From NCBI RefSeq assembly GCF_003584015.1, contig NZ_QXFM01000107.1:1-58624 (forward strand): a stretch of DNA of 58,624 bases. The letters are read 5' to 3'. Shown in pieces: positions 1-58,624 of this stretch; positions within the stretch are counted from its first letter, which is position 1, and each line of letters begins with the position of its first letter. The stretch comes from Aurantiacibacter xanthus (GTDB lineage: Bacteria; Pseudomonadota; Alphaproteobacteria; Sphingomonadales; Sphingomonadaceae). Made by a program: the position numbers and the translations under genes. The notes beneath the pieces are model-generated. The model was not told where the DNA came from and did no database searches. It worked only from the letters and a program-made list of their open reading frames with translations.

Positions 1-27
1 TGAACCGCCCCGCGATTGCCGGAGGCC
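1..27. repeat. IS left terminal inverted repeat
   Basis: It begins tgaaccgccc and is the exact reverse complement of 1292-1318 over 27 bp with no mismatch. It starts with TGA, as many IS3-family ends begin with TG. Confidence 0.95.
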
Positions 28-39
28 ATTTGGTTTGAG

Positions 40-945
40 TTATGCCGCCATCGGGCGTTCGTCCAGCATGGCGTAGTATCGTGCTTCGGCTTCGGCGGGC
101 GGGATGTTGCCGATTGGCTCGAGCAACCGCCTGTTGTTGAACCAACTCACCCATTCGAGCGTGGCATGTTCGACAGCCTCGAACGACCGCCACGGCCCGC
201 GTCGGTGGATCACCTCGGCTTTGTAGAGTCCGTTGATCGTTTCGGCCAAAGCGTTGTCGTAGCTGTCGCCAACGCTGCCCACCGAAGGTTCGATCCCGGC
301 TTCGGCGAGACGCTCGGTGTACTTGATCGAGACGTACTGGCTACCGCGGTCGGAGTGGTGGATAAGACCGCCATGATGGACGGGCCGCCGATGATGGATC
401 GCCTGCTCCAGGGCATCCAGGACGAACCCGGCATGCGCGGTCCGGCTCACTCGCCAGCCCACGATATAGCGGGCGAACACGTCGATCACGAAGGCGACGT
501 AGACGAACCCGGTCCAAGTCGCGACGTACGTAAAGTCCGACACCCACAGCATGTTCGGCGCCGGGGCATGGAACTGCCGGTTGACCTGATCGAGCGGGCA
601 AGGCGCCGCCTTGTCGCTCACCGTCGTCTTCACCGGCTTGCCCCGGATCACGCCCTGCAGACCAAGATCGCGCATCAGCCGCTCGACCGTGCATCGGGCG
701 ATGTCGAAGCCTTCGCGCTTCATCTGCCGCCACACCTTCCTTGCACCATAGACGCCGAAGTTCTCGGAGAACACGCGCAGCACCTCGGGCTTCAGGGCCT
801 GATCGCGCTGGGCACGGGCCGACATTCGCGAGGGATCGCGCCGCTGCGCGACACGCTCGTGGTAGGTGGATGGGGCGATCGGCAAAACCCTGCAGATCGG
901 CTCGACCCCGTACTCCTCGCGATGCTCGTCGATGAACCCGCTCAT
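40..945 (-). CDS. IS3-family transposase OrfB (DDE integrase core)
   Basis: Catalytic subunit of the transposase, 301 aa. The N-terminal part (about residues 1-110) is the HTH_21-like region starting [19 protein letters not shown]. The retroviral-integrase-type core follows, with the DDE triad visible as [18 protein letters not shown] and [15 protein letters not shown]. The start codon overlaps the orfA stop (ATGA at 942-945). Expression may be by translational coupling or, as in IS3 itself, by a programmed -1 frameshift giving an OrfAB fusion; I see no classical A-rich slippery run in the overlap. Length and motifs are normal, with no sign of decay. Confidence 0.93.
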
Positions 946-1268
946 CGCTTCAGTGGGCGGTCGAGCTCCGCCTGGGCAAAATAAGCAGACGCCTTGCGCA
1001 GGATCTCGTTGGCCTGGCGCAGCTCGCGGTTCTCGCGTTCCAGCGCCTTGAGCTTGTCAGCCAGCTCGGACGGAACGCCAGCACGCATGCCCTTGTCGAC
1101 CTCGGACTTCTTCACCCACTCGAGCAGCGTGTAGGCCGAGCAGCCAATCTTGCCGGCAATCGATGTCACCGCGGCCCAGCGCGAGGGATGATCCTTCTCG
1201 CTGTCGAGAACCATCCGCACCGCCCGCTCGCGAACCTCGGGTGAAAACTTGTTCGTCGTCTTGCTCAT
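942..1268 (-). CDS. IS3-family transposase OrfA (helix-turn-helix)
   Basis: DNA-binding accessory subunit, 108 aa. Residues about 8-55 form the HTH_Tnp_1-type domain ([16 protein letters not shown], then [17 protein letters not shown]). Residues about 65-95 form the leucine-zipper-like coiled coil typical of IS3 OrfA ([18 protein letters not shown]), which mediates multimerisation. It ends four bases into orfB. The ATG at 1268 lies about 24 bp inside the right inverted repeat, with an AGGAAGGGT-like ribosome site just upstream on the coding strand. Confidence 0.92.
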
Positions 1269-1291
1269 AGACCCTTCCTCTCAGGAGTTGG

Positions 1292-1318
1292 GGCCTCCGG
1301 CAATCGCGGGGCGGTTCA
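1292..1318. repeat. IS right terminal inverted repeat
   Basis: Exact 27-bp partner of 1-27. Its last three bases (tca on the plus strand) supply the TGA stop codon of the interrupted gene that lies to its right. Confidence 0.95.
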
Positions 1319-2011
1319 GAAGCCGGGGGTGGCATAACTCTTGATCGCTCCGCCCGGCTCAATCGCAAAGCGCACCGGGCCTCCCGTTTCCAGAGCCAGT
1401 CGCACTTCGGCCTGTTCGAAACGGGCGAAGCGATCCTTGTCGCCAAACGCCATGTAGCCCGAGGCCGACAAGGCCGCGTGAAACCTGTCCTTGGCGCCCA
1501 GCACCAAGGTGACGCCTGCGCTGGGGCCACAATGGGAATAGTACGACTTGAAATCGGAATCGTCGAACTCCGCCGCACAGGTGCCAATCAGGTACATGGA
1601 TGTGCCAGGCGATGGGCGCAGCGCCAGACCGGCCGATATACGCCCGCCGACGAAACCCAGTTCCTGATGATCGAGAAAGCTCGCGTAAAAGGCGCCAACC
1701 GATCCAACCAGAGCGACGCCGTCGGCAACAGGCTTGCCACCATAGGCCGATATGCCGCCAACCACGACAGTGTCTGGTATCCGGTCTTCCTCGAAGCCGC
1801 CGGGCAAGTTCGAGGCGGAAAGCGCGTTCAGACTATACCTGAGATCGGCGAAAACGTCGACGCCGGTCTCGACTCGCAGTGGCGGACGCGAGACTTCGAA
1901 TTCGGTATTTTCATCAATGATCTGCGCCTGCGCGGGGGAGGCCAAACTTCCCATCAGCGCACAAGCACAAAGGGCAAGGCATTCGCCCTGCCGTGCATGG
2001 ACCTTAAACAT
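1316..2011 (-). pseudogene. Exported beta-rich (putative outer-membrane) protein, 3' end cut off by the IS
   Basis: The surviving 231 residues start with a Sec signal peptide (hydrophobic stretch, then PAQA|QIIDEN). A glycine-rich sequence with alternating hydrophobic residues follows, as in small outer-membrane barrels. The reading frame runs up to the IS and its TGA stop (1316-1318) is the last three bases of the IS inverted repeat, so the natural C-terminus lies left of the window or is lost. The new end is Phe, which by chance resembles the terminal Phe of barrel proteins, but the preceding residues do not alternate as in a beta-signal. The ATG at 2011 has a strong AAGGGGGG ribosome site. 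I do not recognise the family. Confidence 0.7.
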
Positions 2012-2131
2012 GAACCCCCCTTAGTCAGTTCACCGCCGGAATTTGTCTCAGCCGGACAGGCCGCCGTTGCTGGCCACCGCGTGCTGTTTCATTTTCCAAG
2101 CAGACTCGGCTGCGCCCACCGTTTGCGAGAG

Positions 2132-2161
2132 GTGTCAGGCAGGTGGATGTCTGCCTGACAC
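2132..2161. promoter_or_regulatory. Perfect 11-bp inverted repeat between divergent genes
   Basis: GTGTCAGGCAG (2132-2142) and CTGCCTGACAC (2151-2161) are perfect complements around an 8-base loop, followed by tttgctc. It sits in the roughly 350-bp region between the IS-truncated gene (minus) and the LuxR-type gene (plus). Because both neighbours point away from it, an operator is as likely as a terminator. Otherwise this region (2012-2358) holds only a short cccctgaggggg hairpin near 2235 and no convincing gene. Confidence 0.5.
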
Positions 2162-2358
2162 TTTGCTCGCCCCGCATAGCGGCGGGAGCGGGTCGCCCAG
2201 GTGGTGTAGCCTTGCCTTTTTGCGCGATCATCTCCCCTGAGGGGGATGTAAGTAAGACGGTTCACATCATCTTGATTCGGGCAAAGCGGCGGAATAGTTA
2301 ACCATTAATCGGTCATGCCTTCGGTTCACGCCGAGGTTGCTGGGTGGGTCAGGAGCAT

Positions 2359-3471
2359 ATGCGGGCTCGCATGAATGAGTTTCCCGATTGGGACGAGGTT
2401 TTTACAAGCGCAGCGCTGGATCCAACGCATTGGCTCGACGCCTTGAGGCAGCTGGCCGAGGCGACCGGATCCAGCAGTGGCCAGCTTCTGGGTCTTGGTC
2501 CGCTGCGAGCGAATCCGTTCAACCTCGTGTCGAACTTCTCGCCGGAGAATATCTCAAGATCCCTCACTTGTGGTGCTGACAAACCAGAAGAGAACTTCCG
2601 CATCGCCGCGGCCAATGCCCAGATCGCTCGCGGCCAGTATGATCAGGTTCTGCACGAGGCTGACTATGACGCGGCCGTTCCGCACCTGAGAACACGCGGC
2701 TATGTCGATTTTTGTGCCGAAGTTGATATCCCCTTCGGGTGCCAAACGAATTTGGTAGTCGACGAGCACGGCTTGATCGGCCTTGCGATCCTTCGTTCAC
2801 AACGGGAAGGTCGTTCAACCCGTGAGCAGCGGCGTGTATTTGCGCACGCGTCTCAGGCCGCGCGGAGGGCCGTCCGCCTTCAGGAACGGCTCGAAAACCA
2901 GCAGGCGAAAATGCTGGCCGGTGCCTTCGAAGCTATGACTATCACTGCATTTGTCCTGAATTCACAGGGCAAGGTTACGGCACTGACAAGCGGCGCGGAA
3001 GAACTCGTGCGGGAAGGTGCGATCCGGCTTTCCGGTGGTCAGGTGGATGCGGCGGCACAGCCGCTATCGCTGAGCCAGTGCATAGCGGCCTTGGTGGCGC
3101 CCAACGGCATTGCGAACGTGCGCTGCCGGATCGAGCGGCCGAACGGGCTGCCGCCGCTGTTCTTCGAAGGCTTCCGCTTGCCCCACTATCCTTGGCAGTT
3201 CGGGCAGCCACCTCATGCTGTGTTGCTTAGCCGCAAGCGCAGTGGGGACCGCGCCGGAATTTCGGGCCTCCTCTCGGCGCTCTATGGGCTGACCACGACC
3301 GAAGCCACGATCGCGCTACGCCTGCTTAACGGCCACAGCCGCACCGACATCGCCGCCTCACGTGGCGTGTCCACAGACACACTGCGCGGCCAGATCAAGA
3401 CCTTGCTGGCGAAAACAGATTGCGCCAACGAAGCGGCACTGATGCGCCTGCTTGCGGCAATTACGGACTAG
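2359..3471 (+). CDS. LuxR-family transcriptional regulator
   Basis: A 370-aa regulator. The C-terminal 65 residues form a LuxR/GerE helix-turn-helix: LTTTEATIALRLLNGHSRTD, then GVSTDTLRGQIKTLLAKT. The first 250 residues are a divergent PAS/GAF-like sensory region with no recognised ligand motif. The frame is open from a GTG at 2344, but the AGGAG at 2351-2355 lies inside that extension, so ATG 2359 (3-base spacing) or ATG 2371 (15-base spacing) is the real start. The gene converges with the FCD regulator: the two stop codons share the palindrome CTAG at 3468-3471. The target is unknown; the truncated exported-protein gene is divergent and could have been one. Confidence 0.8.
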   Translation: MRARMNEFPDWDEVFTSAALDPTHWLDALRQLAEATGSSSGQLLGLGPLRANPFNLVSNFSPENISRSLTCGADKPEENFRIAAANAQIARGQYDQVLHEADYDAAVPHLRTRGYVDFCAEVDIPFGCQTNLVVDEHGLIGLAILRSQREGRSTREQRRVFAHASQAARRAVRLQERLENQQAKMLAGAFEAMTITAFVLNSQGKVTALTSGAEELVREGAIRLSGGQVDAAAQPLSLSQCIAALVAPNGIANVRCRIERPNGLPPLFFEGFRLPHYPWQFGQPPHAVLLSRKRSGDRAGISGLLSALYGLTTTEATIALRLLNGHSRTDIAASRGVSTDTLRGQIKTLLAKTDCANEAALMRLLAAITD

Positions 3472-4214
3472 CTCGCCAAGCGGTCGAAACGGGCGCGGCG
3501 CGATCCATATGCCTTTCGGGCATCCGCGATCGCCTGTTCTTCCGTCGCAAAAAGCAGACTATCGATCACGGCCGTGAGATGATCCTGCATCGCCTGGCGC
3601 GCCCTGGCCGGATCTCGCGTTTTCAGTCCCTCGAGGATGTCCGCATGCTCTTGCACGACAGGCTTAACGTCGGCCATCCGCGCTTTGGCGTGGAGCAACG
3701 CGCTTTCCGGGGAATTTGCCCGCAAATCCCACAATTGTGCCACAACCTTTTCCATCGCCGCATTGCGGGTAGCCCGGGCGATGGCGAGATGGAATTCTCG
3801 ATCCGCCTCCTCCCGGCCACCGGCCTCTTCATTTTCAGCCGAGATTTTCTCAACGAGGCGAGCGAGATTCGCCAGCTCCTCATCGGTGATGTTGACGGCC
3901 GCCAGCGCTGCGCATTCGCTTTCCACCAGCCACCGCGCCTCGCTCAGCTCAAACGCACTGACACCGAAATCGGGTTCTTCGTCTTTGCCCGGAAGGCGCA
4001 AGAGATACGCTCCCGAGCCCATGCGTACTTCGACGAAGCCCTGTACTTCGAGAGCAATGATCGCCTCGCGGATCGTTGGCCGGCTGACATCGTAAGACGC
4101 AGCAAGTTCACGCTCGGTGGGCAAGCGATCACCCGGTTGGTATCCGCCCGCGGCAATGTCCGCGATCAGGCGTCCGGCAATTTCCTGGTAAAGGCGGTCG
4201 CGTGGCTTTTTCAT
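3468..4214 (-). CDS. GntR-family regulator, FadR/FCD subfamily (probable hexuronate regulator)
   Basis: A 248-aa repressor-type protein. The N-terminal winged helix (about residues 5-75) shows PTERELAASYDVSRPTIREA and the wing MGSGAYLL. The C-terminal all-helical FCD ligand domain (about 95-225) has metal-site histidines in EADREFHLAIARAT, VVQEHADILEGL and AMQDHLTAV. FCD regulators such as UxuR and ExuR respond to hexuronates. It is last in the minus-strand set manD-kdgK-GH3 and next to uxaC-uxuB, so control of glucuronate use is the natural inference. Two copies of a FadR-type TGGTCnGACC core upstream of uxaC and of the TonB receptor are its likely sites. The frame opens at a GTG (4241), but ATG 4214 starts the conserved domain. 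Confidence 0.85.
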   Translation of the reverse strand: MKKPRDRLYQEIAGRLIADIAAGGYQPGDRLPTERELAASYDVSRPTIREAIIALEVQGFVEVRMGSGAYLLRLPGKDEEPDFGVSAFELSEARWLVESECAALAAVNITDEELANLARLVEKISAENEEAGGREEADREFHLAIARATRNAAMEKVVAQLWDLRANSPESALLHAKARMADVKPVVQEHADILEGLKTRDPARARQAMQDHLTAVIDSLLFATEEQAIADARKAYGSRRARFDRLAS

Positions 4215-4264
4215 GCTCGTCTGATCCTGTGCCCGTTCCACGATGAATTCACCTGTCCGCCCAT

Positions 4265-6649
4265 TTACTTGCTTGCCTTGGCTCCCGCTTCGTAACCCAG
4301 CCCGAAGCCAAAGGGAAACAATGTCCCGCCTTCGGTCTCGCCATAGCCGGGAGCATCGGAATGCTGCGCCTCGATTGCGCGCACCGATGCCGGCAGCGCA
4401 AAGGGCAGCCTGCCGCCGGGAGCGGCCTGTCCACCGATGACATCGACCAGCGCTTCCTCGCTGACGCCGAGCGTCGCCAGCAGCGCGCCTGCCTCACGCA
4501 CGCCGCTTTCGCGGTCGATCGCGTAGGGGTTGCGGAAATAGATGCTTACGATCACCCGGCGCGGGTCGCCAATTTCGGCCATCACCGCGCGGATATCCGT
4601 AAGCGAGGGATACATCACCCAGCTCTGCGAGGCAGCCATCGCACTCAGCGAAAGCTCGCTCGCCTCCCACGGGAATGCGCCGCCGAAGTAGAGGCGGCTG
4701 TCGACGCAGTTCACGCCCTCTCCGGGAGACACGACGCAGGGGTCTTGCGCGCCCCAGCTCGCCTGCTGCTGGCCGGTGTGCGGATCGATGATCTGCATGG
4801 TTTCCGGCAAAGCCTGGCCACCGGTTGCAGGGTCGTCGCTACGATAGCGCCCTGCCGGAGCGTTGTTCACCAGCACGCTGAGGACGGCATAGTCCGTCCC
4901 AGCGGGCACCGCCGGACGGGTGCCTCCGCTGGCCGGGTTGCCATCGGTCACGGCAAAGCCCGCCTTGGCGAACAGCGTCGGATCGACGCCCATCACATAG
5001 ACCGAGCTTCCCTGCGCCAGCGGCAACACGGGCCGTCCGTCCAGTTCGCGATTCTGCAACAGCACGATCGAGCGGCGCTGCATGGCAAGGCCCAGCGCGT
5101 GGTTTGCGCTGGAGCCGACAATGCGATCGGCCTCCTCCGCCGCGACATAGGGGTTTTCGAACAGCCCCAGTGCGAACTGCTCGACCAGCAGGTGCCGGAT
5201 GGCCGGATCGATCACCGTCGCTTCATCAATTGCGCCCTGCTCGACCAGATCGACGATCACCTCCGCGCTGCGGAATTCGGAGATCACATCGACGCCTGCT
5301 TCGAGGGCCATCTGCGTGCGGTCGGTGACGGTGAAGTTCTTGCCGGTGCGCGGGTTGATCCGGTAATCCTCAAGGCCCCAGCCGCGCTCTTCGATGATGC
5401 CGCTGTCGGAGTTGATATAGCCGCCGAATCCCAGTTCTTCGCGCAGCAGGCCGCGCAGGATCGCGGGCGAGAAGGCCATGCCGACCTGCTCCAGTTCCTC
5501 GCCATTGTGCATCGCGCCCACAGGCACCCCGTAATAGGGCATGATCGCCGCTACACCGGCGTCAACCGCCTCGGCGAAGGGGCGCAGGTGATAGTCGAAG
5601 CCGTAGTTGCCCGAGGGATCGGTGTAGAACTGGTCCTTGCCGAAAGTGTAATGCGCATCGAGACCGAGGTGCTGCGGCCCACCACCGGGGAAATGCTTGA
5701 CCGTCATGCTGACGGCAGTGTCCGGGCTGAGCGCAAGGCCGTCGGCACCCTTCGGTCCCTGCAAGCCGGCCACTAGTTCGCGTCCGATCAGGCCAACCAG
5801 ATCGGCATTCTCGCTGAAGGTCTCGTGGAAGCGCGACCAGCGCGGCTCGGTCCCGAGATCGAGCATATAGCCATACATGCCGCGCAGGCCGACCGCGCGC
5901 CATTCCTGCCCCATCACGCGGGTGAACTGGCGCAGCACCTCAGGGTCGGGCCGCAGGTTCGCAGGTGGCATGCCATCGCTGGCCGAAAGCGGCGCCCCTG
6001 CCCCCAGCATCGCGGCGGCGAGCCCCGCCTCCTTCGGAAACTCGGTGAACGACCCGGCCCCTTGCCCGATCCCGAAGGTGGGCGAGACCTCGACATGGTT
6101 GCGGGCATTGTCCTTGAACAGCGCCGGGATGCCGAGCCGGGTCCCCTCGCGCAGTTCCTGCACCGCATTGGTGAATCCTGCGAGTTCGGAAGGCGTCTGG
6201 TCATACCCGCCGCGCAGGGCAAATCCGCTCAGTTCGACCGAGCAGTCCGCGCCTTCGGGCGTGGCGGTCGCGCGCAGGATGAAGCGGGTCATATGCCGCT
6301 GCTCGATCATCTCGCGCCCGGTGTCGGTCACCGTGCCGTCGCAGGCCGGGTTATTGGTCGCGATCAGCATCATCCCGGCCTTTTCGGCCAGCGTCATGCG
6401 CGAGGCGAGATCGTCCGCGCGCTGCTCGGCAGTGAGACGCCAGTCTTCGTAAGGGTCAAGCGTGCCGCTGGCATTCAGGTCCTTGAATCGGAGACCATCG
6501 ACCGTAATCACCGGCTTTACCCGCGCAGCGATGGGCGCTTGCGGCGTTGAAAGCTCCGGCGCGGTTGCGGGCGTGCTGACACAAGCGCCGAGAAGTGACG
6601 CTGTGCCGAAAAGCAGGGCCATCGAATGCCCGATCCGTGTGTTTTTCAT
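4265..6649 (-). CDS. Glycoside hydrolase family 3 lipoprotein (beta-glucosidase/xylosidase type)
   Basis: A 794-aa exo-acting beta-glycosidase, probably anchored in the outer or inner membrane by a lipid. A lipobox SLLGAC puts the lipidated Cys at residue 23. The GH3 barrel shows VKHFPGGG and the nucleophile region GGYINSDSG (SDS instead of the common SDW). The C-terminal sandwich ends LFPFGFGLGYEAG, the usual GH3 ending. The frame extends to a TTG at 6667, but GGGAGAG before ATG 6649 marks the start. It directly follows kdgK (21 bp apart) and precedes the FCD regulator, so it is probably co-transcribed with the glucuronate genes. It likely trims neutral beta-linked sugars from a uronate-containing oligosaccharide; exact specificity cannot be read from the sequence. 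Confidence 0.88.
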   Translation of the reverse strand: MKNTRIGHSMALLFGTASLLGACVSTPATAPELSTPQAPIAARVKPVITVDGLRFKDLNASGTLDPYEDWRLTAEQRADDLASRMTLAEKAGMMLIATNNPACDGTVTDTGREMIEQRHMTRFILRATATPEGADCSVELSGFALRGGYDQTPSELAGFTNAVQELREGTRLGIPALFKDNARNHVEVSPTFGIGQGAGSFTEFPKEAGLAAAMLGAGAPLSASDGMPPANLRPDPEVLRQFTRVMGQEWRAVGLRGMYGYMLDLGTEPRWSRFHETFSENADLVGLIGRELVAGLQGPKGADGLALSPDTAVSMTVKHFPGGGPQHLGLDAHYTFGKDQFYTDPSGNYGFDYHLRPFAEAVDAGVAAIMPYYGVPVGAMHNGEELEQVGMAFSPAILRGLLREELGFGGYINSDSGIIEERGWGLEDYRINPRTGKNFTVTDRTQMALEAGVDVISEFRSAEVIVDLVEQGAIDEATVIDPAIRHLLVEQFALGLFENPYVAAEEADRIVGSSANHALGLAMQRRSIVLLQNRELDGRPVLPLAQGSSVYVMGVDPTLFAKAGFAVTDGNPASGGTRPAVPAGTDYAVLSVLVNNAPAGRYRSDDPATGGQALPETMQIIDPHTGQQQASWGAQDPCVVSPGEGVNCVDSRLYFGGAFPWEASELSLSAMAASQSWVMYPSLTDIRAVMAEIGDPRRVIVSIYFRNPYAIDRESGVREAGALLATLGVSEEALVDVIGGQAAPGGRLPFALPASVRAIEAQHSDAPGYGETEGGTLFPFGFGLGYEAGAKASK

Positions 6650-6670
6650 TCCCGCTCTCTCCCGCAAGGC

Positions 6671-7564
6671 TTAGCTATAGATATTCGGTTCGGCAGCCGG
6701 GATGGCTCCCTTCCGGCCGACAACCCAGCCGGCCAGCTTGGTGGCCCTGCGCGCAGCCTCTGCCGGAGGGAGCCCGGACAGCCGCCCATGCAGATAGGCG
6801 GCGTTGAACGAATCCCCGGCGCCGCTGGTGTCGACCACCGCCACGGCCTGCGCCGCGATGGCCTCACCGCCGGGCACCAGACACCCCGCACTGCCGCACT
6901 TCACCACCACTTCATGGCAACCCAGCGCCGACCATGCCGCCGACACGCCCGCCGCATCGCCCGCCGTTCCCAGAGCGACCTCGTCCTCCAGCGTCGGCAG
7001 GCCGATGTCGGCGAGAGAAGCCATGGCAGCGCTCCAACGCGCGGCTTCCTCGCGGCTCTGCCACAGGATCGGGCGATAGTTGCTGTCGAAGGAAATCCGC
7101 GTTCCGGCTGCCTTCGCCTGCCGCACCAGATCGCGCAGACGTTCACGGCCCTCCTCGGGCAGGATCGCCAGCGAGATCAGCGACAGATGGACAAGCTCGG
7201 CCTCAGCCATCGCCGTGCCCAGCCGATCAGCATCGAGTGTTTCCATCATCGCCCGCGCCGCGCTTTGCGAGCGCCAATAGGTGAAGCTGCGCTCACCCGC
7301 GGCATCGGTGGAGACGAAGTAGATCCCGCATTGCCGCTGCGCATCGGTCGCCACGAGGCTGGCGTCGACACCCTCGGCTACAATCGCCTCGCGCAGCGCA
7401 GCGCTGAACATGTCCTCGCCCAGCGCCGAGGCATAGGCGACATCGGCCCCCAGCCGCGCCAGGTGGATCGCCGTGTTGAGCGTATCGCCGCCAATGCCCT
7501 GCACCCAGCGATCCTGCTCGCGGGTGAACTCCACCATGCCTTCGCCGATGACGAGGATGCGCAT
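6671..7564 (-). CDS. kdgK: 2-dehydro-3-deoxygluconate kinase (PfkB family)
   Basis: Phosphorylates 2-keto-3-deoxygluconate to KDPG with ATP, in the cytoplasm, the last dedicated step of glucuronate breakdown before the Entner-Doudoroff aldolase. The 297-aa sequence has the PfkB features: N-terminal GEGMVEF and GGDTLNTAIHLARLG, and the anion hole and catalytic Asp in DTSGAGDSFNAAYLHG. The start ATG overlaps the manD stop by one base (TGATG), indicating translational coupling; a frame opening four codons upstream lies inside manD and is unlikely to be used. Sugar specificity is inferred from the operon, since PfkB kinases are hard to separate by sequence alone. Confidence 0.9.
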   Translation of the reverse strand: MRILVIGEGMVEFTREQDRWVQGIGGDTLNTAIHLARLGADVAYASALGEDMFSAALREAIVAEGVDASLVATDAQRQCGIYFVSTDAAGERSFTYWRSQSAARAMMETLDADRLGTAMAEAELVHLSLISLAILPEEGRERLRDLVRQAKAAGTRISFDSNYRPILWQSREEAARWSAAMASLADIGLPTLEDEVALGTAGDAAGVSAAWSALGCHEVVVKCGSAGCLVPGGEAIAAQAVAVVDTSGAGDSFNAAYLHGRLSGLPPAEAARRATKLAGWVVGRKGAIPAAEPNIYS

Positions 7565-8772
7565 CACCAGTTCCACACCGTCCCGTCGGACAGGCGGGTG
7601 TAGGGTAGATAGGCCCGGCTATAGGGATATTTCGCGGCCAGCTCCTCGTCGATATCGACGCCGTGACCGGGCTTTTCGCCGCAGATCAGGTGGCCGCTCT
7701 CGAAGCGATAGTCATGCGGGAAGACCGCGTCGGTCTCCTCGGTGTGGCGCATATATTCCTGAATGCCGAAGTTGGGCACCCAGGTGTCGAAATGCAGCGC
7801 CGTGCCCATGGTGACGGGCGAAAGGTCGGTCGCGCCGTGGCAGCCGGTGCGGATCTGATAGAGGCTGGCAAGATCGGCAATCCGGCGCAGATGCGTGAGG
7901 CCGCCCGCCCCTACGATGGTGGCGCGGATATAGTCGATCAGCTGGTTCTGGATCAGATCCTTCGCGTCCCAGATCGTGTTGAAAATCTCGCCCACGGCCA
8001 GCGGAGTGACCGTGTGCTGGCGGATCAGCTTGAACGCTTCCTGATTTTCCGCCGGGGTCACGTCCTCCAGCCAGAACAGCTGACAGGGCTCCAGCATCTT
8101 GCCGAGGTTCGCCGCTTCCTGCGGGGTGTAGCGGTGATGCCCGTCGTGCAGCAGGTGGACATCGAAGCCATAGGTGTCGCGCAGCGTCTCGAACAGCTTG
8201 GGCACATGGTTGAGCGCCTTGCGCGTATCCCAGCCGGTCTGGCTCGGCAGATCGGCATCGGCGGGCTCATAATGCAGCACCCCGCGCCCCACGCCATAGG
8301 CATCCTTCACCCCCGGTACGCCCGACTGCGCGCGCACCGCGAGATAGCCCATGTCGATATATTTGCCGACCGCATCCACCGTCTCGGCAATATCGGAGCC
8401 ATTGGCATGGCCATAGACCATCACCTTGTCGCGGCTCTTGCCGCCGAGCAGCTGGTAAAGCGGCATTCCGGCGAGCTTGGCCTTGATGTCCCACAGCGCC
8501 ACGTCGACCGCGGCAATCGCGCGCATGGTGACCGGGCCGCGCCTCCAGTAGGCCCCGCGATAGAGGAACTGCCAGATGTCCTCGATCCGCTGCGGGTCCT
8601 GCCCGATCAGGCAGGGGATCACGTGATCCTCCAGGTAGGACACCACGGCCACCTCACGCCCGTTGAGCGTGGCATCGCCGATCCCGTAAACGCCCTCGTC
8701 CGTCTCGATCTTGAGCGTTACGAAGTTGCGTCCGGGGCAGGTAACGATGACCTTCGCCGACGTGATTTTCAT
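7564..8772 (-). CDS. manD: D-mannonate dehydratase, enolase superfamily
   Basis: Dehydrates D-mannonate to 2-keto-3-deoxygluconate. At 402 aa it matches the characterised Novosphingobium ManD in length. From my own residue count the known catalytic pair Arg147 and Tyr159, His212, and the Mg ligands Asp210, Glu236 and Glu262 are all present at those positions (HDGHH, WLEDV, VGEIF). It is first in the minus-strand set manD-kdgK-GH3-regulator and divergent from uxaC across 113 bp that hold a FadR-type operator. It replaces the unrelated UxuA found in enterobacteria. Identification is firm, though low-efficiency and high-efficiency ManD subgroups exist. Confidence 0.95.
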
Positions 8773-8832
8773 TCAGGGTCTCCAACCGAGAGAATGCCGT
8801 GCCGGACATTCCGGCTGACAATTTTTCTAGAT

Positions 8833-8843
8833 TGGTCTGACCT
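8833..8843. promoter_or_regulatory. Putative FCD/FadR-type operator (uxaC/manD)
   Basis: TGGTCTGACCT matches the TGGTCnGACCA core used by FadR-type repressors in ten of eleven positions. The same eleven bases, with a perfect last position, recur upstream of the TonB receptor at 16736-16746. It lies in the 113-bp divergent region between manD and uxaC, so one bound dimer could control both operons. Confidence 0.6.
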
Positions 8844-8885
8844 ATTCTGGCAAGGACTATCTCAATCAAACCGGAGAGAGGCCCA

Positions 8886-10295
8886 GTGCAACCACTTATC
8901 CTGCATCCCGACCGCCTGTTCCCTGCGGATGCGCAGACGCGTAGCATAGCGCGCGATCTCTATCGGTCGGTGCGCGACCTGCCGATCATCAGCCCGCACG
9001 GCCACACCGACCCGGCCTGGTTTGCCACCAACGCCCCCTTCACCGATGCGACCAGCCTGTTGCTGGTGCCGGACCACTATCTGCTGCGGATGCTTTACAG
9101 TCAGGGAATTGCGCTCGACGATCTGGGCGTTCGCAGAAAGGGTCAGCCGTCCAGCGCCGATCCACGCGCGGCATGGCGCCTGTTCGCGGCGAACTACCAC
9201 CTGTTTCGCGGCACCCCCTCGCGGCTGTGGCTCGACTGGGTCTTTGCCGAGGCCTTCGGGCTGGAGGTGAGGCTGGAGGCCGGGACGGCCGATCTCTATT
9301 TCGACAGCATCAACGCCAAGCTGCAACAGGACGATTTCCGCCCCCGCGCGCTGTTCGAGCGGTTCAATATCGAAGCTATCGCCACCACCGAAAGCCCGCT
9401 CGATACGCTGGCGCATCATCAGGCGATCCGCGACAGCGGCTGGACCGGCAGGGTCATCACCGCCTATCGCCCCGATCCGGTGATCGACCCCGAGTTCGAG
9501 GGTTTCCGCGATAACCTCGCCCGCTTCTCCGACCTCAGCGGCAAGGATGCGTTCAGCTACGACGGCTACCTCGCCGCGCATCGCAATCGCCGGGCCTTCT
9601 TCGCACGGATGGGCGCGACCTCGACCGACCACGGCCACCCCACCGCCCAGACCGCCGACCTCAGCCTCGCTGACGCCCGCGCGCTGTTCGCCCGCGTTAC
9701 CGGCGAACATGTGTCCCCCGCCGATGCCGAGCTGTTCCGCGCCCATATGCTCACCGTGATGGCGCAGATGAGCATTGAGGATGGGCTGGTGATGCAGATC
9801 CACCCCGGCTCCTATCGCAACCACAACCCGTGGCTGTTCGAGACCTTCGGGCGCGACAAGGGCGCGGATATTCCGATGCAGACGGGCTATGTCGAACAGC
9901 TCGCCCCGCTGCTTGCCCGCTACGGCAACGAGGCGGGCCTGACGATCATCCTGTTTACGCTCGACGAGACATCCTATTCGCGCGAACTGGCACCGCTGGC
10001 CGGGCACTATCCCGCGCTGAGGATCGGGCCGCCATGGTGGTTCCACGATAGCCCCGAAGGCATGCGCCGCTTCCGCGAGCAGATGACCGAGACCGCCGGC
10101 TTCTACAACACCGTGGGCTTCAACGACGATACCCGCGCCTTCCTGTCGATCCCCGCCCGCCACGATGTCGCGCGGCGGATGGACTGCGCGTTTCTCGCCA
10201 GGCTGGTGGCGGAGCACCGGCTGGAGGATAGCGAAGCCGCAGAGCTTGCGGCAGACCTCGCCTACAACCTCGCCAAGAAGGCCTACAAGTTGTGA
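8886..10295 (+). CDS. uxaC: Glucuronate isomerase
   Basis: Interconverts D-glucuronate and D-fructuronate (and galacturonate and tagaturonate). The 469-aa length is normal for UxaC. The N-terminal metal-binding SPHGHTDPAWF is the family hallmark, and TESPLDTLAHH, MQIHPGSYRNHN and GPPWWFHDS are typical internal motifs. The GTG start is preceded by GGAGAG at a good distance. It is first in the plus-strand operon uxaC-uxuB-dctP-dctQ-dctM, each gene overlapping the next. Control by the FCD regulator through the operator at 8833 is inferred. Confidence 0.95.
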   Translation: MQPLILHPDRLFPADAQTRSIARDLYRSVRDLPIISPHGHTDPAWFATNAPFTDATSLLLVPDHYLLRMLYSQGIALDDLGVRRKGQPSSADPRAAWRLFAANYHLFRGTPSRLWLDWVFAEAFGLEVRLEAGTADLYFDSINAKLQQDDFRPRALFERFNIEAIATTESPLDTLAHHQAIRDSGWTGRVITAYRPDPVIDPEFEGFRDNLARFSDLSGKDAFSYDGYLAAHRNRRAFFARMGATSTDHGHPTAQTADLSLADARALFARVTGEHVSPADAELFRAHMLTVMAQMSIEDGLVMQIHPGSYRNHNPWLFETFGRDKGADIPMQTGYVEQLAPLLARYGNEAGLTIILFTLDETSYSRELAPLAGHYPALRIGPPWWFHDSPEGMRRFREQMTETAGFYNTVGFNDDTRAFLSIPARHDVARRMDCAFLARLVAEHRLEDSEAAELAADLAYNLAKKAYKL

Positions 10296-11707
10296 GGCTG
10301 TCTGCCGCGAGTGTCGCCCGTCTGCCAGCGCAGGTGCAGGTGCCCGCCTATGACTTTGCCGCGCAGGCGGTCGGCATTGTCCATCTGGGCATCGGCGCGT
10401 TCCACCGGGCGCATCAGGCCGTCTACACCGATGCGGCGATGGACGGCGGGGAGCGCGACTGGCGCATCTGTGGCGTGTCGCTGCGCAGCGCCGGGGTGCA
10501 CGATCAACTGGCCCCGCAGGACGCACTCTATTCGGTCACCGTCAAAGGCGACGGCGAGCCGCAGACCAGGGTGATTGGATCGGTCGCCGAAGTGCTGGTG
10601 GCAAGCCGGAGCGCCGACGCAGTGATCTCCGCGCTGGCCAATCCAGCCACCCGGATCGTCACCTTTACCGTGACCGAGAAAGGCTATCATTTCGCCGCCA
10701 ATGGCACGCTCGATTTCGACCACCCGGCCATCGCCGAAGAGCTGCAATCGGGCACGCCTGCGACGATCTACGGCTTTCTCGCCCGAGGCCTCACCGCGCG
10801 GCGCGACCATCAGGCAGGCGGCCTGACCCTGCTCAGCTGCGACAACCTCGCCGCCAACGGGCGCAAGCTGCAACGCGCCTTGCTCGCCTATCTGGAGCGG
10901 GTCGATCCGGCGCTGGCGCAGTGGACCGAGGCCCATTGCACCTTCCCCTGTTCGATGGTCGACCGCATTGTCCCCGCCACCACCGAGGCCGATCTGGCCG
11001 AGGTCGCCGCCATACTCGGGATGGAGGACGCCGGGGCCGTCGTCACCGAGCCGTTCAGCCAGTGGGTGATCGAGGACGCCTTCGCCGCCGGTCGCCCGCG
11101 CTGGGAGGACCATGGCGCGCAACTGGTGGCCGATGTCGCGCCCTACGAAACGGCCAAGCTCAGGATGCTGAACGGAGCCCATTCGGCGCTTGCCTATCTC
11201 GGGCTGGCAGAAGGGCTGGCGCTGGTCAGCGAAGCCGTCGCTCATCCGCACATCGGCCCGCTCGTGGACCGGCTGATGCGCGAACAGGCTGCGACCAGCT
11301 TTGCGGCGGCTCCGGGACAGGACCTGTCCGCCTATGCCGACGATCTGCTGCACCGCTTTGGCAACCCCTCGCTGCCGCACCGGCTGGCGCAAATCGCGAT
11401 GGACGGATCGCAGAAGATACCGCAGCGCTGGCTCGAAACGCTCGCCCATCATCAGCAGCAGGGCCGCACCTGCCCGGCCATTCTCGAAGCCTTGGCCGCA
11501 TGGATCGTGTTCGTGCGCGCCGACGGACACACAGTGGACGATCCGATGGCCAACCAGCTCGCCGCCCTCTGGAAAGAGGCCGGGCCCGAGGGGATCGCGA
11601 AAGCGATGTTCGGCGCAGGGGGCCTGTTCGCCGAACACTTCACAGCGCAGGCAGAAAGCCTCGCACTGCTGCAATCGCTCGTCGCCAAGCGGCTTGCTAC
11701 TCGGTGA
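10292..11707 (+). CDS. uxuB: D-mannonate oxidoreductase / fructuronate reductase
   Basis: NAD-dependent reduction of fructuronate to mannonate, the substrate of ManD. This is a 471-aa mannitol-dehydrogenase-family enzyme: Rossmann start GIVHLGIGAFHRAHQAVY, and catalytic Lys, Asn and His in TAKLRMLNGAHSALAYLG. The GTG start overlaps the uxaC stop (GTGA), so translation is coupled. A UxaB-type tagaturonate reductase belongs to the same superfamily; UxuB is preferred because ManD, not an altronate dehydratase, is encoded here. Confidence 0.9.
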   Translation: MRLSAASVARLPAQVQVPAYDFAAQAVGIVHLGIGAFHRAHQAVYTDAAMDGGERDWRICGVSLRSAGVHDQLAPQDALYSVTVKGDGEPQTRVIGSVAEVLVASRSADAVISALANPATRIVTFTVTEKGYHFAANGTLDFDHPAIAEELQSGTPATIYGFLARGLTARRDHQAGGLTLLSCDNLAANGRKLQRALLAYLERVDPALAQWTEAHCTFPCSMVDRIVPATTEADLAEVAAILGMEDAGAVVTEPFSQWVIEDAFAAGRPRWEDHGAQLVADVAPYETAKLRMLNGAHSALAYLGLAEGLALVSEAVAHPHIGPLVDRLMREQAATSFAAAPGQDLSAYADDLLHRFGNPSLPHRLAQIAMDGSQKIPQRWLETLAHHQQQGRTCPAILEALAAWIVFVRADGHTVDDPMANQLAALWKEAGPEGIAKAMFGAGGLFAEHFTAQAESLALLQSLVAKRLATR

Positions 11708-12732
11708 GCCCCCCGCCCCTCTGGACGCGCAGGACCACGCTGACGGCGGGCGTCTCACTTGCGCTGGCCGGTTGCGTGAGTGCCTGCGGCGTCATTTCCG
11801 CGCCCATGCTCGCGGCCGACAGCCAGCCCGAAGGCTATCCCACCGTTGCCGCCCTGCGCTTCTTCGCCGAGGATCTGGCCCGGCGCACCGGCGGGCGAAT
11901 GCGGGTGGAGGTCTACCCCTCCGAGCAGCTCGGCAGCCAGAACGACACGATGGAACTGGCACAGTTCGGCGGGATCGATTTCGTGCGCATCAACGCCGCG
12001 CCGCTCAATTCGCTGGTGCCCGAGACCAAGGTCCCCACCCTGCCCTTCCTGTTCCGCAGCATCGCGCACATGCGCCGCGCCATGGACGGCGCGCCCGGCA
12101 AGGCGATCCTGCAGGGGCTCAGCGCGCATGGCCTGATCGGACTTGCCTTCTACGACAGCGGTGCGCGCTCGATCTACACCAAGGACCGCCCCGTGCGCAG
12201 CCCCGCCGACATGCGCGGCCTGAAAATCCGCGTGCAGACCTCCGATCTGTTCGTCTCGATGATCGAGGCCATGGGCGGCGATCCCACCCCGATGGCCTAT
12301 GGCGAGGTCTATCAAGGCCTCGTGCAGGGCGTGATCGACGGGGCCGAGAACAACTTCCCCTCCTACGAAAGCTCGCGCCACTTCGAGGCCGCGCCGGTCT
12401 ACAGCCTGACCCGGCACGTGATGGCGCCCGAAATCTTCGCCATGTCGCGCCGCCGCTGGGACATGCTTTCGGACGAAGACCGTGGCCACGTGCTTGCTGC
12501 CGCCGCCGCCTCCGTCCCGGTGATGCGGCAACTGTGGGATGCCCGCGTGCTCGAATCGCGCCGCATTGTCGAACAGGCCGGGGTGCAGATTATCGACGAT
12601 GTCGACCGCGACAGTTTCGCCCGCGCCATGACCGGCGTGTGGGACGACTATGCCGACACACCCGCCTTGCGGCGACTGGTTGAGGATATCAGGACCATGC
12701 CCGATGCCGATGGAAGCCGCAGCGATGCCTAG
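11704..12732 (+). CDS. dctP: TRAP transporter substrate-binding protein (DctP type)
   Basis: Periplasmic sugar-acid receptor of a TRAP transporter, 342 aa. The export signal is odd: TRRTTLTAG resembles a twin-arginine motif, and LALAGC is a lipobox. The mature part has the DctP hallmarks: EVYPSEQLGSQNDTMEL, LKIRVQTSDLFVSM with the carboxylate-binding Arg, and GEVYQGLVQGVIDGAENN. The GTG start overlaps the uxuB stop. Its place after uxaC-uxuB argues for a hexuronate ligand rather than a C4-dicarboxylate. A longer upstream open frame is the shadow of uxuB. Confidence 0.88.
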   Translation: MSPPPLWTRRTTLTAGVSLALAGCVSACGVISAPMLAADSQPEGYPTVAALRFFAEDLARRTGGRMRVEVYPSEQLGSQNDTMELAQFGGIDFVRINAAPLNSLVPETKVPTLPFLFRSIAHMRRAMDGAPGKAILQGLSAHGLIGLAFYDSGARSIYTKDRPVRSPADMRGLKIRVQTSDLFVSMIEAMGGDPTPMAYGEVYQGLVQGVIDGAENNFPSYESSRHFEAAPVYSLTRHVMAPEIFAMSRRRWDMLSDEDRGHVLAAAAASVPVMRQLWDARVLESRRIVEQAGVQIIDDVDRDSFARAMTGVWDDYADTPALRRLVEDIRTMPDADGSRSDA

Positions 12733-13207
12733 GCCGCTGCAACTGATCGGGCGCGCCTTTCTGGCGCTGTCGGCGCTGTGTCTGGCGCTGATGATGGGCG
12801 TGCTGTGCTGGCAGGTGCTGGCGCGCTACCTGCTCGGATCGAGCCCGGCATGGGCCGAACAATTCGCGCTGTTGCTGATGATCTGGATGACATTTCTCGG
12901 CACGGCGGCGGGGGTTGCCGAGGGCTTCCATATCCGCGTGGCCGAAGGCGTTGCCAGCCTCAGCGAGCCATGGTCACACCGCGCGGTGGCCCTCGCCCAT
13001 ATGCTGAGCATCCTTTCGGGCGTGCTCATCGCCTGGCTCGGCACCGAACTGGTGGCCGAGACCTGGTCCAACGCGGTGCCCACACTCCCGCTATCGCGCG
13101 GCATGGTTTACAGCGTGATCCCCGTCAGCGGCGTGCTGATCGCGCTGTTTTCCGTCAGCCATCTCGCCAGCGGCGCCGACGCGGCGGGCAGCCGGGGGAG
13201 CGCCTGA
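12725..13207 (+). CDS. dctQ: TRAP transporter small permease (DctQ type)
   Basis: A 160-aa four-helix membrane subunit that joins the large permease DctM. Hydrophobic segments lie at about residues 5-30, 42-62, 82-105 and 125-145. WQVLARYLLGSSPAWAEQ after the first helix is the family signature. ATG 12725 overlaps the end of dctP and has GGAAG eight bases upstream; longer in-frame starts would extend into dctP. It overlaps dctM by one base (TGATG). Confidence 0.88.
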   Translation: MPRPLQLIGRAFLALSALCLALMMGVLCWQVLARYLLGSSPAWAEQFALLLMIWMTFLGTAAGVAEGFHIRVAEGVASLSEPWSHRAVALAHMLSILSGVLIAWLGTELVAETWSNAVPTLPLSRGMVYSVIPVSGVLIALFSVSHLASGADAAGSRGSA

Positions 13208-14487
13208 TGGAGATCCTGTTCCTGCTGCTCCTGCTCGCCGCGCTGCTGTTTCTCGGCGTGCCGGTGGCGCTGTCGCTGTTCCTTTCGGCCACGGCTCTGC
13301 TGCTGGCGATGGACATCCCGCTGGTGGTCGCGATGCAGCGCATGGCAGCGGGCATCAACGTGTTCACGCTGATGGCCATTCCGCTGTTCATCCTTGCCGG
13401 TGAACTGATGACGCAGGCCGGAATTGCCCGGCGCATGGTGACCTTTGCCGACAATCTGGTGGGCCGCGCACCGGGCGGGCTCGGGCAGGTCACTATCGTT
13501 TCATCGATGCTGTTCGGGGCTGTATCCGGCTCTGCCCTCGCCAGCGCCTCGGCGATGGGATCGGCCCTTGGCCCCGAAATGCGCAAGCGTGGCTATGATG
13601 CCGACTACGCGGTGAACGTCTCGACCACGGCCTCGATCACGGGCCTGCTGATACCGCCCTCGCACAACATGATCCTTTATGCGACAGCGGCTGGCGCAGG
13701 CATTTCGATCGGCGATCTGTTCGTCGGCGGGATCGTGCCCGGTGTGCTCACGGGCATCACGCTGATGGTGGTCGCGGCCATCGTTGCCACCAGGCGCGGC
13801 TATCCGCGCGGCTCCTTTCCGGGCTTTCGCGCGGTGCTGCGCTCGGGCGCGGCTGCCTTCCCCGGCATCCTGACCGCGCTGGTGATCCTCGTCGGCATTC
13901 TGGCGGGCATCTTCACCCCCACTGAAAGCGCGGCGACAGCCTGCGCCTACACCTTGCTGGTCGGCCTGTTCCTCTATCGTGATCTCGACCTCGCGCGGCT
14001 CAAGCTCGCCTTCCTCAATAGCGCACGGACCACGGTGATGGTGATGTTCATCATCGCAGCAGCCTCGCTGTTCGGCTGGGTGCTGGCGGTGCTGCAAGCG
14101 CCCGCGCAGCTCGCCGACCTGCTCGCACCCGCGATGCAAAGCCCGGCGCTGACCCTGCTGACGATTGCGCTGATGCTGCTGGTGCTGGGCACCTTCATGG
14201 ACATGGCGCCGCTGATCCTGATCACCACGCCGATCTTCCTGCCCATCGCCACCTCGGTCGGGATGGACCCGGTGCAGTTCGGAATGATGCTGATGCTGGC
14301 GCTGGGGATCGGTCTGCTCACGCCGCCAGTGGGCTCGGTGCTGTTCGTGGGCTGCGCAGCGCAGAACATTCGCATGGGCGAAGCGCTGCGAACGATCTGG
14401 CCGTTCTATCTGGCGCTGTTCGTCGCACTGATGCTGATCACCTTCGTGCCCGAACTGACGCTCTGGCTGCCGCGCCAGCTGGGTTAG
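13207..14487 (+). CDS. dctM: TRAP transporter large permease (DctM type)
   Basis: A 426-aa multi-spanning sodium-coupled transport subunit. Typical segments are LFLGVPVALSLFLS, AIPLFILAGELMTQAGIARR, LFGAVSGSALASASAMGS, IPPSHNMILYATAAG, GIFTPTESAATACAY and LGIGLLTPPVGSVLFVGCA. It is last in the uxaC operon and ends 15 bp before the convergent sulfatase gene; the short gap shows no obvious terminator. With DctP and DctQ it should bring free uronates, or short uronate products, into the cytoplasm. Confidence 0.92.
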   Translation: MEILFLLLLLAALLFLGVPVALSLFLSATALLLAMDIPLVVAMQRMAAGINVFTLMAIPLFILAGELMTQAGIARRMVTFADNLVGRAPGGLGQVTIVSSMLFGAVSGSALASASAMGSALGPEMRKRGYDADYAVNVSTTASITGLLIPPSHNMILYATAAGAGISIGDLFVGGIVPGVLTGITLMVVAAIVATRRGYPRGSFPGFRAVLRSGAAAFPGILTALVILVGILAGIFTPTESAATACAYTLLVGLFLYRDLDLARLKLAFLNSARTTVMVMFIIAAASLFGWVLAVLQAPAQLADLLAPAMQSPALTLLTIALMLLVLGTFMDMAPLILITTPIFLPIATSVGMDPVQFGMMLMLALGIGLLTPPVGSVLFVGCAAQNIRMGEALRTIWPFYLALFVALMLITFVPELTLWLPRQLG

Positions 14488-14502
14488 AGCGCGAAGGCCC
14501 CC

Positions 14503-16383
14503 TTATTGCGAGCCCGGCTCGCGCCACGGCGGCATCAGCGAGACATGCGGGTCGAACGTCCCGTCCTGCACCCGCGCCAGATAGCTCGCCGCCCGGCCGA
14601 GATACCCCGGATCGTCGACCAGCGCTTCCACCGCCGGCATAGCGGTCGAAGGATCGGCAACATAGGTCAGCGCATTAAGCGCCTGCAATCGGACCATTTC
14701 CGCAGAGCTGTCGGCCAGCAGGCGCGCCAATTCGGTCACTCCCGCTTCGGCCCGGCCAACATGGATCAGCCCTTCTGCCAGAACTACGCGGACTTGCGGG
14801 CTGCTCTCGGCTTCGAGTGCCGCTTGCATCGCCCCGGCGAAAGGGGCCGCACCCTCACCCCGGATCAGCAGGCCGGTCGCCGCCCAATAGCGGATCACCT
14901 CGTTATCGGATGACAGTTCAGCCGCCAGCGCATCGACCTCGTCAGCCGTGCCGCCTGCCGCACGGGCGGCAAGAGCCATGACCTGCGCCAGCGGATAGGC
15001 CCCCGGCTGGCGGCTCTCGACATAGCCTTCAAGCAGCGAGCCTTCGGGGATGAAGCCGTTGTCGTTGATCGCCAGCATGTGTTCGTCAAGCGCTTTGCGC
15101 ATGGCGTTGAGAACACCCGATCCCGAACCCGGATTGCCAGCCAGATTGTCGATCTCATCCGGATCGGCAGCCAGATCGTAGAATTCCTCGTATGGCTTGG
15201 GCTCGAAGAACCGGCTTTGCACCGGCGTCAGCTCACCTGCCAGATAGCGCGCATGCCAGTCCTGATAGCTGCGCAGCATCCACTCGAAGCCGACGACCTG
15301 CCCCCACGGGCGGTGCGGCATGTAATTGCGGATATAGCGATAGCGGCCATCGGTGACGGTGCGGATGAAGTCATAACGCTCGTCCATCCGGTTGCGCATC
15401 CCGAAGGCATAGACCTTCGGATCGGCGATGTTCTGGCCAAGAAAGGCCTTGCCCGGCATCTCTCGCGGCTGCTGCTCACCAACCAGTGAGAGCAACGTCG
15501 GCACGAAATCGATGAACGACACCGGCGCGGCGATCTCGCTGCCCGCAGGAACCGGCGCGAGATGCCGCCACTTCTCGGGCACATGCACCACCATCGCGAC
15601 GCGCTGCCCTTCCTCGTAGCAATACCGCTTCGAGCGCGGCATGCAGCCGCCGTTGTCGGAATAGTAGAAGACGATGGTGTCCTCTGCGAGGCCAGCCTCT
15701 TCCAGTTCGCGCAGACGGTCGCCGACGAATAGGTCCATCTTTTCCATCAGGTTGTAGTAGCTGGCGAAATCGCGCCGCACTTCCGGGCTGTCCGGGAGAT
15801 AGGGCGGGACTCGCACGTCCTCGGGCGAGACCTTACCCTCGGTCACTCCGAACAGCCGCGATTCATGCGTGATCTCGGTGTTGAACACCGCCATGAACGG
15901 CGCGCCTTCGGGCCGGTTGCGATAATGCGCATCCCTGCTGGATTCGTCCCAGATCGCATCGGGCTCGATCTTGCAGTTGTAGTCGGTCTTGGAGTTGTTG
16001 GTGCAGTAATAGCCCAGCGCGCGCAGATACTCCGGATAGGTGCGGATGAAATCGGGCAGCCTGGCCTCGGCGCGCATGTGATTGGCTGGCGCAGCGGATT
16101 CCGGATTGATGCCCGTCAGCAGGCAGAAGCGCGAGGGCGCGCAGACCGGCGCGTTCGAATAGACATTGCGATAGAGAATGCCGCCCCGCGCCATGGCATC
16201 GATGTTGGGCGTGTGGGCCAGCGGATCGCCATAGGCACCGATAAAGGGATTGTTGTCCTCACTGACGATCCACAGAATGTTCGGCCGCTCGCGGCTCATA
16301 GGCATACTGCGCGCTGTCGCGCATGCCGAGGTCACGCTTGCCGCGCCAATTGCCGTGATGGCCTGTCTGCGGTTCAGTTTCAT
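14503..16383 (-). CDS. Exported formylglycine-dependent sulfatase with C-terminal HEAT-like repeats
   Basis: A 626-aa type I sulfatase. Cys81 in the CAPSR motif is the residue converted to formylglycine by FGE; the metal site begins WIVSEDNNPFIGAYGD and includes YYSDNGGC. The N-terminus has a twin-arginine-like LNRRQAI and a hydrophobic stretch, consistent with export. After the catalytic part, about the last 130 residues are alanine-rich helical HEAT-type repeats (ELARLLADSSAEMVRLQALN), as in S1_8-like heparan or ulvan sulfatases. The frame is open another 73 codons upstream, but ATG 16383 with AAGGCAG upstream starts the signal peptide. It converges with dctM and is divergent from a TonB receptor. 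Substrate is inferred to be a sulfated uronate/rhamnose glycan. Confidence 0.87.
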   Translation of the reverse strand: MKLNRRQAITAIGAASVTSACATARSMPMSRERPNILWIVSEDNNPFIGAYGDPLAHTPNIDAMARGGILYRNVYSNAPVCAPSRFCLLTGINPESAAPANHMRAEARLPDFIRTYPEYLRALGYYCTNNSKTDYNCKIEPDAIWDESSRDAHYRNRPEGAPFMAVFNTEITHESRLFGVTEGKVSPEDVRVPPYLPDSPEVRRDFASYYNLMEKMDLFVGDRLRELEEAGLAEDTIVFYYSDNGGCMPRSKRYCYEEGQRVAMVVHVPEKWRHLAPVPAGSEIAAPVSFIDFVPTLLSLVGEQQPREMPGKAFLGQNIADPKVYAFGMRNRMDERYDFIRTVTDGRYRYIRNYMPHRPWGQVVGFEWMLRSYQDWHARYLAGELTPVQSRFFEPKPYEEFYDLAADPDEIDNLAGNPGSGSGVLNAMRKALDEHMLAINDNGFIPEGSLLEGYVESRQPGAYPLAQVMALAARAAGGTADEVDALAAELSSDNEVIRYWAATGLLIRGEGAAPFAGAMQAALEAESSPQVRVVLAEGLIHVGRAEAGVTELARLLADSSAEMVRLQALNALTYVADPSTAMPAVEALVDDPGYLGRAASYLARVQDGTFDPHVSLMPPWREPGSQ

Positions 16384-16508
16384 ATGTTCTGCCTTGCGCA
16401 AGTATCCACTACCCGCCCCTTCCTGCACCTCCTCGCAGGAGTACAGGAAATCGGGCGATATGACCTTCCCGCCTACGAGGGCGCGCGTCGAATAGATTGT
16501 TCTTATCG

Positions 16509-16524
16509 CAATTGAACAATTGCA
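16509..16524. promoter_or_regulatory. Perfect palindrome upstream of the sulfatase gene
   Basis: GCAATTG-AA-CAATTGC is a perfect 7-bp-arm palindrome about 125 bp upstream of the sulfatase ATG. It is AT-rich in a GC-rich genome and does not resemble the FadR-type core, so a second, unidentified repressor may act here. Confidence 0.45.
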
Positions 16525-16694
16525 ATGATGCAAGTCGGCAAAGCTCAAAATGCGGGCCACTCCGGGATTCCCGGCAGCCGCCGGTTTCCGCGGTCGCCCC
16601 ATCGAAGGGGGCCACGGTCGTCACACCGATCCAGCCTTCGCGCAATTCACCTCACATCAGCCGCCGTGATACCGGCGCACGAAACGATATAAGG

Positions 16695-16708
16695 GACTCT
16701 TATGAGTC
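16695..16708. promoter_or_regulatory. Short palindrome upstream of the TonB receptor gene
   Basis: GACTC-TTAT-GAGTC lies about 107 bp upstream of the receptor ATG and 28 bp upstream of the FadR-type operator. It could be an operator or part of the promoter. The rest of the 432-bp divergent region (16384-16815) shows no gene. Confidence 0.35.
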
Positions 16709-16735
16709 GTGATTACAACATTCAATTTCAGAAAT

Positions 16736-16746
16736 TGGTCTGACCA
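16736..16746. promoter_or_regulatory. Putative FCD/FadR-type operator (TonB receptor)
   Basis: TGGTCTGACCA is a perfect TGGTC-n-GACCA palindrome, 70 bp before the receptor ATG. It shares ten of eleven bases with 8833-8843 in front of uxaC, which links receptor and catabolic operon into one probable regulon of the FCD protein at 3468-4214. Confidence 0.65.
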
Positions 16747-16815
16747 CGTGTATTTGCGGGCCTGAACAATGCCCGGGCCAGTTTCAAGGATCCCGTGGCC
16801 AATGGGAGAACCTGC

Positions 16816-19215
16816 ATGACACGCTCCGCCTGTCGGATTGATGTATCCAAAATTGCTCTTGCTGTTACGCTCGCTGCGGTCCCGGCCTCCGCCTTTGCCC
16901 AGACCGGCAGCGGTGACGAGCGCCTGCCCTCCAACGCCATTATCGTCACCGCGCAGCGCAGTGAGCAAAATCTTCAGGACGTGCCGGTCAGCCTTGCCGT
17001 CGTTTCGGACGAAGCGCTGAACTCACGCCAGATCAACGACCTGACCTCGCTCGCCGCAGCCGCTCCCAGTCTGCAAGTCGGCACCGACTCGAACTTCGCG
17101 GTCCGCGGTGTGGGCACGCTGGCCTTTGCCGACACAATCGATTCAAGCGTCGCCTTCGCCCTCGACGAGGTCAATCTGGCCAACCAGACACTGAGCACGC
17201 CGATGCTCTATGACGTGGCGCGCGTCGAGGTCTTGTCCGGCCCGCAAGGCCTGCTTTTCGGCAAGAACGCTTCGGCAGGCCTTCTCAATATCGTTACGAC
17301 CGCCCCGCGCATCGGCGAGCTGAGTGGCCAGACCGATGTCGAGCTTTCAACCCGCGACACGCCCGGCGCCAACCGTGCAGCGATCAGTTTCATCGGCAAG
17401 CAAACGCTCAACGTTCCCGTCAGCGAAAACAGCGCGCTGCGCATCAATGCGCTCTACGCCAACCAGAGCCCCCCTGTAACCAACATCACCCGCTTTCAGG
17501 GCGGCACGATTCCAGAGCTTGGGTTCGAGCGCAAGAACATCGAGGACAAGACCAACCTGCAGTTCAAGGCCAAGTACCTTTATGAAGGCGACAACGGCCT
17601 GTCCGTTTACCTGATCGCCGATTACAACGAAATCGACGACGGGCTCGACCGGTTCGGCAACACGTTCCGTGAACTTGGCGCGGGATCGGAACTGACCGCG
17701 GCTGCCAATCAGGCTGGCATCACCCCCAGCCCGGACAATTTCATCAACCTCGCCGATGGCGGCTATTTCCGCGAAATCGGGACCGGCGGCGCACAGGCAC
17801 GTGTTTCGTATGAGTTCGGCTCGGGTTTAGAGATCTCCAACATCTTCGCCTGGCGCTATTATCAGGCGACGCAAAATCTCGACACGGATGGCACGCAGTT
17901 CGATAATGTGAACCAGAACTTCACCGATTCCGATTTCGATCAGTATAGCAACGAATTGCGTCTGGCCCTGCCTTCCAGCGGACGCATTACCGGCCAGATG
18001 GGCCTTTACTACATGGAATCGAAGCTGAACCAGCAGTCGGCCCTGTTCGGCAACGGGAGCACGCCAGCCTCCCAATTGCCTAACTTCCCCTTCTGTGTCG
18101 GAGCTGTCGTCAACCCCGGACCGCCGCCGAATTGCTCGGTCAGCAACAACTATTTCCTCGGCCGCGATCTGACCACCGAACTCAGCACCAAGAGCTACGC
18201 CGGGTTCGGTCAGCTGGAGTTCGAGTTGAGCGATACCTTCAGGGTTTTCGCCGGTGCCCGCGTCACCCACGATCAGGTCGACATCAATATCGTCCAGGGG
18301 CAGTACATCTCCTCGTTCGTGAAACTCGGCGTCTTCCCCGGAACCTTTTCCGACTCTGCCGACAACACCAATTTCAGCTGGAAAATCGGCGGCCAGTTCG
18401 AGCCCATGCCCGACCTGATGATCTATGGCTTCTTCGGCCGGGGCTACAAGGGGCCGGGTTTCAACCAAACCGCCATCCGCGACAGCGTCACAAGGGTTTC
18501 CTCGATCCGTGCGATCGACCCGGAAACGTCAGATGCATTCGAGATCGGCCTGAAGTCGCAGCCGCTCGACTGGCTGACGTTCAACGCCTCGGCATTCTTC
18601 ACGAAGTTCGACAACTTTCAGGTGCAGTCGCTCGACACCGTGCTGCAGACCTTTGTGGTCCAGAACGCAGCTTCCGTCATCAACAAGGGTGTCGAGATTT
18701 CGGTTATTGCCCGGCCCGTCGATGGCCTGTCGATCAACGGTGGCATGACCTTCCTCGATGCACATTACGACAGCTTCCCCGGAGCACAGTGCTATACCGG
18801 GCAGCCCGACCCGTCCTGCGCCGTCAACGCGACCTTCGATGCCGAAGGTCTCTCGCTGCCCTACTCGCCGAAGCTGACCTCGACAGTGCAGGCGATCTAC
18901 GAAATCGATACCGGCGGTGACTTCACACCGTTCATCGAAGCCAACTGGTATCATCGCTCAAGCATCAACTTCCTCATCAACCAGGCCCCCGGCGCGCAGG
19001 TCGGTGCCGTCGACTTGCTGGGGGCGAGCGTCGGTTTCAATCTCGGCGACAAGCTGCGCGCGAGCATCTTCTGCAAGAACTGCACCAACGAATTCGTGCC
19101 CAAGCAGATTACTCTCGAGAACGCGGATTCCAATGCGGGTGTGCTAAGCTACACCCAGCGCTTCGGTTTCGACAGCGTGCGGCAGATCGGCGTCTCCTTG
19201 CGGGTCAACTACTGA
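16816..19215 (+). CDS. TonB-dependent outer-membrane receptor (glycan uptake candidate)
   Basis: A 799-aa energy-coupled outer-membrane transporter. A signal peptide ends AFAQ|TGSG, a TonB box follows (NAIIVTAQRSEQNLQD), then the plug domain to about residue 170 (ASAGLLNIVTTAPR) and a 22-strand barrel ending VRQIGVSLRVNY. The frame opens at a GTG (16795), but GGGAGA seven bases before ATG 16816 sets the start. Between the sulfatase and the GH106 gene, and behind the same operator as uxaC, its cargo is most likely an oligosaccharide of the degraded glycan. No SusD partner is present, as is normal outside Bacteroidota. Confidence 0.87.
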   Translation: MTRSACRIDVSKIALAVTLAAVPASAFAQTGSGDERLPSNAIIVTAQRSEQNLQDVPVSLAVVSDEALNSRQINDLTSLAAAAPSLQVGTDSNFAVRGVGTLAFADTIDSSVAFALDEVNLANQTLSTPMLYDVARVEVLSGPQGLLFGKNASAGLLNIVTTAPRIGELSGQTDVELSTRDTPGANRAAISFIGKQTLNVPVSENSALRINALYANQSPPVTNITRFQGGTIPELGFERKNIEDKTNLQFKAKYLYEGDNGLSVYLIADYNEIDDGLDRFGNTFRELGAGSELTAAANQAGITPSPDNFINLADGGYFREIGTGGAQARVSYEFGSGLEISNIFAWRYYQATQNLDTDGTQFDNVNQNFTDSDFDQYSNELRLALPSSGRITGQMGLYYMESKLNQQSALFGNGSTPASQLPNFPFCVGAVVNPGPPPNCSVSNNYFLGRDLTTELSTKSYAGFGQLEFELSDTFRVFAGARVTHDQVDINIVQGQYISSFVKLGVFPGTFSDSADNTNFSWKIGGQFEPMPDLMIYGFFGRGYKGPGFNQTAIRDSVTRVSSIRAIDPETSDAFEIGLKSQPLDWLTFNASAFFTKFDNFQVQSLDTVLQTFVVQNAASVINKGVEISVIARPVDGLSINGGMTFLDAHYDSFPGAQCYTGQPDPSCAVNATFDAEGLSLPYSPKLTSTVQAIYEIDTGGDFTPFIEANWYHRSSINFLINQAPGAQVGAVDLLGASVGFNLGDKLRASIFCKNCTNEFVPKQITLENADSNAGVLSYTQRFGFDSVRQIGVSLRVNY

Positions 19216-19237
19216 GGCAAGGCAGCAGACACACACA

Positions 19238-19270
19238 GAGGAGGGGGGCACCAGCAACAGTGCCCCTCCC
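19238..19270 (+). terminator. Hairpin after the TonB receptor
   Basis: A G-rich arm containing GGGGCAC (19244-19250) pairs with GTGCCCC (19260-19266), with flanking pairs and a 9-base loop. It lies about 25 bp past the receptor stop. There is no T-run after the stem, so it is only a weak intrinsic terminator candidate. The rest of the 326-bp gap up to the GH106 gene shows no feature. Confidence 0.5.
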
Positions 19271-19541
19271 CTGTTGCAAAGGCACGCCTCACAGGAAATG
19301 CAAAGCCCCAAGGAACTATTGGATACCCCTGCCGCTCTCGGTGGACGCATTTCTCGCGGCCGCGCAAGCGCGCCTGGCGATAAGTGTCGCACAGTCATCC
19401 ACCTTTGCAGAGCACCATGTGCGGAGCCTTGGAGGCGGAGCGGCGGATCGAGAGAACTTCACCTTGATCAGCCATCTCCTGCCGGGGACGTGGTAAGCTT
19501 GGGTTCGCAGCGACACCACGTCATATCGGGATAAATCACTC

Positions 19542-22500
19542 ATGAAGTTGATCGGCCTTCTCGCTTGCGCCTCTGTTCTCGCGCTTTTCCCCAGTCCGGC
19601 ATTCGCCGAGGAATCCGCGCCAGAACTGCAAGAGGGCTTTCAGGAACCTCCGCAGGAAGCGCGCCCGCACCTGTGGTGGCACTGGATGGACGGCAACGTC
19701 ACTGTTGAAGGTGCCCTCGCAGATCTCGAGTGGATGCATCGCATGGGGATTGGCGGTGTTCATGCCTTCTCCGGGTCTCTCGGCGTGCCAGTGGTGGTGG
19801 ACGAGCCTGCCCCGTTCATGAGTGAGCGATGGGCGCAGGCGTTCGAGGTGGCCATCGAGCGAGCCCACGAATACGGCATGGAGGTCGTCATTGCCGGTTC
19901 GCCGGGATGGAGCCAGACGGGTGGTCCGTGGGTCGCGCCGCAGGACGGCATGAAGAAATATGTCTGGAGTGAGGTCACGCTCGAAGGCGGCCAAAGTGCC
20001 GGACGACTTCCCCAGCCGCCAGTTACGACGGGCGACTTTGCCGCTCTCACCGTCCCCTCCGGATGGGGTGAGGCACCGACGGTCACACCCGAGGCCTACG
20101 GCGATGCTGCGGTGTTCGCATTCCCGATGCCGGGCGACCGGCTTCCGCTGGCTCACTACGTTTCGGCGGATCAGGGCGAGGAGTTTGCCAGCCTCACTCC
20201 CGAACTCAGCCACTCGGTCACCCTACCCTTCACCGAAGGCGAAGATCTGCGATCGGTCGATATCGTTTATGATGAGCCGGTCGAGGTTCATGCCCTGACG
20301 ATGGCGATGGAGAAGTGGCCGGCCTTCGAAATCTGGGCGGGCGCATCCCCCGATAGCTTGCGCCCCTTGGCCTCCTTTGCCGCGGCTGCGGCTGAGCACC
20401 CATCCCCGCAACAGACCTTCGCCCTTCCCGCTACCACCGCTCAGCACTACCGGATCGCTTTCCAACGGCCTCCGGGGCCGCCCCCGCGGCCGGGGCTCCC
20501 GCCGCAGTTCTCGCGCGGGGGCGCACCGGATTCGCTGAAAATCTACCGGCTGGAACTGCTTGGCGAAGCGCGCGTGAATCAATTCGAGGCGAAGGCGGGC
20601 TTCTCGTCGATTGCCAACTTCGATGACCAGTCACTTCAGCAGGCCAGTTCGACCAGCGCTATCGCCCCTGCAGCAGTAGTCGATCTGACCTCGCGCTTGC
20701 AGGCCGACGGCACCCTTGACTGGACCGCGCCCGATAATGGGCGCTGGACGGTAGTCAGGCTGGGATGGTCCCTCACGGGCCAGACCAATGGCCCCGCCGA
20801 ACCCGAGGCCACGGGCCTTGAGGTGGACAAGCTGGATGCGAGCGCCGTCCACGAGTACATCACAACCCTTCTCGCACTGTACCGCGACAATGCCAATGTC
20901 GCGCTTGGGGAAGGCGGGATCAACGCTCTCCTCACCGATAGCTGGGAAGCCGGGGTCCAGAACTGGACGCCCCGGATCCTGTCCGATTTCGAGCGTCTGC
21001 GCGGCTACGATCCGCAGCCATGGCTGCCGGTGCTGGTCGGGCGGGTGGTGGTCGATCCAGCCAGCAGCGAGGCGTTCCTGTTCGACTTCCGCCAGACGCT
21101 CGAGGATCTTCTGATCGAAAACCACTATGGCACGCTGGCGCGCGTGGCGGGCGAACAGGGGATGACCTATTACACCGAAGCGCAAGGCGATACGCCGCGC
21201 GCCATTGTCGATGGTCTTGCGGCCAAGGCTCGGGCAGATATTCCGACAGCCGAGTTCTGGTATCGGCCTTTCGCGACCGACCCCGGCCAGCCGTCACTGA
21301 TTGCGGATGTCCGCGAGGCGGCTTCGGCAGCGCATATCTATGGCAAGCCATTTGTGGCGGTGGAGGCCTTGACCGTCGCGGCCGGCACCGACCCATGGTC
21401 CTTTTCCCCGGCAATGCTGCAACCCGTTGCAGATCGCATCTTTGCCTATGGCGCCAATCGCCTGCTCCTCCACGAATCGACCTCGCAGCCCTTCCTCGAC
21501 CGCGCACCGGGCCTCAGCCTCGGGTTCTTCGGCCAGTTCCTCAACCGCAACGAGACCTGGGCTGACGAGGCACGTCCGTTCTTCGACTATCTGGCGCGCA
21601 CCTCGTTCATGCTTCAGCAGGGGCAATACCAAGCCGACATCGCCTATTTCTACGGTGATGAGCAAAGCCTGTCGCAACTCTTCCATCACGACTTCAACAC
21701 CAATGTGCCCAAGGGATACGGGTACGACTATCTCGATGCGCGGTCGCTGGCACACGAGGTGCACGTGGCCGATGGCCAACTGGTCACCTCGGGCGGCATG
21801 GCATACCGCATCCTCTACATGCCATCCCACGTGCGCCACCTGACGATAGCGACGTTGGAGCGCCTGCAATCCCTCGTCGAGCAAGGCGCTACCCTCGTGG
21901 CAGACAAGCCGGTCGGGCGTTTCGGCATGGCGGGAACAGAGGCACAGGCGGCGGAAATCATCGACCACCTCTGGGGCGTCGGCACCGGGCAATCCCGCGA
22001 TGTCGGTCTGGGCCGCGTCTATCCCACGTCGGATCTGGCGCTGGCACTGAAGGCGGAAGGCATCACTCCCGATGTTGCCTTTGCCGGGACATCCGAATTG
22101 CTCTCCCTGCACCGCAGATCGGGAGAGACGGATATCTATTATCTCTCGAACCAGGGAGACGAGCCCCTGTCCTTGCCCATCACTTTCCGCGCGACAGGGA
22201 CGCCGCAGTTGTGGTCAGCCGACAGGGGTGAGACACGTGCCCTGTCGTTCGCGCGGCAGGGGCAGAACACCGAGGTTTCCGTGCCGCTTGATGCAGGGCA
22301 ATCCGGCTTTGTCGTTTTCCAACCTTCTGCGGCGACCGAGCTGACGCTCAGCGAGCCCAGGACCTTGCGCGAAACACTTCTCGATAACGAATGGGAAGTG
22401 GATTTTCAGGCCCAGCGCGGAGGCCCCGAGGAGACGGTCACCTTCGAAATCCTGACGGACTGGAGCGAAAACGCCGATCCGCGCATCCGCTATTTCTCGG

Positions 22501-22868
22501 GAGCAGCGACATACCGCGCCGATATCGACATTGACGCCGACATGCTGGAATCCGGCACCAGGCTCTACCTCGACCTTGGTGAGGTCAACGAACTGGCCAC
22601 GGTTTTCATCGATGGACGGGAAGTCGGCACGGCTTGGAAAAGTCCTTACCGTATCGATCTGACCGGGCAGGTTACTGCCGGACAGCACCACCTCGAACTC
22701 AAGGTCACAAACCTCTGGGTGAACAGGCTGATCGGCGACAAGCAGGAAGGTGCCAGCCCACTCGCCTTTGCCCCGCAGTCGCCCTACACGGCGGAATCCC
22801 CGCTCAGGTCATCCGGTTTGCTTGGGCCTGTTCGACTGGTCCAGACGAGCGAACTTACTCCCGGATAG
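19542..22868 (+). CDS. Glycoside hydrolase family 106, alpha-L-rhamnosidase
   Basis: A 1108-aa exported enzyme expected to release terminal alpha-L-rhamnose with inversion. A Sec signal peptide ends AFA|EES. The GH106 N-terminal signature RPHLWWHWMDGNVTVEGA (about residues 45-62) and DLEWMHRMGIGGVHAFSG are unmistakable. The C-terminal 150 residues form a jelly-roll carbohydrate-binding-like domain (LYLDLGEVNELATVFIDGRE, WKSPYRIDL). GH106 enzymes occur in rhamnogalacturonan and ulvan loci. With the sulfatase upstream and the glucuronate pathway alongside, this suggests a rhamnose- and glucuronate-containing sulfated glycan. The ribosome site is weak. No rhamnose catabolic genes lie in the window. 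Confidence 0.87.
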   Translation: MKLIGLLACASVLALFPSPAFAEESAPELQEGFQEPPQEARPHLWWHWMDGNVTVEGALADLEWMHRMGIGGVHAFSGSLGVPVVVDEPAPFMSERWAQAFEVAIERAHEYGMEVVIAGSPGWSQTGGPWVAPQDGMKKYVWSEVTLEGGQSAGRLPQPPVTTGDFAALTVPSGWGEAPTVTPEAYGDAAVFAFPMPGDRLPLAHYVSADQGEEFASLTPELSHSVTLPFTEGEDLRSVDIVYDEPVEVHALTMAMEKWPAFEIWAGASPDSLRPLASFAAAAAEHPSPQQTFALPATTAQHYRIAFQRPPGPPPRPGLPPQFSRGGAPDSLKIYRLELLGEARVNQFEAKAGFSSIANFDDQSLQQASSTSAIAPAAVVDLTSRLQADGTLDWTAPDNGRWTVVRLGWSLTGQTNGPAEPEATGLEVDKLDASAVHEYITTLLALYRDNANVALGEGGINALLTDSWEAGVQNWTPRILSDFERLRGYDPQPWLPVLVGRVVVDPASSEAFLFDFRQTLEDLLIENHYGTLARVAGEQGMTYYTEAQGDTPRAIVDGLAAKARADIPTAEFWYRPFATDPGQPSLIADVREAASAAHIYGKPFVAVEALTVAAGTDPWSFSPAMLQPVADRIFAYGANRLLLHESTSQPFLDRAPGLSLGFFGQFLNRNETWADEARPFFDYLARTSFMLQQGQYQADIAYFYGDEQSLSQLFHHDFNTNVPKGYGYDYLDARSLAHEVHVADGQLVTSGGMAYRILYMPSHVRHLTIATLERLQSLVEQGATLVADKPVGRFGMAGTEAQAAEIIDHLWGVGTGQSRDVGLGRVYPTSDLALALKAEGITPDVAFAGTSELLSLHRRSGETDIYYLSNQGDEPLSLPITFRATGTPQLWSADRGETRALSFARQGQNTEVSVPLDAGQSGFVVFQPSAATELTLSEPRTLRETLLDNEWEVDFQAQRGGPEETVTFEILTDWSENADPRIRYFSGAATYRADIDIDADMLESGTRLYLDLGEVNELATVFIDGREVGTAWKSPYRIDLTGQVTAGQHHLELKVTNLWVNRLIGDKQEGASPLAFAPQSPYTAESPLRSSGLLGPVRLVQTSELTPG

Positions 22869-22979
22869 AGCGCGGTTCTCCTGTTGGGCTGCCCCCCTGA
22901 CACGTTGCCATCCCATCAAACATCAATCATGAAGTACTCTGCCACCTGAAAACTGGGCACGCAGACTTTCGCTTGACGC

Positions 22980-23177
22980 CTATGCCTCACTTCCGGCCTT
23001 GGCAAACTTGTCCTTCTGGGAAGGGGCTTCAATCAACTTAGGTTCGATAGCGCCCCGCAAGGAGCAGGGGGTCAAAGGGTAGCCCCTCTGCCCCTCGCCC
23101 AGCAGATTGGTGATCTTCAGCGCGACTGCAATGATCCTTACCCCCGGCACGAAGGCCAGAACCAGAGACGTCCGGCC
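22980..23177 (-). pseudogene. Possible degraded coding remnant (C-terminal fragment)
   Basis: The roughly 340-bp gap between the GH106 gene and maeB contains a minus-strand frame open for about 65 codons to a TAG at 22980, with no start codon. It reads like real protein (for example AFVPGVRIIAVALKITNLLG, then GAIEPKLIEAPSQKDKFAKA), with lysine- and glutamate-rich sequence unlike the shadow frames nearby. I do not recognise the family. It could be the tail of a deleted gene. Low confidence. Confidence 0.3.
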
Positions 23178-23206
23178 TCAGCGCATCGCCGAAAAGAGGC
23201 GCCGCC

Positions 23207-25495
23207 TCAGCCCCCCTCAGCCCCCGCCTTATCCGAAATCGCCTTCGATGTCGCGATGGCGGTGAGATTGACGATGCTCCGCGCCGTTGCCGCCGGGATC
23301 AATACATGCAGCGGCTTGGAAAGACCCAGGATCATCGGGCCGATCACTTGCCCGTTGGTCGCGGCCCGCAGCGCGGTGAGCGTGATGTTTGCGGCGTCGA
23401 GACTGGGCATGATCAGCAGGTTGGCAGAGCCGGTGAGCGGGGAATCCGCGACCAGCCGGTCACGCAGCGGCTGTGCCAGAGCAGCGTCGGCATGCATCTC
23501 GCCATCGACCGCAAAGTCCAGATCGGCTGCGTTCAGAAGCTGCATCGCCTCGCGCATCTTGCGGGCGCTCTTGCTGTTGGATGCGCCATAGTTGCTGTGC
23601 GACAGCAGCGCGGCCTGCGGCTCCAGCCCGAACCGCCGCACTTCCGTCGCCGCCAGCCGGGTCATCTCGGCCAGCTGCGCCGCGTCGGGGTCCGGTATCA
23701 TGTGCGTGTCCGCAATGAACATGGTCCCGGCGTCGATGATCAGCGCTGTGAGAGCGTAGGCCCGCGTCGCGTTCACACTGCGCGGGATGATCGGCAGCAC
23801 CAGCCGGACCTGCTCCCACCAGTCTCCATTGCCGCCGACGATAGCGGCATCGACATGGCCCTGTTCGAGCAGCATCGCCGCGGCGACGGACGGTCGCCGA
23901 TAGACGCGACGTTCCGCATCGGCCACCGTCACCCCACGGCGACCGGACAGCGCGCGATATGGCGCGATAAGGCTGTGAAGCAACGGCCCGCCTTCTTCGG
24001 GATCGACGATCTCGACATCCTGATCGAGCCGCCAGCGCAGGCCAAGTTCAGCCAGCCTGTCCTCGATAACCCGGCGTCGCGCCACGATGACAGGCCGGGC
24101 TAGTCCCTCATCGACGACGGTCTGGATCGCACGCATGACCCGCTCGTCTTCCCCCTCGCCATAGGCCACGCGCGCGCAGCTTCTCCGCGCCGCGGCAAAG
24201 ACGGGAAGCATCAGGTGCCCCGAGCGCCAGCTGCGCTGCTCGATATCGCGACGATAATCCTCGATGTCGGCAATCGGCCGGCGGGCAACACCCGTCTGGA
24301 TCGCCGCGCGGGCGACAGCGGGCGTCACCTCAAGGATCAGGCGCGGATCGAAGGGCACGGGAATGATGTAGTCCGGCCCAAATTTGGGCGGGCGACCGCT
24401 GTAGGCCGTCACCACCGCTTCGGGCGCCGGTTGCCGCGCCAGTGCGGCGATCGCGTCAACCGCCGCGATCTTCATCGCCTCGTTGATCTGCGTCGCGCCG
24501 ACATCGAGCGCGCCGCGAAAGATGAAGGGGAAGCACAGGACGTTGTTGACCTGGTTCGGGTAGTCCGAGCGGCCCGTCGCCACGATCGCATCGGGCCGCG
24601 CCGCCTTGACCAGTTCGGGCAGGATTTCCGGCTCCGGGTTGGCCAGCGCCAGGATGATCGGCTTGTCGGCAAGGCGCTCAAGCCATTCCGGCTTCAGCAC
24701 GCGCGGGGCCGAAAGGCCGAGGAAAACATCGGCACCGTCCAGCACATCGGCCAGGGTCCGGGCATCGGTCTGCCGGGCATAGCGCGCGAGGTTGGGCGCC
24801 ATCCCCTCCCGGTCGGCCCGGACGACACCATCCTTGTCGGTCAGCGTCACGTTCCCGATCGGCAGCCCCATCGCCACCAGCAAGTCCACACAAGCAAGGG
24901 CCGCCGCCCCCGCGCCCGATGTCACCAGCTGAATATCCTCCAGCCGCTTGCCTTGCAGGATGAGAGCATTGCGGACCGCCGCGGCGACGACGATTGCGGT
25001 GCCATGCTGATCGTCATGAAAGACCGGGATCTTCATCCGTTCGCGCAGGCGGCGTTCGATCTCGAAGCACTCCGGCGCCTTGATGTCTTCGAGATTGATC
25101 CCGCCGAAGGTCGGCTCAAGCAGCGCAACGGCCTCGACGAATTTGTCCGGGTCGGTGGTATCGACCTCGATATCGAACACGTCGATGTCGGCGAACTTCT
25201 TGAACAGGACGGCCTTGCCTTCCATCACCGGCTTTCCGGCAAGGGCGCCGATATTCCCCAGCCCGAGCACCGCGGTTCCGTTGGAGATCACCGCAACGAG
25301 GTTGCCCCGCGCGGTATAGTCCAGCGCCTTGTCCGGATCGACCGCGATCGCTTCGCACGGCGCCGCAACGCCGGGGGAATAGGCGAGCGCCAGATCGCGC
25401 TGGGTCGCCATCCGCTTGATCGGCTCGACCGACAGTTTGCCGGGCCTTGGCCACCGGTGGTAGTCAAGTGCCGCCTTCCTGACATCGTCGTCCAT
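23207..25495 (-). CDS. maeB: NADP-dependent malic enzyme, MaeB type (with phosphotransacetylase-like domain)
   Basis: Oxidative decarboxylation of malate to pyruvate, 762 aa. The N-terminal malic-enzyme half (about 1-430) shows [31 protein letters not shown] and a dinucleotide fold near [15 protein letters not shown]. The C-terminal half (about 435-755) is a phosphotransacetylase-like domain ([37 protein letters not shown]) thought to be regulatory in MaeB proteins. It is the last gene of the dctA operon, 25 bp after the porin gene. Growth on C4-dicarboxylates needs exactly such an enzyme to make pyruvate, so its place is logical. Confidence 0.95.
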
Positions 25496-25520
25496 CTGAA
25501 CCCTTTCGCTTAGTTTGTTC

Positions 25521-27005
25521 CTAGAACCGGAACGACAGCCATGTGGCCATGAAGTCTGAGCTACGATAGCCGGCCTGTGTCAATGCCGGACCAGCCGCAA
25601 AGTGCTCATATCGTCCGGTCATGGTGAGCCGGGGCGTGATCGTCCAGACTGCTTGCAACCGGGCGAGATTTCCGACCCTGGCTTGAGCCACGTCCTGCGT
25701 TCCGGCGAAAGGCTGGCCGTTTGCGCGGTAAACCGCGTCGTGCACCGTGGCTCGCCAGGCAAGCTCATATTCCGCCGTGAGGCGCAGCCGCTTGACCGGC
25801 GATAGCGTCACGTTCGGCGAAACCGCAATCAGGTTGGAGGGCATCAAAAACAGCCCGTAGCTGTAGTAGATGTTGCTGCCGAAGGGGGTGTAGGCATTGC
25901 GCAGATTGCCCTCGCCATAGCCCCCTCCACCGCTCGCATAGTCCAGATGAATGCCAACCGTGGGTGCCGACCGCGCCGGGGCGACGCGCCACGTCTGGGC
26001 CAGGAAGACCTGCCATGCGTCGATGTCCTGCTCCATGAAGCGACCCCACTGGCGATTGACCGTCCAGTCCATCGTTAGCCGCCCCGCCGTGCCCCAAAGG
26101 CGGGCACCGAGAAAATGGCGCGTGGCCGGTCCAACACGGCCACCCCAGGTGCCGACGCGGTTACGCCGACGCCACAGGAACGGGTCGAGATACAGCCTGG
26201 AACCGCCGAACCATCGCTCGGGCAGGACTATCCCGGCGGTAATGCCCGAGAAGCGCCGCTCCGGATCGGGCTCATCGTCGGCGGCGCTGAGATCGCCATA
26301 TTGCGTCGGCCGAAAGTCGAACAGGTCGATGCGCACTTTCGATCCGCGCGCCCAGGCCCGCCAGCCGTTAAGCGTATAGCGGATTGTATTGTTATCGCGC
26401 TGCGACACCAGAAGACCGGGACCATCGGTGAATTCCTGACGTCCGTAACGTAGCCCTACATCCACACCGCCGACATCGGCATCGCCTTCGACAAACAACT
26501 GCTGGACGGCGATCTCATTGCGCAGTGTTGCGGGCGGCGCGCCGAGATTCACACCGGAAATACCGCCATGGGCGATCTCGCCGAACACCCGCAGATTCGG
26601 CCCCAGATGCAAGTCAGCTCCGGCGACCAGTCGGCGGATGTCCTGTCGCTGTGCCGGGGCATCGCGCAAATTGGGGTTGGTCGTGTGGTTGACCCGCAAG
26701 CGCACCTCGCCCGAAAGGGTGAGATAGGTCCGGTGGTCGGGATCGAACGAAATGCACTTGAGCCGGTCGATCGGATCGCCCTGCTCGTCCGCGTGGCACA
26801 GGGCGCTCCAGTCCTCAGCCCAGCGCGAAAGACTGTACCCATCGACGGTCGAACCATTGCCAGCCGCCGCAGACGGGTACGGGGTGACGACGGGCTGGAC
26901 GGAAGCCCGCGTCGTCGCGGGCTGATCCTGGGGCGGCGGTGTTGCAGGCTGCGTTGCTGGCGTTGCAATCACCGCCGCAGCGAGCGGAAGGAGGGGCCAC
27001 ATCAT
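25521..27005 (-). CDS. Alginate_exp-family outer-membrane porin
   Basis: A 494-aa barrel protein that probably forms an outer-membrane channel. It begins with a signal peptide (MMWPLLPLAAAVIATPA) and a Pro/Thr-rich linker. Barrel sequence follows, with RTYLTLSGEVRLRVN, HLGPNLRVFGEIAHGG and VGLRYGRQEF as in the alginate_exp (AlgE-like) family, and it ends ATWLSFRF with the terminal Phe of the beta-signal. The open frame extends into dctA, but ATG 27005, 19 bp past the dctA stop, starts the signal peptide; its ribosome site is weak. Between dctA and maeB, it may admit organic acids rather than alginate. Confidence 0.78.
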   Translation of the reverse strand: MMWPLLPLAAAVIATPATQPATPPPQDQPATTRASVQPVVTPYPSAAAGNGSTVDGYSLSRWAEDWSALCHADEQGDPIDRLKCISFDPDHRTYLTLSGEVRLRVNHTTNPNLRDAPAQRQDIRRLVAGADLHLGPNLRVFGEIAHGGISGVNLGAPPATLRNEIAVQQLFVEGDADVGGVDVGLRYGRQEFTDGPGLLVSQRDNNTIRYTLNGWRAWARGSKVRIDLFDFRPTQYGDLSAADDEPDPERRFSGITAGIVLPERWFGGSRLYLDPFLWRRRNRVGTWGGRVGPATRHFLGARLWGTAGRLTMDWTVNRQWGRFMEQDIDAWQVFLAQTWRVAPARSAPTVGIHLDYASGGGGYGEGNLRNAYTPFGSNIYYSYGLFLMPSNLIAVSPNVTLSPVKRLRLTAEYELAWRATVHDAVYRANGQPFAGTQDVAQARVGNLARLQAVWTITPRLTMTGRYEHFAAGPALTQAGYRSSDFMATWLSFRF

Positions 27006-27024
27006 TGAATAATCGAGCCGCCGC

Positions 27025-28374
27025 CTATTCGGCGGCGACCCGGTCTGCAGGAAGCTCATCGATGCGCGGAGCGCGACCCGCAAGGGCATCATCGAGCATT
27101 TCCCGGTCCAAACGGCCTTCCCATCGCGATACCACGATCGTCGCCACCGCATTGCCGATGAAGTTGGTCAGGCTCCGGCACTCGGACATGAAGCGGTCCA
27201 CGCCGAGGATCAGCGCCATCCCCGCCACCGGCACCGAAGGCACGATGGAGAGCGTCGCGGCAAGGGTAATGAACCCGGCCCCGGTCACGCCCGCCGCTCC
27301 CTTCGAAGAGAGCATGGCCACGCCGAGCAACAGGATCTGCTCGCCGATCGTCAGTTCGACATTGCAGGCCTGCGCGATAAACAGCGCCGCCAATGTCATG
27401 TAGATATTCGTACCGTCGAGATTGAAGCTGTAGCCGGTCGGAACGACCAGGCCGACCACCGACTTGGGGCAACCGGCACGCTCCATCTTCTCGATCAGGC
27501 TGGGCAGCGCGCTTTCCGAGGAAGAGGTGCCAAGCACCAGCAACAACTCGGCCTTGAGATAGGCGATCAGCCGGAAGATCGAGAAACCGGCCCATCGGCT
27601 GATCGCGCCGAGCACGACGATCACGAACAACAGCGAGGTCAGGTAGAAGGTCGCGACCAGAGCCGCGAGGTTGGCCAGCGTGCCGACGCCATAGGCGCCA
27701 ACGGTGAAGGCCATCGCGCCGAACGCACCGATCGGCGCGGCGCGCATCAGGATTGCCACCACCTTGAACATCGCCAGCGACACGTCGTCCAGCGCGGACA
27801 GCACCCGCGCGCCGCGGTCGCCGATCAGAGCGAGCCCGATGCCGAACAGGATGGCGACGAACAGGGTCTGAAGGATGTTTCCATCGGTCAATGCCGAGAG
27901 GAAAGTGTTCGGTATCACTTCAAGCAGAAACCCGGTGAGCGTTGCCTCATGTGCCTTGGCGGCATATTCGGCAACCTTGCCGCCATCGAGCGTCGCGGGA
28001 TCGATGTTGAGCCCTGCCCCCGGTTGCACCACATTCGCGATGATCAGCCCGATGATCAGCGCCAGCGTCGAGAAGAACAGGAAATAGGCGAAGGCCTTTC
28101 CTGCCACCCGGCCGACCGACGCAAGGTCGCGCATACCCGCGATGCCGGTCACGATGGTGAGGAAAATCACCGGTGCGATGATCATCTTGACGAGCTTGAT
28201 GAAAGCATCACCAAGCGGTTTGAGTTGCTCGCCTGTCTCGGGCGCGAAATGGCCCAGCAGCACGCCTGCGGCGATAGCAACCAACACCTGGATATAGAGG
28301 TGGCGATACCAGGGCCGCGGCGAAGCTTCGCGCGCGGCCTCAGTGGTCTCTTTCGTGGTTCCGATGGAGATCAT
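27025..28374 (-). CDS. dctA: C4-dicarboxylate/proton symporter DctA
   Basis: A 449-aa inner-membrane transporter of succinate, fumarate and malate, DAACS family. Hallmarks: [19 protein letters not shown], the serine-rich re-entrant loop [17 protein letters not shown], and the substrate/cation motif [12 protein letters not shown]; also [14 protein letters not shown]. The ATG overlaps the stop of a small HTH-like gene (ATGA), suggesting coupled translation. Encoded in a unit with a TonB receptor, a porin and malic enzyme, and across from dctBD, so dicarboxylate uptake is very likely. Confidence 0.95.
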
Positions 28375-28574
28375 TGGGTCAGTTCTGCATAGCGAGCGCG
28401 CATCCGGTCGATGACCGACTGCTTCACGGGTTTGCCATCTCGAAGCTTGTACCAGCTGTGCTGGCTGATCCGGTAGGTCTGCATTACGCCTTCCTGTGTC
28501 ACCGTCGGAAGCGCACGGCGTAGCCGACTGAACTCCTCCGGACTGATAGTTGCCATGTTGAGTATGCGTGCCAC
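28371..28574 (-). CDS. Small putative helix-turn-helix protein coupled to dctA
   Basis: A 67-aa protein. I chose the GTG at 28574 because AGGAG lies nine bases before it (28584-28588), directly after the TonB-receptor stop; the internal ATG at 28556 has no ribosome site. Residues about 20-65 look like a helix-turn-helix ([20 protein letters not shown], then [13 protein letters not shown]). Its stop overlaps the dctA start. It could tune the operon or be a conserved small protein of unknown role. The longer frame reaching upstream into the receptor gene is ignored. Confidence 0.55.
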
Positions 28575-28591
28575 GATGTCGCGCTCCTGCT

Positions 28592-31201
28592 TCAGAATTT
28601 CACGCTGGCGGTGATGAAATAATAGGCGCCGTTGAACCCGAACTGGTTGGCGTTGCGGGTATAGGGCGTCTGGCCATCGGAATAGGACGCGGCCTGTCCG
28701 ATGTCGCCGTCGCGGGTGTTGTTCCACTTGTCGGGATAGACGTCGAAAATGTTGTTGGCGCCGGCCGTCAGCGAGAACGTGTCGGTGAAAGCATAGCTCA
28801 GGGTCAGATCGATCAGTGTCTTGCCACCGAATGTCTGCAGGCAGCGGTTATTGTCGTCGCAGGCGACATTGTCGTCCTGCCCGCTGAGACCGGTGGAGAA
28901 GGCCTTGACGTTGCCGAAGTACGATGCCCGGACACCGAAGTTGACCCTGTCCCACGCATAGTTGGCAGAGGCCAGGATCTTGGTGCGCGGCTGGGCCACT
29001 TCGATAAGCTCTGTCGCGGTCTGGCCGAGGAGCTTGATCTGCTGGGCGGCCGGTGATGCGCCAACAAGAATGGGCGCCGGCGTATCGCGTTGGCGAAGCA
29101 CCTCAGTCTCGGCATGGCTGCCAGCCAAAGTGAGGGTCAGATCCTGATCATCGCCGATAGCGGTTTTGTAGGTGAGAACAACGTCGACACCGCGTGTCCG
29201 TGTGTCGATCTGGTTGGTGAAGAACCGGATCTCCCGCGCCTCCGGGAACAGCGCCGCCACGGATGGGTACAGCGCGGTCTGCAGGCGCTCGGTGATGACG
29301 ATGCGATCCTTGATGTCGATCTGGAAACCGTCGATCGTCATGGTCACCCGGCCGCCCAGCACGCCCGGGAAGTCACCGGTCAGGCCAAGTGCATAGCTGT
29401 CGGAAATTTCCGCCTTGGGCTGGGGCACACCAAGTGTCGCGAGGCGCGGATCGTCGCTGGACACCTGCTTGGTGATAAGGATCTGGTTGTTCTGGACAGT
29501 CGAGGTGTTGACCCGGCTTCCGGTCTGCTGGAGCGACGGAGCACGAAAACCGCGATTGTACGAACCGCGCAGCGCGAGAGCATCGGTCAGCTTGTAGCGA
29601 CCGGCAAGCTTGCCGGAGAGATTGCTGCCGAAGTCGGAGTAGTTCTCGAAGCGAAGTGCGGCCGCGAACAGGAGCCTGTCGTTGAACTCCGCCTCGGCAT
29701 CGACATAGGCGCCGATGCTGTGGCGGCTGACGTCGTTCTCGTCGGCCGGTGCATAACCGGGCCGCCCGTTTGCGCCAGGCGCCTTGCCGGAGGTCGCCAG
29801 CGGACCGACCGCATAGGAGGCCGGATCGCCGCGCGTTACAACGAAGTTGTCGCGTCGATATTGTGCGCCGAAGGCGATGTTCAGGCTCTCGCCGATAAAG
29901 CCGACCGGGCCGAAGTCCTTGGACGCGTTGAAGTCGCCGGTCCACTGATTGAACGCCGTGCGCCCGATGTAGAAGTCGGTCGGGCTGGCGTCGCCGAGCG
30001 AGGCATTGACCGTATTATGCGCGTTCTGGTCGAGATGATTGGCGCCATACCCACCACTCAGGTCCAGATTCCATCCCGCCAGTTCGGTGTTGACGCCGAC
30101 GACTGCCGACCAGTCGACCGAGGTGCCGGGCAGGATCGGGACATAGCCGTCCGGGTAAATCCCCAACGAAGAGTTGGATGTGACGGCAGCCGAGCGGAAG
30201 AAACCAAAGGCCCGGATATCCTTCCGGCTGTAGCCGCCGAAAGCATAGATGTTGGTGTCTTCGGCGACCGGATAGGATGCGTTGACGAAAGCCTGATATG
30301 TGCGATTGCGATTTGCGCCATAATTGCCGACGACAAATGGCGTCTGCGGATAGACACCGCGATCGGCTCGGGGATTGGCAGTACTATAGGGAAAGGCAGC
30401 GGTCGGCCCGGTGACCGCATAGCTGGCGGGCGTCGCCGGGTAGAGCGTCCCCGTGTAGGTATCCGACCGGTTGGTGCCCTCGAACCCGAAATATTCGAGC
30501 GTGTAGTTGATGAAGCCGCCGTTGTCGCCAAGCTCGATGCCGTGGTTCAGGCTGATCTTGTTGGTGAAGCCATCGCCCTCCCGGTAGATGCCGCCGTTCA
30601 CGTCGAGGTTGCCGCCGATCTGGTCGTTCAGCACGATGTTGACGACACCGGCGATCGCGTCGGAACCGTATTGGGCTGCCGCGCCGTCGCGCAGCACCTC
30701 GGTGCGCATCACCGCGCCGGTGGGGATCGAGTTCAGGTCGGTCACGACCGTGCCGAGGCCCGGTGCAACGTTGAGATTGATGGCCGAGAACTGGTGGCGA
30801 CGTTTGCCGTTGACGAGCACCAGCACCTGATCGGGCGCGAGGCCGCGCAGCGAAGCCGGATCGGCGAAGTTGGTCGCGCCGTTGACACCATATTTGGCGG
30901 AATTGAACGACAGCGAAGTGAACTGGATCTGCTGGCCAAGATCGATCTGACCGGTCGCGCGCATTTCGGTGCTGGTCACGACATCGACCGCAACCGGGCG
31001 ATCGACATCGGATCGCGACCTGCCGCGCGAGCCGATCACGGTGATCTGCGTGACGTCATCGTCTTGGGCGGACGCATCGGATGTGGCAGCCTCTGGCATG
31101 TCCGATGCCGGGGATGGGTCTGCGGCGTCCTGTGCGAAGGCCGGGAATGCAGCAGCCATCGCTGTGCCTACCATTAACGTACGAACAAATTGACCTCTCA
31201 T
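28592..31201 (-). CDS. TonB-dependent outer-membrane receptor (dicarboxylate operon)
   Basis: An 869-aa receptor. Signal peptide ending AFAQ|DAAD, an acidic linker, TonB box [10 protein letters not shown], plug domain ([34 protein letters not shown]), and a barrel ending [15 protein letters not shown] 31201 is chosen over one six codons upstream because GAGAGGGGCAAGG precedes it. It is first in the unit that runs to maeB, with a sigma-54-type promoter about 187 bp upstream. The cargo is unknown; linkage suggests an organic acid, perhaps a metal-chelated or esterified dicarboxylate. A large open frame on the opposite strand is its shadow. Confidence 0.85.
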
Positions 31202-31387
31202 TGCCTTGCCCCTCTCCATTTCTCACCAGCCCTGAGGGCCGCGTGACGATTGTTTTAAGTTCCCGCCCTCTCTTGGGGCGTCGTACTCCTAAATTTGCGC
31301 GCATCGGCGCCTGACGCAACGGCGGATGGCAAACTTAATATTATTCTATATTTCAATGTCTTACTACAAAACCCTTTCGTCGTATGG

Positions 31388-31402
31388 GCAAAATTCCAGC
31401 CA
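31388..31402 (-). promoter_or_regulatory. Sigma-54 (RpoN) promoter candidate for the TonB receptor-dctA-maeB unit
   Basis: On the minus strand TGGCTGG-AATT-TTGC has the required GG-N10-GC spacing and fits TGGCACG-N4-TTGC at all positions but two. It points toward the TonB receptor and lies in the divergent region before dctB. Upstream at 31410-31424 is TTGC-N7-GCAA, a possible activator site. The predicted transcript start is near 31376. Confidence 0.55.
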
Positions 31403-31444
31403 TGTCATGTTGCGCCATGGGCAATAATTCGCCACGCTGCATTC

Positions 31445-33121
31445 ATGTCGAGTCGCCCCCTGCCCTTGTTCGTTCGACTGGCTGGAGCCGGGGTCGCGGC
31501 GCTTGTGCTTGTCGGGATGCTCTATGCGTCGGGCCGGGTCGCGACGACGCAGGCGATCGACAGCGAATCCCGGCGGGCGGAAGCATCCTCGATCCTGCTT
31601 GCATCCAGTTTCCGGCGTGAACTCGACAAGTTCCGCCTCGTCCCGATCGTCCTTGCCGACGACCGCGAAACCCGCGATGCCTTGTCGACCCGCGACCCCG
31701 CGCGGCTCGCACAGCTTAACCGCAAGCTCGAAGCCCTGAGCGACGAGACCCGCGCCGCCGAAGTCTATCTGCTGGATGCCCGCGGAGTGACCGTGGCGGC
31801 GAGCAACTGGCAGAGCGAGGACAGCTTCGTCGGCGACGACTATTCGTACCGTGCCTATTATCGCGATGCGATGCGGGCGGACGATGCGCAGCAATTCGCG
31901 CTGGGGCAGCGCAGCCGCCGTCCGGGCCTGTACATTTCGAAGCGGGTGATGGACGGCGACCGCATACTGGGCGTCTTCGTCGTCAAGGTCGACTTTTCGT
32001 CGGTGGAGCGCGAATGGCGCGAGACGGCGACAACCGCCTTCGTTACCGATGATCGCGGCATCATTCTCGTTTCGGCCACGCCCGAGTGGCAGTTCCAGAC
32101 AACCCGGCCCCTCTCGGATGAAGAACGAACCAGAGCGCGGCGATTGCTCGATTACGGCGAGGTGCCTCTGGTCCAGAACCGGCTCTATGCCACGGGAGAA
32201 GTCGCACCGGTCGGGGCGGCTTCACGCGCCTTCGACTATGTCGAGGCCAGCGAGGATGTGGGAAAGGGCTGGAAGGTGCACGTGCTCGCTCCGATCGGGC
32301 CTGCCATCGCCGAGGCGGTCGCCTTTGCGCACCTGGCCGTGGCGATCGCTGCGGTGGCTCTGGCCGCGCTGTTCCTGCTCTGGCGCGTCCATCGGCGCGG
32401 TGTGGCAGCCAGGATCGAACGCGAGGCCAATACGCGGCTGACGGACCTGCGTGAGCAGCTCGTCCAGGCCAACAAGCTGGCCACGCTCGGCCAGATCACG
32501 GCTGGCGTGGCGCACGAAGTCAACCAGCCTCTCGCGGCCATCTCGGCCTATACCTCGAATGCCCGGACCCTGCTCGAACGGGACAAGCGCGACGATGCGA
32601 TAGCAGCGATCGATCAGATTGGCGCCCTGACCGAGCGCATCGGGCTGATCACACGCGAACTGCGCGGTTTCGCACGGCGCGCATCGGGTGAGATCGGCCC
32701 CGTAGCGGTTGAGGAAGCTCTTGCGGGCACGGCGCTGCTGTTGCGGGACCGGCTGCGCATGCGCGGCGCGGAGTTTGTCACCACCGGTTCGGCCATCGCG
32801 GTGCGGGCGGAGCGGGTCCGGCTGGAGCAGGTGCTGGTCAACCTCGTGCAGAATGCGCTGGACGCCGGAGCACGGACGATCACCGCCACGGTCAAGGAAA
32901 ACGGCGATCGTGTCGCGATCACGGTTGCCGACGATGGCGCCGGGCTATCCGATGACATGCGGGCAACACTCTTCATGCCCTTCAAGACATCCAAACAGAA
33001 CGGGCTCGGTCTCGGTCTGGTGATCTGCCGTGATATCATCGCGGATTTCGGCGGCACTCTCAAAGCCAACACGCCCGCCGTGGGGGCGGAATTCGTTATC
33101 GATCTGGAGCGGGCGCGATGA
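31445..33121 (+). CDS. dctB: C4-dicarboxylate sensor histidine kinase DctB
   Basis: A 558-aa membrane sensor kinase. First membrane helix at residues about 8-30, a periplasmic double-PDC/PAS sensor (about 35-300) with DDYSYRAYYRDAMRAD and VVKVDFSSVE, a second helix near 305-325, then HisKA with the phosphorylated His357 in GVAHEVNQPLAAI and an ATPase domain (LVNLVQNALDAGA, DDGAGL, GLGLGLVICRDI). ATG 31445 starts the first helix; the upstream extension lies in promoter DNA. It overlaps dctD by four bases (ATGA). It presumably senses external dicarboxylates together with DctA. Confidence 0.9.
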   Translation: MSSRPLPLFVRLAGAGVAALVLVGMLYASGRVATTQAIDSESRRAEASSILLASSFRRELDKFRLVPIVLADDRETRDALSTRDPARLAQLNRKLEALSDETRAAEVYLLDARGVTVAASNWQSEDSFVGDDYSYRAYYRDAMRADDAQQFALGQRSRRPGLYISKRVMDGDRILGVFVVKVDFSSVEREWRETATTAFVTDDRGIILVSATPEWQFQTTRPLSDEERTRARRLLDYGEVPLVQNRLYATGEVAPVGAASRAFDYVEASEDVGKGWKVHVLAPIGPAIAEAVAFAHLAVAIAAVALAALFLLWRVHRRGVAARIEREANTRLTDLREQLVQANKLATLGQITAGVAHEVNQPLAAISAYTSNARTLLERDKRDDAIAAIDQIGALTERIGLITRELRGFARRASGEIGPVAVEEALAGTALLLRDRLRMRGAEFVTTGSAIAVRAERVRLEQVLVNLVQNALDAGARTITATVKENGDRVAITVADDGAGLSDDMRATLFMPFKTSKQNGLGLGLVICRDIIADFGGTLKANTPAVGAEFVIDLERAR

Positions 33122-34443
33122 ACAAGGTTCTCTTCGTGGACGACGACGACGATCTGTGCCGGGCCTCCGTACAGTCGCTCTCTCTCGCCGGTTTCGACGT
33201 GGATTGCGTCCAAAGCGCCGGCGAGGCGCTTGGAGCGATCGACGCGGGTTTTGACGGGGTCGTGGTCAGCGACATCCGCATGCCCGGCATGGACGGCCTG
33301 GAATTGCTCGACCGGATTGTCGCGCTCGATCCCGACATGCCGGTCATCCTCATCTCGGGGCATGTCGACGTGCCCACCGCGATGGGCGCCCTGCGCTGCG
33401 GCGCTTACGACGTGCTGGAAAAGCCCTATTCGGCCGAACAGCTTGTCGCTGCGGTCGAGCGCGCGCTGGAGCGCCGGCAACTGGTGACCGAGAATCGGCG
33501 CTTGCGTCAGACGACGACTCCCGACGCCGACGACAGCCCTCTTTTCGGCCACTCGCCCGCCATGGTGCAGCTGCGGCGAACCATCGCACAGGTCGCGCCC
33601 ATCGGCGTCGATGTTCTGATTCAGGGCGAGACGGGCACCGGGAAAGGTCTGGTCGCCGAGATGCTGCATGCCGCATCGCGCCGCCGCGGGCAGCTGATGA
33701 CGGTGGACTGCGGCGCCCTGCCCGCCGGCCTTGTGGAGGCGGAGCTGTTTGGCAGCGTGGCTGACGGCCTGCCGGGCAGCCGGATGCCGCGCACCGGGCG
33801 GATCGAGCAGGCCAGTCGCGGCACCCTCTTTCTGGACGATATCGACGCGCTGGGAAACGGCGTGCAACTCGGCCTGCAGCGTGTGCTTGAGCACCGCGAG
33901 GTCACGCCCATCGGCGCCACCTCGGCGCGGCCAGTCGATTTGCGCGTCGTATCGGCCAGCAGCGTGGACCTGGAGGAAGCAGCCCGAGAGGGAAAGTTCC
34001 GGATGTCGCTCTTCTATCGGCTGAACAGCGTGACGCTTCGCCTGCCCCCCTTGCGGGAACGGCGCGAGGACATCGTGCCGCTCTTCCGCCGCTTCGTGGT
34101 CCAGACCTCTGCGCGGCTGGGGATCGATCCCCCGGCGCTGGAAGCGCGCACGTTCCGCCATCTCGAAAAGCACGACTGGCCGGGGAATGTCCGCGAACTG
34201 CTGCGATTTGCGGAGAACTTTGCGCTCGGGCTGGATGACAGCGGCCCTCGCGAACCCTCTTTGCTGGAGGAGACCGATCTGAAGAGCCGTCTGGAGGCGT
34301 TCGAGACCGAACTGATCGAGGAAGCGCTTACTGCGGCGGCTGGAGATGTTTCGCGGGCATGCGCGGCCCTCAAACTCCCGCGCAAGACATTCTACTACCG
34401 TCTGCAAAAGCTCGGCGTCGATCTGGCCCGCTTCCGCAGCTGA
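33118..34443 (+). CDS. dctD: Response regulator DctD, NtrC family, lacking the GAFTGA loop
   Basis: A 441-aa regulator: receiver (Asp52 in VVVSDIRMP, Lys in VLEKPYS), AAA+ domain (Walker A GETGTGKG, Walker B GTLFLDD, DWPGNVREL), and a C-terminal Fis-type helix-turn-helix (DVSRACAALKLPRKTFYYRL). Odd: the GAFTGA loop that touches sigma-54 should lie between ELFG and GRIEQA. At the same spacing the sequence is DGLPGS (residues 216-221, bases 33763-33780). Walker A and B are normal. NtrC-family members without GAFTGA, such as Rhodobacter capsulatus NtrC, work with other sigma factors. How this fits with the sigma-54 site upstream of the operon is unresolved. Confidence 0.88.
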   Translation: MNKVLFVDDDDDLCRASVQSLSLAGFDVDCVQSAGEALGAIDAGFDGVVVSDIRMPGMDGLELLDRIVALDPDMPVILISGHVDVPTAMGALRCGAYDVLEKPYSAEQLVAAVERALERRQLVTENRRLRQTTTPDADDSPLFGHSPAMVQLRRTIAQVAPIGVDVLIQGETGTGKGLVAEMLHAASRRRGQLMTVDCGALPAGLVEAELFGSVADGLPGSRMPRTGRIEQASRGTLFLDDIDALGNGVQLGLQRVLEHREVTPIGATSARPVDLRVVSASSVDLEEAAREGKFRMSLFYRLNSVTLRLPPLRERREDIVPLFRRFVVQTSARLGIDPPALEARTFRHLEKHDWPGNVRELLRFAENFALGLDDSGPREPSLLEETDLKSRLEAFETELIEEALTAAAGDVSRACAALKLPRKTFYYRLQKLGVDLARFRS

Positions 34444-34636
34444 TCCCAGCCGTGCCAGCGGCCACAAGGCGAGGCAGACAGCAATCCTTGTGCCGCGGCA
34501 TCCCGTACGAAATGCCGCAAGAGAGCGATCAAATCGGTTCCTCAACGGCGGTGCTACTTTTGGATCGACAAACCGCATCTGAGTTGCGATTACGTCGCAA
34601 TAGCGAAGCTGCCACCTGTCGAACCGAGAACCACGC

Positions 34637-35506
34637 ATGATCAGCGCCCCGCCGTTGCCAACCCGTCCCCCAACCTGGACCAGCGAACCAACGCCCGGCA
34701 TCCATCTGAGCGGCGGCACACAATGTTTTCGCGCCGCGCAGCAGGCTCAGGAACATCTCGGGCCGGGCCTGAAACTGGCCTTGCTCATCGAAGGCAGTTT
34801 CTCGCTTGATGTGGACGATCATGCGGGTGCAATTGTGCCCGCAGGCACCAGCAGCCTTTTCGTCAGCCGCGATAGCTGGCGGCTAGACCACCATTTCGCG
34901 GAGGGCATGCGGCTACAGTATCTCACGCTTTTTCTCGAAGCCGGACTAGTCGAGGATTTGCTCGAACAGGATCTCCCCGAAAGCGTTGAGCGTGGCAGCA
35001 TATTTCACACCACGCGCAGCACGCCGCGCGCGATGGGAAGCCTTGCCACCAGCATCCTCCACCGCCCCTTTCACGGTGCCGCCGGTCGATTGCACAATTC
35101 GGGCAAGGCTCTTGAGCTGGCGGCGCTTGCGGTCGAGACCATTGCAGGACGCCTTCCCCACAGCCAGCCTTCGCTTGCCAATGCCAGTGAGGTGCAGCGG
35201 CTCCATGACCTGCGTGATTATCTCGACAATCATTGGCGCCATGCGCCCAGCGTCGATGTGCTGGCGCGCCAGTTCGGCTTCGGTCACCGAAAAATGACGG
35301 CCGGATTTCGGCGCCTGTTCGGCTCAAGCATCACCGAATATCTGCGCGAACTGCGCTTGCGGGAGGCCTGGCACCTGTTGGATAGCGGGATGTCCGCCAC
35401 GCTGGCGGCAGAGCAGACCGGCTACACCCTGCCCCACTTCACGGTCGCCTTCACCCGCCGCTTTGGCGTCACGCCGGGAAGCCTTTCGCGCCACGGCATG
35501 AACTGA
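34637..35506 (+). CDS. AraC-family regulator (PchR-like, iron/siderophore cluster)
   Basis: A 289-aa activator. The N-terminal region (1-180) is a PchR-type sensor (GPGLKLALLIEGSFSLDVDD, RLQYLTLFLE). The C-terminal two-helix AraC domain (about 195-285) shows DNHWRHAPSVDVLARQFGFG and LAAEQTGYTLPHFTVAFTRR. It is followed by a ferri-siderophore receptor on the same strand; such regulators bind the imported siderophore and activate the receptor. The 190 bp before it, after dctD, hold no clear feature; I see no Fur box there. Confidence 0.83.
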   Translation: MISAPPLPTRPPTWTSEPTPGIHLSGGTQCFRAAQQAQEHLGPGLKLALLIEGSFSLDVDDHAGAIVPAGTSSLFVSRDSWRLDHHFAEGMRLQYLTLFLEAGLVEDLLEQDLPESVERGSIFHTTRSTPRAMGSLATSILHRPFHGAAGRLHNSGKALELAALAVETIAGRLPHSQPSLANASEVQRLHDLRDYLDNHWRHAPSVDVLARQFGFGHRKMTAGFRRLFGSSITEYLRELRLREAWHLLDSGMSATLAAEQTGYTLPHFTVAFTRRFGVTPGSLSRHGMN

Positions 35507-35574
35507 CCGCATTTCGAAAGATCTTTACCGGCAATCGAAAAGACAGGACGCGCCGCCACGCCTAGAGCATCTAT

Positions 35575-35589
35575 TGATAATCATTCGCA
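35575..35589. promoter_or_regulatory. Fur box upstream of the siderophore receptor
   Basis: TGATAAT-C-ATTCGCA matches the 7-1-7 Fur consensus TGATAAT-C-ATTATCA at 13 of 15 positions and ends 14 bp before the receptor ATG (35604). It would place the receptor under iron repression. Confidence 0.65.
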
Positions 35590-35603
35590 TCAATCGAGGC
35601 TCT

Positions 35604-37775
35604 ATGTCCGTTCCACGCATACCGGGGCTGCGCGCCGGCACTTCCCTTTCCGTCCTTCTCCTGGCGCTGGCAGCGCCATCCGTCGCAAGTGCCAGCGATC
35701 GGGCTGACGATGACGTGCCTGCCAATGTCATCATCGTGACCGCAGCCATGCCGGAGGGTGTCGGCATCGGCACCCGATTGCCGCTGACCATTGCCGAAAC
35801 GCCGCAAACCATCAGTATCATCGACCGCAAACGGCTCGATGAGCAGCACCTCGTCACGCTCGACGATGTGATGACCAATGCGCCCGGCGTGACGGTCCAG
35901 CCGGGCACGCGCCTGCGCACCGCCTATTATTCGCGCGGCTTCGTGATCGACACGCTCAATTTCGACGGCATCCCGACATCGGGCTGGAACGAAGCCGTCA
36001 ACACCGAAGACATGGCGATCTACGACAGGGTGGAACTGCTGCGCGGCGCGAGCGGGCTGCTGCAGGGCACCGGCAACCCCTCGGGCACCATCAATCTGGT
36101 GCGCAAGCGGCCCGGTCGCGACCTGTCGGCCAATGCCACGCTGAGCGCCGGAAGCTGGAGCAACTTTCGCGCCGAGGGCGACGTCAGCATTCCGCTCACC
36201 AGCGGCGGCGACCTCAGGGCCCGCGCGGTCGGTGTGGTCGAAGATCGCGACTATTATTACGACGTTGGCCACCGCAACAAGGTGCTCGGCTACGGCACGC
36301 TGGAGTGGAACGTCACCCCGCGCACCGTGCTCGCCGCGACGATCAAGTGGCAGGATGTCCGCGATGACGGCACCTATATGGGCGTGCCGCGCTACAGCGA
36401 CGGCGGAGCGCTCGATCTGCCCCGTTCGCGCTACACCGGCGCGGACTGGTCGGAGCGCAACTGGAACAACACGCAGCTGTTCGCCGAGTTGCGCCACGAT
36501 TTCGGCAATGACTGGGAAGCGCGGTTAGCCGTCAGCCGGATCGATGGCGACAGCGACATGACCTACGCCAGCGCCTATGGCGCGGTGGACCGCGCGACCG
36601 GCCTCGGTCCGATCCTCTATGGCGGCTCCTACGATTTCGACAACCGCGAGACCGATCTCGACGGCTATGTCTCTGGCGGGTTCGACCTGCTCGGCCAGCG
36701 TCACCAGATCCTGATCGGCGGCAACTATTGGGACGGCCATACCCGGCAGGTCTCTTATGACCTGCCCGGCATGTTCGGCCCGGTGAACCTGTTCGCCGAC
36801 CGACCGGTGACGGTGCCCAGACCCGACACCCGGACATGGGCGGGCGAACAGACCACCGACACCAAGCAATATGGCGGATATGCCGTGCTGCGCCTGAAGC
36901 TGGCCGAGCCGCTGACGCTGATCGGTGGCGGCCGCCTGAGCTGGTGGGAGACGGAAACCGTGCGCCGCGCCAGCATCGGCGGGCCGCTCACTCCGACAGG
37001 GCGTTATCAGGTCGACAGCGAGTTTACGCCCTATGGCGGCCTGGTCTGGAAGCTGGGCGGCCCGTTCTCGTTTTACGCCAGCTACAGTTCGATCTTCACG
37101 CCGCAGAGCAACCTGACCCATGACGGCGAGGTCATCGACCCGATGACCGGTAACAATATCGAGGCTGGCCTCAAGGGAAGCTGGTTCCGCGACAAGCTCA
37201 ACGCATCCATCGCGCTGTTCCGTATTCGCCAGAACAACCGGGCACAGCTCGATCCCGACTATCCCTGCGCCCCCGGATCGACCTGCGCCTACATCGCCGA
37301 TGGCGAAGTGGAGAGCAAAGGGATCGACGCCGAAATCCAGGGCGAACTGGCCGAGGGCTGGAGCATTCAGGCGGGCTATACCTATACCGACACCGAATAT
37401 CTGCGTGACCGTACAGCGGCAGGCGATCCAAGCGGCAATCAGGGACAACAGTTCTCCACAATCACGCCCGCCCACATGGTGAAGCTCTGGACGCATTACC
37501 GGGTTCCGGCGCTCGATGGGCGGCTCGGCGTCGGAGCGGGCGTGAACTGGCAGAGCAGCTTCTACGTTACCTCGGGCGGGGTGCGGATGACGCAGGGCAG
37601 CTACGGTGTGGTCGATCTGCGGGTCGACTATGCGCTCACGCCGGGCATCGACCTCGCGCTCAACGCCAGGAACCTGTTCGACAAGACCTACTTCGCCGCC
37701 CTCGGCGGGACCGCGTGGAACAACTGGTATGGCGAACCCCGCAGCGTGATGGCCACCCTCAGGGTGAGGTACTGA
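35604..37775 (+). CDS. TonB-dependent ferri-siderophore receptor
   Basis: A 723-aa receptor of the FhuE/FpvA/FoxA type. Signal peptide ending VASA|SDRA. No long signalling domain. Plug motifs include PLTIAETPQTISIIDRKRLD, TYYSRGF-like TAYYSRGFVID, and LLRGASGLLQGTGNPSGTIN, the standard siderophore-receptor plug sequence. The barrel ends GEPRSVMATLRVRY. ATG 35604 has GAGG five bases upstream; the frame opens at a TTG inside the Fur box and that extension is unlikely. It heads a tight set with cupin, PepSY and permease genes. No siderophore synthesis genes are nearby, so a xenosiderophore is plausible. Confidence 0.9.
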   Translation: MSVPRIPGLRAGTSLSVLLLALAAPSVASASDRADDDVPANVIIVTAAMPEGVGIGTRLPLTIAETPQTISIIDRKRLDEQHLVTLDDVMTNAPGVTVQPGTRLRTAYYSRGFVIDTLNFDGIPTSGWNEAVNTEDMAIYDRVELLRGASGLLQGTGNPSGTINLVRKRPGRDLSANATLSAGSWSNFRAEGDVSIPLTSGGDLRARAVGVVEDRDYYYDVGHRNKVLGYGTLEWNVTPRTVLAATIKWQDVRDDGTYMGVPRYSDGGALDLPRSRYTGADWSERNWNNTQLFAELRHDFGNDWEARLAVSRIDGDSDMTYASAYGAVDRATGLGPILYGGSYDFDNRETDLDGYVSGGFDLLGQRHQILIGGNYWDGHTRQVSYDLPGMFGPVNLFADRPVTVPRPDTRTWAGEQTTDTKQYGGYAVLRLKLAEPLTLIGGGRLSWWETETVRRASIGGPLTPTGRYQVDSEFTPYGGLVWKLGGPFSFYASYSSIFTPQSNLTHDGEVIDPMTGNNIEAGLKGSWFRDKLNASIALFRIRQNNRAQLDPDYPCAPGSTCAYIADGEVESKGIDAEIQGELAEGWSIQAGYTYTDTEYLRDRTAAGDPSGNQGQQFSTITPAHMVKLWTHYRVPALDGRLGVGAGVNWQSSFYVTSGGVRMTQGSYGVVDLRVDYALTPGIDLALNARNLFDKTYFAALGGTAWNNWYGEPRSVMATLRVRY

Positions 37776-37776
37776 C

Positions 37777-38187
37777 ATGGCCATCACACTGTTCGACCCG
37801 CTCGACACGCTGGTCCGCCTCGACGCCGAGGCGCGCAAGGCTTCTCCCCTGCCCCGTTCGCCCGAGGCCTGGAGAGAGATCAACACATCGCATGGAGAAC
37901 GGGTGATCGGCATGTTCGCGCCGGTCGATCCGCAGGACCTGCATCCCGAGAAGTGGGAAATGCACCCGCATGGCGATGAGCTGCTTTTTCTGCTCGAAGG
38001 CGCAATCGATGTCGTGCTCGGTGACGACGACGGGCACGATCAAGCGCCACTCGCCCTGCGTGCCGGACAGGGCTGTCTTGTGCCGGTGGGCACCTGGCAC
38101 CGGCTGTTGCTGCGCGAACCGTCGCGGCTGATGTTCGTGACACCGGCGGGCGGAACGCGGATGCGGCCATGGCGTGATGGTGCGTAA
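37777..38187 (+). CDS. Small cupin-domain protein
   Basis: A 136-aa single-domain cupin. The metal-site histidines and Glu appear in WEMHPHGDELLFLLEG, and the second motif has PVGTWHRLLL. It starts one base after the receptor stop and ends two bases before the PepSY gene, so it belongs to the iron operon. Its role is unknown; small cupins in such clusters may bind or modify the imported ligand. Confidence 0.75.
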   Translation: MAITLFDPLDTLVRLDAEARKASPLPRSPEAWREINTSHGERVIGMFAPVDPQDLHPEKWEMHPHGDELLFLLEGAIDVVLGDDDGHDQAPLALRAGQGCLVPVGTWHRLLLREPSRLMFVTPAGGTRMRPWRDGA

Positions 38188-38189
38188 CG

Positions 38190-39233
38190 ATGCGCGCCGC
38201 TCTCTGGAAGGTTCACCGCTGGATCGGGCTGGCCTGCCTTGCGCCCTTTCTGATCCTGACGCTGACGGGCATCGGCCTTCTCCTCCTGCCGGCATGGCCC
38301 AAGGGAGCAGCCAGCCCGCTCGCTCCCGCCGGGATCGACAGGGCCGTGGCCGAGGCGAACCATTGCTTTCCGCAAGCGCAGATCGGCCTGATCATGCCGG
38401 GCCTGTCTCCGGCCAAGGAGTGGACGCTCGCCTTGCGCGAAGGAGACGGGATTGGCCGGACCCTCACCTTCGATCCGCGCGATGGCCGCGTTCTCGCCGA
38501 GGCGCGCAGCGGGTCGTCGCTGCGCGATATCCTGCTGGACCTGCACAACAGCCTGCTGATCGGTCTGCCCGGCAAGCTGGTCATGCTCGCCGCCTCGCTG
38601 GGGCTGCTGACGCTTGCCATAACCGGCCTTGCGATCATGCGCCGCCGCTTGCGGGTGCTGCGCCGCGCGCCATGGCATGGGGCCTATCCGCTTGCCTCGC
38701 TGCACAAATGGACCGGCCTTGTCGCGCTGGCCTTCCTGCTGCTGCTGAGCGTGACCGGCGCGATGCTGCTGGCGTTCAAGACGCTCGGTGACTTGCGATC
38801 CGGGCCGGAGCGTTCCGCTCCGCGGGCGATCGAACAGGTCCGCCCGGATAACCTTGCGGCAATGACGTCGACGGCGCTGGCGCTGCACCCCGGTGCGGAA
38901 ATTCAGGGCATCATGCCGGGCGGCGGTGATGGCCCCGTCGCGATCATGCTGCTCGATCGCAGCGCTGCGCCCTGGGCCAAATCGCGCACGCTGATGCTCG
39001 ACCGGCAGAGCGGCCAGCCCCTGCCCGCCCGTCCGGTGCCCGCCTTCATGCAGGTGATGATCGCCGCCAAGTCGCTCCACACCGGCCTGTGGAGCAGTGC
39101 GGCAGTGCGCGGTCTCTACCTCGCCTGCGCCCTGTTGTGCGGGGTTCTCGCCTGTTCCGGCCTGTTTCTGTGGCTGCAACGCCGACGCCTGCGCCGCTCC
39201 CTTCCCTCTGCAAGCAAAGCTGCCCACTCATGA
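38190..39233 (+). CDS. PepSY-domain membrane protein (putative siderophore-iron reductase)
   Basis: A 347-aa inner-membrane PepSY_TM protein. Helices lie at about residues 10-30, 125-150, 175-200 and 310-330; His-containing segments flank them (WKVHRWIGLA, LDLHNSLLIG, LHKWTGLVAL, KSLHTGLWSS), a pattern that can bind haem for electron transfer. Such proteins accompany ferri-siderophore receptors and are thought to reduce Fe(III) in the periplasm. It overlaps the permease gene by four bases (ATGA). Confidence 0.82.
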   Translation: MRAALWKVHRWIGLACLAPFLILTLTGIGLLLLPAWPKGAASPLAPAGIDRAVAEANHCFPQAQIGLIMPGLSPAKEWTLALREGDGIGRTLTFDPRDGRVLAEARSGSSLRDILLDLHNSLLIGLPGKLVMLAASLGLLTLAITGLAIMRRRLRVLRRAPWHGAYPLASLHKWTGLVALAFLLLLSVTGAMLLAFKTLGDLRSGPERSAPRAIEQVRPDNLAAMTSTALALHPGAEIQGIMPGGGDGPVAIMLLDRSAAPWAKSRTLMLDRQSGQPLPARPVPAFMQVMIAAKSLHTGLWSSAAVRGLYLACALLCGVLACSGLFLWLQRRRLRRSLPSASKAAHS

Positions 39234-40465
39234 CGATCATGCTTTCACGCGCCGAATGGCGTCTCTTCGCGCTCATTGCCTTTCTGTACATGACACAGGG
39301 CATTCCGCTCGGCCTTGCCATGGAGACCTTGCCGACTTTGCTGCGGCAGGACGGGGTCTCGCTGCAATGGCTGGCCCTGCTGCCGCTGGTCGGCCTGCCA
39401 TGGATCCTTAAGTTTCTCTGGGCACCGATGGTCGACAATGTCTGGTCTCAGCGCTTCGGCAAGCGGCGCAGCTGGATCATTCCGATGCAAAGCGTGGTGC
39501 TGCTGTGCCTGTTGCTCGTGGCCGCCATCGGTCTGACCGGCCCTGCAACTCCCGTGGCCCTCGCGCTGTTCGCCCTGTCCTCGCTGGCTTCGGCCACGCA
39601 GGACACGGCTACGGACGGGCTGACGGCGGAGAATGTCCACGGGCCCGCACTTGCCAGAGCCAATGCGGTGCAGGTCGGCGGCACGATGGTAGGGTTCTTC
39701 ATCGGCGGCTCGGGCTGCCTGATCCTGTCCGGGCTGTTTGGACGAACGGTCGCGCTGCTGGTCGTTGCCGCCATTGTCGGCGTGGGCCTGATGCTGGCGC
39801 TGCTGTGGCGCGAGCCCGGCACTGACCGGCAATCGCGCGAACGCCCCCGCGCCAGCCTCCTCCGCCTGATCAGGCGCCGGGGTGCCGGAGCGATCCTCGC
39901 CCTCGCCCTGCTGACGGCGGTTGCAGCAAGTTCGACTTTCGCGCTGTTCAAGCTCCTGCTGGTCGACCGCGGCTGGCCGCTCGAACAGATCGGAGCGCTC
40001 GGCATGGCGGGCGGCGTTGCGACGATCGTGATCGGTTGCGGCGGCGGCGCATGGTTGATCAACCGGGCTGGAATCCGGTTCGTCCTGATCTGCGGCCTTG
40101 CCTGCCTTGCGCTGTCCGCCGCGCTGTGGATGCAAGCAAGTGCCAGCGAGGCCGACGTCACGCAAGCGATGGCGCTGATTGCGGTCGTGGCAGGCTCAAT
40201 TGGCAGTGGCAGCGTCTCGGTTGCGTTGATGACGCTTGCCATGGCCTTTGCCCAGAAGGGCGATCAGGCCGGCACGGACATGACGGGTGTGCAAAGTACG
40301 CGCGATCTGGGCGAGATGGGCGGCAGCTCCTTTGCCACCTTCATCGCCGCGTCCTTCGGATATGGCGCGGCCTTCGGCGTTGCGCTCCTGCTGCCGTTCT
40401 GCGGCGCGCTCCTGTCGCTTGGGGCCAAGCCTAAGCGGCCTCCTGGAAATCCGCGTTCACGTTGA
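39230..40465 (+). CDS. MFS permease, RhtX/FptX-like siderophore importer
   Basis: A 411-aa, twelve-helix transporter. FLYMTQGIPLGLAMETLPTLLR near the N-terminus and SATQDTATDGLTAE are typical of the AmpG/RhtX/FptX group, which moves intact ferri-siderophores across the inner membrane. ATG 39230 overlaps the PepSY stop; the long upstream frame is a shadow of the PepSY gene. As last gene of the receptor-cupin-PepSY set it completes the uptake path. It converges with the PAS-LuxR regulator 45 bp away. Confidence 0.85.
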   Translation: MTIMLSRAEWRLFALIAFLYMTQGIPLGLAMETLPTLLRQDGVSLQWLALLPLVGLPWILKFLWAPMVDNVWSQRFGKRRSWIIPMQSVVLLCLLLVAAIGLTGPATPVALALFALSSLASATQDTATDGLTAENVHGPALARANAVQVGGTMVGFFIGGSGCLILSGLFGRTVALLVVAAIVGVGLMLALLWREPGTDRQSRERPRASLLRLIRRRGAGAILALALLTAVAASSTFALFKLLLVDRGWPLEQIGALGMAGGVATIVIGCGGGAWLINRAGIRFVLICGLACLALSAALWMQASASEADVTQAMALIAVVAGSIGSGSVSVALMTLAMAFAQKGDQAGTDMTGVQSTRDLGEMGGSSFATFIAASFGYGAAFGVALLLPFCGALLSLGAKPKRPPGNPRSR

Positions 40466-40509
40466 TCCGGGTATGATCACAAGATTTATCAGGGATATCG
40501 CCTCGCGTT

Positions 40510-42396
40510 CTACAACTGCGCAAGCGCGACAATTTTCGCAGCCTCAGGCAATGTGGAAACTCCGAGTTTCTCCATAATATGCACGCGATGCGTCTCGATG
40601 GTTCTTGGGCTCACCCCCAGTTCGCGCGCCAGCTCTTTGTTGGTCGCCCCGTCGCTCAAGCCCAAGAGCACTTCGCGTTCACGGTCGCTCAAAATCTGCA
40701 TGGATTCCTTCGCCCGGCGTACCGTATCGCCTTCTCGTTGGTCTTTGCGGATCGCGCTCAAAGCGGAAGAAATAGCCTGATCCAGCCGTTCGAGAGGGTC
40801 GGTGGGCAACACGATATCCTTGATCCCCTGCTTCATTAGCTGGATCGCTGTCGAAGCATCCGCCACCTCGGAAATAACCAGCAATGGGAAGGCATAAAAT
40901 TCACCCCTCAGCGCGCTGGCGAGACGGGTTGCTTCAACTCCGCCACTCGAATCCAGCAGGATTACACAGCCAGGGACGAGGCCCCGGCACACCTTGAGGA
41001 ATGTATCTACTCCGTCATAGCTACGAACGTCGTAGCCGTTAGCCTGAAAGCGCCGGTTCAGAGTAACCCGGCTTTCCATTTCCCCATCAATCAGGTGGAT
41101 GGTCCTGTAGCCTCCGTCCGTGATGTCTTGCGCGATGCCTCCCACCAGCCGGATCGATCCATCGGAGTCGAATATTGGGAACTTCGTGCTGCGGATCCAT
41201 TTGATCGCACCATCGGTCCGTACGATCCGATATTGTTCGCGCAGGACTTCACCCGACAGAAGCCTTTCAAGGCCCGCATCCTGGTGCGCCCGATCATCGG
41301 GATGAATGGCGCAGCGCCACTGATACCAACTGAAGCCGGGCTCCGGTAACTCTCCCCAAATCGTCCGACAAGCCGGACTGGTATACTCGACGGTCTTCTT
41401 GCTTACATCGATCACCCAAATCGCGTCGGCGGAGTTTTCGGCAAAACTCCGGAACACCGCCGAAGCCTTGCTCAGAGCCGTGGAGGATTGGTGAAGATCG
41501 TCCACGTCGGTCGCAACCCCGTACCATTCGACAATTTCTCCGGTGCCGTCGCTTCGGGGTTCCGAGGTCGCTATGTGCCAACGATATTCACCGTTGCGCA
41601 TTCGGAGCCGGTGATAGTGTCGAAAGGTTGCCTCGTCCCGCTGTGATCGCGCCCAGGTGTCGCGCACCGATGGCAGGTCATCAGGATGAACTGACTGCCA
41701 GACATTGTCGCTCGAAAGCCCTTCGCGCAATTTGTTGTTTGCCCAAAGAATTTCCCCTTGTGGAGAGGCCCGCCAAAGCAAGCTTGGCACGATATCGCTG
41801 ACCTGGTGCAGGCCCTCCTCGCTCCCGTTTGAGCGGGCTTGCGCTTCGATCCGATCAGCTTGCGTAAGGAGCGGCACCAGGACACCGCTGATTGTCCCGG
41901 CGTCGTCATAGATCGGCGAAAGGGAGGCTGCCCAACAGCTATCGTGCGCTTCGCCTCCGGGCTGTAGTGGAACTCGCAAGGACTTCGCAAAAATCGGCTT
42001 CCCCTCCAAGGCTTCGCGAAACAGAGGCCTTAGCTGCTCCATCGATTCAGGGAGCACCGCGGCAAGAGGGCTGCCAAGAGTGTTTACCTTCCTGCGAAGT
42101 GCAGGAAGGCAAGCATCGTTGTAGAAGCAAAGCAGTTCCGCTCCCCAACATATCAAGGTCGGATGACCGGAATTGAGGATGAGATTGAGCGTAGTGCGCA
42201 AGGTCGATGGCCAGCCTTCCATCGGCCCGAGGCTGGTTGATGACCAGTCGCGTAAAGCGATCTCAGTCCCTACCTGCCCGCCACCCTGTAACCAGTTTCG
42301 GGTGCGCCCCAAACGCGTTCGATTGATGTCTTGCACAAGTGTCAATGAACCATTCCTGCTACGTCCCGGGCCCCACAGCCCAAGCAAAAAATCCAT
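40510..42396 (-). CDS. PAS-PAS-receiver-LuxR regulator
   Basis: A 628-aa soluble regulator joining sensing and output. An N-terminal PAS-like region precedes two PAS domains of the PAS_3 type (about 195-310: SDIVPSLLWRASPQGEILWA; about 320-435: ENSADAIWVIDVSKKTVEYT, ending GGIAQDIT). Then a receiver-like domain (about 440-550) keeps an Asp in CVILLDSSGG but has lost the usual acidic pair (HLIDGE) and the conserved Lys (DIVLPTDP). A C-terminal LuxR HTH is clear: LSDREREVLLGLSDG, PRTIETHRVHIMEKLGV. It is divergent from the adhesin operon and its likely regulator. The first ATG lacks a clear ribosome site, so the start is uncertain. Confidence 0.82.
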   Translation of the reverse strand: MDFLLGLWGPGRSRNGSLTLVQDINRTRLGRTRNWLQGGGQVGTEIALRDWSSTSLGPMEGWPSTLRTTLNLILNSGHPTLICWGAELLCFYNDACLPALRRKVNTLGSPLAAVLPESMEQLRPLFREALEGKPIFAKSLRVPLQPGGEAHDSCWAASLSPIYDDAGTISGVLVPLLTQADRIEAQARSNGSEEGLHQVSDIVPSLLWRASPQGEILWANNKLREGLSSDNVWQSVHPDDLPSVRDTWARSQRDEATFRHYHRLRMRNGEYRWHIATSEPRSDGTGEIVEWYGVATDVDDLHQSSTALSKASAVFRSFAENSADAIWVIDVSKKTVEYTSPACRTIWGELPEPGFSWYQWRCAIHPDDRAHQDAGLERLLSGEVLREQYRIVRTDGAIKWIRSTKFPIFDSDGSIRLVGGIAQDITDGGYRTIHLIDGEMESRVTLNRRFQANGYDVRSYDGVDTFLKVCRGLVPGCVILLDSSGGVEATRLASALRGEFYAFPLLVISEVADASTAIQLMKQGIKDIVLPTDPLERLDQAISSALSAIRKDQREGDTVRRAKESMQILSDREREVLLGLSDGATNKELARELGVSPRTIETHRVHIMEKLGVSTLPEAAKIVALAQL

Positions 42397-43039
42397 GATT
42401 TATTTTCTTTTACAGCCGCTTATTTTGATGCATCCTGTTGCCATCGCAATATATGATCAGCATTCATTCACCGGGTTTTCTCCCGTTCCATCAAATCGGA
42501 AGAGGCGATGATTTTTACCACCGAAACGGCACACGCTCGTTCTTCGTTTGCAATGATTGAGATGTCTTTCTCGCCCGTAGCAAGCGAGGCACCAGTATGC
42601 AGACCACCGAAATGTGCCGATTATCCAACATGGTAAATCCATAGCATGGTAACATTTCTTGTCAGAGCAAGTATCGCAACCTTGTGACTTCACTCATGTT
42701 CTATACCTGAAACCACTCCTAATAATTGGTTAATTCAATTAAGATTTTGGTACGGTAATTCCACGTGGAAACAACGGATGGCCACGTGGAAATACCGAGC
42801 GATGATAATCCTCATATCTGTCATCACGAAAGTGGAAAGAAGAGGATTGAAAGCGCGGTATTGTCGTAAGGCGGATGTTGTTTCGCTCACGCCCGGTATC
42901 CCTAGCATCCTCTTTGCACTGTTCTTGATGGCATACCCGATCCGCAGGGACGGTTCATTGAGGCTGGCGCCATCCACTGTCGCAGCTCGTGAGCAACGCT
43001 TCCGGCGGACCTCGGGTGACAACAGTGAGGGTGCTTGCG
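42397..43039. other. Long intergenic region before the adhesin operon
   Basis: These 643 bp are clearly more AT-rich than their surroundings, especially 42397-42760. Short frames exist on both strands, but none has a ribosome site or family-like sequence. The region should carry the divergent promoters of the PAS-LuxR gene and the adhesin operon and holds the tandem CCACGTGG sites at 42759-42792. No RNA gene was recognised. Confidence 0.5.
42759..42792. promoter_or_regulatory. Tandem CCACGTGGAAA operator-like sites
   Basis: TTCCACGTGGAA (42759-42770) is a perfect 12-bp palindrome, and CCACGTGGAAA recurs at 42782-42792. The two cores are 21 bp apart, two helical turns, so they lie on the same DNA face. 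They sit about 250 bp upstream of the adhesin start. This is the arrangement expected of a dimeric regulator; the PAS-LuxR protein is the nearest candidate. Confidence 0.55.
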
Positions 43040-46000
43040 ATGACCGATGTACTGCTGATTGCCAAGGATAGCGGAACGAGCGAAGAGCTTGTGGCCAATC
43101 TCGTCACACTTGACGAAGCGAAGATCGTCGTGCTCGGGCTTGATCGCGCCGACGTGGTCGGCTTCCGGCGCGAGGGTCAGAACCTTGTGGTGGAACTCGC
43201 CTCGGGCGAGATGGTGATTGTAGAGAACTTCTACGCCAACTGGCCAGACGGCGAGATGAGCGAACTGGTCCTGGAAGAAGAGGACGGCTCTCACTGGTGG
43301 CTCCGTGATGAAAGCGGCCTCGAATTCGCGCAATATTCCCCGCTCGATTCCCCCGAACAATTGCTGGCAGCAGACGGTGGCGGCGGAGCGGGTATCGGCA
43401 TGTTACCGGTCCTCGGCGGCGCCGGTCTTCTTGGCGGACTTGCAGCCGCTGCTGGTGGAGGCGGGTCGTCCGGCCAATCTCCCTCCTCGCCTCCACCACC
43501 TCCCCCTCCCCCTCCGCCGCCGCCGCCGCCGCCGGCTCCCGAAGCCTTTCTGGAAAACGACACCGGCTTTTCTGACGAAGATGGCATTACCAACGATCCA
43601 ACCGTGATCGTGACCGGACTGGCAGTCGGCGCAACCTACGAATACAGCCTCGACGGCGGAGCCACGTGGACCGCTGGCACAGGCGGCAGCTTCGAACTGC
43701 CTGAGGGGAGTTACAATGACGGCGATGTCCTGGTTCGCCAGGTCGTCGCAGGGGCCCCCGCGAGCACGCCGATATCGGTCGGCCCGGTTACAGTAGACCT
43801 GTCCGCACCACCTCCGCCCGGTGCCGTGCTCGAAAACGACACCGGCGCTTCATCGGACGACGGCGTGACGAGCGACGGCACGGTCCTGGTGCCTGATCTG
43901 GACCCGGCCAACACCTGGGAATTCAGCCTCGATGGCGGCGAAACCTGGACTGCGGGTACTGGCTCCAGCTTCGAGTTGCCCGATGGAACCTATTCCGACG
44001 GGGATGTGTTGGTCCGCCAAATCGACGCCGCCGGCAATACTAGCGAAATCTCCGCCCTCGGCGCGGTGACGATCACTGATGATACTGACGCAGACGCTGA
44101 TGCTGACGCAGACGCCGATGCTGACGCAGACGCCGATGCTGACGCAGACGCCGATGCTGACGCAGACGCTGACGCCGATGCTGACGCCGATGCTGACGCA
44201 GACGCTGACGCCGATGCTGACGCCGATGCCGATGCTGACGCTGACGCAGACGCCGATGCTGACGCAGACGCTGACGCTGACGCTGATGCTGACGCAGACG
44301 CCGATGCTGACGCAGATGCCGACGCTGATGCTGACGCTGACGCCGATGCCGATGCTGACGCTGACGCTGACGCTGACGCAGACGCTGACGCTGACGCTGA
44401 CGCCGATGCTGACGCTGACGCAGACGCTGACGCAGACGCCGATGCTGACGCTGACGCTGACGCCGATGCTGACGCCGATGCCGATGCTGACGCAGATGCA
44501 GACGCTGACGCTGATGCTGACGCAGACGCTGACGCTGACGCTGACGCTGACGCCGATGCTGACGCTGACGCTGACGCTGACGCTGACGCCGATGCTGACG
44601 CCGATGCCGATGCTGACGCAGACGCTGACGCCGATGCTGACGCAGACGCCGATGCTGACGCAGACGCTGACGCCGATGCTGACGCAGACGCCGATGCTGA
44701 CGCTGACGCTGACGCAGATGCTGACGCCGATGCTGACGCTGACGCTGACGCAGATGCTGATGCTGATGCTGACGCTGACGCTGACGCAGACGCAGACGCA
44801 GACGCAGATGCTGACGCCGATGCTGACGCCGATGCAGATGCCGATGCCGATGCCGACGCAGATGCTGACGCTGACGCAGATGCTGACGCTGACGCTGACG
44901 CAGATGCTGACGCTGACGCAGATGCTGACGCTGATGCTGACGCTGACGCAGATGCTGACGCTGATGCCGACGCAGACGCCGATGCCGATGCCGATGCCGA
45001 TGCCGATGCCGATGCCGACGCTGATGCTGACCTCGGGGCCGAGGACGATATCGCCAACTTGACCGTCGCGGTCGAACTTGAAGAAGTTACCTACTCCGCC
45101 AGCGAAACCGGCAGTGGGCTTGTCTCGGTCGGCGCGCTGGGCCTTGGCCTCGCGATCAACGAGAGCGTTCCGGTTCTCGCGTTCACTGTCGATGCCGGCC
45201 ACAGCACCGATGTCGATGCCACTCTTTCGACCTCGGGCCTCTTGGACATAAACCTTCTCGGCGACGTGCAACTGGTCCTGCAGCAATACGATGCCGGCAC
45301 CGGAGAATGGACGAATGTCACCAGTGTGGGCAACGGCGGCCTGCTCGACATCACGCTGCTTGGGACCGACGACGTAGCCGAAGTCTCGATCGATGGGCTT
45401 GGCGAAGGGCAATATCGCCTGGTCACAGCGAGCAACTCTCTGATCGATCTTGGAGCGCTCAGCTCAGTTACGCTTGCGGCCGACTTTACCGACCAGAGCT
45501 ACATCAGCACCGGCACGGCGAGCGGCGACGTCCATGACAACGACGCCCTGAGCACCACTACAGTGGTTTCGGTCGAAGGACCGAGCGGGACGACAACCGT
45601 GCCGAGCACGGGAACGGTCGCGGTATCGGGTCTTTACGGCACCCTGCTTATCGCCGCTGATGGCTCCTACACCTACACGGCAGACCCGAATGTTGTGATC
45701 AACACGCCGCAGCAGGAGGTGTTCACCGTTTCGCTCAGCGACGGATCGATAAGCGAAATGTCGACGCTGACCTTCAATCTGGCACCGGACGAAACGCCTC
45801 CCACCGCACCGGCTGCCGAAATCTCGGCTGATGGAACCACGGTGTCGGGTGGTCCAGGGGCCGCGGAACCCGGCTCGACGGTCACTGTATTCGGTCCGGG
45901 CGGTGTCCCGATCGGATCGGCGATCGCCGGAAGCGATGGCAGCTACGCCATCGTACTCGATGATCCGCAGGTGGACGGCGAGGCCCTGACGGTTACGGCG

Positions 46001-47338
46001 ACCGATAATCCCGGCAACAGTTCGGGGGGTACGCCAGTTGATGCGCCGGACCTTTTCGCTCCGCCGACACCCACCGCCGCCATCTCGACCGACGGCACAA
46101 CCGTCACTGGTCTGGCCGAAGCAGGATCGACTGTGACCGTGCTTGGCGCGGACGGTCTAACCGTGCTTGGCACTGCCACGGCAGATGCAGGCGGCGCTTA
46201 CTCGATCACCCTGTCCACATCGCAGATCGATGGTGAAACGATCACCGTGACGGCAGGGGATGCCGGAGGAACCTCGCTGCCAACGGCCCTCACCGCACCC
46301 GATCTCTACTTCGCGATCGACAACGAGGTGACGCTGGCTCTCGACGTGACGCCAACCATCACCAGCAACCCGTCAGCGACGGAAACTGCCGGTACGGTAC
46401 TCAGTCTGTCGGCGCTCTCTGGTGTGATCGATATCGCGCTCTTGCAGAGCAACAGCGTCATGGCGTTCGACGTTCCCGAATATGCCACACGCGATGTCAC
46501 ACTCGATGGCAGTGGCTCAGCGCTCGCAGCTGTCAGTCTGAGCGATGCAGATTTCGATCTGATCGTCTTTGCCGAGCGCGACGGTGTGGTGACCGAATTC
46601 GCACGCGTCACCAACTGGTTGGACTATGATCCCGGCATCCTCGGCATTTTGCTGCCAAGCTGGGATGCCACGGGGCCAGTACCTCTCGAACTGGAGGGCG
46701 GAGCAACCTATTATGTTCTGCTGGCAAATTCCCAGGCCGTGCTGAACCTGAACCTGCTCGGTTCAGTCACGGTTTCCACTTCCGACGACTTGACGACCGA
46801 CTTCGGCGATCCGCAAAGCGCCAGCGGTAGCGTCAGCGGCAATGTCATCACCGATGACGGAGCCGGCGGGACGGACGTGGTCCAGCCGGGCACCAACGTT
46901 GCCGAGGTTGAAGGTATCACCATAGCCGGAGCGAATACGGAGGTCGCCGGCACCTATGGCACGCTCTCAATCGATCCTGATGGCAGCTATACCTACACGA
47001 TCGATCCCGCCTTCGATGGCCAGTATGGTCAGAGCGACACGTTCAGCTACACATTGGAGGCGCCTGACGGTTCAACCGAGACGGCCCATCTGATCGTAAC
47101 GCTCGAACTGGCAGGGCAACCAGCGGTCATGGCCTTTGCCGAAACCGGGCTGCTGGAGAGCGATGGGCTGACCTTCGCGCTCAGCACTGAACCCGACGAC
47201 AGCGGATCCGGTGGCGGCGAAGAAGGATCGGGCAGCTCCACTGCATCCACCGATCCGACCGATGCGCCGCCTGTCGTCGAATACGATACGACCTCGCCCC
47301 TTGGCGGACTGGATGATCCGCTCGAACAGCAGGTCTGA
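43040..47338 (+). CDS. BapA-like type I secreted adhesin with a poly(Asp-Ala) tract
   Basis: A 1432-aa surface protein without a Sec signal, as expected of type I secretion. Domains: BapA-prefix-like N-terminus (about 1-90, [28 protein letters not shown]); a Gly/Ala hydrophobic stretch and a 15-residue proline run (to about 180); two Ig-like BapA repeats ([20 protein letters not shown] and [20 protein letters not shown]); a pure Asp-Ala tract of 315 residues (about 350-664); then BapA-like, Ig-like and VCBS-like beta domains ([36 protein letters not shown]) and an acidic serine-rich C-terminus carrying the presumed secretion signal. ATG 43040 is chosen because it starts the prefix domain. tolC, ABC and HlyD genes follow. 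Likely role is adhesion or biofilm. Confidence 0.85.
44087..45031 (+). repeat. 945-bp low-complexity tract encoding about 157 Asp-Ala dipeptides
   Basis: A period-6 GAY-GCN repeat, in frame with the adhesin and without interruption at protein level. Codons alternate irregularly between GAC/GAT and GCA/GCT/GCC, and I see no GCG. The strict dipeptide with varied codons points to protein-level selection. All six frames are open or nearly open here, an effect of the repeat; only the Asp-Ala frame belongs to a gene. Confidence 0.95.
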
Positions 47339-47372
47339 CTTGGAAGCCGGTCAGGGCCCTGTGATAACAACC

Positions 47373-48686
47373 ATGGGCCGTGCCCGCGGCGCGCTGGCTA
47401 TTGCTTGCGCGGGCACGGCCCTAATGGGCATGCAACCGGCGTCGGCGCAGGATTCCTCCTGGACCGATGCGATTCTCGATCTGCCCACCGCGGCGCGCGA
47501 AGCGGTGGCCTGGCACCCCACCGTGGCGCGGGCCGCCGACCAGCTCAATGCGCAGGAGCAACGGATCGGCGAGGTGCGTTCCGCATTGTATCCCCAGGTC
47601 ACGGGCGGGGTTGGACTCGGTTACGACTCCACTCTGCGCAATGACTGGCGTCCGAGCGCAAATATCGGCGTCAGTCAGCGGCTGCTGGATTTCGGAAAAC
47701 TCGACAGCCTGACCGACATCGAGCGCGCCGGCGTGCGTGTGGCGCGCGCGCAGGTGCTGCTTTCCGTCGATACCTTGCTTCACGACACGGCGTTCAGCGT
47801 GATCGAGATCCTGCGCGGCGAAATGCTGCACGCCGCTGCGAGCGAGCAGGTCGAGCGGGTGCGAGCCATCGGCAACCTGGTTGATGCCCGCGCCGCACGC
47901 GGGGCGGCCACACGGTCTGACGCGTTGCAGACTCAATCGCGCGTCGATGCCGCGCAATCCACCATCCAGCAGATCAAGGCCGAACTGCTGCGCTGGCAGA
48001 CCAACCTTGGCTTTCTGCTCGGCCGCGAGGTGGCGCCACCCGTGTCCTCCACCTTGCCCGAAAGCTTCGACAATGCATGTGGTGCAAACCTCGAAGCCCT
48101 CGATGCACCGCCCCTGATGCAGGAAGCACGCGCACGGCTCGATCAGGCCGAAGCCCGGTTGCGCAATGAGAGGGTTGGCAGGATGCCAACCATAAGTGTC
48201 GGCGGCAGCGGTCGAAGCGACTTGCTCGATCCGCTAGGTGAAGACCGGGCCCGCTACGACTTTGGCATCAGGGTGGAATCGTCGCTCTTCGACGGCGGTG
48301 CCTATCGTTGACGCGTGCGCGGGGCGCAGATGGCGCAGTCGGCGGCAGCCGCCGATTTTGCCGCGGCCCGGCTCGAAACCGAACGCACTTTCGCTGAAGC
48401 ACGGGCTCAGGAACGCGCACTGGAGGATCGCGCTGTCACGCTTGCGCGCCGCTATTCGACAATGGAACGAACGCGCGAGCTATACCGCCTGCAATATCTC
48501 GAACTGGGCACACGTACGCTGGTCGACCTGCTCAACGCCGATCAGGAATTAAGCCAGATCCGCTTCGACGAGATCAACGCCCGCTACGACCTCGCCCGGC
48601 TCGCGGTGGTCTGCCTCCATTCGGGCGGACGGCTTCGCGAAGCGCTCGGTCTGACCGGGGAAGATCTCCGTGGGGTTCGACTATGA
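47373..48686 (+). pseudogene. TolC-family outer-membrane channel of the T1SS, interrupted by one in-frame TGA
   Basis: Encodes a LapE/TolC-type channel: signal peptide ending PASAQ|DSS, then coiled-coil helices (AAREAVAWHPTVARAADQLN, RIGEVRSALYPQVTGGVGLG) and the second half (ELYRLQYLELGTRTLVDLLNADQEL). Residues up to SSLFDGGAYR (48308) and from RVRGAQMAQ onward (48312) are in the same frame, separated only by TGA at 48309-48311. TolC relatives commonly read GGARRARVR-like here, so a CGA-to-TGA change is the simplest cause. The stop is followed by C, the leakiest context for TGA, so some full-length protein may be made; an assembly error is also possible. The end overlaps the ABC gene (ATGA). 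Confidence 0.8.
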
Positions 48687-50884
48687 CGGCCTTTCAACCG
48701 ATCCAGATTCCGGCGCCTCCGGCCAAGCCAACCTTGCAAGAGAACGAGCGATGGCTTGAGGCGCTGCGTTTCCTTGCCCGGCACCATGGCCTTACCCTGT
48801 CCGAACAATCCGCGCGGCTGGCCGGGCAATGGGACGACAGCCACACATTCGAAGATCGGGTTGCCACCATGGCCCGCAGGCTTGGTCTTCGCGTGACCTT
48901 CAGCGATCCTGCCAGCTTGCGACTGAGCAGCCTGCACCTGCCTCTGCTGGCCGAAATGCGGGACGGTTCACTTGCTTTGGTCAGTGCGATTTCCGCAGGC
49001 GAAGTCGTCGTGGCGCCAGCCGATTGCCCCGCCCTGCCCCATCGCATGTTGCTCGAAGAATTCGGCAGCAAGGCCCTGCGCTATATTCAGGCACGGCCCG
49101 CCGGAGGCCTGAGCGATGAGCGCGTGGATCTCTATGTTAAGCCCTATGACGAAGGCTGGCTGCGGCGCATTCTGACTGCCGACCTGCCCCGCTATGGCCA
49201 TGTGCTGCTCGCCAGCTTCATCTGCAACGTGCTCGCACTCGCCGGCATCGTTTTCTCGATGCAGGTCTACGACCGCGTCGTGCCCGCCGAATCCATGCCC
49301 ACACTGATGGTGCTCTTCCTCGGCGTGGTGCTGGCCATAGCGCTCGATTTCATCCTGCGCCGTATGCGCATGACCATCGTCGACGTACTCGGCAAGCGAG
49401 CCGACCTGCGGATGTCGGATCTGGTCTTCGGGCATGCCCTGCGCGTGAAGGCCAGCGCGCGCCCGCAGTCGACCGGTTCATTCATCGCCCAGCTGCGCGA
49501 TCTGGAGCAGGTCCGCGAGGTGCTCGGATCCACCACGCTCGCAGCGGTGGCCGACATCCCGTTCTTCATCCTGTTCGCAGCGGTCATGTTCTATCTGGTC
49601 GGCGCATTGGCGCTGGTGCCGCTGGGCGCATTGGTGCTGCTGGTGGTTCCGGGGCTGCTCGCCCAGCGGCGGATGCGCGAGCATGCGACGGCCGCAATGC
49701 GCGAAGCCTCACTGCGCAACGCCATGCTGGTCGAAGCCGTGCAGGGGCTTGAAGATATCAAGACATTGCAGGCCGAGGAGCGGTTCCAGCGCCAATGGCG
49801 TCACTACACCGAGGTGGCGGGCGAAGCGCAGCTCAGGCTGCGCGGGCTTACCAACGGGCTGACCGTGTGGACACACAACGTTCAATCGGGTGTCTATGCC
49901 ACGATCATTTTCGTTGGTGCGCCGATGGTCATCGCCGGCGACATCACCACGGGCGTGCTGGTGGGAGCCTCGGTGCTGGGGTCGCGCATGCTGGCCCCGA
50001 TGGCGCATCTCACACAGGTGTTCAGCCGCCTCCAGCAAGCGCGGATCGGGGCCCGCAGCCTCGATGCGATTATGCAATTGCCGGTCGATCATCCCGAGGG
50101 CGAAAGCCGCATCGCGCTGCCCAGTGCCTCGGGCGAGCTGGCGCTGCGCCATACCCGGTTCGGCTATGAGCCCAGCCGGCCCATTCTGGCGATCGATGAC
50201 CTCACCATCGCGCCGGGCGAACGAATAGCACTGTTGGGCCGTAACGGCGCGGGTAAGTCCACGCTGCTCCAAGGCCTGTCGGGTCTGCTCGATCCGCTCG
50301 AAGGGCAGATCCTTCTCGACGGGCTCAACCTGGCGCAGATCGACCCTGCGGATTCGCGGCGCGAGGTGGGCTTGCTTGGCGCAAACTCGCGGCTGTTCCA
50401 TGGCACGATCCGGGAAAACCTAACGCTGGGCGCACCGCTCGCAAGCGACGAGGCAATCATGCGCGCACTTGCCGCGGTAGGAGCTGACCGGTTCGTGAGC
50501 GGCCTGCAAAGCGGCCTCGACTATCGCCTGCGCGAAGGGGGAGGAGGTCTGTCAGCCGGACAGGCGCAGGCGCTGCTGCTGGCCCGCCTGCTGCTGCGGG
50601 AGCCTACCGTCCTCCTGCTCGACGAGCCGAGCGCGGCCATGGACGAGTTGACCGAACGCCACTTTGTCGAGCAGCTGGGTGCCTGGAGCCGTGGCCGAAC
50701 GCTGGTGATCGCTACACACCGCACCCGCCTGCTCGATGTGGTCGACCGGGTGATCGTGCTCGACAAGGGCCGCATCGCCTCCGACCAGCCGCGCGCGCGC
50801 TTTCTCGCCACCCAGGCCCGCGCCGCCGCGATACAGGCGCAAACCAGTTCAGAAGCGCGGGCCCAAGCGGGAGGCACACGATGA
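48683..50884 (+). CDS. Type I secretion ABC transporter (LapB-like)
   Basis: A 733-aa inner-membrane exporter. The N-terminal 130 residues form a C39-peptidase-like domain without the catalytic Cys (LRFLARHHGLTLSEQSARLA), so it binds rather than cleaves the substrate. Six helices follow (about 160-440; FSMQVYDRVVPAESMPTL). The ATPase domain has Walker A LLGRNGAGKSTLL, signature LSAGQAQALLLARLLL and Walker B TVLLLDEPSAAMDE. It overlaps hlyD-like by four bases. It belongs to the family that exports giant adhesins and should export the adjacent poly(Asp-Ala) protein. Confidence 0.92.
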   Translation: MTAFQPIQIPAPPAKPTLQENERWLEALRFLARHHGLTLSEQSARLAGQWDDSHTFEDRVATMARRLGLRVTFSDPASLRLSSLHLPLLAEMRDGSLALVSAISAGEVVVAPADCPALPHRMLLEEFGSKALRYIQARPAGGLSDERVDLYVKPYDEGWLRRILTADLPRYGHVLLASFICNVLALAGIVFSMQVYDRVVPAESMPTLMVLFLGVVLAIALDFILRRMRMTIVDVLGKRADLRMSDLVFGHALRVKASARPQSTGSFIAQLRDLEQVREVLGSTTLAAVADIPFFILFAAVMFYLVGALALVPLGALVLLVVPGLLAQRRMREHATAAMREASLRNAMLVEAVQGLEDIKTLQAEERFQRQWRHYTEVAGEAQLRLRGLTNGLTVWTHNVQSGVYATIIFVGAPMVIAGDITTGVLVGASVLGSRMLAPMAHLTQVFSRLQQARIGARSLDAIMQLPVDHPEGESRIALPSASGELALRHTRFGYEPSRPILAIDDLTIAPGERIALLGRNGAGKSTLLQGLSGLLDPLEGQILLDGLNLAQIDPADSRREVGLLGANSRLFHGTIRENLTLGAPLASDEAIMRALAAVGADRFVSGLQSGLDYRLREGGGGLSAGQAQALLLARLLLREPTVLLLDEPSAAMDELTERHFVEQLGAWSRGRTLVIATHRTRLLDVVDRVIVLDKGRIASDQPRARFLATQARAAAIQAQTSSEARAQAGGTR

Positions 50885-52071
50885 GCACCGCTCCGGCAGA
50901 TCTCGGCCCCAATTTCGAGAACCTGTTCGACGAGCGTCGCCTCAGGCGCAGCACACGCGTGGTATCGGTGGCGCTGGCCGGGCTGCTGGCCTTTCTGGCC
51001 TGGGCCTATCTCGCCACGCTCGACGAGGTCGCCAGCGGCTCGGGCCGTGTCATTCCCACCAGCCGCGAGCAAACGATCCAGTCGCTTGAGGGCGGCATCC
51101 TGTCCAAACTGATGGTGCAGCAGGATGATCTGGTCTCGCCGGGCCAGGTCGTGGCCCAGCTCGATCCGACCCGCTCTGGCGCCGAGGTCGAGGAAAGCGA
51201 GGCCCGTTACACCGCGGTGCAGGCGAAGGTTGCCCGGCTCGAAGCTGAAGTGGCGCAACTGCCCATCACCTTCCCCGATAGCCTCGACGGCTTCGCTTCG
51301 TTGCGTGCCACCGAACAGCGCCTTTACGAAACTCGGCGGCGCAGCGTGGACCAGTCGATAGCGCTGGTGGATCGGTCTCTGGCGCTGATCACCCAGGAGC
51401 TGAACATTGCCCGGTCACTGGTCGAGGTCGGGGCGGCCAGCAATGTCGAGGTGATCCGCCTGCGCCGCGAACAAGCCGAGCTGGAACTGCGCAAGGCGGA
51501 TATTCGCTCCGAATACATGGTGCAGGCACGCGAGGAGCTGAGCCAGGCACGAGAAGAAATGGAATCGCTCTCGCCGATCGTACGGGGGCGCAACTTTTCG
51601 CTCGAAACGCTGACCCTGCGCGCGCCCGTGCGGGGCATCGTGAAGAGCGTCGATGTGTCGACCATCGGCGGGGTGGTGCCACCGGGCGGGCTGTTGATGA
51701 CCATCACCCCGGTCGATGACCAATTGCTGATCGAGGCGCGAATGTCGCCCCGCGATATCGCCTTCATCCACCCCGGCCAGCGGGCCACTGTCAAGGTGAC
51801 GGCCTACGACAGCGCCATTTACGGCTCGCTCGAAGGTGACGTCACTTCGATCTCGCCCGATACCATTCAGGACCAGGCCGATCCGTCGATCTATTATTAC
51901 CGCGTTTTCGTGCGCACCAGCGCCGACGCTCTCACCGACCGGGCCGGTGCTCCGCTCCGCATCGTGCCGGGCATGATCGCCACCGTCGATATCCACACCG
52001 GCAGCAAGACAGTGCTGCAATATCTGATGAAGCCGCTTAACCGGGCCCGCGAGGCCCTGCGCGAGCGATAG
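50881..52071 (+). CDS. Type I secretion membrane-fusion protein (HlyD/LapC-like)
   Basis: A 396-aa periplasmic adaptor. A single N-terminal helix (about 25-45), the lipoyl-like segment SREQTIQSLEGGILSKLMVQ, a long coiled coil (about 100-230, rich in Glu, Arg and Leu), then the second lipoyl half LRAPVRGIVKSVDVSTIGG and the C-terminal beta part (GQRATVKVTAYDSAIYGSLE) ending TVLQYLMKPLNRAREALRER, typical of HlyD. It links the ABC exporter to the TolC-type channel. The Mur-ligase fusion gene starts 21 bp downstream. Confidence 0.93.
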   Translation: MSTAPADLGPNFENLFDERRLRRSTRVVSVALAGLLAFLAWAYLATLDEVASGSGRVIPTSREQTIQSLEGGILSKLMVQQDDLVSPGQVVAQLDPTRSGAEVEESEARYTAVQAKVARLEAEVAQLPITFPDSLDGFASLRATEQRLYETRRRSVDQSIALVDRSLALITQELNIARSLVEVGAASNVEVIRLRREQAELELRKADIRSEYMVQAREELSQAREEMESLSPIVRGRNFSLETLTLRAPVRGIVKSVDVSTIGGVVPPGGLLMTITPVDDQLLIEARMSPRDIAFIHPGQRATVKVTAYDSAIYGSLEGDVTSISPDTIQDQADPSIYYYRVFVRTSADALTDRAGAPLRIVPGMIATVDIHTGSKTVLQYLMKPLNRAREALRER

Positions 52072-52092
52072 AACCTTGCGGGGTGAAATAGC

Positions 52093-55000
52093 ATGGACAC
52101 GGCAAGGCTCATTGCCCGAATGAACGATGCGGCTGCCGCGGCAGCGCGCGCCCTGCCCGGATCGGATCGCTTCGCGCTGTTTTTGTCGGCAAGTGATGGC
52201 TCCGCGCGCGCGGTGACTGTCAATGCCACGGCCGATAGCTTCGCGAAGGCTTGGTCCGCTTGTGCCGAACAGCTCGCCAAACGCCAGCCTGAGGCACGCT
52301 GGTTGCGCCTCGACTGGGTGGAAGACCTGTCCCTCACCACCGTCGCCGGCCTCAAGCAACAAGTCGAAGGGACCAAGCGCAACTATTTTCGCCACGGCAT
52401 AGCGTTCGATGCCGACCTTGAGACAGCCTTTCTCGAAACTGAGTTGAACGCGAACGCCATGCTCTATGGGGGCAACAAGCTCGATCATGGCGTGCTCAAC
52501 GAGCGCAACTTCACACGCTATGCCCGGCAGCGTCATCCCGGTGCCCAGCTCGACCTGCGCGACGATGCGCCCCTGTGGCTGTTTAGCACCGGCGGGCTGT
52601 TTCTTGCCGCCGATGATCCCGCCCCCATCCCGCTCCACGGCACCGGTCGCAATGCAGGGCGTCGCCGGGTTGATCGGCTTGGGATTGCCGATCTCGACAG
52701 CCTGATCACCGCAGGCTCAACCTATCTCGCGCGGCAGGTGGATGCGGACGGGCGCTTTGCCTATGGCTGGCACCCTTGTTTCGACCGCCCGATCCTCACC
52801 TACAACAGCCTGCGCCACGCCAGCACGCTGCATTCGATGCTTGAGGCCTACGAGGTGCGGCCCTCCGCTCCTCTGGCAGCGGCGATCGAGCGTGCGACCG
52901 AATACCTCGCCACCCGGCTCGTGCGATCTTCCACGGTTCACGAGCAGCAGCTGGCCTTCGTGGTAGAGGACAATGGCGAGATCAAGCTCGGGGCGAGCGG
53001 CGTGTGTCTGCTCGCGCTGGTGAAACATGCCGAACTGTTCAGGACAGACCGTTATCGTGCCCTGCTCGACGCGCTGGGCAATGGCATCCTTCACATGCAG
53101 GACCGCGAGAGCGGCGGCTTTGCCCATGTCCTCAGCTACCCCGCGCTGGAGCTGAAGGAGAAATTCCGCATCATCTACTACGATGGCGAGGCCGCCTTCG
53201 GCCTGATGCGGCTTTACGGCCTGACCGGAGAAGCGCGCTGGCTGGCGGCAGTAGAGCGAGCTTTCTCGTACTTCCTCCAGCATCGCCACTGGCGCGCGCA
53301 CGATCACTGGCTGGGCTATGCCGCCAGCGAGCTGATAAAGTACCGGCCCAATGCAGCCTATTTCCGCTTCGGCCTGCGCAACGTGCGCTCGCACCTGGGT
53401 TTCGTGCTTGATCGCATCACGACCTTTCCCACTCTGCTGGAACTGATGATCTCGTCCGCACAACTGATTGCACAATTGCGCGAGGCTCCAGCTGCGCGGC
53501 ATTTGCTGCGCGAGATCGATCTGCCCACATTCTATGAAGCTTTGCACTTTCGCGCGCACTATCTGCTCAATGGTCATTTCTGGCCCGAGCTGGCGATGTT
53601 CTACCGGCGGCCGGATCGGATCGAAGGCAGTTTTTTCATCCGTCACCACGCCTTCCGCGTGCGCATCGACGATGTCGAGCACTACCTCTCAGGCCTGATC
53701 GGCTATCGCCGCTTCCTTCAGGAAAGCGGCGAGGCATATCCCGCCGATCCGGCCCGGCTGGAATGGCGTCCGCCGCAAGAGAGCGGCTGGAACGCGCGCA
53801 ACTTGCCCCTCGCTACGGGCGGTGTCTGGCAAAATCCGCCTCCGCTCAGATGGAGTGCCACGGGCGTCTGCATTCATCGCGGCGGCTTCACGCCGGGCCG
53901 GATAGCCGCCGTGCGGCTACGCAAGGGCGAAAAGGGCCTCACCCCTGACGATATTGCGAAAGAACCGGTCAAACCCGCTGCCGTACTGGTCAGCAATCCG
54001 GCGGGGATTGAGGGCACCGTTCCGAAGCTCTGGGTCGAAAATCCGCAGACTGCGGTGCTTGATATGGCACGCTATGCCCGTGCCCGTTTCGGTGGACGGG
54101 TGATCGGCGTTACCGGGAGCGCAGGGAAGACCACCACCGTCGCCATGATGGCCCATGCCCTGCGCTCTTATGGCCTGGTGGGCCAGACCAGCAGCAATGC
54201 CAACCTGCCGCTGGGAGTCGCGTGGAACCTTGCCTCGATGCGCTGGGACGATCCCCATATTGTGATCGAGATGGGCGTCGGTCGCATGGAACAAAGTGCC
54301 GCCCTCGCGAGGCCAGATGTGGCGGTTTTCACCACCATCGCACCGGCGCACCTCGAATATCACAATACCCTTGAGGGCGTTGCCTTACGAAAAAGCCGGA
54401 TGTTTCTCGGAATGAAGCCCGGCGCGCTGGCGGTGCTCAACCGCGAGATGCCGGAATGGGAAACAGTCGCCAAGGCCGCCCTGCGACGAAAGCTCAGGCT
54501 GTGCAACTATGGCCGTTCGGCAGAATGCCCATACCGCCTGCTGGAATACAACCAGGCATCTGGCGAAGTGACCGCAGACATTCGCGGCAAGAAAGTCCGC
54601 TATACTCTGGGCGCGCCTGGCGAGCATATGGCGCTGAATTCACTGGCAGTTATCGCTGCGACTTGCGAAATGGGGCACGATCCCGAGCTGGCACTTTTCC
54701 AGCTTGCAAGTTTTCAACCAGTCGCTGGTCGGGGTGCGCGCAAGAAGCTGCTTCTGGAGGGAAAATCCATCGTCGCAATCGACGACAGCTATAACGCCAA
54801 CCCCGCCTCAATGAAGGCGGCCCTGCATCAACTCGGTGGTGAACAGACGGACGGACGCAAAATCGCCGTTTTGGGAGAGATGGCAGAACTCGGTGAAGAC
54901 ACCATTCAGTTCCACACCGAGCTTGCCACTGTCATTCGGGCGGTGGACATAGATCGCGTCTATGTCATGGGAAAAAGCTACGCTGCCTTTTGCCGCGATA

Positions 55001-55170
55001 TGCCGGGACACTTGCATGCCGGTCACACAGATTCCCATGAAGAAATGGCCGCTTGGCTCAGAAGAGATATCCGTGCGGGTGATTGCATCCTTTTCAAAGG
55101 ATCCGCCGTTGCGAAGATGGGCAGTGTATTGAAGCGGCTGGGCGCTATTGAATCGGATTCCCAAGCATAG
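52093..55170 (+). CDS. Large fusion: alpha-helical toroid-like domain plus MurF-like amide ligase
   Basis: A 1025-aa cytoplasmic protein without signal or membrane segments. Residues about 1-195 are an unrecognised N-terminal domain (WLRLDWVEDLSLTTVAGLK, KRNYFRHGIAFDADLETAF). About 200-560 form an alpha/alpha-toroid-like region of paired helices (YNSLRHASTLHSMLEAYEV, IIYYDGEAAFGLMRLYGLTG) resembling six-hairpin enzymes. About 645-1025 form a Mur ligase: P-loop GVTGSAGKTTT near residue 672, EMGVGRMEQSA, a possible carbamoylated Lys near GVALRKSRMF, and the MurF hallmark IDDSYNANPASMKAAL near 896. Mur ligases join a carboxylate to an amino group with ATP. Its place 21 bp behind the T1SS adaptor suggests it acts on the adhesin, perhaps on Asp side chains; this is inference. 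It is not the housekeeping MurF, judging by the fusion and the setting. Confidence 0.78.
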   Translation: MDTARLIARMNDAAAAAARALPGSDRFALFLSASDGSARAVTVNATADSFAKAWSACAEQLAKRQPEARWLRLDWVEDLSLTTVAGLKQQVEGTKRNYFRHGIAFDADLETAFLETELNANAMLYGGNKLDHGVLNERNFTRYARQRHPGAQLDLRDDAPLWLFSTGGLFLAADDPAPIPLHGTGRNAGRRRVDRLGIADLDSLITAGSTYLARQVDADGRFAYGWHPCFDRPILTYNSLRHASTLHSMLEAYEVRPSAPLAAAIERATEYLATRLVRSSTVHEQQLAFVVEDNGEIKLGASGVCLLALVKHAELFRTDRYRALLDALGNGILHMQDRESGGFAHVLSYPALELKEKFRIIYYDGEAAFGLMRLYGLTGEARWLAAVERAFSYFLQHRHWRAHDHWLGYAASELIKYRPNAAYFRFGLRNVRSHLGFVLDRITTFPTLLELMISSAQLIAQLREAPAARHLLREIDLPTFYEALHFRAHYLLNGHFWPELAMFYRRPDRIEGSFFIRHHAFRVRIDDVEHYLSGLIGYRRFLQESGEAYPADPARLEWRPPQESGWNARNLPLATGGVWQNPPPLRWSATGVCIHRGGFTPGRIAAVRLRKGEKGLTPDDIAKEPVKPAAVLVSNPAGIEGTVPKLWVENPQTAVLDMARYARARFGGRVIGVTGSAGKTTTVAMMAHALRSYGLVGQTSSNANLPLGVAWNLASMRWDDPHIVIEMGVGRMEQSAALARPDVAVFTTIAPAHLEYHNTLEGVALRKSRMFLGMKPGALAVLNREMPEWETVAKAALRRKLRLCNYGRSAECPYRLLEYNQASGEVTADIRGKKVRYTLGAPGEHMALNSLAVIAATCEMGHDPELALFQLASFQPVAGRGARKKLLLEGKSIVAIDDSYNANPASMKAALHQLGGEQTDGRKIAVLGEMAELGEDTIQFHTELATVIRAVDIDRVYVMGKSYAAFCRDMPGHLHAGHTDSHEEMAAWLRRDIRAGDCILFKGSAVAKMGSVLKRLGAIESDSQA

Positions 55171-55188
55171 GCTTCCGTCCCCAATTTA

Positions 55189-55219
55189 GGCAGGGCGTTC
55201 AGATCCCGCCAAGCCTGCC
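55189..55219 (+). terminator. Hairpin after the adhesin operon
   Basis: GGCAGG-GCG (55189-55197) pairs with CGC (55207-55209) and CCTGCC (55214-55219) with a small bulge, 18 bp past the Mur-ligase stop. It lacks a T-run. Placed between convergent genes it may end transcription from either side. Confidence 0.4.
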
Positions 55220-55332
55220 CCATCGCCACCCCGGCATTCTCGCACCGTCCTCACCGCCTCAAGCTTGAACTGACACCGCAACATCCATGGACCTCCCGCC
55301 ATGCTCCCGAAGTCCATCGAAATGCTCGATGC

Positions 55333-55650
55333 TCAATCCTCTTTGGCAATCCTGACCTTCAGGCCATCGTGCGCCGTGCTCAGCGATATCTGGCAGGAGA
55401 GCCGCGAGGTCGCATCGCGATGATCGGAACTGTCGAGCAGGTCATCCTCGTCCTCGCTCATCTCGGACAATCGGCCTGCAAACGCGGGATCGATATGAAC
55501 GTGGCACGTCGCGCAGGAACAGCAGCCGCCGCACAGCGCGAGCAACTGGTCGAAGCCGTTGTCGCGAATAGCCTCCATCAATGTCAGCCCTTCCTCGGCC
55601 TCGATTTCGTGAGCCTCGCCTTCGCGGTCGGTAACGGTGAGCTTGATCAT
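55333..55650 (-). CDS. [2Fe-2S] ferredoxin, adrenodoxin type
   Basis: A 105-aa electron carrier. Cluster ligands are the cysteines of [13 protein letters not shown] (C-x5-C-x2-C) and the later Cys in SRLSCQI, and an acidic surface patch ([11 protein letters not shown]) follows the cluster loop, as in adrenodoxin-type ferredoxins that serve cytochrome P450s or ring hydroxylases. ATG 55650 has AAGGA seven bases upstream; the upstream extension overlaps the non-coding gap. It follows scoB by 37 bp on the same strand. No P450 gene is in the window. Confidence 0.9.
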
Positions 55651-55687
55651 ATTGATTTCCTTGCAAGAGCCCGGAACACCGGCTCGC

Positions 55688-56323
55688 CTATGATAGGTAA
55701 ATTGCATTTGTCCTGGCCGACACTTCGTCGGCAGTCACACCCGGCGCCAGCTCGATCAGCCTGAACGGCGAGGAATGGTCAGGACGCTGAAACACCGCGA
55801 GGTCGGTGATCAGCATGTCGATCACATTTTTGCCGGTCAGCGGCAAGGTGCACTCAGGTATAAACTTGGGTTCACCGTGCTTGGAGACATGCTCCATCAC
55901 GCAGATGATCTTCTTCACCCCGGCGACCAGATCCATCGCTCCGCCCATCCCCTTGATAAGTTTACCGGGGATCATCCAATTGGCGATATCGCCATTCTGG
56001 CTGACTTCCATCGCACCGAGCACGGTCAAGTCGATATGGCCGCCGCGGATCATCGCGAAGCTCTGCGCGCTGTCGAAATAAGCGCTGTGCGGAAGTTCGC
56101 TGATTGTCTGCTTGCCGGCGTTGATAAGGTCGGCGTCGACCTCGTCAGGATAGGGGAACGGGCCGATCCCGAGCATCCCGTTCTCGCTTTGCAGCGTGAC
56201 GTGGATATTCTCGGGAATGTGATTGGCCACCAGCGTCGGAATGCCGATGCCGAGGTTGACGTAGAAGCCGTCCTGCAATTCCTGCGCAGCACGGGCAGCC
56301 ATCTGGTCACGCGTCCAGCTCAT
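55688..56323 (-). CDS. scoB: 3-oxoacid CoA-transferase subunit B
   Basis: The 211-aa beta subunit that carries the catalytic Glu in [11 protein letters not shown] and transfers CoA from succinyl-CoA to acetoacetate or another 3-oxoacid. Further family motifs are [17 protein letters not shown] and [17 protein letters not shown] [16 protein letters not shown]. The start ATG overlaps the scoA stop by four bases. The long frame upstream is a shadow of scoA. Substrate could also be 3-oxoadipate, since PcaIJ is close in sequence, but the neighbours give no aromatic pathway. Confidence 0.92.
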
Positions 56324-57030
56324 CGGGTGCTCTCCCTTTCGCGCGTGGTCACGAATTCGATCTTCTTGTCGTAAGGCGCGCCCATCACCATGCGCTGGAC
56401 ATAAACGCCGGGCAGGTGGATCTGGTCGGGATCGAGCGATCCGGCGGGCACGATTTCCTCGACCTCGACCACCGCGATCTTGCCGCAGGTGAGCGCGGGC
56501 AGGTTGAAGTTGCGCGCGGTCTTGCGGAACACCAGATTGCCGGTCTCGTCGGCCTTCCATGCCTTGGCAATCGCAAGGTCAGCGAAGATTCCGCGCTCAA
56601 GCACATAGTCTTCACCGTCGAAGCTCTTGATCTCCTTGCCCTCGGCCACCAACGTGCCGAAGCCGGTCCTCGTATAGAAACCGGGAATGCCCGCGCCGCC
56701 AGCGCGCATCCGCTCGGCCAGCGTGCCCTGGGGACAGAACTCCACCTCCAACTCGCCCGCAAGATACTGGCGTTCGAACTCCTTGTTCTCACCGACGTAG
56801 CTCGAGATCATCTTCTTTACCTGCCGCGTGCGCAGCAACATGCCGATGCCCTCGTTGTCGATCCCGGCATTGTTCGAGGCGAAGGTGAGATCCTTCACCC
56901 CAGAGGTCTGGATCGCCTTCAGCAAACGCTCGGGAATGCCGCAGAGGCCGAACCCGCCCGAGGCGATCAGCATGCCATCGTGGAGCACGCCTTGCAGCGC
57001 CGCTTCGGCGGAAGGATAGAGCTTGTTCAT
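56320..57030 (-). CDS. scoA: 3-oxoacid CoA-transferase subunit A
   Basis: The 236-aa alpha subunit, pairing with ScoB. It starts [20 protein letters not shown] and contains [17 protein letters not shown] (CoA-binding glycine-rich loop), [18 protein letters not shown], and [16 protein letters not shown], all standard for this subunit. Its ATG overlaps the etfA stop by one base, so etfB-etfA-scoA-scoB appear translationally linked, coupling acyl-CoA oxidation to ketoacid activation. Confidence 0.93.
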
Positions 57031-57956
57031 CAGAGCTTTCCGGCCAATTCCGGCACGGCTTCGAACAGATCGGCCACCAGCCCCAGGTCGGCGACCTGGA
57101 AGATCGGCGCATCGGGGTCCTTGTTGATCGCCACGATCACCTTGGAGTCCTTCATCCCCGCAAGGTGCTGGATCGCGCCCGAAATGCCCACGGCAACGTA
57201 AAGCTCCGGCGCGACGATCTTGCCGGTCTGGCCGACCTGATAGTCGTTGGGCACATAGCCCGCGTCCACCGCCGCGCGGCTCGCGCCGATGGCAGCGCCA
57301 AGCTTGTCGGCCAGCGGGGTGACGATCTCCTGGAAGGTCTCGCCGTCCTTCAGCGCACGGCCACCCGATACGATGGTCTTGGCGCTGGTCAGTTCGGGGC
57401 GGTCGCTCTTCACTGCTTCGAGGCCGACGAAGCTCGACAGGCCCGCATCGCCGGGGCCGCTCACCGACTCGACGCTGGCCGAGCCGCCCTCTGCGTCCGC
57501 CTTGTCGAAGGCGGTGGTGCGCACGGTGATCACCAGCTTGGCATCGCTCGATTCGACCGTCGCGATGGCGTTGCCGGCGTAGATCGGGCGGGTGAAGCTC
57601 TTCGGACCTTCGACCGAGAGAATGTCCGACACCTGCATCACGTCAAGCAGCGCAGCCACACGCGGGGCGACGTTCTTGCCGGTGGTGGTGGCAGGCGCGA
57701 GGAAGGCATCGTAGCCGTCCATCAGACCCGCCACGAGCGGGGCGACGTTCTCGGCCAGCATATCGGCATAGGCGGCGTCGCCAGCGTGGAGCACCTTCTC
57801 GACACCGGCAATCTTGGCGGCCTCGTCAGCCGCGCCTTGCGCACCGGCCACGAGCACATGCACCTGACCACCAAGCTGCGCGGCAGCGGTGACGGCAGAC
57901 AGCGTGGCGGGCGCCACCGCGCCATCCGAAAGTTCAGCGAGTACGAGGGCAGTCAT
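57030..57956 (-). CDS. etfA: Electron transfer flavoprotein alpha subunit
   Basis: A 308-aa FAD-binding subunit that passes electrons from acyl-CoA dehydrogenases to ETF-ubiquinone oxidoreductase. The C-terminal FAD domain has the family signature: [20 protein letters not shown] and [31 protein letters not shown] lies before it. Its ATG overlaps the etfB stop by one base (TGATG). Length is normal and the sequence complete. Confidence 0.96.
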
Positions 57957-58624
57957 CAGGCAACTCCCAGGGATTTAAGCTTGGCAACCAGCGTATCGAC
58001 ATCGGGGACGATCTCGCCCGCCTGCCGCACGGGCGGTTCGCCCACGTGGGTGGTCTTGAGGCGCGGGGTGACGTCGACGCCAAAATCGTCGGGCGTCTTG
58101 GTGTCGAGCGGCTTCTTCTTCGCCTTCATGATGTTCGGCAGCGAGGCATAGCGCGGCTCGTTCAGGCGCAGGTCGGTGGTGACGATCGCCGGCAGGGCCA
58201 GTTTCACCGTCTCCAGACCGCCGTCGACCTCGCGGGTGACGCTGACATGATCGCCGTCGATGGCGACCTTCGAGGCGAAGGTGCCCTGCGGACGGCCCAT
58301 CAGGGCGGCGAGCATCTGCCCGGTCTGGTTCGAATCGTCGTCAATCGCCTGCTTGCCGAGCATTACAATGCCCGGCTGTTCGGCCTCGGCAATCGCCTTG
58401 AGGATTTTGGCAACCGCCAGCGGTTCGACCTCGGCGTCGGTCTCGACGAGGATCGCGCGGTCGGCACCCATGGCGAGCGCGGTGCGCAGCGTTTCCTGCG
58501 CCTTGGCCGGGCCGATCGAGACGGCGATCACTTCTTCGGCAGCGCCCGCTTCCTTCAAACGGATCGCCTCTTCGACGGCGATCTCGTCAAACGGGTTCAT
58601 GCTCATCTTGACGTTGGCGAGGTC
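57956..58624 (-). CDS. etfB: Electron transfer flavoprotein beta subunit, N-terminus beyond the window
   Basis: Partner of EtfA, AMP-binding. About 222 C-terminal residues are present. The frame stays open through the window edge ([20 protein letters not shown]), and EtfB proteins normally have about 25-30 more residues before this point, so the first Met in the window (58606) is internal. Signature motifs present: [20 protein letters not shown] and [20 protein letters not shown]. The gene is cut only by the window. Confidence 0.95.

Follow-up and report, generated by a model that had tools for sequence, protein, structure and literature searches.

A toroid module fused to a MurF-like ligase and encoded with an (Asp-Ala)n adhesin and its exporter: a candidate system for modifying acidic tracts

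The operon and its adhesin

The window, a 58,624-nucleotide stretch of Aurantiacibacter xanthus DNA, carries five same-strand genes in the order adhesin, TolC-type channel, ABC exporter, HlyD adaptor and toroid-MurF ligase (Table 1). The adhesin stop (47338) and the TolC ATG (47373) are separated by 34 bp, the ABC and HlyD genes each overlap the preceding gene by 4 bp and 21 bp lie between the HlyD and ligase genes. Order and spacing are those claimed in the first-pass annotation, which described an operon with gaps of 34 bp or less. Type I secretion of a BapA-type adhesin is indicated by the joint presence of BapA_N, a BapA/Bap/LapF C-terminal region (NF045619), an LssB-type ABC protein and HlyD. 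The channel belongs to the TolC type as first annotated (OEP match), but its gene is not intact: an in-frame TGA, overlooked earlier, breaks the frame. This interruption in the present strain counts against the explanation favored below.

Table 1. Features of the adhesin operon and of the proteins it encodes (window coordinates)
Feature	Coordinates	Strand	Evidence
BapA-type adhesin, predicted type I substrate, 1432 aa	43040..47338	+	BapA_N 91.8 bits, Big_6, NF045619 231.9 bits; ORF 42989-47338, length counted from ATG at 43040
BapA_N prefix domain of adhesin	43040..43387	+	PF22783 97.3 bits
(Asp-Ala)n tract, 316 residues (158 Asp, 157 Ala, 1 Thr)	44081..45028	+	residues 348-663 of adhesin
TolC-type outer-membrane channel gene, through in-frame TGA	47373..48311	+	OEP and TIGR01844 matches; TGA 48309-48311
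Remainder of TolC frame past stop	48312..48686	+	OEP 22.5 bits in ORF 48315-48686
Type I secretion ABC permease/ATPase, LssB type	48683..50884	+	TIGR03375 717.2 bits, cut-off 693.1
HlyD-type periplasmic adaptor	50881..52071	+	TIGR01843 306 bits, cut-off 208.65
Toroid-MurF fusion protein, 1025 aa	52093..55170	+	profile matches; model pLDDT 91.7, pTM 0.83
N-terminal alpha/beta domain, residues 1-193	52093..52671	+	AlphaFold model of residues 1-560, pLDDT 92.8
(alpha/alpha)6 toroid, AGE (cellobiose/N-acylglucosamine 2-epimerase) fold, residues 194-549	52672..53739	+	
MurF-like ligase region, residues 556-1017	53758..55143	+	Mur_ligase_M 112.4 bits, Mur_ligase_C 64.7 bits

The residue count of the tract agrees with the about 157 Asp-Ala dipeptides first reported, and Ser is absent. 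Its DNA is a mixture of six Asp-Ala codon pairs and one Asp-Thr pair, which rules out a simple DNA repeat as its origin. Chance is also ruled out by an identical search of 458,931 bp of toroid-less loci, which returned no tract. Biofilm adhesins are known to carry long Asp-Ala and Asp-Ser tracts. We know of no account of their processing besides the glycosylation of staphylococcal Ser-Asp repeats.

A two-part protein with an undescribed front module

The MurF-like end of the 1025-residue protein, recognized in the first-pass annotation, is confirmed, but a module of about 550 residues ahead of it had been missed. This module, an alpha/beta domain followed by a toroid, is undescribed: residues 1-560 match no Pfam family (E 0.01) and no NCBIfam family above cut-off. 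The toroid has the (alpha/alpha)6 fold of the AGE superfamily, an assignment made by a fold comparison that spanned residues 194-549 only and not residues 1-193. The module is strongly conserved, with 106 of 560 positions invariant over 54 sequences, among them 7 His, 14 Arg and 8 Glu. A toroid of this fold is typical of sugar-acting enzymes, which counts against a view centered on the ligase.

The ligase region comprises the middle and C-terminal Mur ligase domains with a P-loop (GSAGKT). The ATP motif and the YNANP motif are retained; across 48 fusion proteins the P-loop, Lys767 and Asp897/Tyr900/Asn901 do not vary. Domain 1 differs from that of MurF. Its 80% consensus in 27 MurF sequences, DSR...GDLF.AL.G...DGH, contains the motifs that bind UDP-MurNAc; neither the window protein nor the consensus built from 15 toroid-Mur proteins shows it. 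By this comparison the nucleotide-sugar acceptor motifs of MurF are lost. The curated MurF cut-offs are also missed (TIGR01143, 265.6 of 288.6 bits; NF010693, 267.1 of 544). Together with fusion to the toroid and linkage to an adhesin, these features set the protein apart from MurF; the lost motifs and missed cut-offs rule out a plain MurF paralogue. A separate MurF-like gene lies elsewhere in the genome, among other Mur genes.

The likeness to cyanophycin synthetase (CphA) that had first been drawn is weak by sequence, and membership of that family is ruled out (TIGR02068, 29.7 bits against a cut-off of 850, compared with 265.6 bits to MurF TIGR01143). CphA assembles the backbone itself, by means of an ATP-grasp domain, and its Mur-type ligase adds units to Asp side chains. 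The window system would share the Mur-type ligase and the site of addition, whereas its Asp chain is ribosomal. Profile searches of the 1025-residue protein returned no ATP-grasp domain and no glycosyltransferase, and PGA_cap is absent. The last point separates it from CapBCA poly-gamma-glutamate synthesis, in which a Mur-like ligase and a PGA_cap protein make a non-ribosomal polymer, although Mur+PGA_cap fusions do occur among its relatives. In tubulin polyglutamylation, eukaryotic ATP-grasp enzymes (TTLL) join amino acids to acidic side chains in the tail of a ribosomally made protein; unlike the window system, it involves neither a Mur ligase nor export.

Toroids, Asp-X tracts and exchangeable partners

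Homologues were chosen on sequence alone (108 toroid ORFs, 99 non-redundant at 95%). A tract was defined as at least 8 Asp-X pairs and was considered in reach when located, in any frame, within 12.5 kb of the toroid midpoint or in an extension piece; the constancy of Asp is thus partly due to construction, since the pattern demanded it. Such a tract is in reach at 68 of the 99 non-redundant loci, the host genes having been hand-checked in part, and a T1SS ABC gene is present at 59. The outcome named beforehand as adverse, homologues occurring mostly without T1SS or Asp-rich adhesins, is therefore not observed. Flanks are short at 22 of the 31 tract-negative loci; the tract is truly missing at seven well-flanked ones (L080, L083, L109, L118, L166, L168, L211), which include both ATP-grasp fusions. 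Seven additional loci examined later include two with a tract and five in which none was seen. Many toroid loci are related to one another. The genome contig search drew on 80 of 144 matches, and from 54 plasmid records six neighborhoods were examined.

In the family sample, BapA_N and a tract are found in 11 of 11 toroid genomes, while the tract occurs in none of 15 toroid-less BapA_N genomes (Fisher p 1.3e-7, or 2.8e-6 when restricted to the 11 of 15 control frames reaching a stop), values that are only nominal because the genomes are related. Among the controls, one of the 15 BapA_N hits (G099) lies under the family cut-off and 3 of the 11 stop-reaching frames are shorter than 600 aa. From a search that matched 17 genomes the strong matches were used, the four partial ones (E >1e-5) in G499, G594 and G793 being set aside. 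A class-level sample of 200 genomes contains no toroid other than that of the window genome, and its two other BapA_N genomes above cut-off both lack the tract, a count that leaves out seven weaker BapA_N hits. Toroids also adjoin Asp-X tracts in Staphylococcus and Enterococcus, so that the co-occurrence spans two phyla. In S. simulans an SdrD-like adhesin gene is followed by a toroid and a separate Mur ligase; in Enterococcus gilvus the toroid follows the adhesin. The pairing is thus seen with different adhesins and in both Gram types. From the 68 of 99 loci and the contrast of 11/11 with 0/15 genomes, the link between the 1025-residue protein and the tract is well supported by comparison.

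The partners of the toroid vary: Mur, Mur+PGA_cap, Mur+Peptidase_S11, glycosyltransferase, YheCD ATP-grasp, methyltransferase and beta-hydroxylase-like domains are found, the MurF-like ligase being the commonest. A Mur domain is neither fused nor nearby at 16 of the 68 tract loci, six of which have another enzyme domain and ten no nameable partner, so the ligase is not obligatory. In this comparison the toroid module is the constant part and the ligase one of several exchangeable partners. The earlier interpretation linked protein and tract, and that part holds up; its choice of the ligase as core enzyme overlooked the constant module, and its cyanophycin analogy is weak by sequence.

Two toroids (L084, L213) are fused to glycosyltransferases whose best matches are SdgA/SdgB (131.5-139.4 bits, far under the 800-bit cut-offs), beside Ser-Asp tracts with 97-99% Ser. 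The order of G624 was represented by 247 genomes; four of them have a toroid, joined to a glycosyltransferase only in G624, and the others have Mur types (G880, G925) or Mur (G755). The association of glycosyltransferase with Ser is therefore based on two loci. A restriction of Mur to Ala tracts is ruled out by three Mur fusions adjoining Ser tracts (L082, L139, L141). Tracts accompany only 4 of 8 Mur+PGA_cap groups. A DD-peptidase domain is fused at five non-redundant loci, and its SxxK, SxN and KTG motifs are kept by 12 of the 15 proteins that are 1250-1320 aa long. The beta-hydroxylase-like partner is weakly defined: PF05118 matches 9 of 14 proteins at E <=0.05 (best E 4.7e-4; the two scores given are both under cut-off), and a profile match to solved beta-hydroxylases has E 4.6e-4. 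Six of the 14 also show a weak GH88 match, which, like the fold of the toroid, counts against the ligase-centered explanation.

At five Burkholderiales loci (L120, L123, L133, L153, L122) the toroid-Mur gene is followed by a hydrolase gene and a D-Ala-D-Ala ligase gene, that of L122 being cut off at the contig end. The two ligases tested score 393 and 382 bits to NF002378. Four of these genomes have two over-cut-off copies and the fifth has one plus the contig-end fragment; the window genome has one. Among the loci examined, the gene occurs only at these Burkholderiales loci and not in the window.

Predicted modification of the tract before export

We consider it probable, at roughly 60%, that the 1025-residue protein modifies the (Asp-Ala)n tract by amidating Asp side chains before export. 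The toroid module would hold the tract of the adhesin encoded in its own operon while the MurF-like domain joins amino-acid units to the Asp carboxylates through ATP-driven amide bonds in the cytoplasm; the type I exporter would then send the modified adhesin out. The substrate, the site and the timing are inferred, as is the chemistry. Up to 158 negative charges might be capped in this way and the stalk protected or stiffened. D-Ala-D-Ala is the amine substrate of MurF. It is the leading candidate for the added unit because of the five Burkholderiales ligase loci and the five DD-peptidase fusions, although its identity is the least certain step and our preference for it is tentative. The separate MurF-like gene of the genome speaks for the proposed modification; against it count the tract loci that have no Mur domain, the well-flanked toroid loci that have no tract, the Mur fusions adjoining Ser tracts, the Mur+PGA_cap groups in which no tract is seen and the restriction of the D-Ala-D-Ala ligase gene to the five Burkholderiales loci.

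The toroid might instead itself act on the tract or on attached sugars, as an epimerase- or glycosidase-like enzyme, the MurF-like domain adding an optional second modification. Its fold, shared with sugar epimerases and GH76, the ten tract loci without nameable partner, a number of invariant positions that is high for a passive scaffold and the resemblance of one PGA_cap partner domain to the peptide epimerase MslH (64 bits, cut-off 700) all point this way. We know, however, of no AGE-fold toroid acting on peptides, and repeated fusion to varied modifying domains better suits a tract-holding role; we regard this alternative as improbable. It seems equally improbable that the MurF-like domain makes a product of its own, be it a small molecule, a variant of peptidoglycan or a polymer, that aids anchoring or export of the adhesin, with the tract a mere neighbor. 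Such a role would agree with the cell-wall context of MurF and DD-peptidase, the D-Ala-D-Ala ligase neighbors, the PGA_cap+Mur combination recalling poly-gamma-glutamate synthesis and the toroid-Mur loci with no tract in reach, but not with the loss of the MurF acceptor motifs, the recurrence of the tract-toroid pair with different adhesins and in bacteria of either Gram type, or the fusion of the same toroid to SdgA/B-like glycosyltransferases beside Ser-Asp tracts. Least credible is a role without catalysis, in which the protein, its ligase decayed, acts as a chaperone to maintain the solubility or export readiness of the acidic tract. Toroid-only loci exist and handling a tract requires no chemistry; nevertheless, the invariant P-loop, Lys767 and Asp897-Asn901 motif and the preserved DD-peptidase motifs are not those of decayed enzymes.

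Since relatives of the toroid adjoin Asp tracts in many unrelated bacteria, amidation of the tract would likely be one form of an undescribed surface-protein decoration. In the openly licensed literature, no paper among the matches listed describes the action of a toroid or a Mur ligase on an adhesin tract, and we know of no other case in which a Mur ligase would have a ribosomal protein as its substrate. If true, the proposal describes a modular, widespread modification system for low-complexity acidic tracts and would give a function to a large protein group whose members currently bear the names MurF, glutamate ligase or Mur ligase (1,486 matches with E no higher than 1e-10, the best 120 of them listed). 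It makes directly testable the standing question of why biofilm adhesins bear hundreds of Asp dipeptides, and might provide an enzyme with which decorated polypeptides could be made. In a bolder and rather unlikely extension, (Asp-X)n stalks would mimic peptidoglycan stem peptides in at least two phyla. They would be held by the toroid and decorated on Asp by exchangeable enzymes, the MurF branch adding D-Ala-D-Ala pendants; these would shield the stalk and might allow the adhesin to be joined to the wall or to its neighbors by cell-wall transpeptidases.

Two studied systems come close. SdgA and SdgB add GlcNAc to Ser of staphylococcal Ser-Asp repeat adhesins and are encoded beside the dipeptide-repeat surface adhesins whose tract they modify (PMC3794999). 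The L084 and L213 fusions resemble this arrangement, while the window system differs in its Mur ligase, Ser-free tract and toroid module, and has no glycosyltransferase match. We know of no description of SdgA/B that includes a toroid. Among Asp-Ala adhesins, the one system that has been studied is BapABCD of Paracoccus denitrificans, which shares with the window a long Asp-Ala tract on a type I-exported adhesin and in whose description the word ligase does not occur (PMC5588039). Its tract has 891 repeats and the adhesin is required for biofilm, is calcium-stimulated and migrates in gels above its true mass (PMC5588039).

Toroid loci and their Asp-X tracts

The toroid, the (alpha/alpha)6 AGE-fold module that accompanies the MurF-like region in the 1025-aa protein, is encoded by an accessory gene. 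With residues 1-560 as query, it was matched in 11 of the 397 genomes of the family and in 17 of 398 genomes of the phylum (3 of the 17 only weakly and partially), and a class sample of 200 genomes contained no toroid apart from the window's own. Matches at E 1e-10 or better numbered 1,486 in a protein search (the best 120 of these are listed).

Neighbourhoods were collected from sampled genomes, from 80 of 144 contig matches and from six plasmids, and several were lengthened. The 108 toroid ORFs correspond to 99 non-redundant loci at 95% identity. Tracts were sought in all frames as at least 8 consecutive Asp-X pairs (X = A, S, T, G, E, N, V or I), a pattern that has Asp built in and that other repeat types escape; it occurs in reach at 68 of the 99 loci, X being mainly Ala (62), Ser (5) or Gly (1). 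The proposal of the first-pass annotation, that the ligase may decorate tract Asp side chains, thus holds up against the test it set, whether homologues occur with Asp-rich repeats; what it lacked is the toroid as the core.

Among the 31 tract-less loci, 22 have short flanks (under 9 kb to one side or under 7 kb to the other). On our reading, two of the nine better-flanked ones (L101 and L165) stop at the end of a contig inside the adhesin operon, so that seven genuine exceptions are left. Lengthening L071, L075, L092, L093 (two copies within one genome with L092), L100, L107, L111, L115, L117, L130 and L156 yielded a new or longer tract in 11 of 11, the longest reaching 1,864 residues. No tract was gained by lengthening L101, L166, L168, L080, L083, L087 and the G824 loci, and a separate look at 14 tract-less pieces found no acid-rich stretches. 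Seven further toroid loci outside the census include two with a tract.

BapA_N was found in 26 of the 397 family genomes (25 over the cut-off), including all 11 that carry the toroid. These 11 all have a tract; it was found in none of the 15 others in the pieces fetched, where 11 of the 15 control frames reach a stop in view and three of those 11 are under 600 aa. The Fisher p value is 1.3e-7, or 2.8e-6 using only the 11 frames reaching a stop, both nominal as genomes share ancestry. The same pattern gave no tract in 458,931 bp of fetched toroid-free DNA.

A T1SS ABC gene lies near 59 of the 99 toroid loci and 51 of the 68 tract loci. Staphylococcus simulans (L212) encodes an SdrD-like adhesin whose Asp-Ala/Ser tract has 1,204 residues; after it come a toroid of 538 aa that stands alone and, as a further protein, a Mur ligase of 686 aa. 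In Enterococcus gilvus (L215) the toroid follows an adhesin with a 50-residue tract. The fused form adjoins a BapA with a 318-residue tract in Sulfitobacter (L214). S. capitis (L216) has a truncated Mur gene, and no gene is annotated over its tract stretch. The link is explained neither by type I secretion nor by a single adhesin family; the common factor found is the Asp-X tract.

The operon of the window and recurrent neighbours

Sequence checks confirmed the adhesin, exporter and 1025-aa protein genes as first described. The adhesin runs from a BapA prefix through the tract and Ig-like domains to a BapA/Bap/LapF C-terminal region, and its charged residues include 259 Asp and 64 Glu but just 2 Lys and 10 Arg. 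GCG encodes none of the 157 tract Ala and 31 of the 115 Ala elsewhere in the gene, an absence which suggests that the tract grew by unit duplication. The ABC, HlyD and 1025-aa reading frames are intact. The TGA in the TolC gene may be a real mutation or an assembly or sequencing error; with TolC interrupted, the exporter of this strain may be impaired or served by another TolC. The divergent PAS/LuxR-type gene is a possible regulator of the operon. The HE-rich neighbour, whose L213 copy has no Pfam match, is possibly an adhesin-processing protease.

Features of the window and of toroid loci (L-numbers) from other genomes
Feature	Locus	Position	Observation
BapA-type adhesin	window	43040-47338	1432 aa
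Asp-X tract	window	44081-45028	316 residues (158 Asp, 157 Ala, 1 Thr)
In-frame TGA	window	48309-48311	interrupts operon TolC gene
Toroid-Mur protein	window	52093-55170	1025 aa
Divergent gene upstream of adhesin operon	window	40510-42396 (-)	two PAS, degenerate receiver, LuxR-type HTH
Adhesin and toroid	L211 (Acinetobacter baumannii)	5535-13434	toroid directly 3' of T1SS-type adhesin without Asp-X tract by the pattern; exception
Stand-alone toroid	L211	11779-13434	annotated poly(glycerol-phosphate) or poly alpha-glucosyltransferase
Stand-alone toroid	L212	11932-13548	annotated as in L211
Two stand-alone toroids in a row	L160	8291-13028	then separate MurF-like ligase; type I exporter adjoins
Condensation-domain proteins	L214 (Sulfitobacter)	8857-11739	two, immediately 5' of toroid-Mur gene
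~320-aa neighbour (cluster, 10 loci)	L213	15119-16075	HE-rich protease-like motif
~320-aa neighbour	L079	6491-7477	same cluster
~350-aa neighbour (cluster, 15 loci)	L117	13827-14891	alpha/beta hydrolase-like, weak Pfam matches
~350-aa neighbour	L133	7707-8768	same cluster
PGA_cap partner	L154	9890-14731	residues 760-836 score 64 bits, against a cut-off of 700, with the model for MslH (lasso-peptide Trp epimerase)
Toroid + PGA_cap + two tandem Mur ligases	L126 (Brucella rhizosphaerae)	9956-16171	2072-aa frame

Partner domains and the proposed modification

The 99 toroid groups include fusions to Mur alone (49), Mur and PGA_cap (8), Mur and a Peptidase_S11 DD-peptidase (5) or a glycosyltransferase (2); the remaining 35 have neither a Mur nor a glycosyltransferase fusion, six of them with a Mur ORF nearby. 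Some of these 35 carry other fused partners: at L080 and L083, neither of which has a tract in reach, a YheCD ATP-grasp; at L143 a methyltransferase; and at L107, L125 and L135 a domain resembling beta-hydroxylases. Exchanges can be recent, as suggested by the 88% identity between the toroids of a Mur-fused protein (P0132) and a hydroxylase-type protein. The glycosyltransferases best match SdgB (139.4) and SdgA (131.5) at L213, and SdgA (138.3) and SdgB (134.2) at L084 (cut-offs 800), the demonstrated enzymes of Ser-Asp tract glycosylation (PMC3794999). The tracts at both loci are 97-99% Ser; a partner resembling a known tract modifier matches its tract here. If this reasoning is carried over to the most frequent partner, the Mur domain, then it too most likely modifies tracts.

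A set of 27 MurF, made up of the window genome's own and 26 others from relatives of the order, was compared with 15 toroid-Mur proteins. At 80% consensus, the latter have lost the domain 1 motif DSR...GDLF.AL.G...DGH of the acceptor side and retain the P-loop, the conserved Lys and D..YNANP.SM of the ATP and amine side. The acceptor side has thus been altered, and the other still looks MurF-like. Key residues of the Mur domain are invariant in 48 fusion proteins. We give a probability of 0.6 to the reading in which the ligase would join units to tract Asp residues through amide bonds.

Four Burkholderiales loci carry a toroid-Mur gene, a hydrolase gene and a complete D-Ala-D-Ala ligase gene in that order, and in a fifth the last is cut by the contig end; the other loci searched have none. 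All four genomes possess a second D-Ala-D-Ala ligase copy elsewhere; in the fifth, the fragment is accompanied by a single complete copy. Of 15 proteins that are 1250-1320 aa long, 12 retain SxxK, SxN and KTG in the S11 partner. These neighbours and conserved motifs make D-Ala-D-Ala the leading, still tentative, candidate for the unit added.

The whole protein fits the defining features of none of the known families tested; for its working principle there are analogues only, namely SdgA/B, tubulin glutamylation and cyanophycin. Among the openly licensed papers listed in literature searches, none describes a toroid/Mur ligase system for adhesin tracts. The BapA of Paracoccus denitrificans, with 891 Asp-Ala repeats, is type I-exported, required for calcium-stimulated biofilm and of apparent gel mass above its true mass (PMC5588039), and Acinetobacter BAP-like proteins have up to 701 Ser-Asp repeats (PMC4647330); the passages on these tracts name no toroid or ligase for them.

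A family search with the stand-alone toroids of L212 and L211 gave no match, and their glucosyltransferase naming therefore probably spread from toroid-glycosyltransferase fusions. The MslH match of the L154 partner hints at epimerisation as a further tract change.
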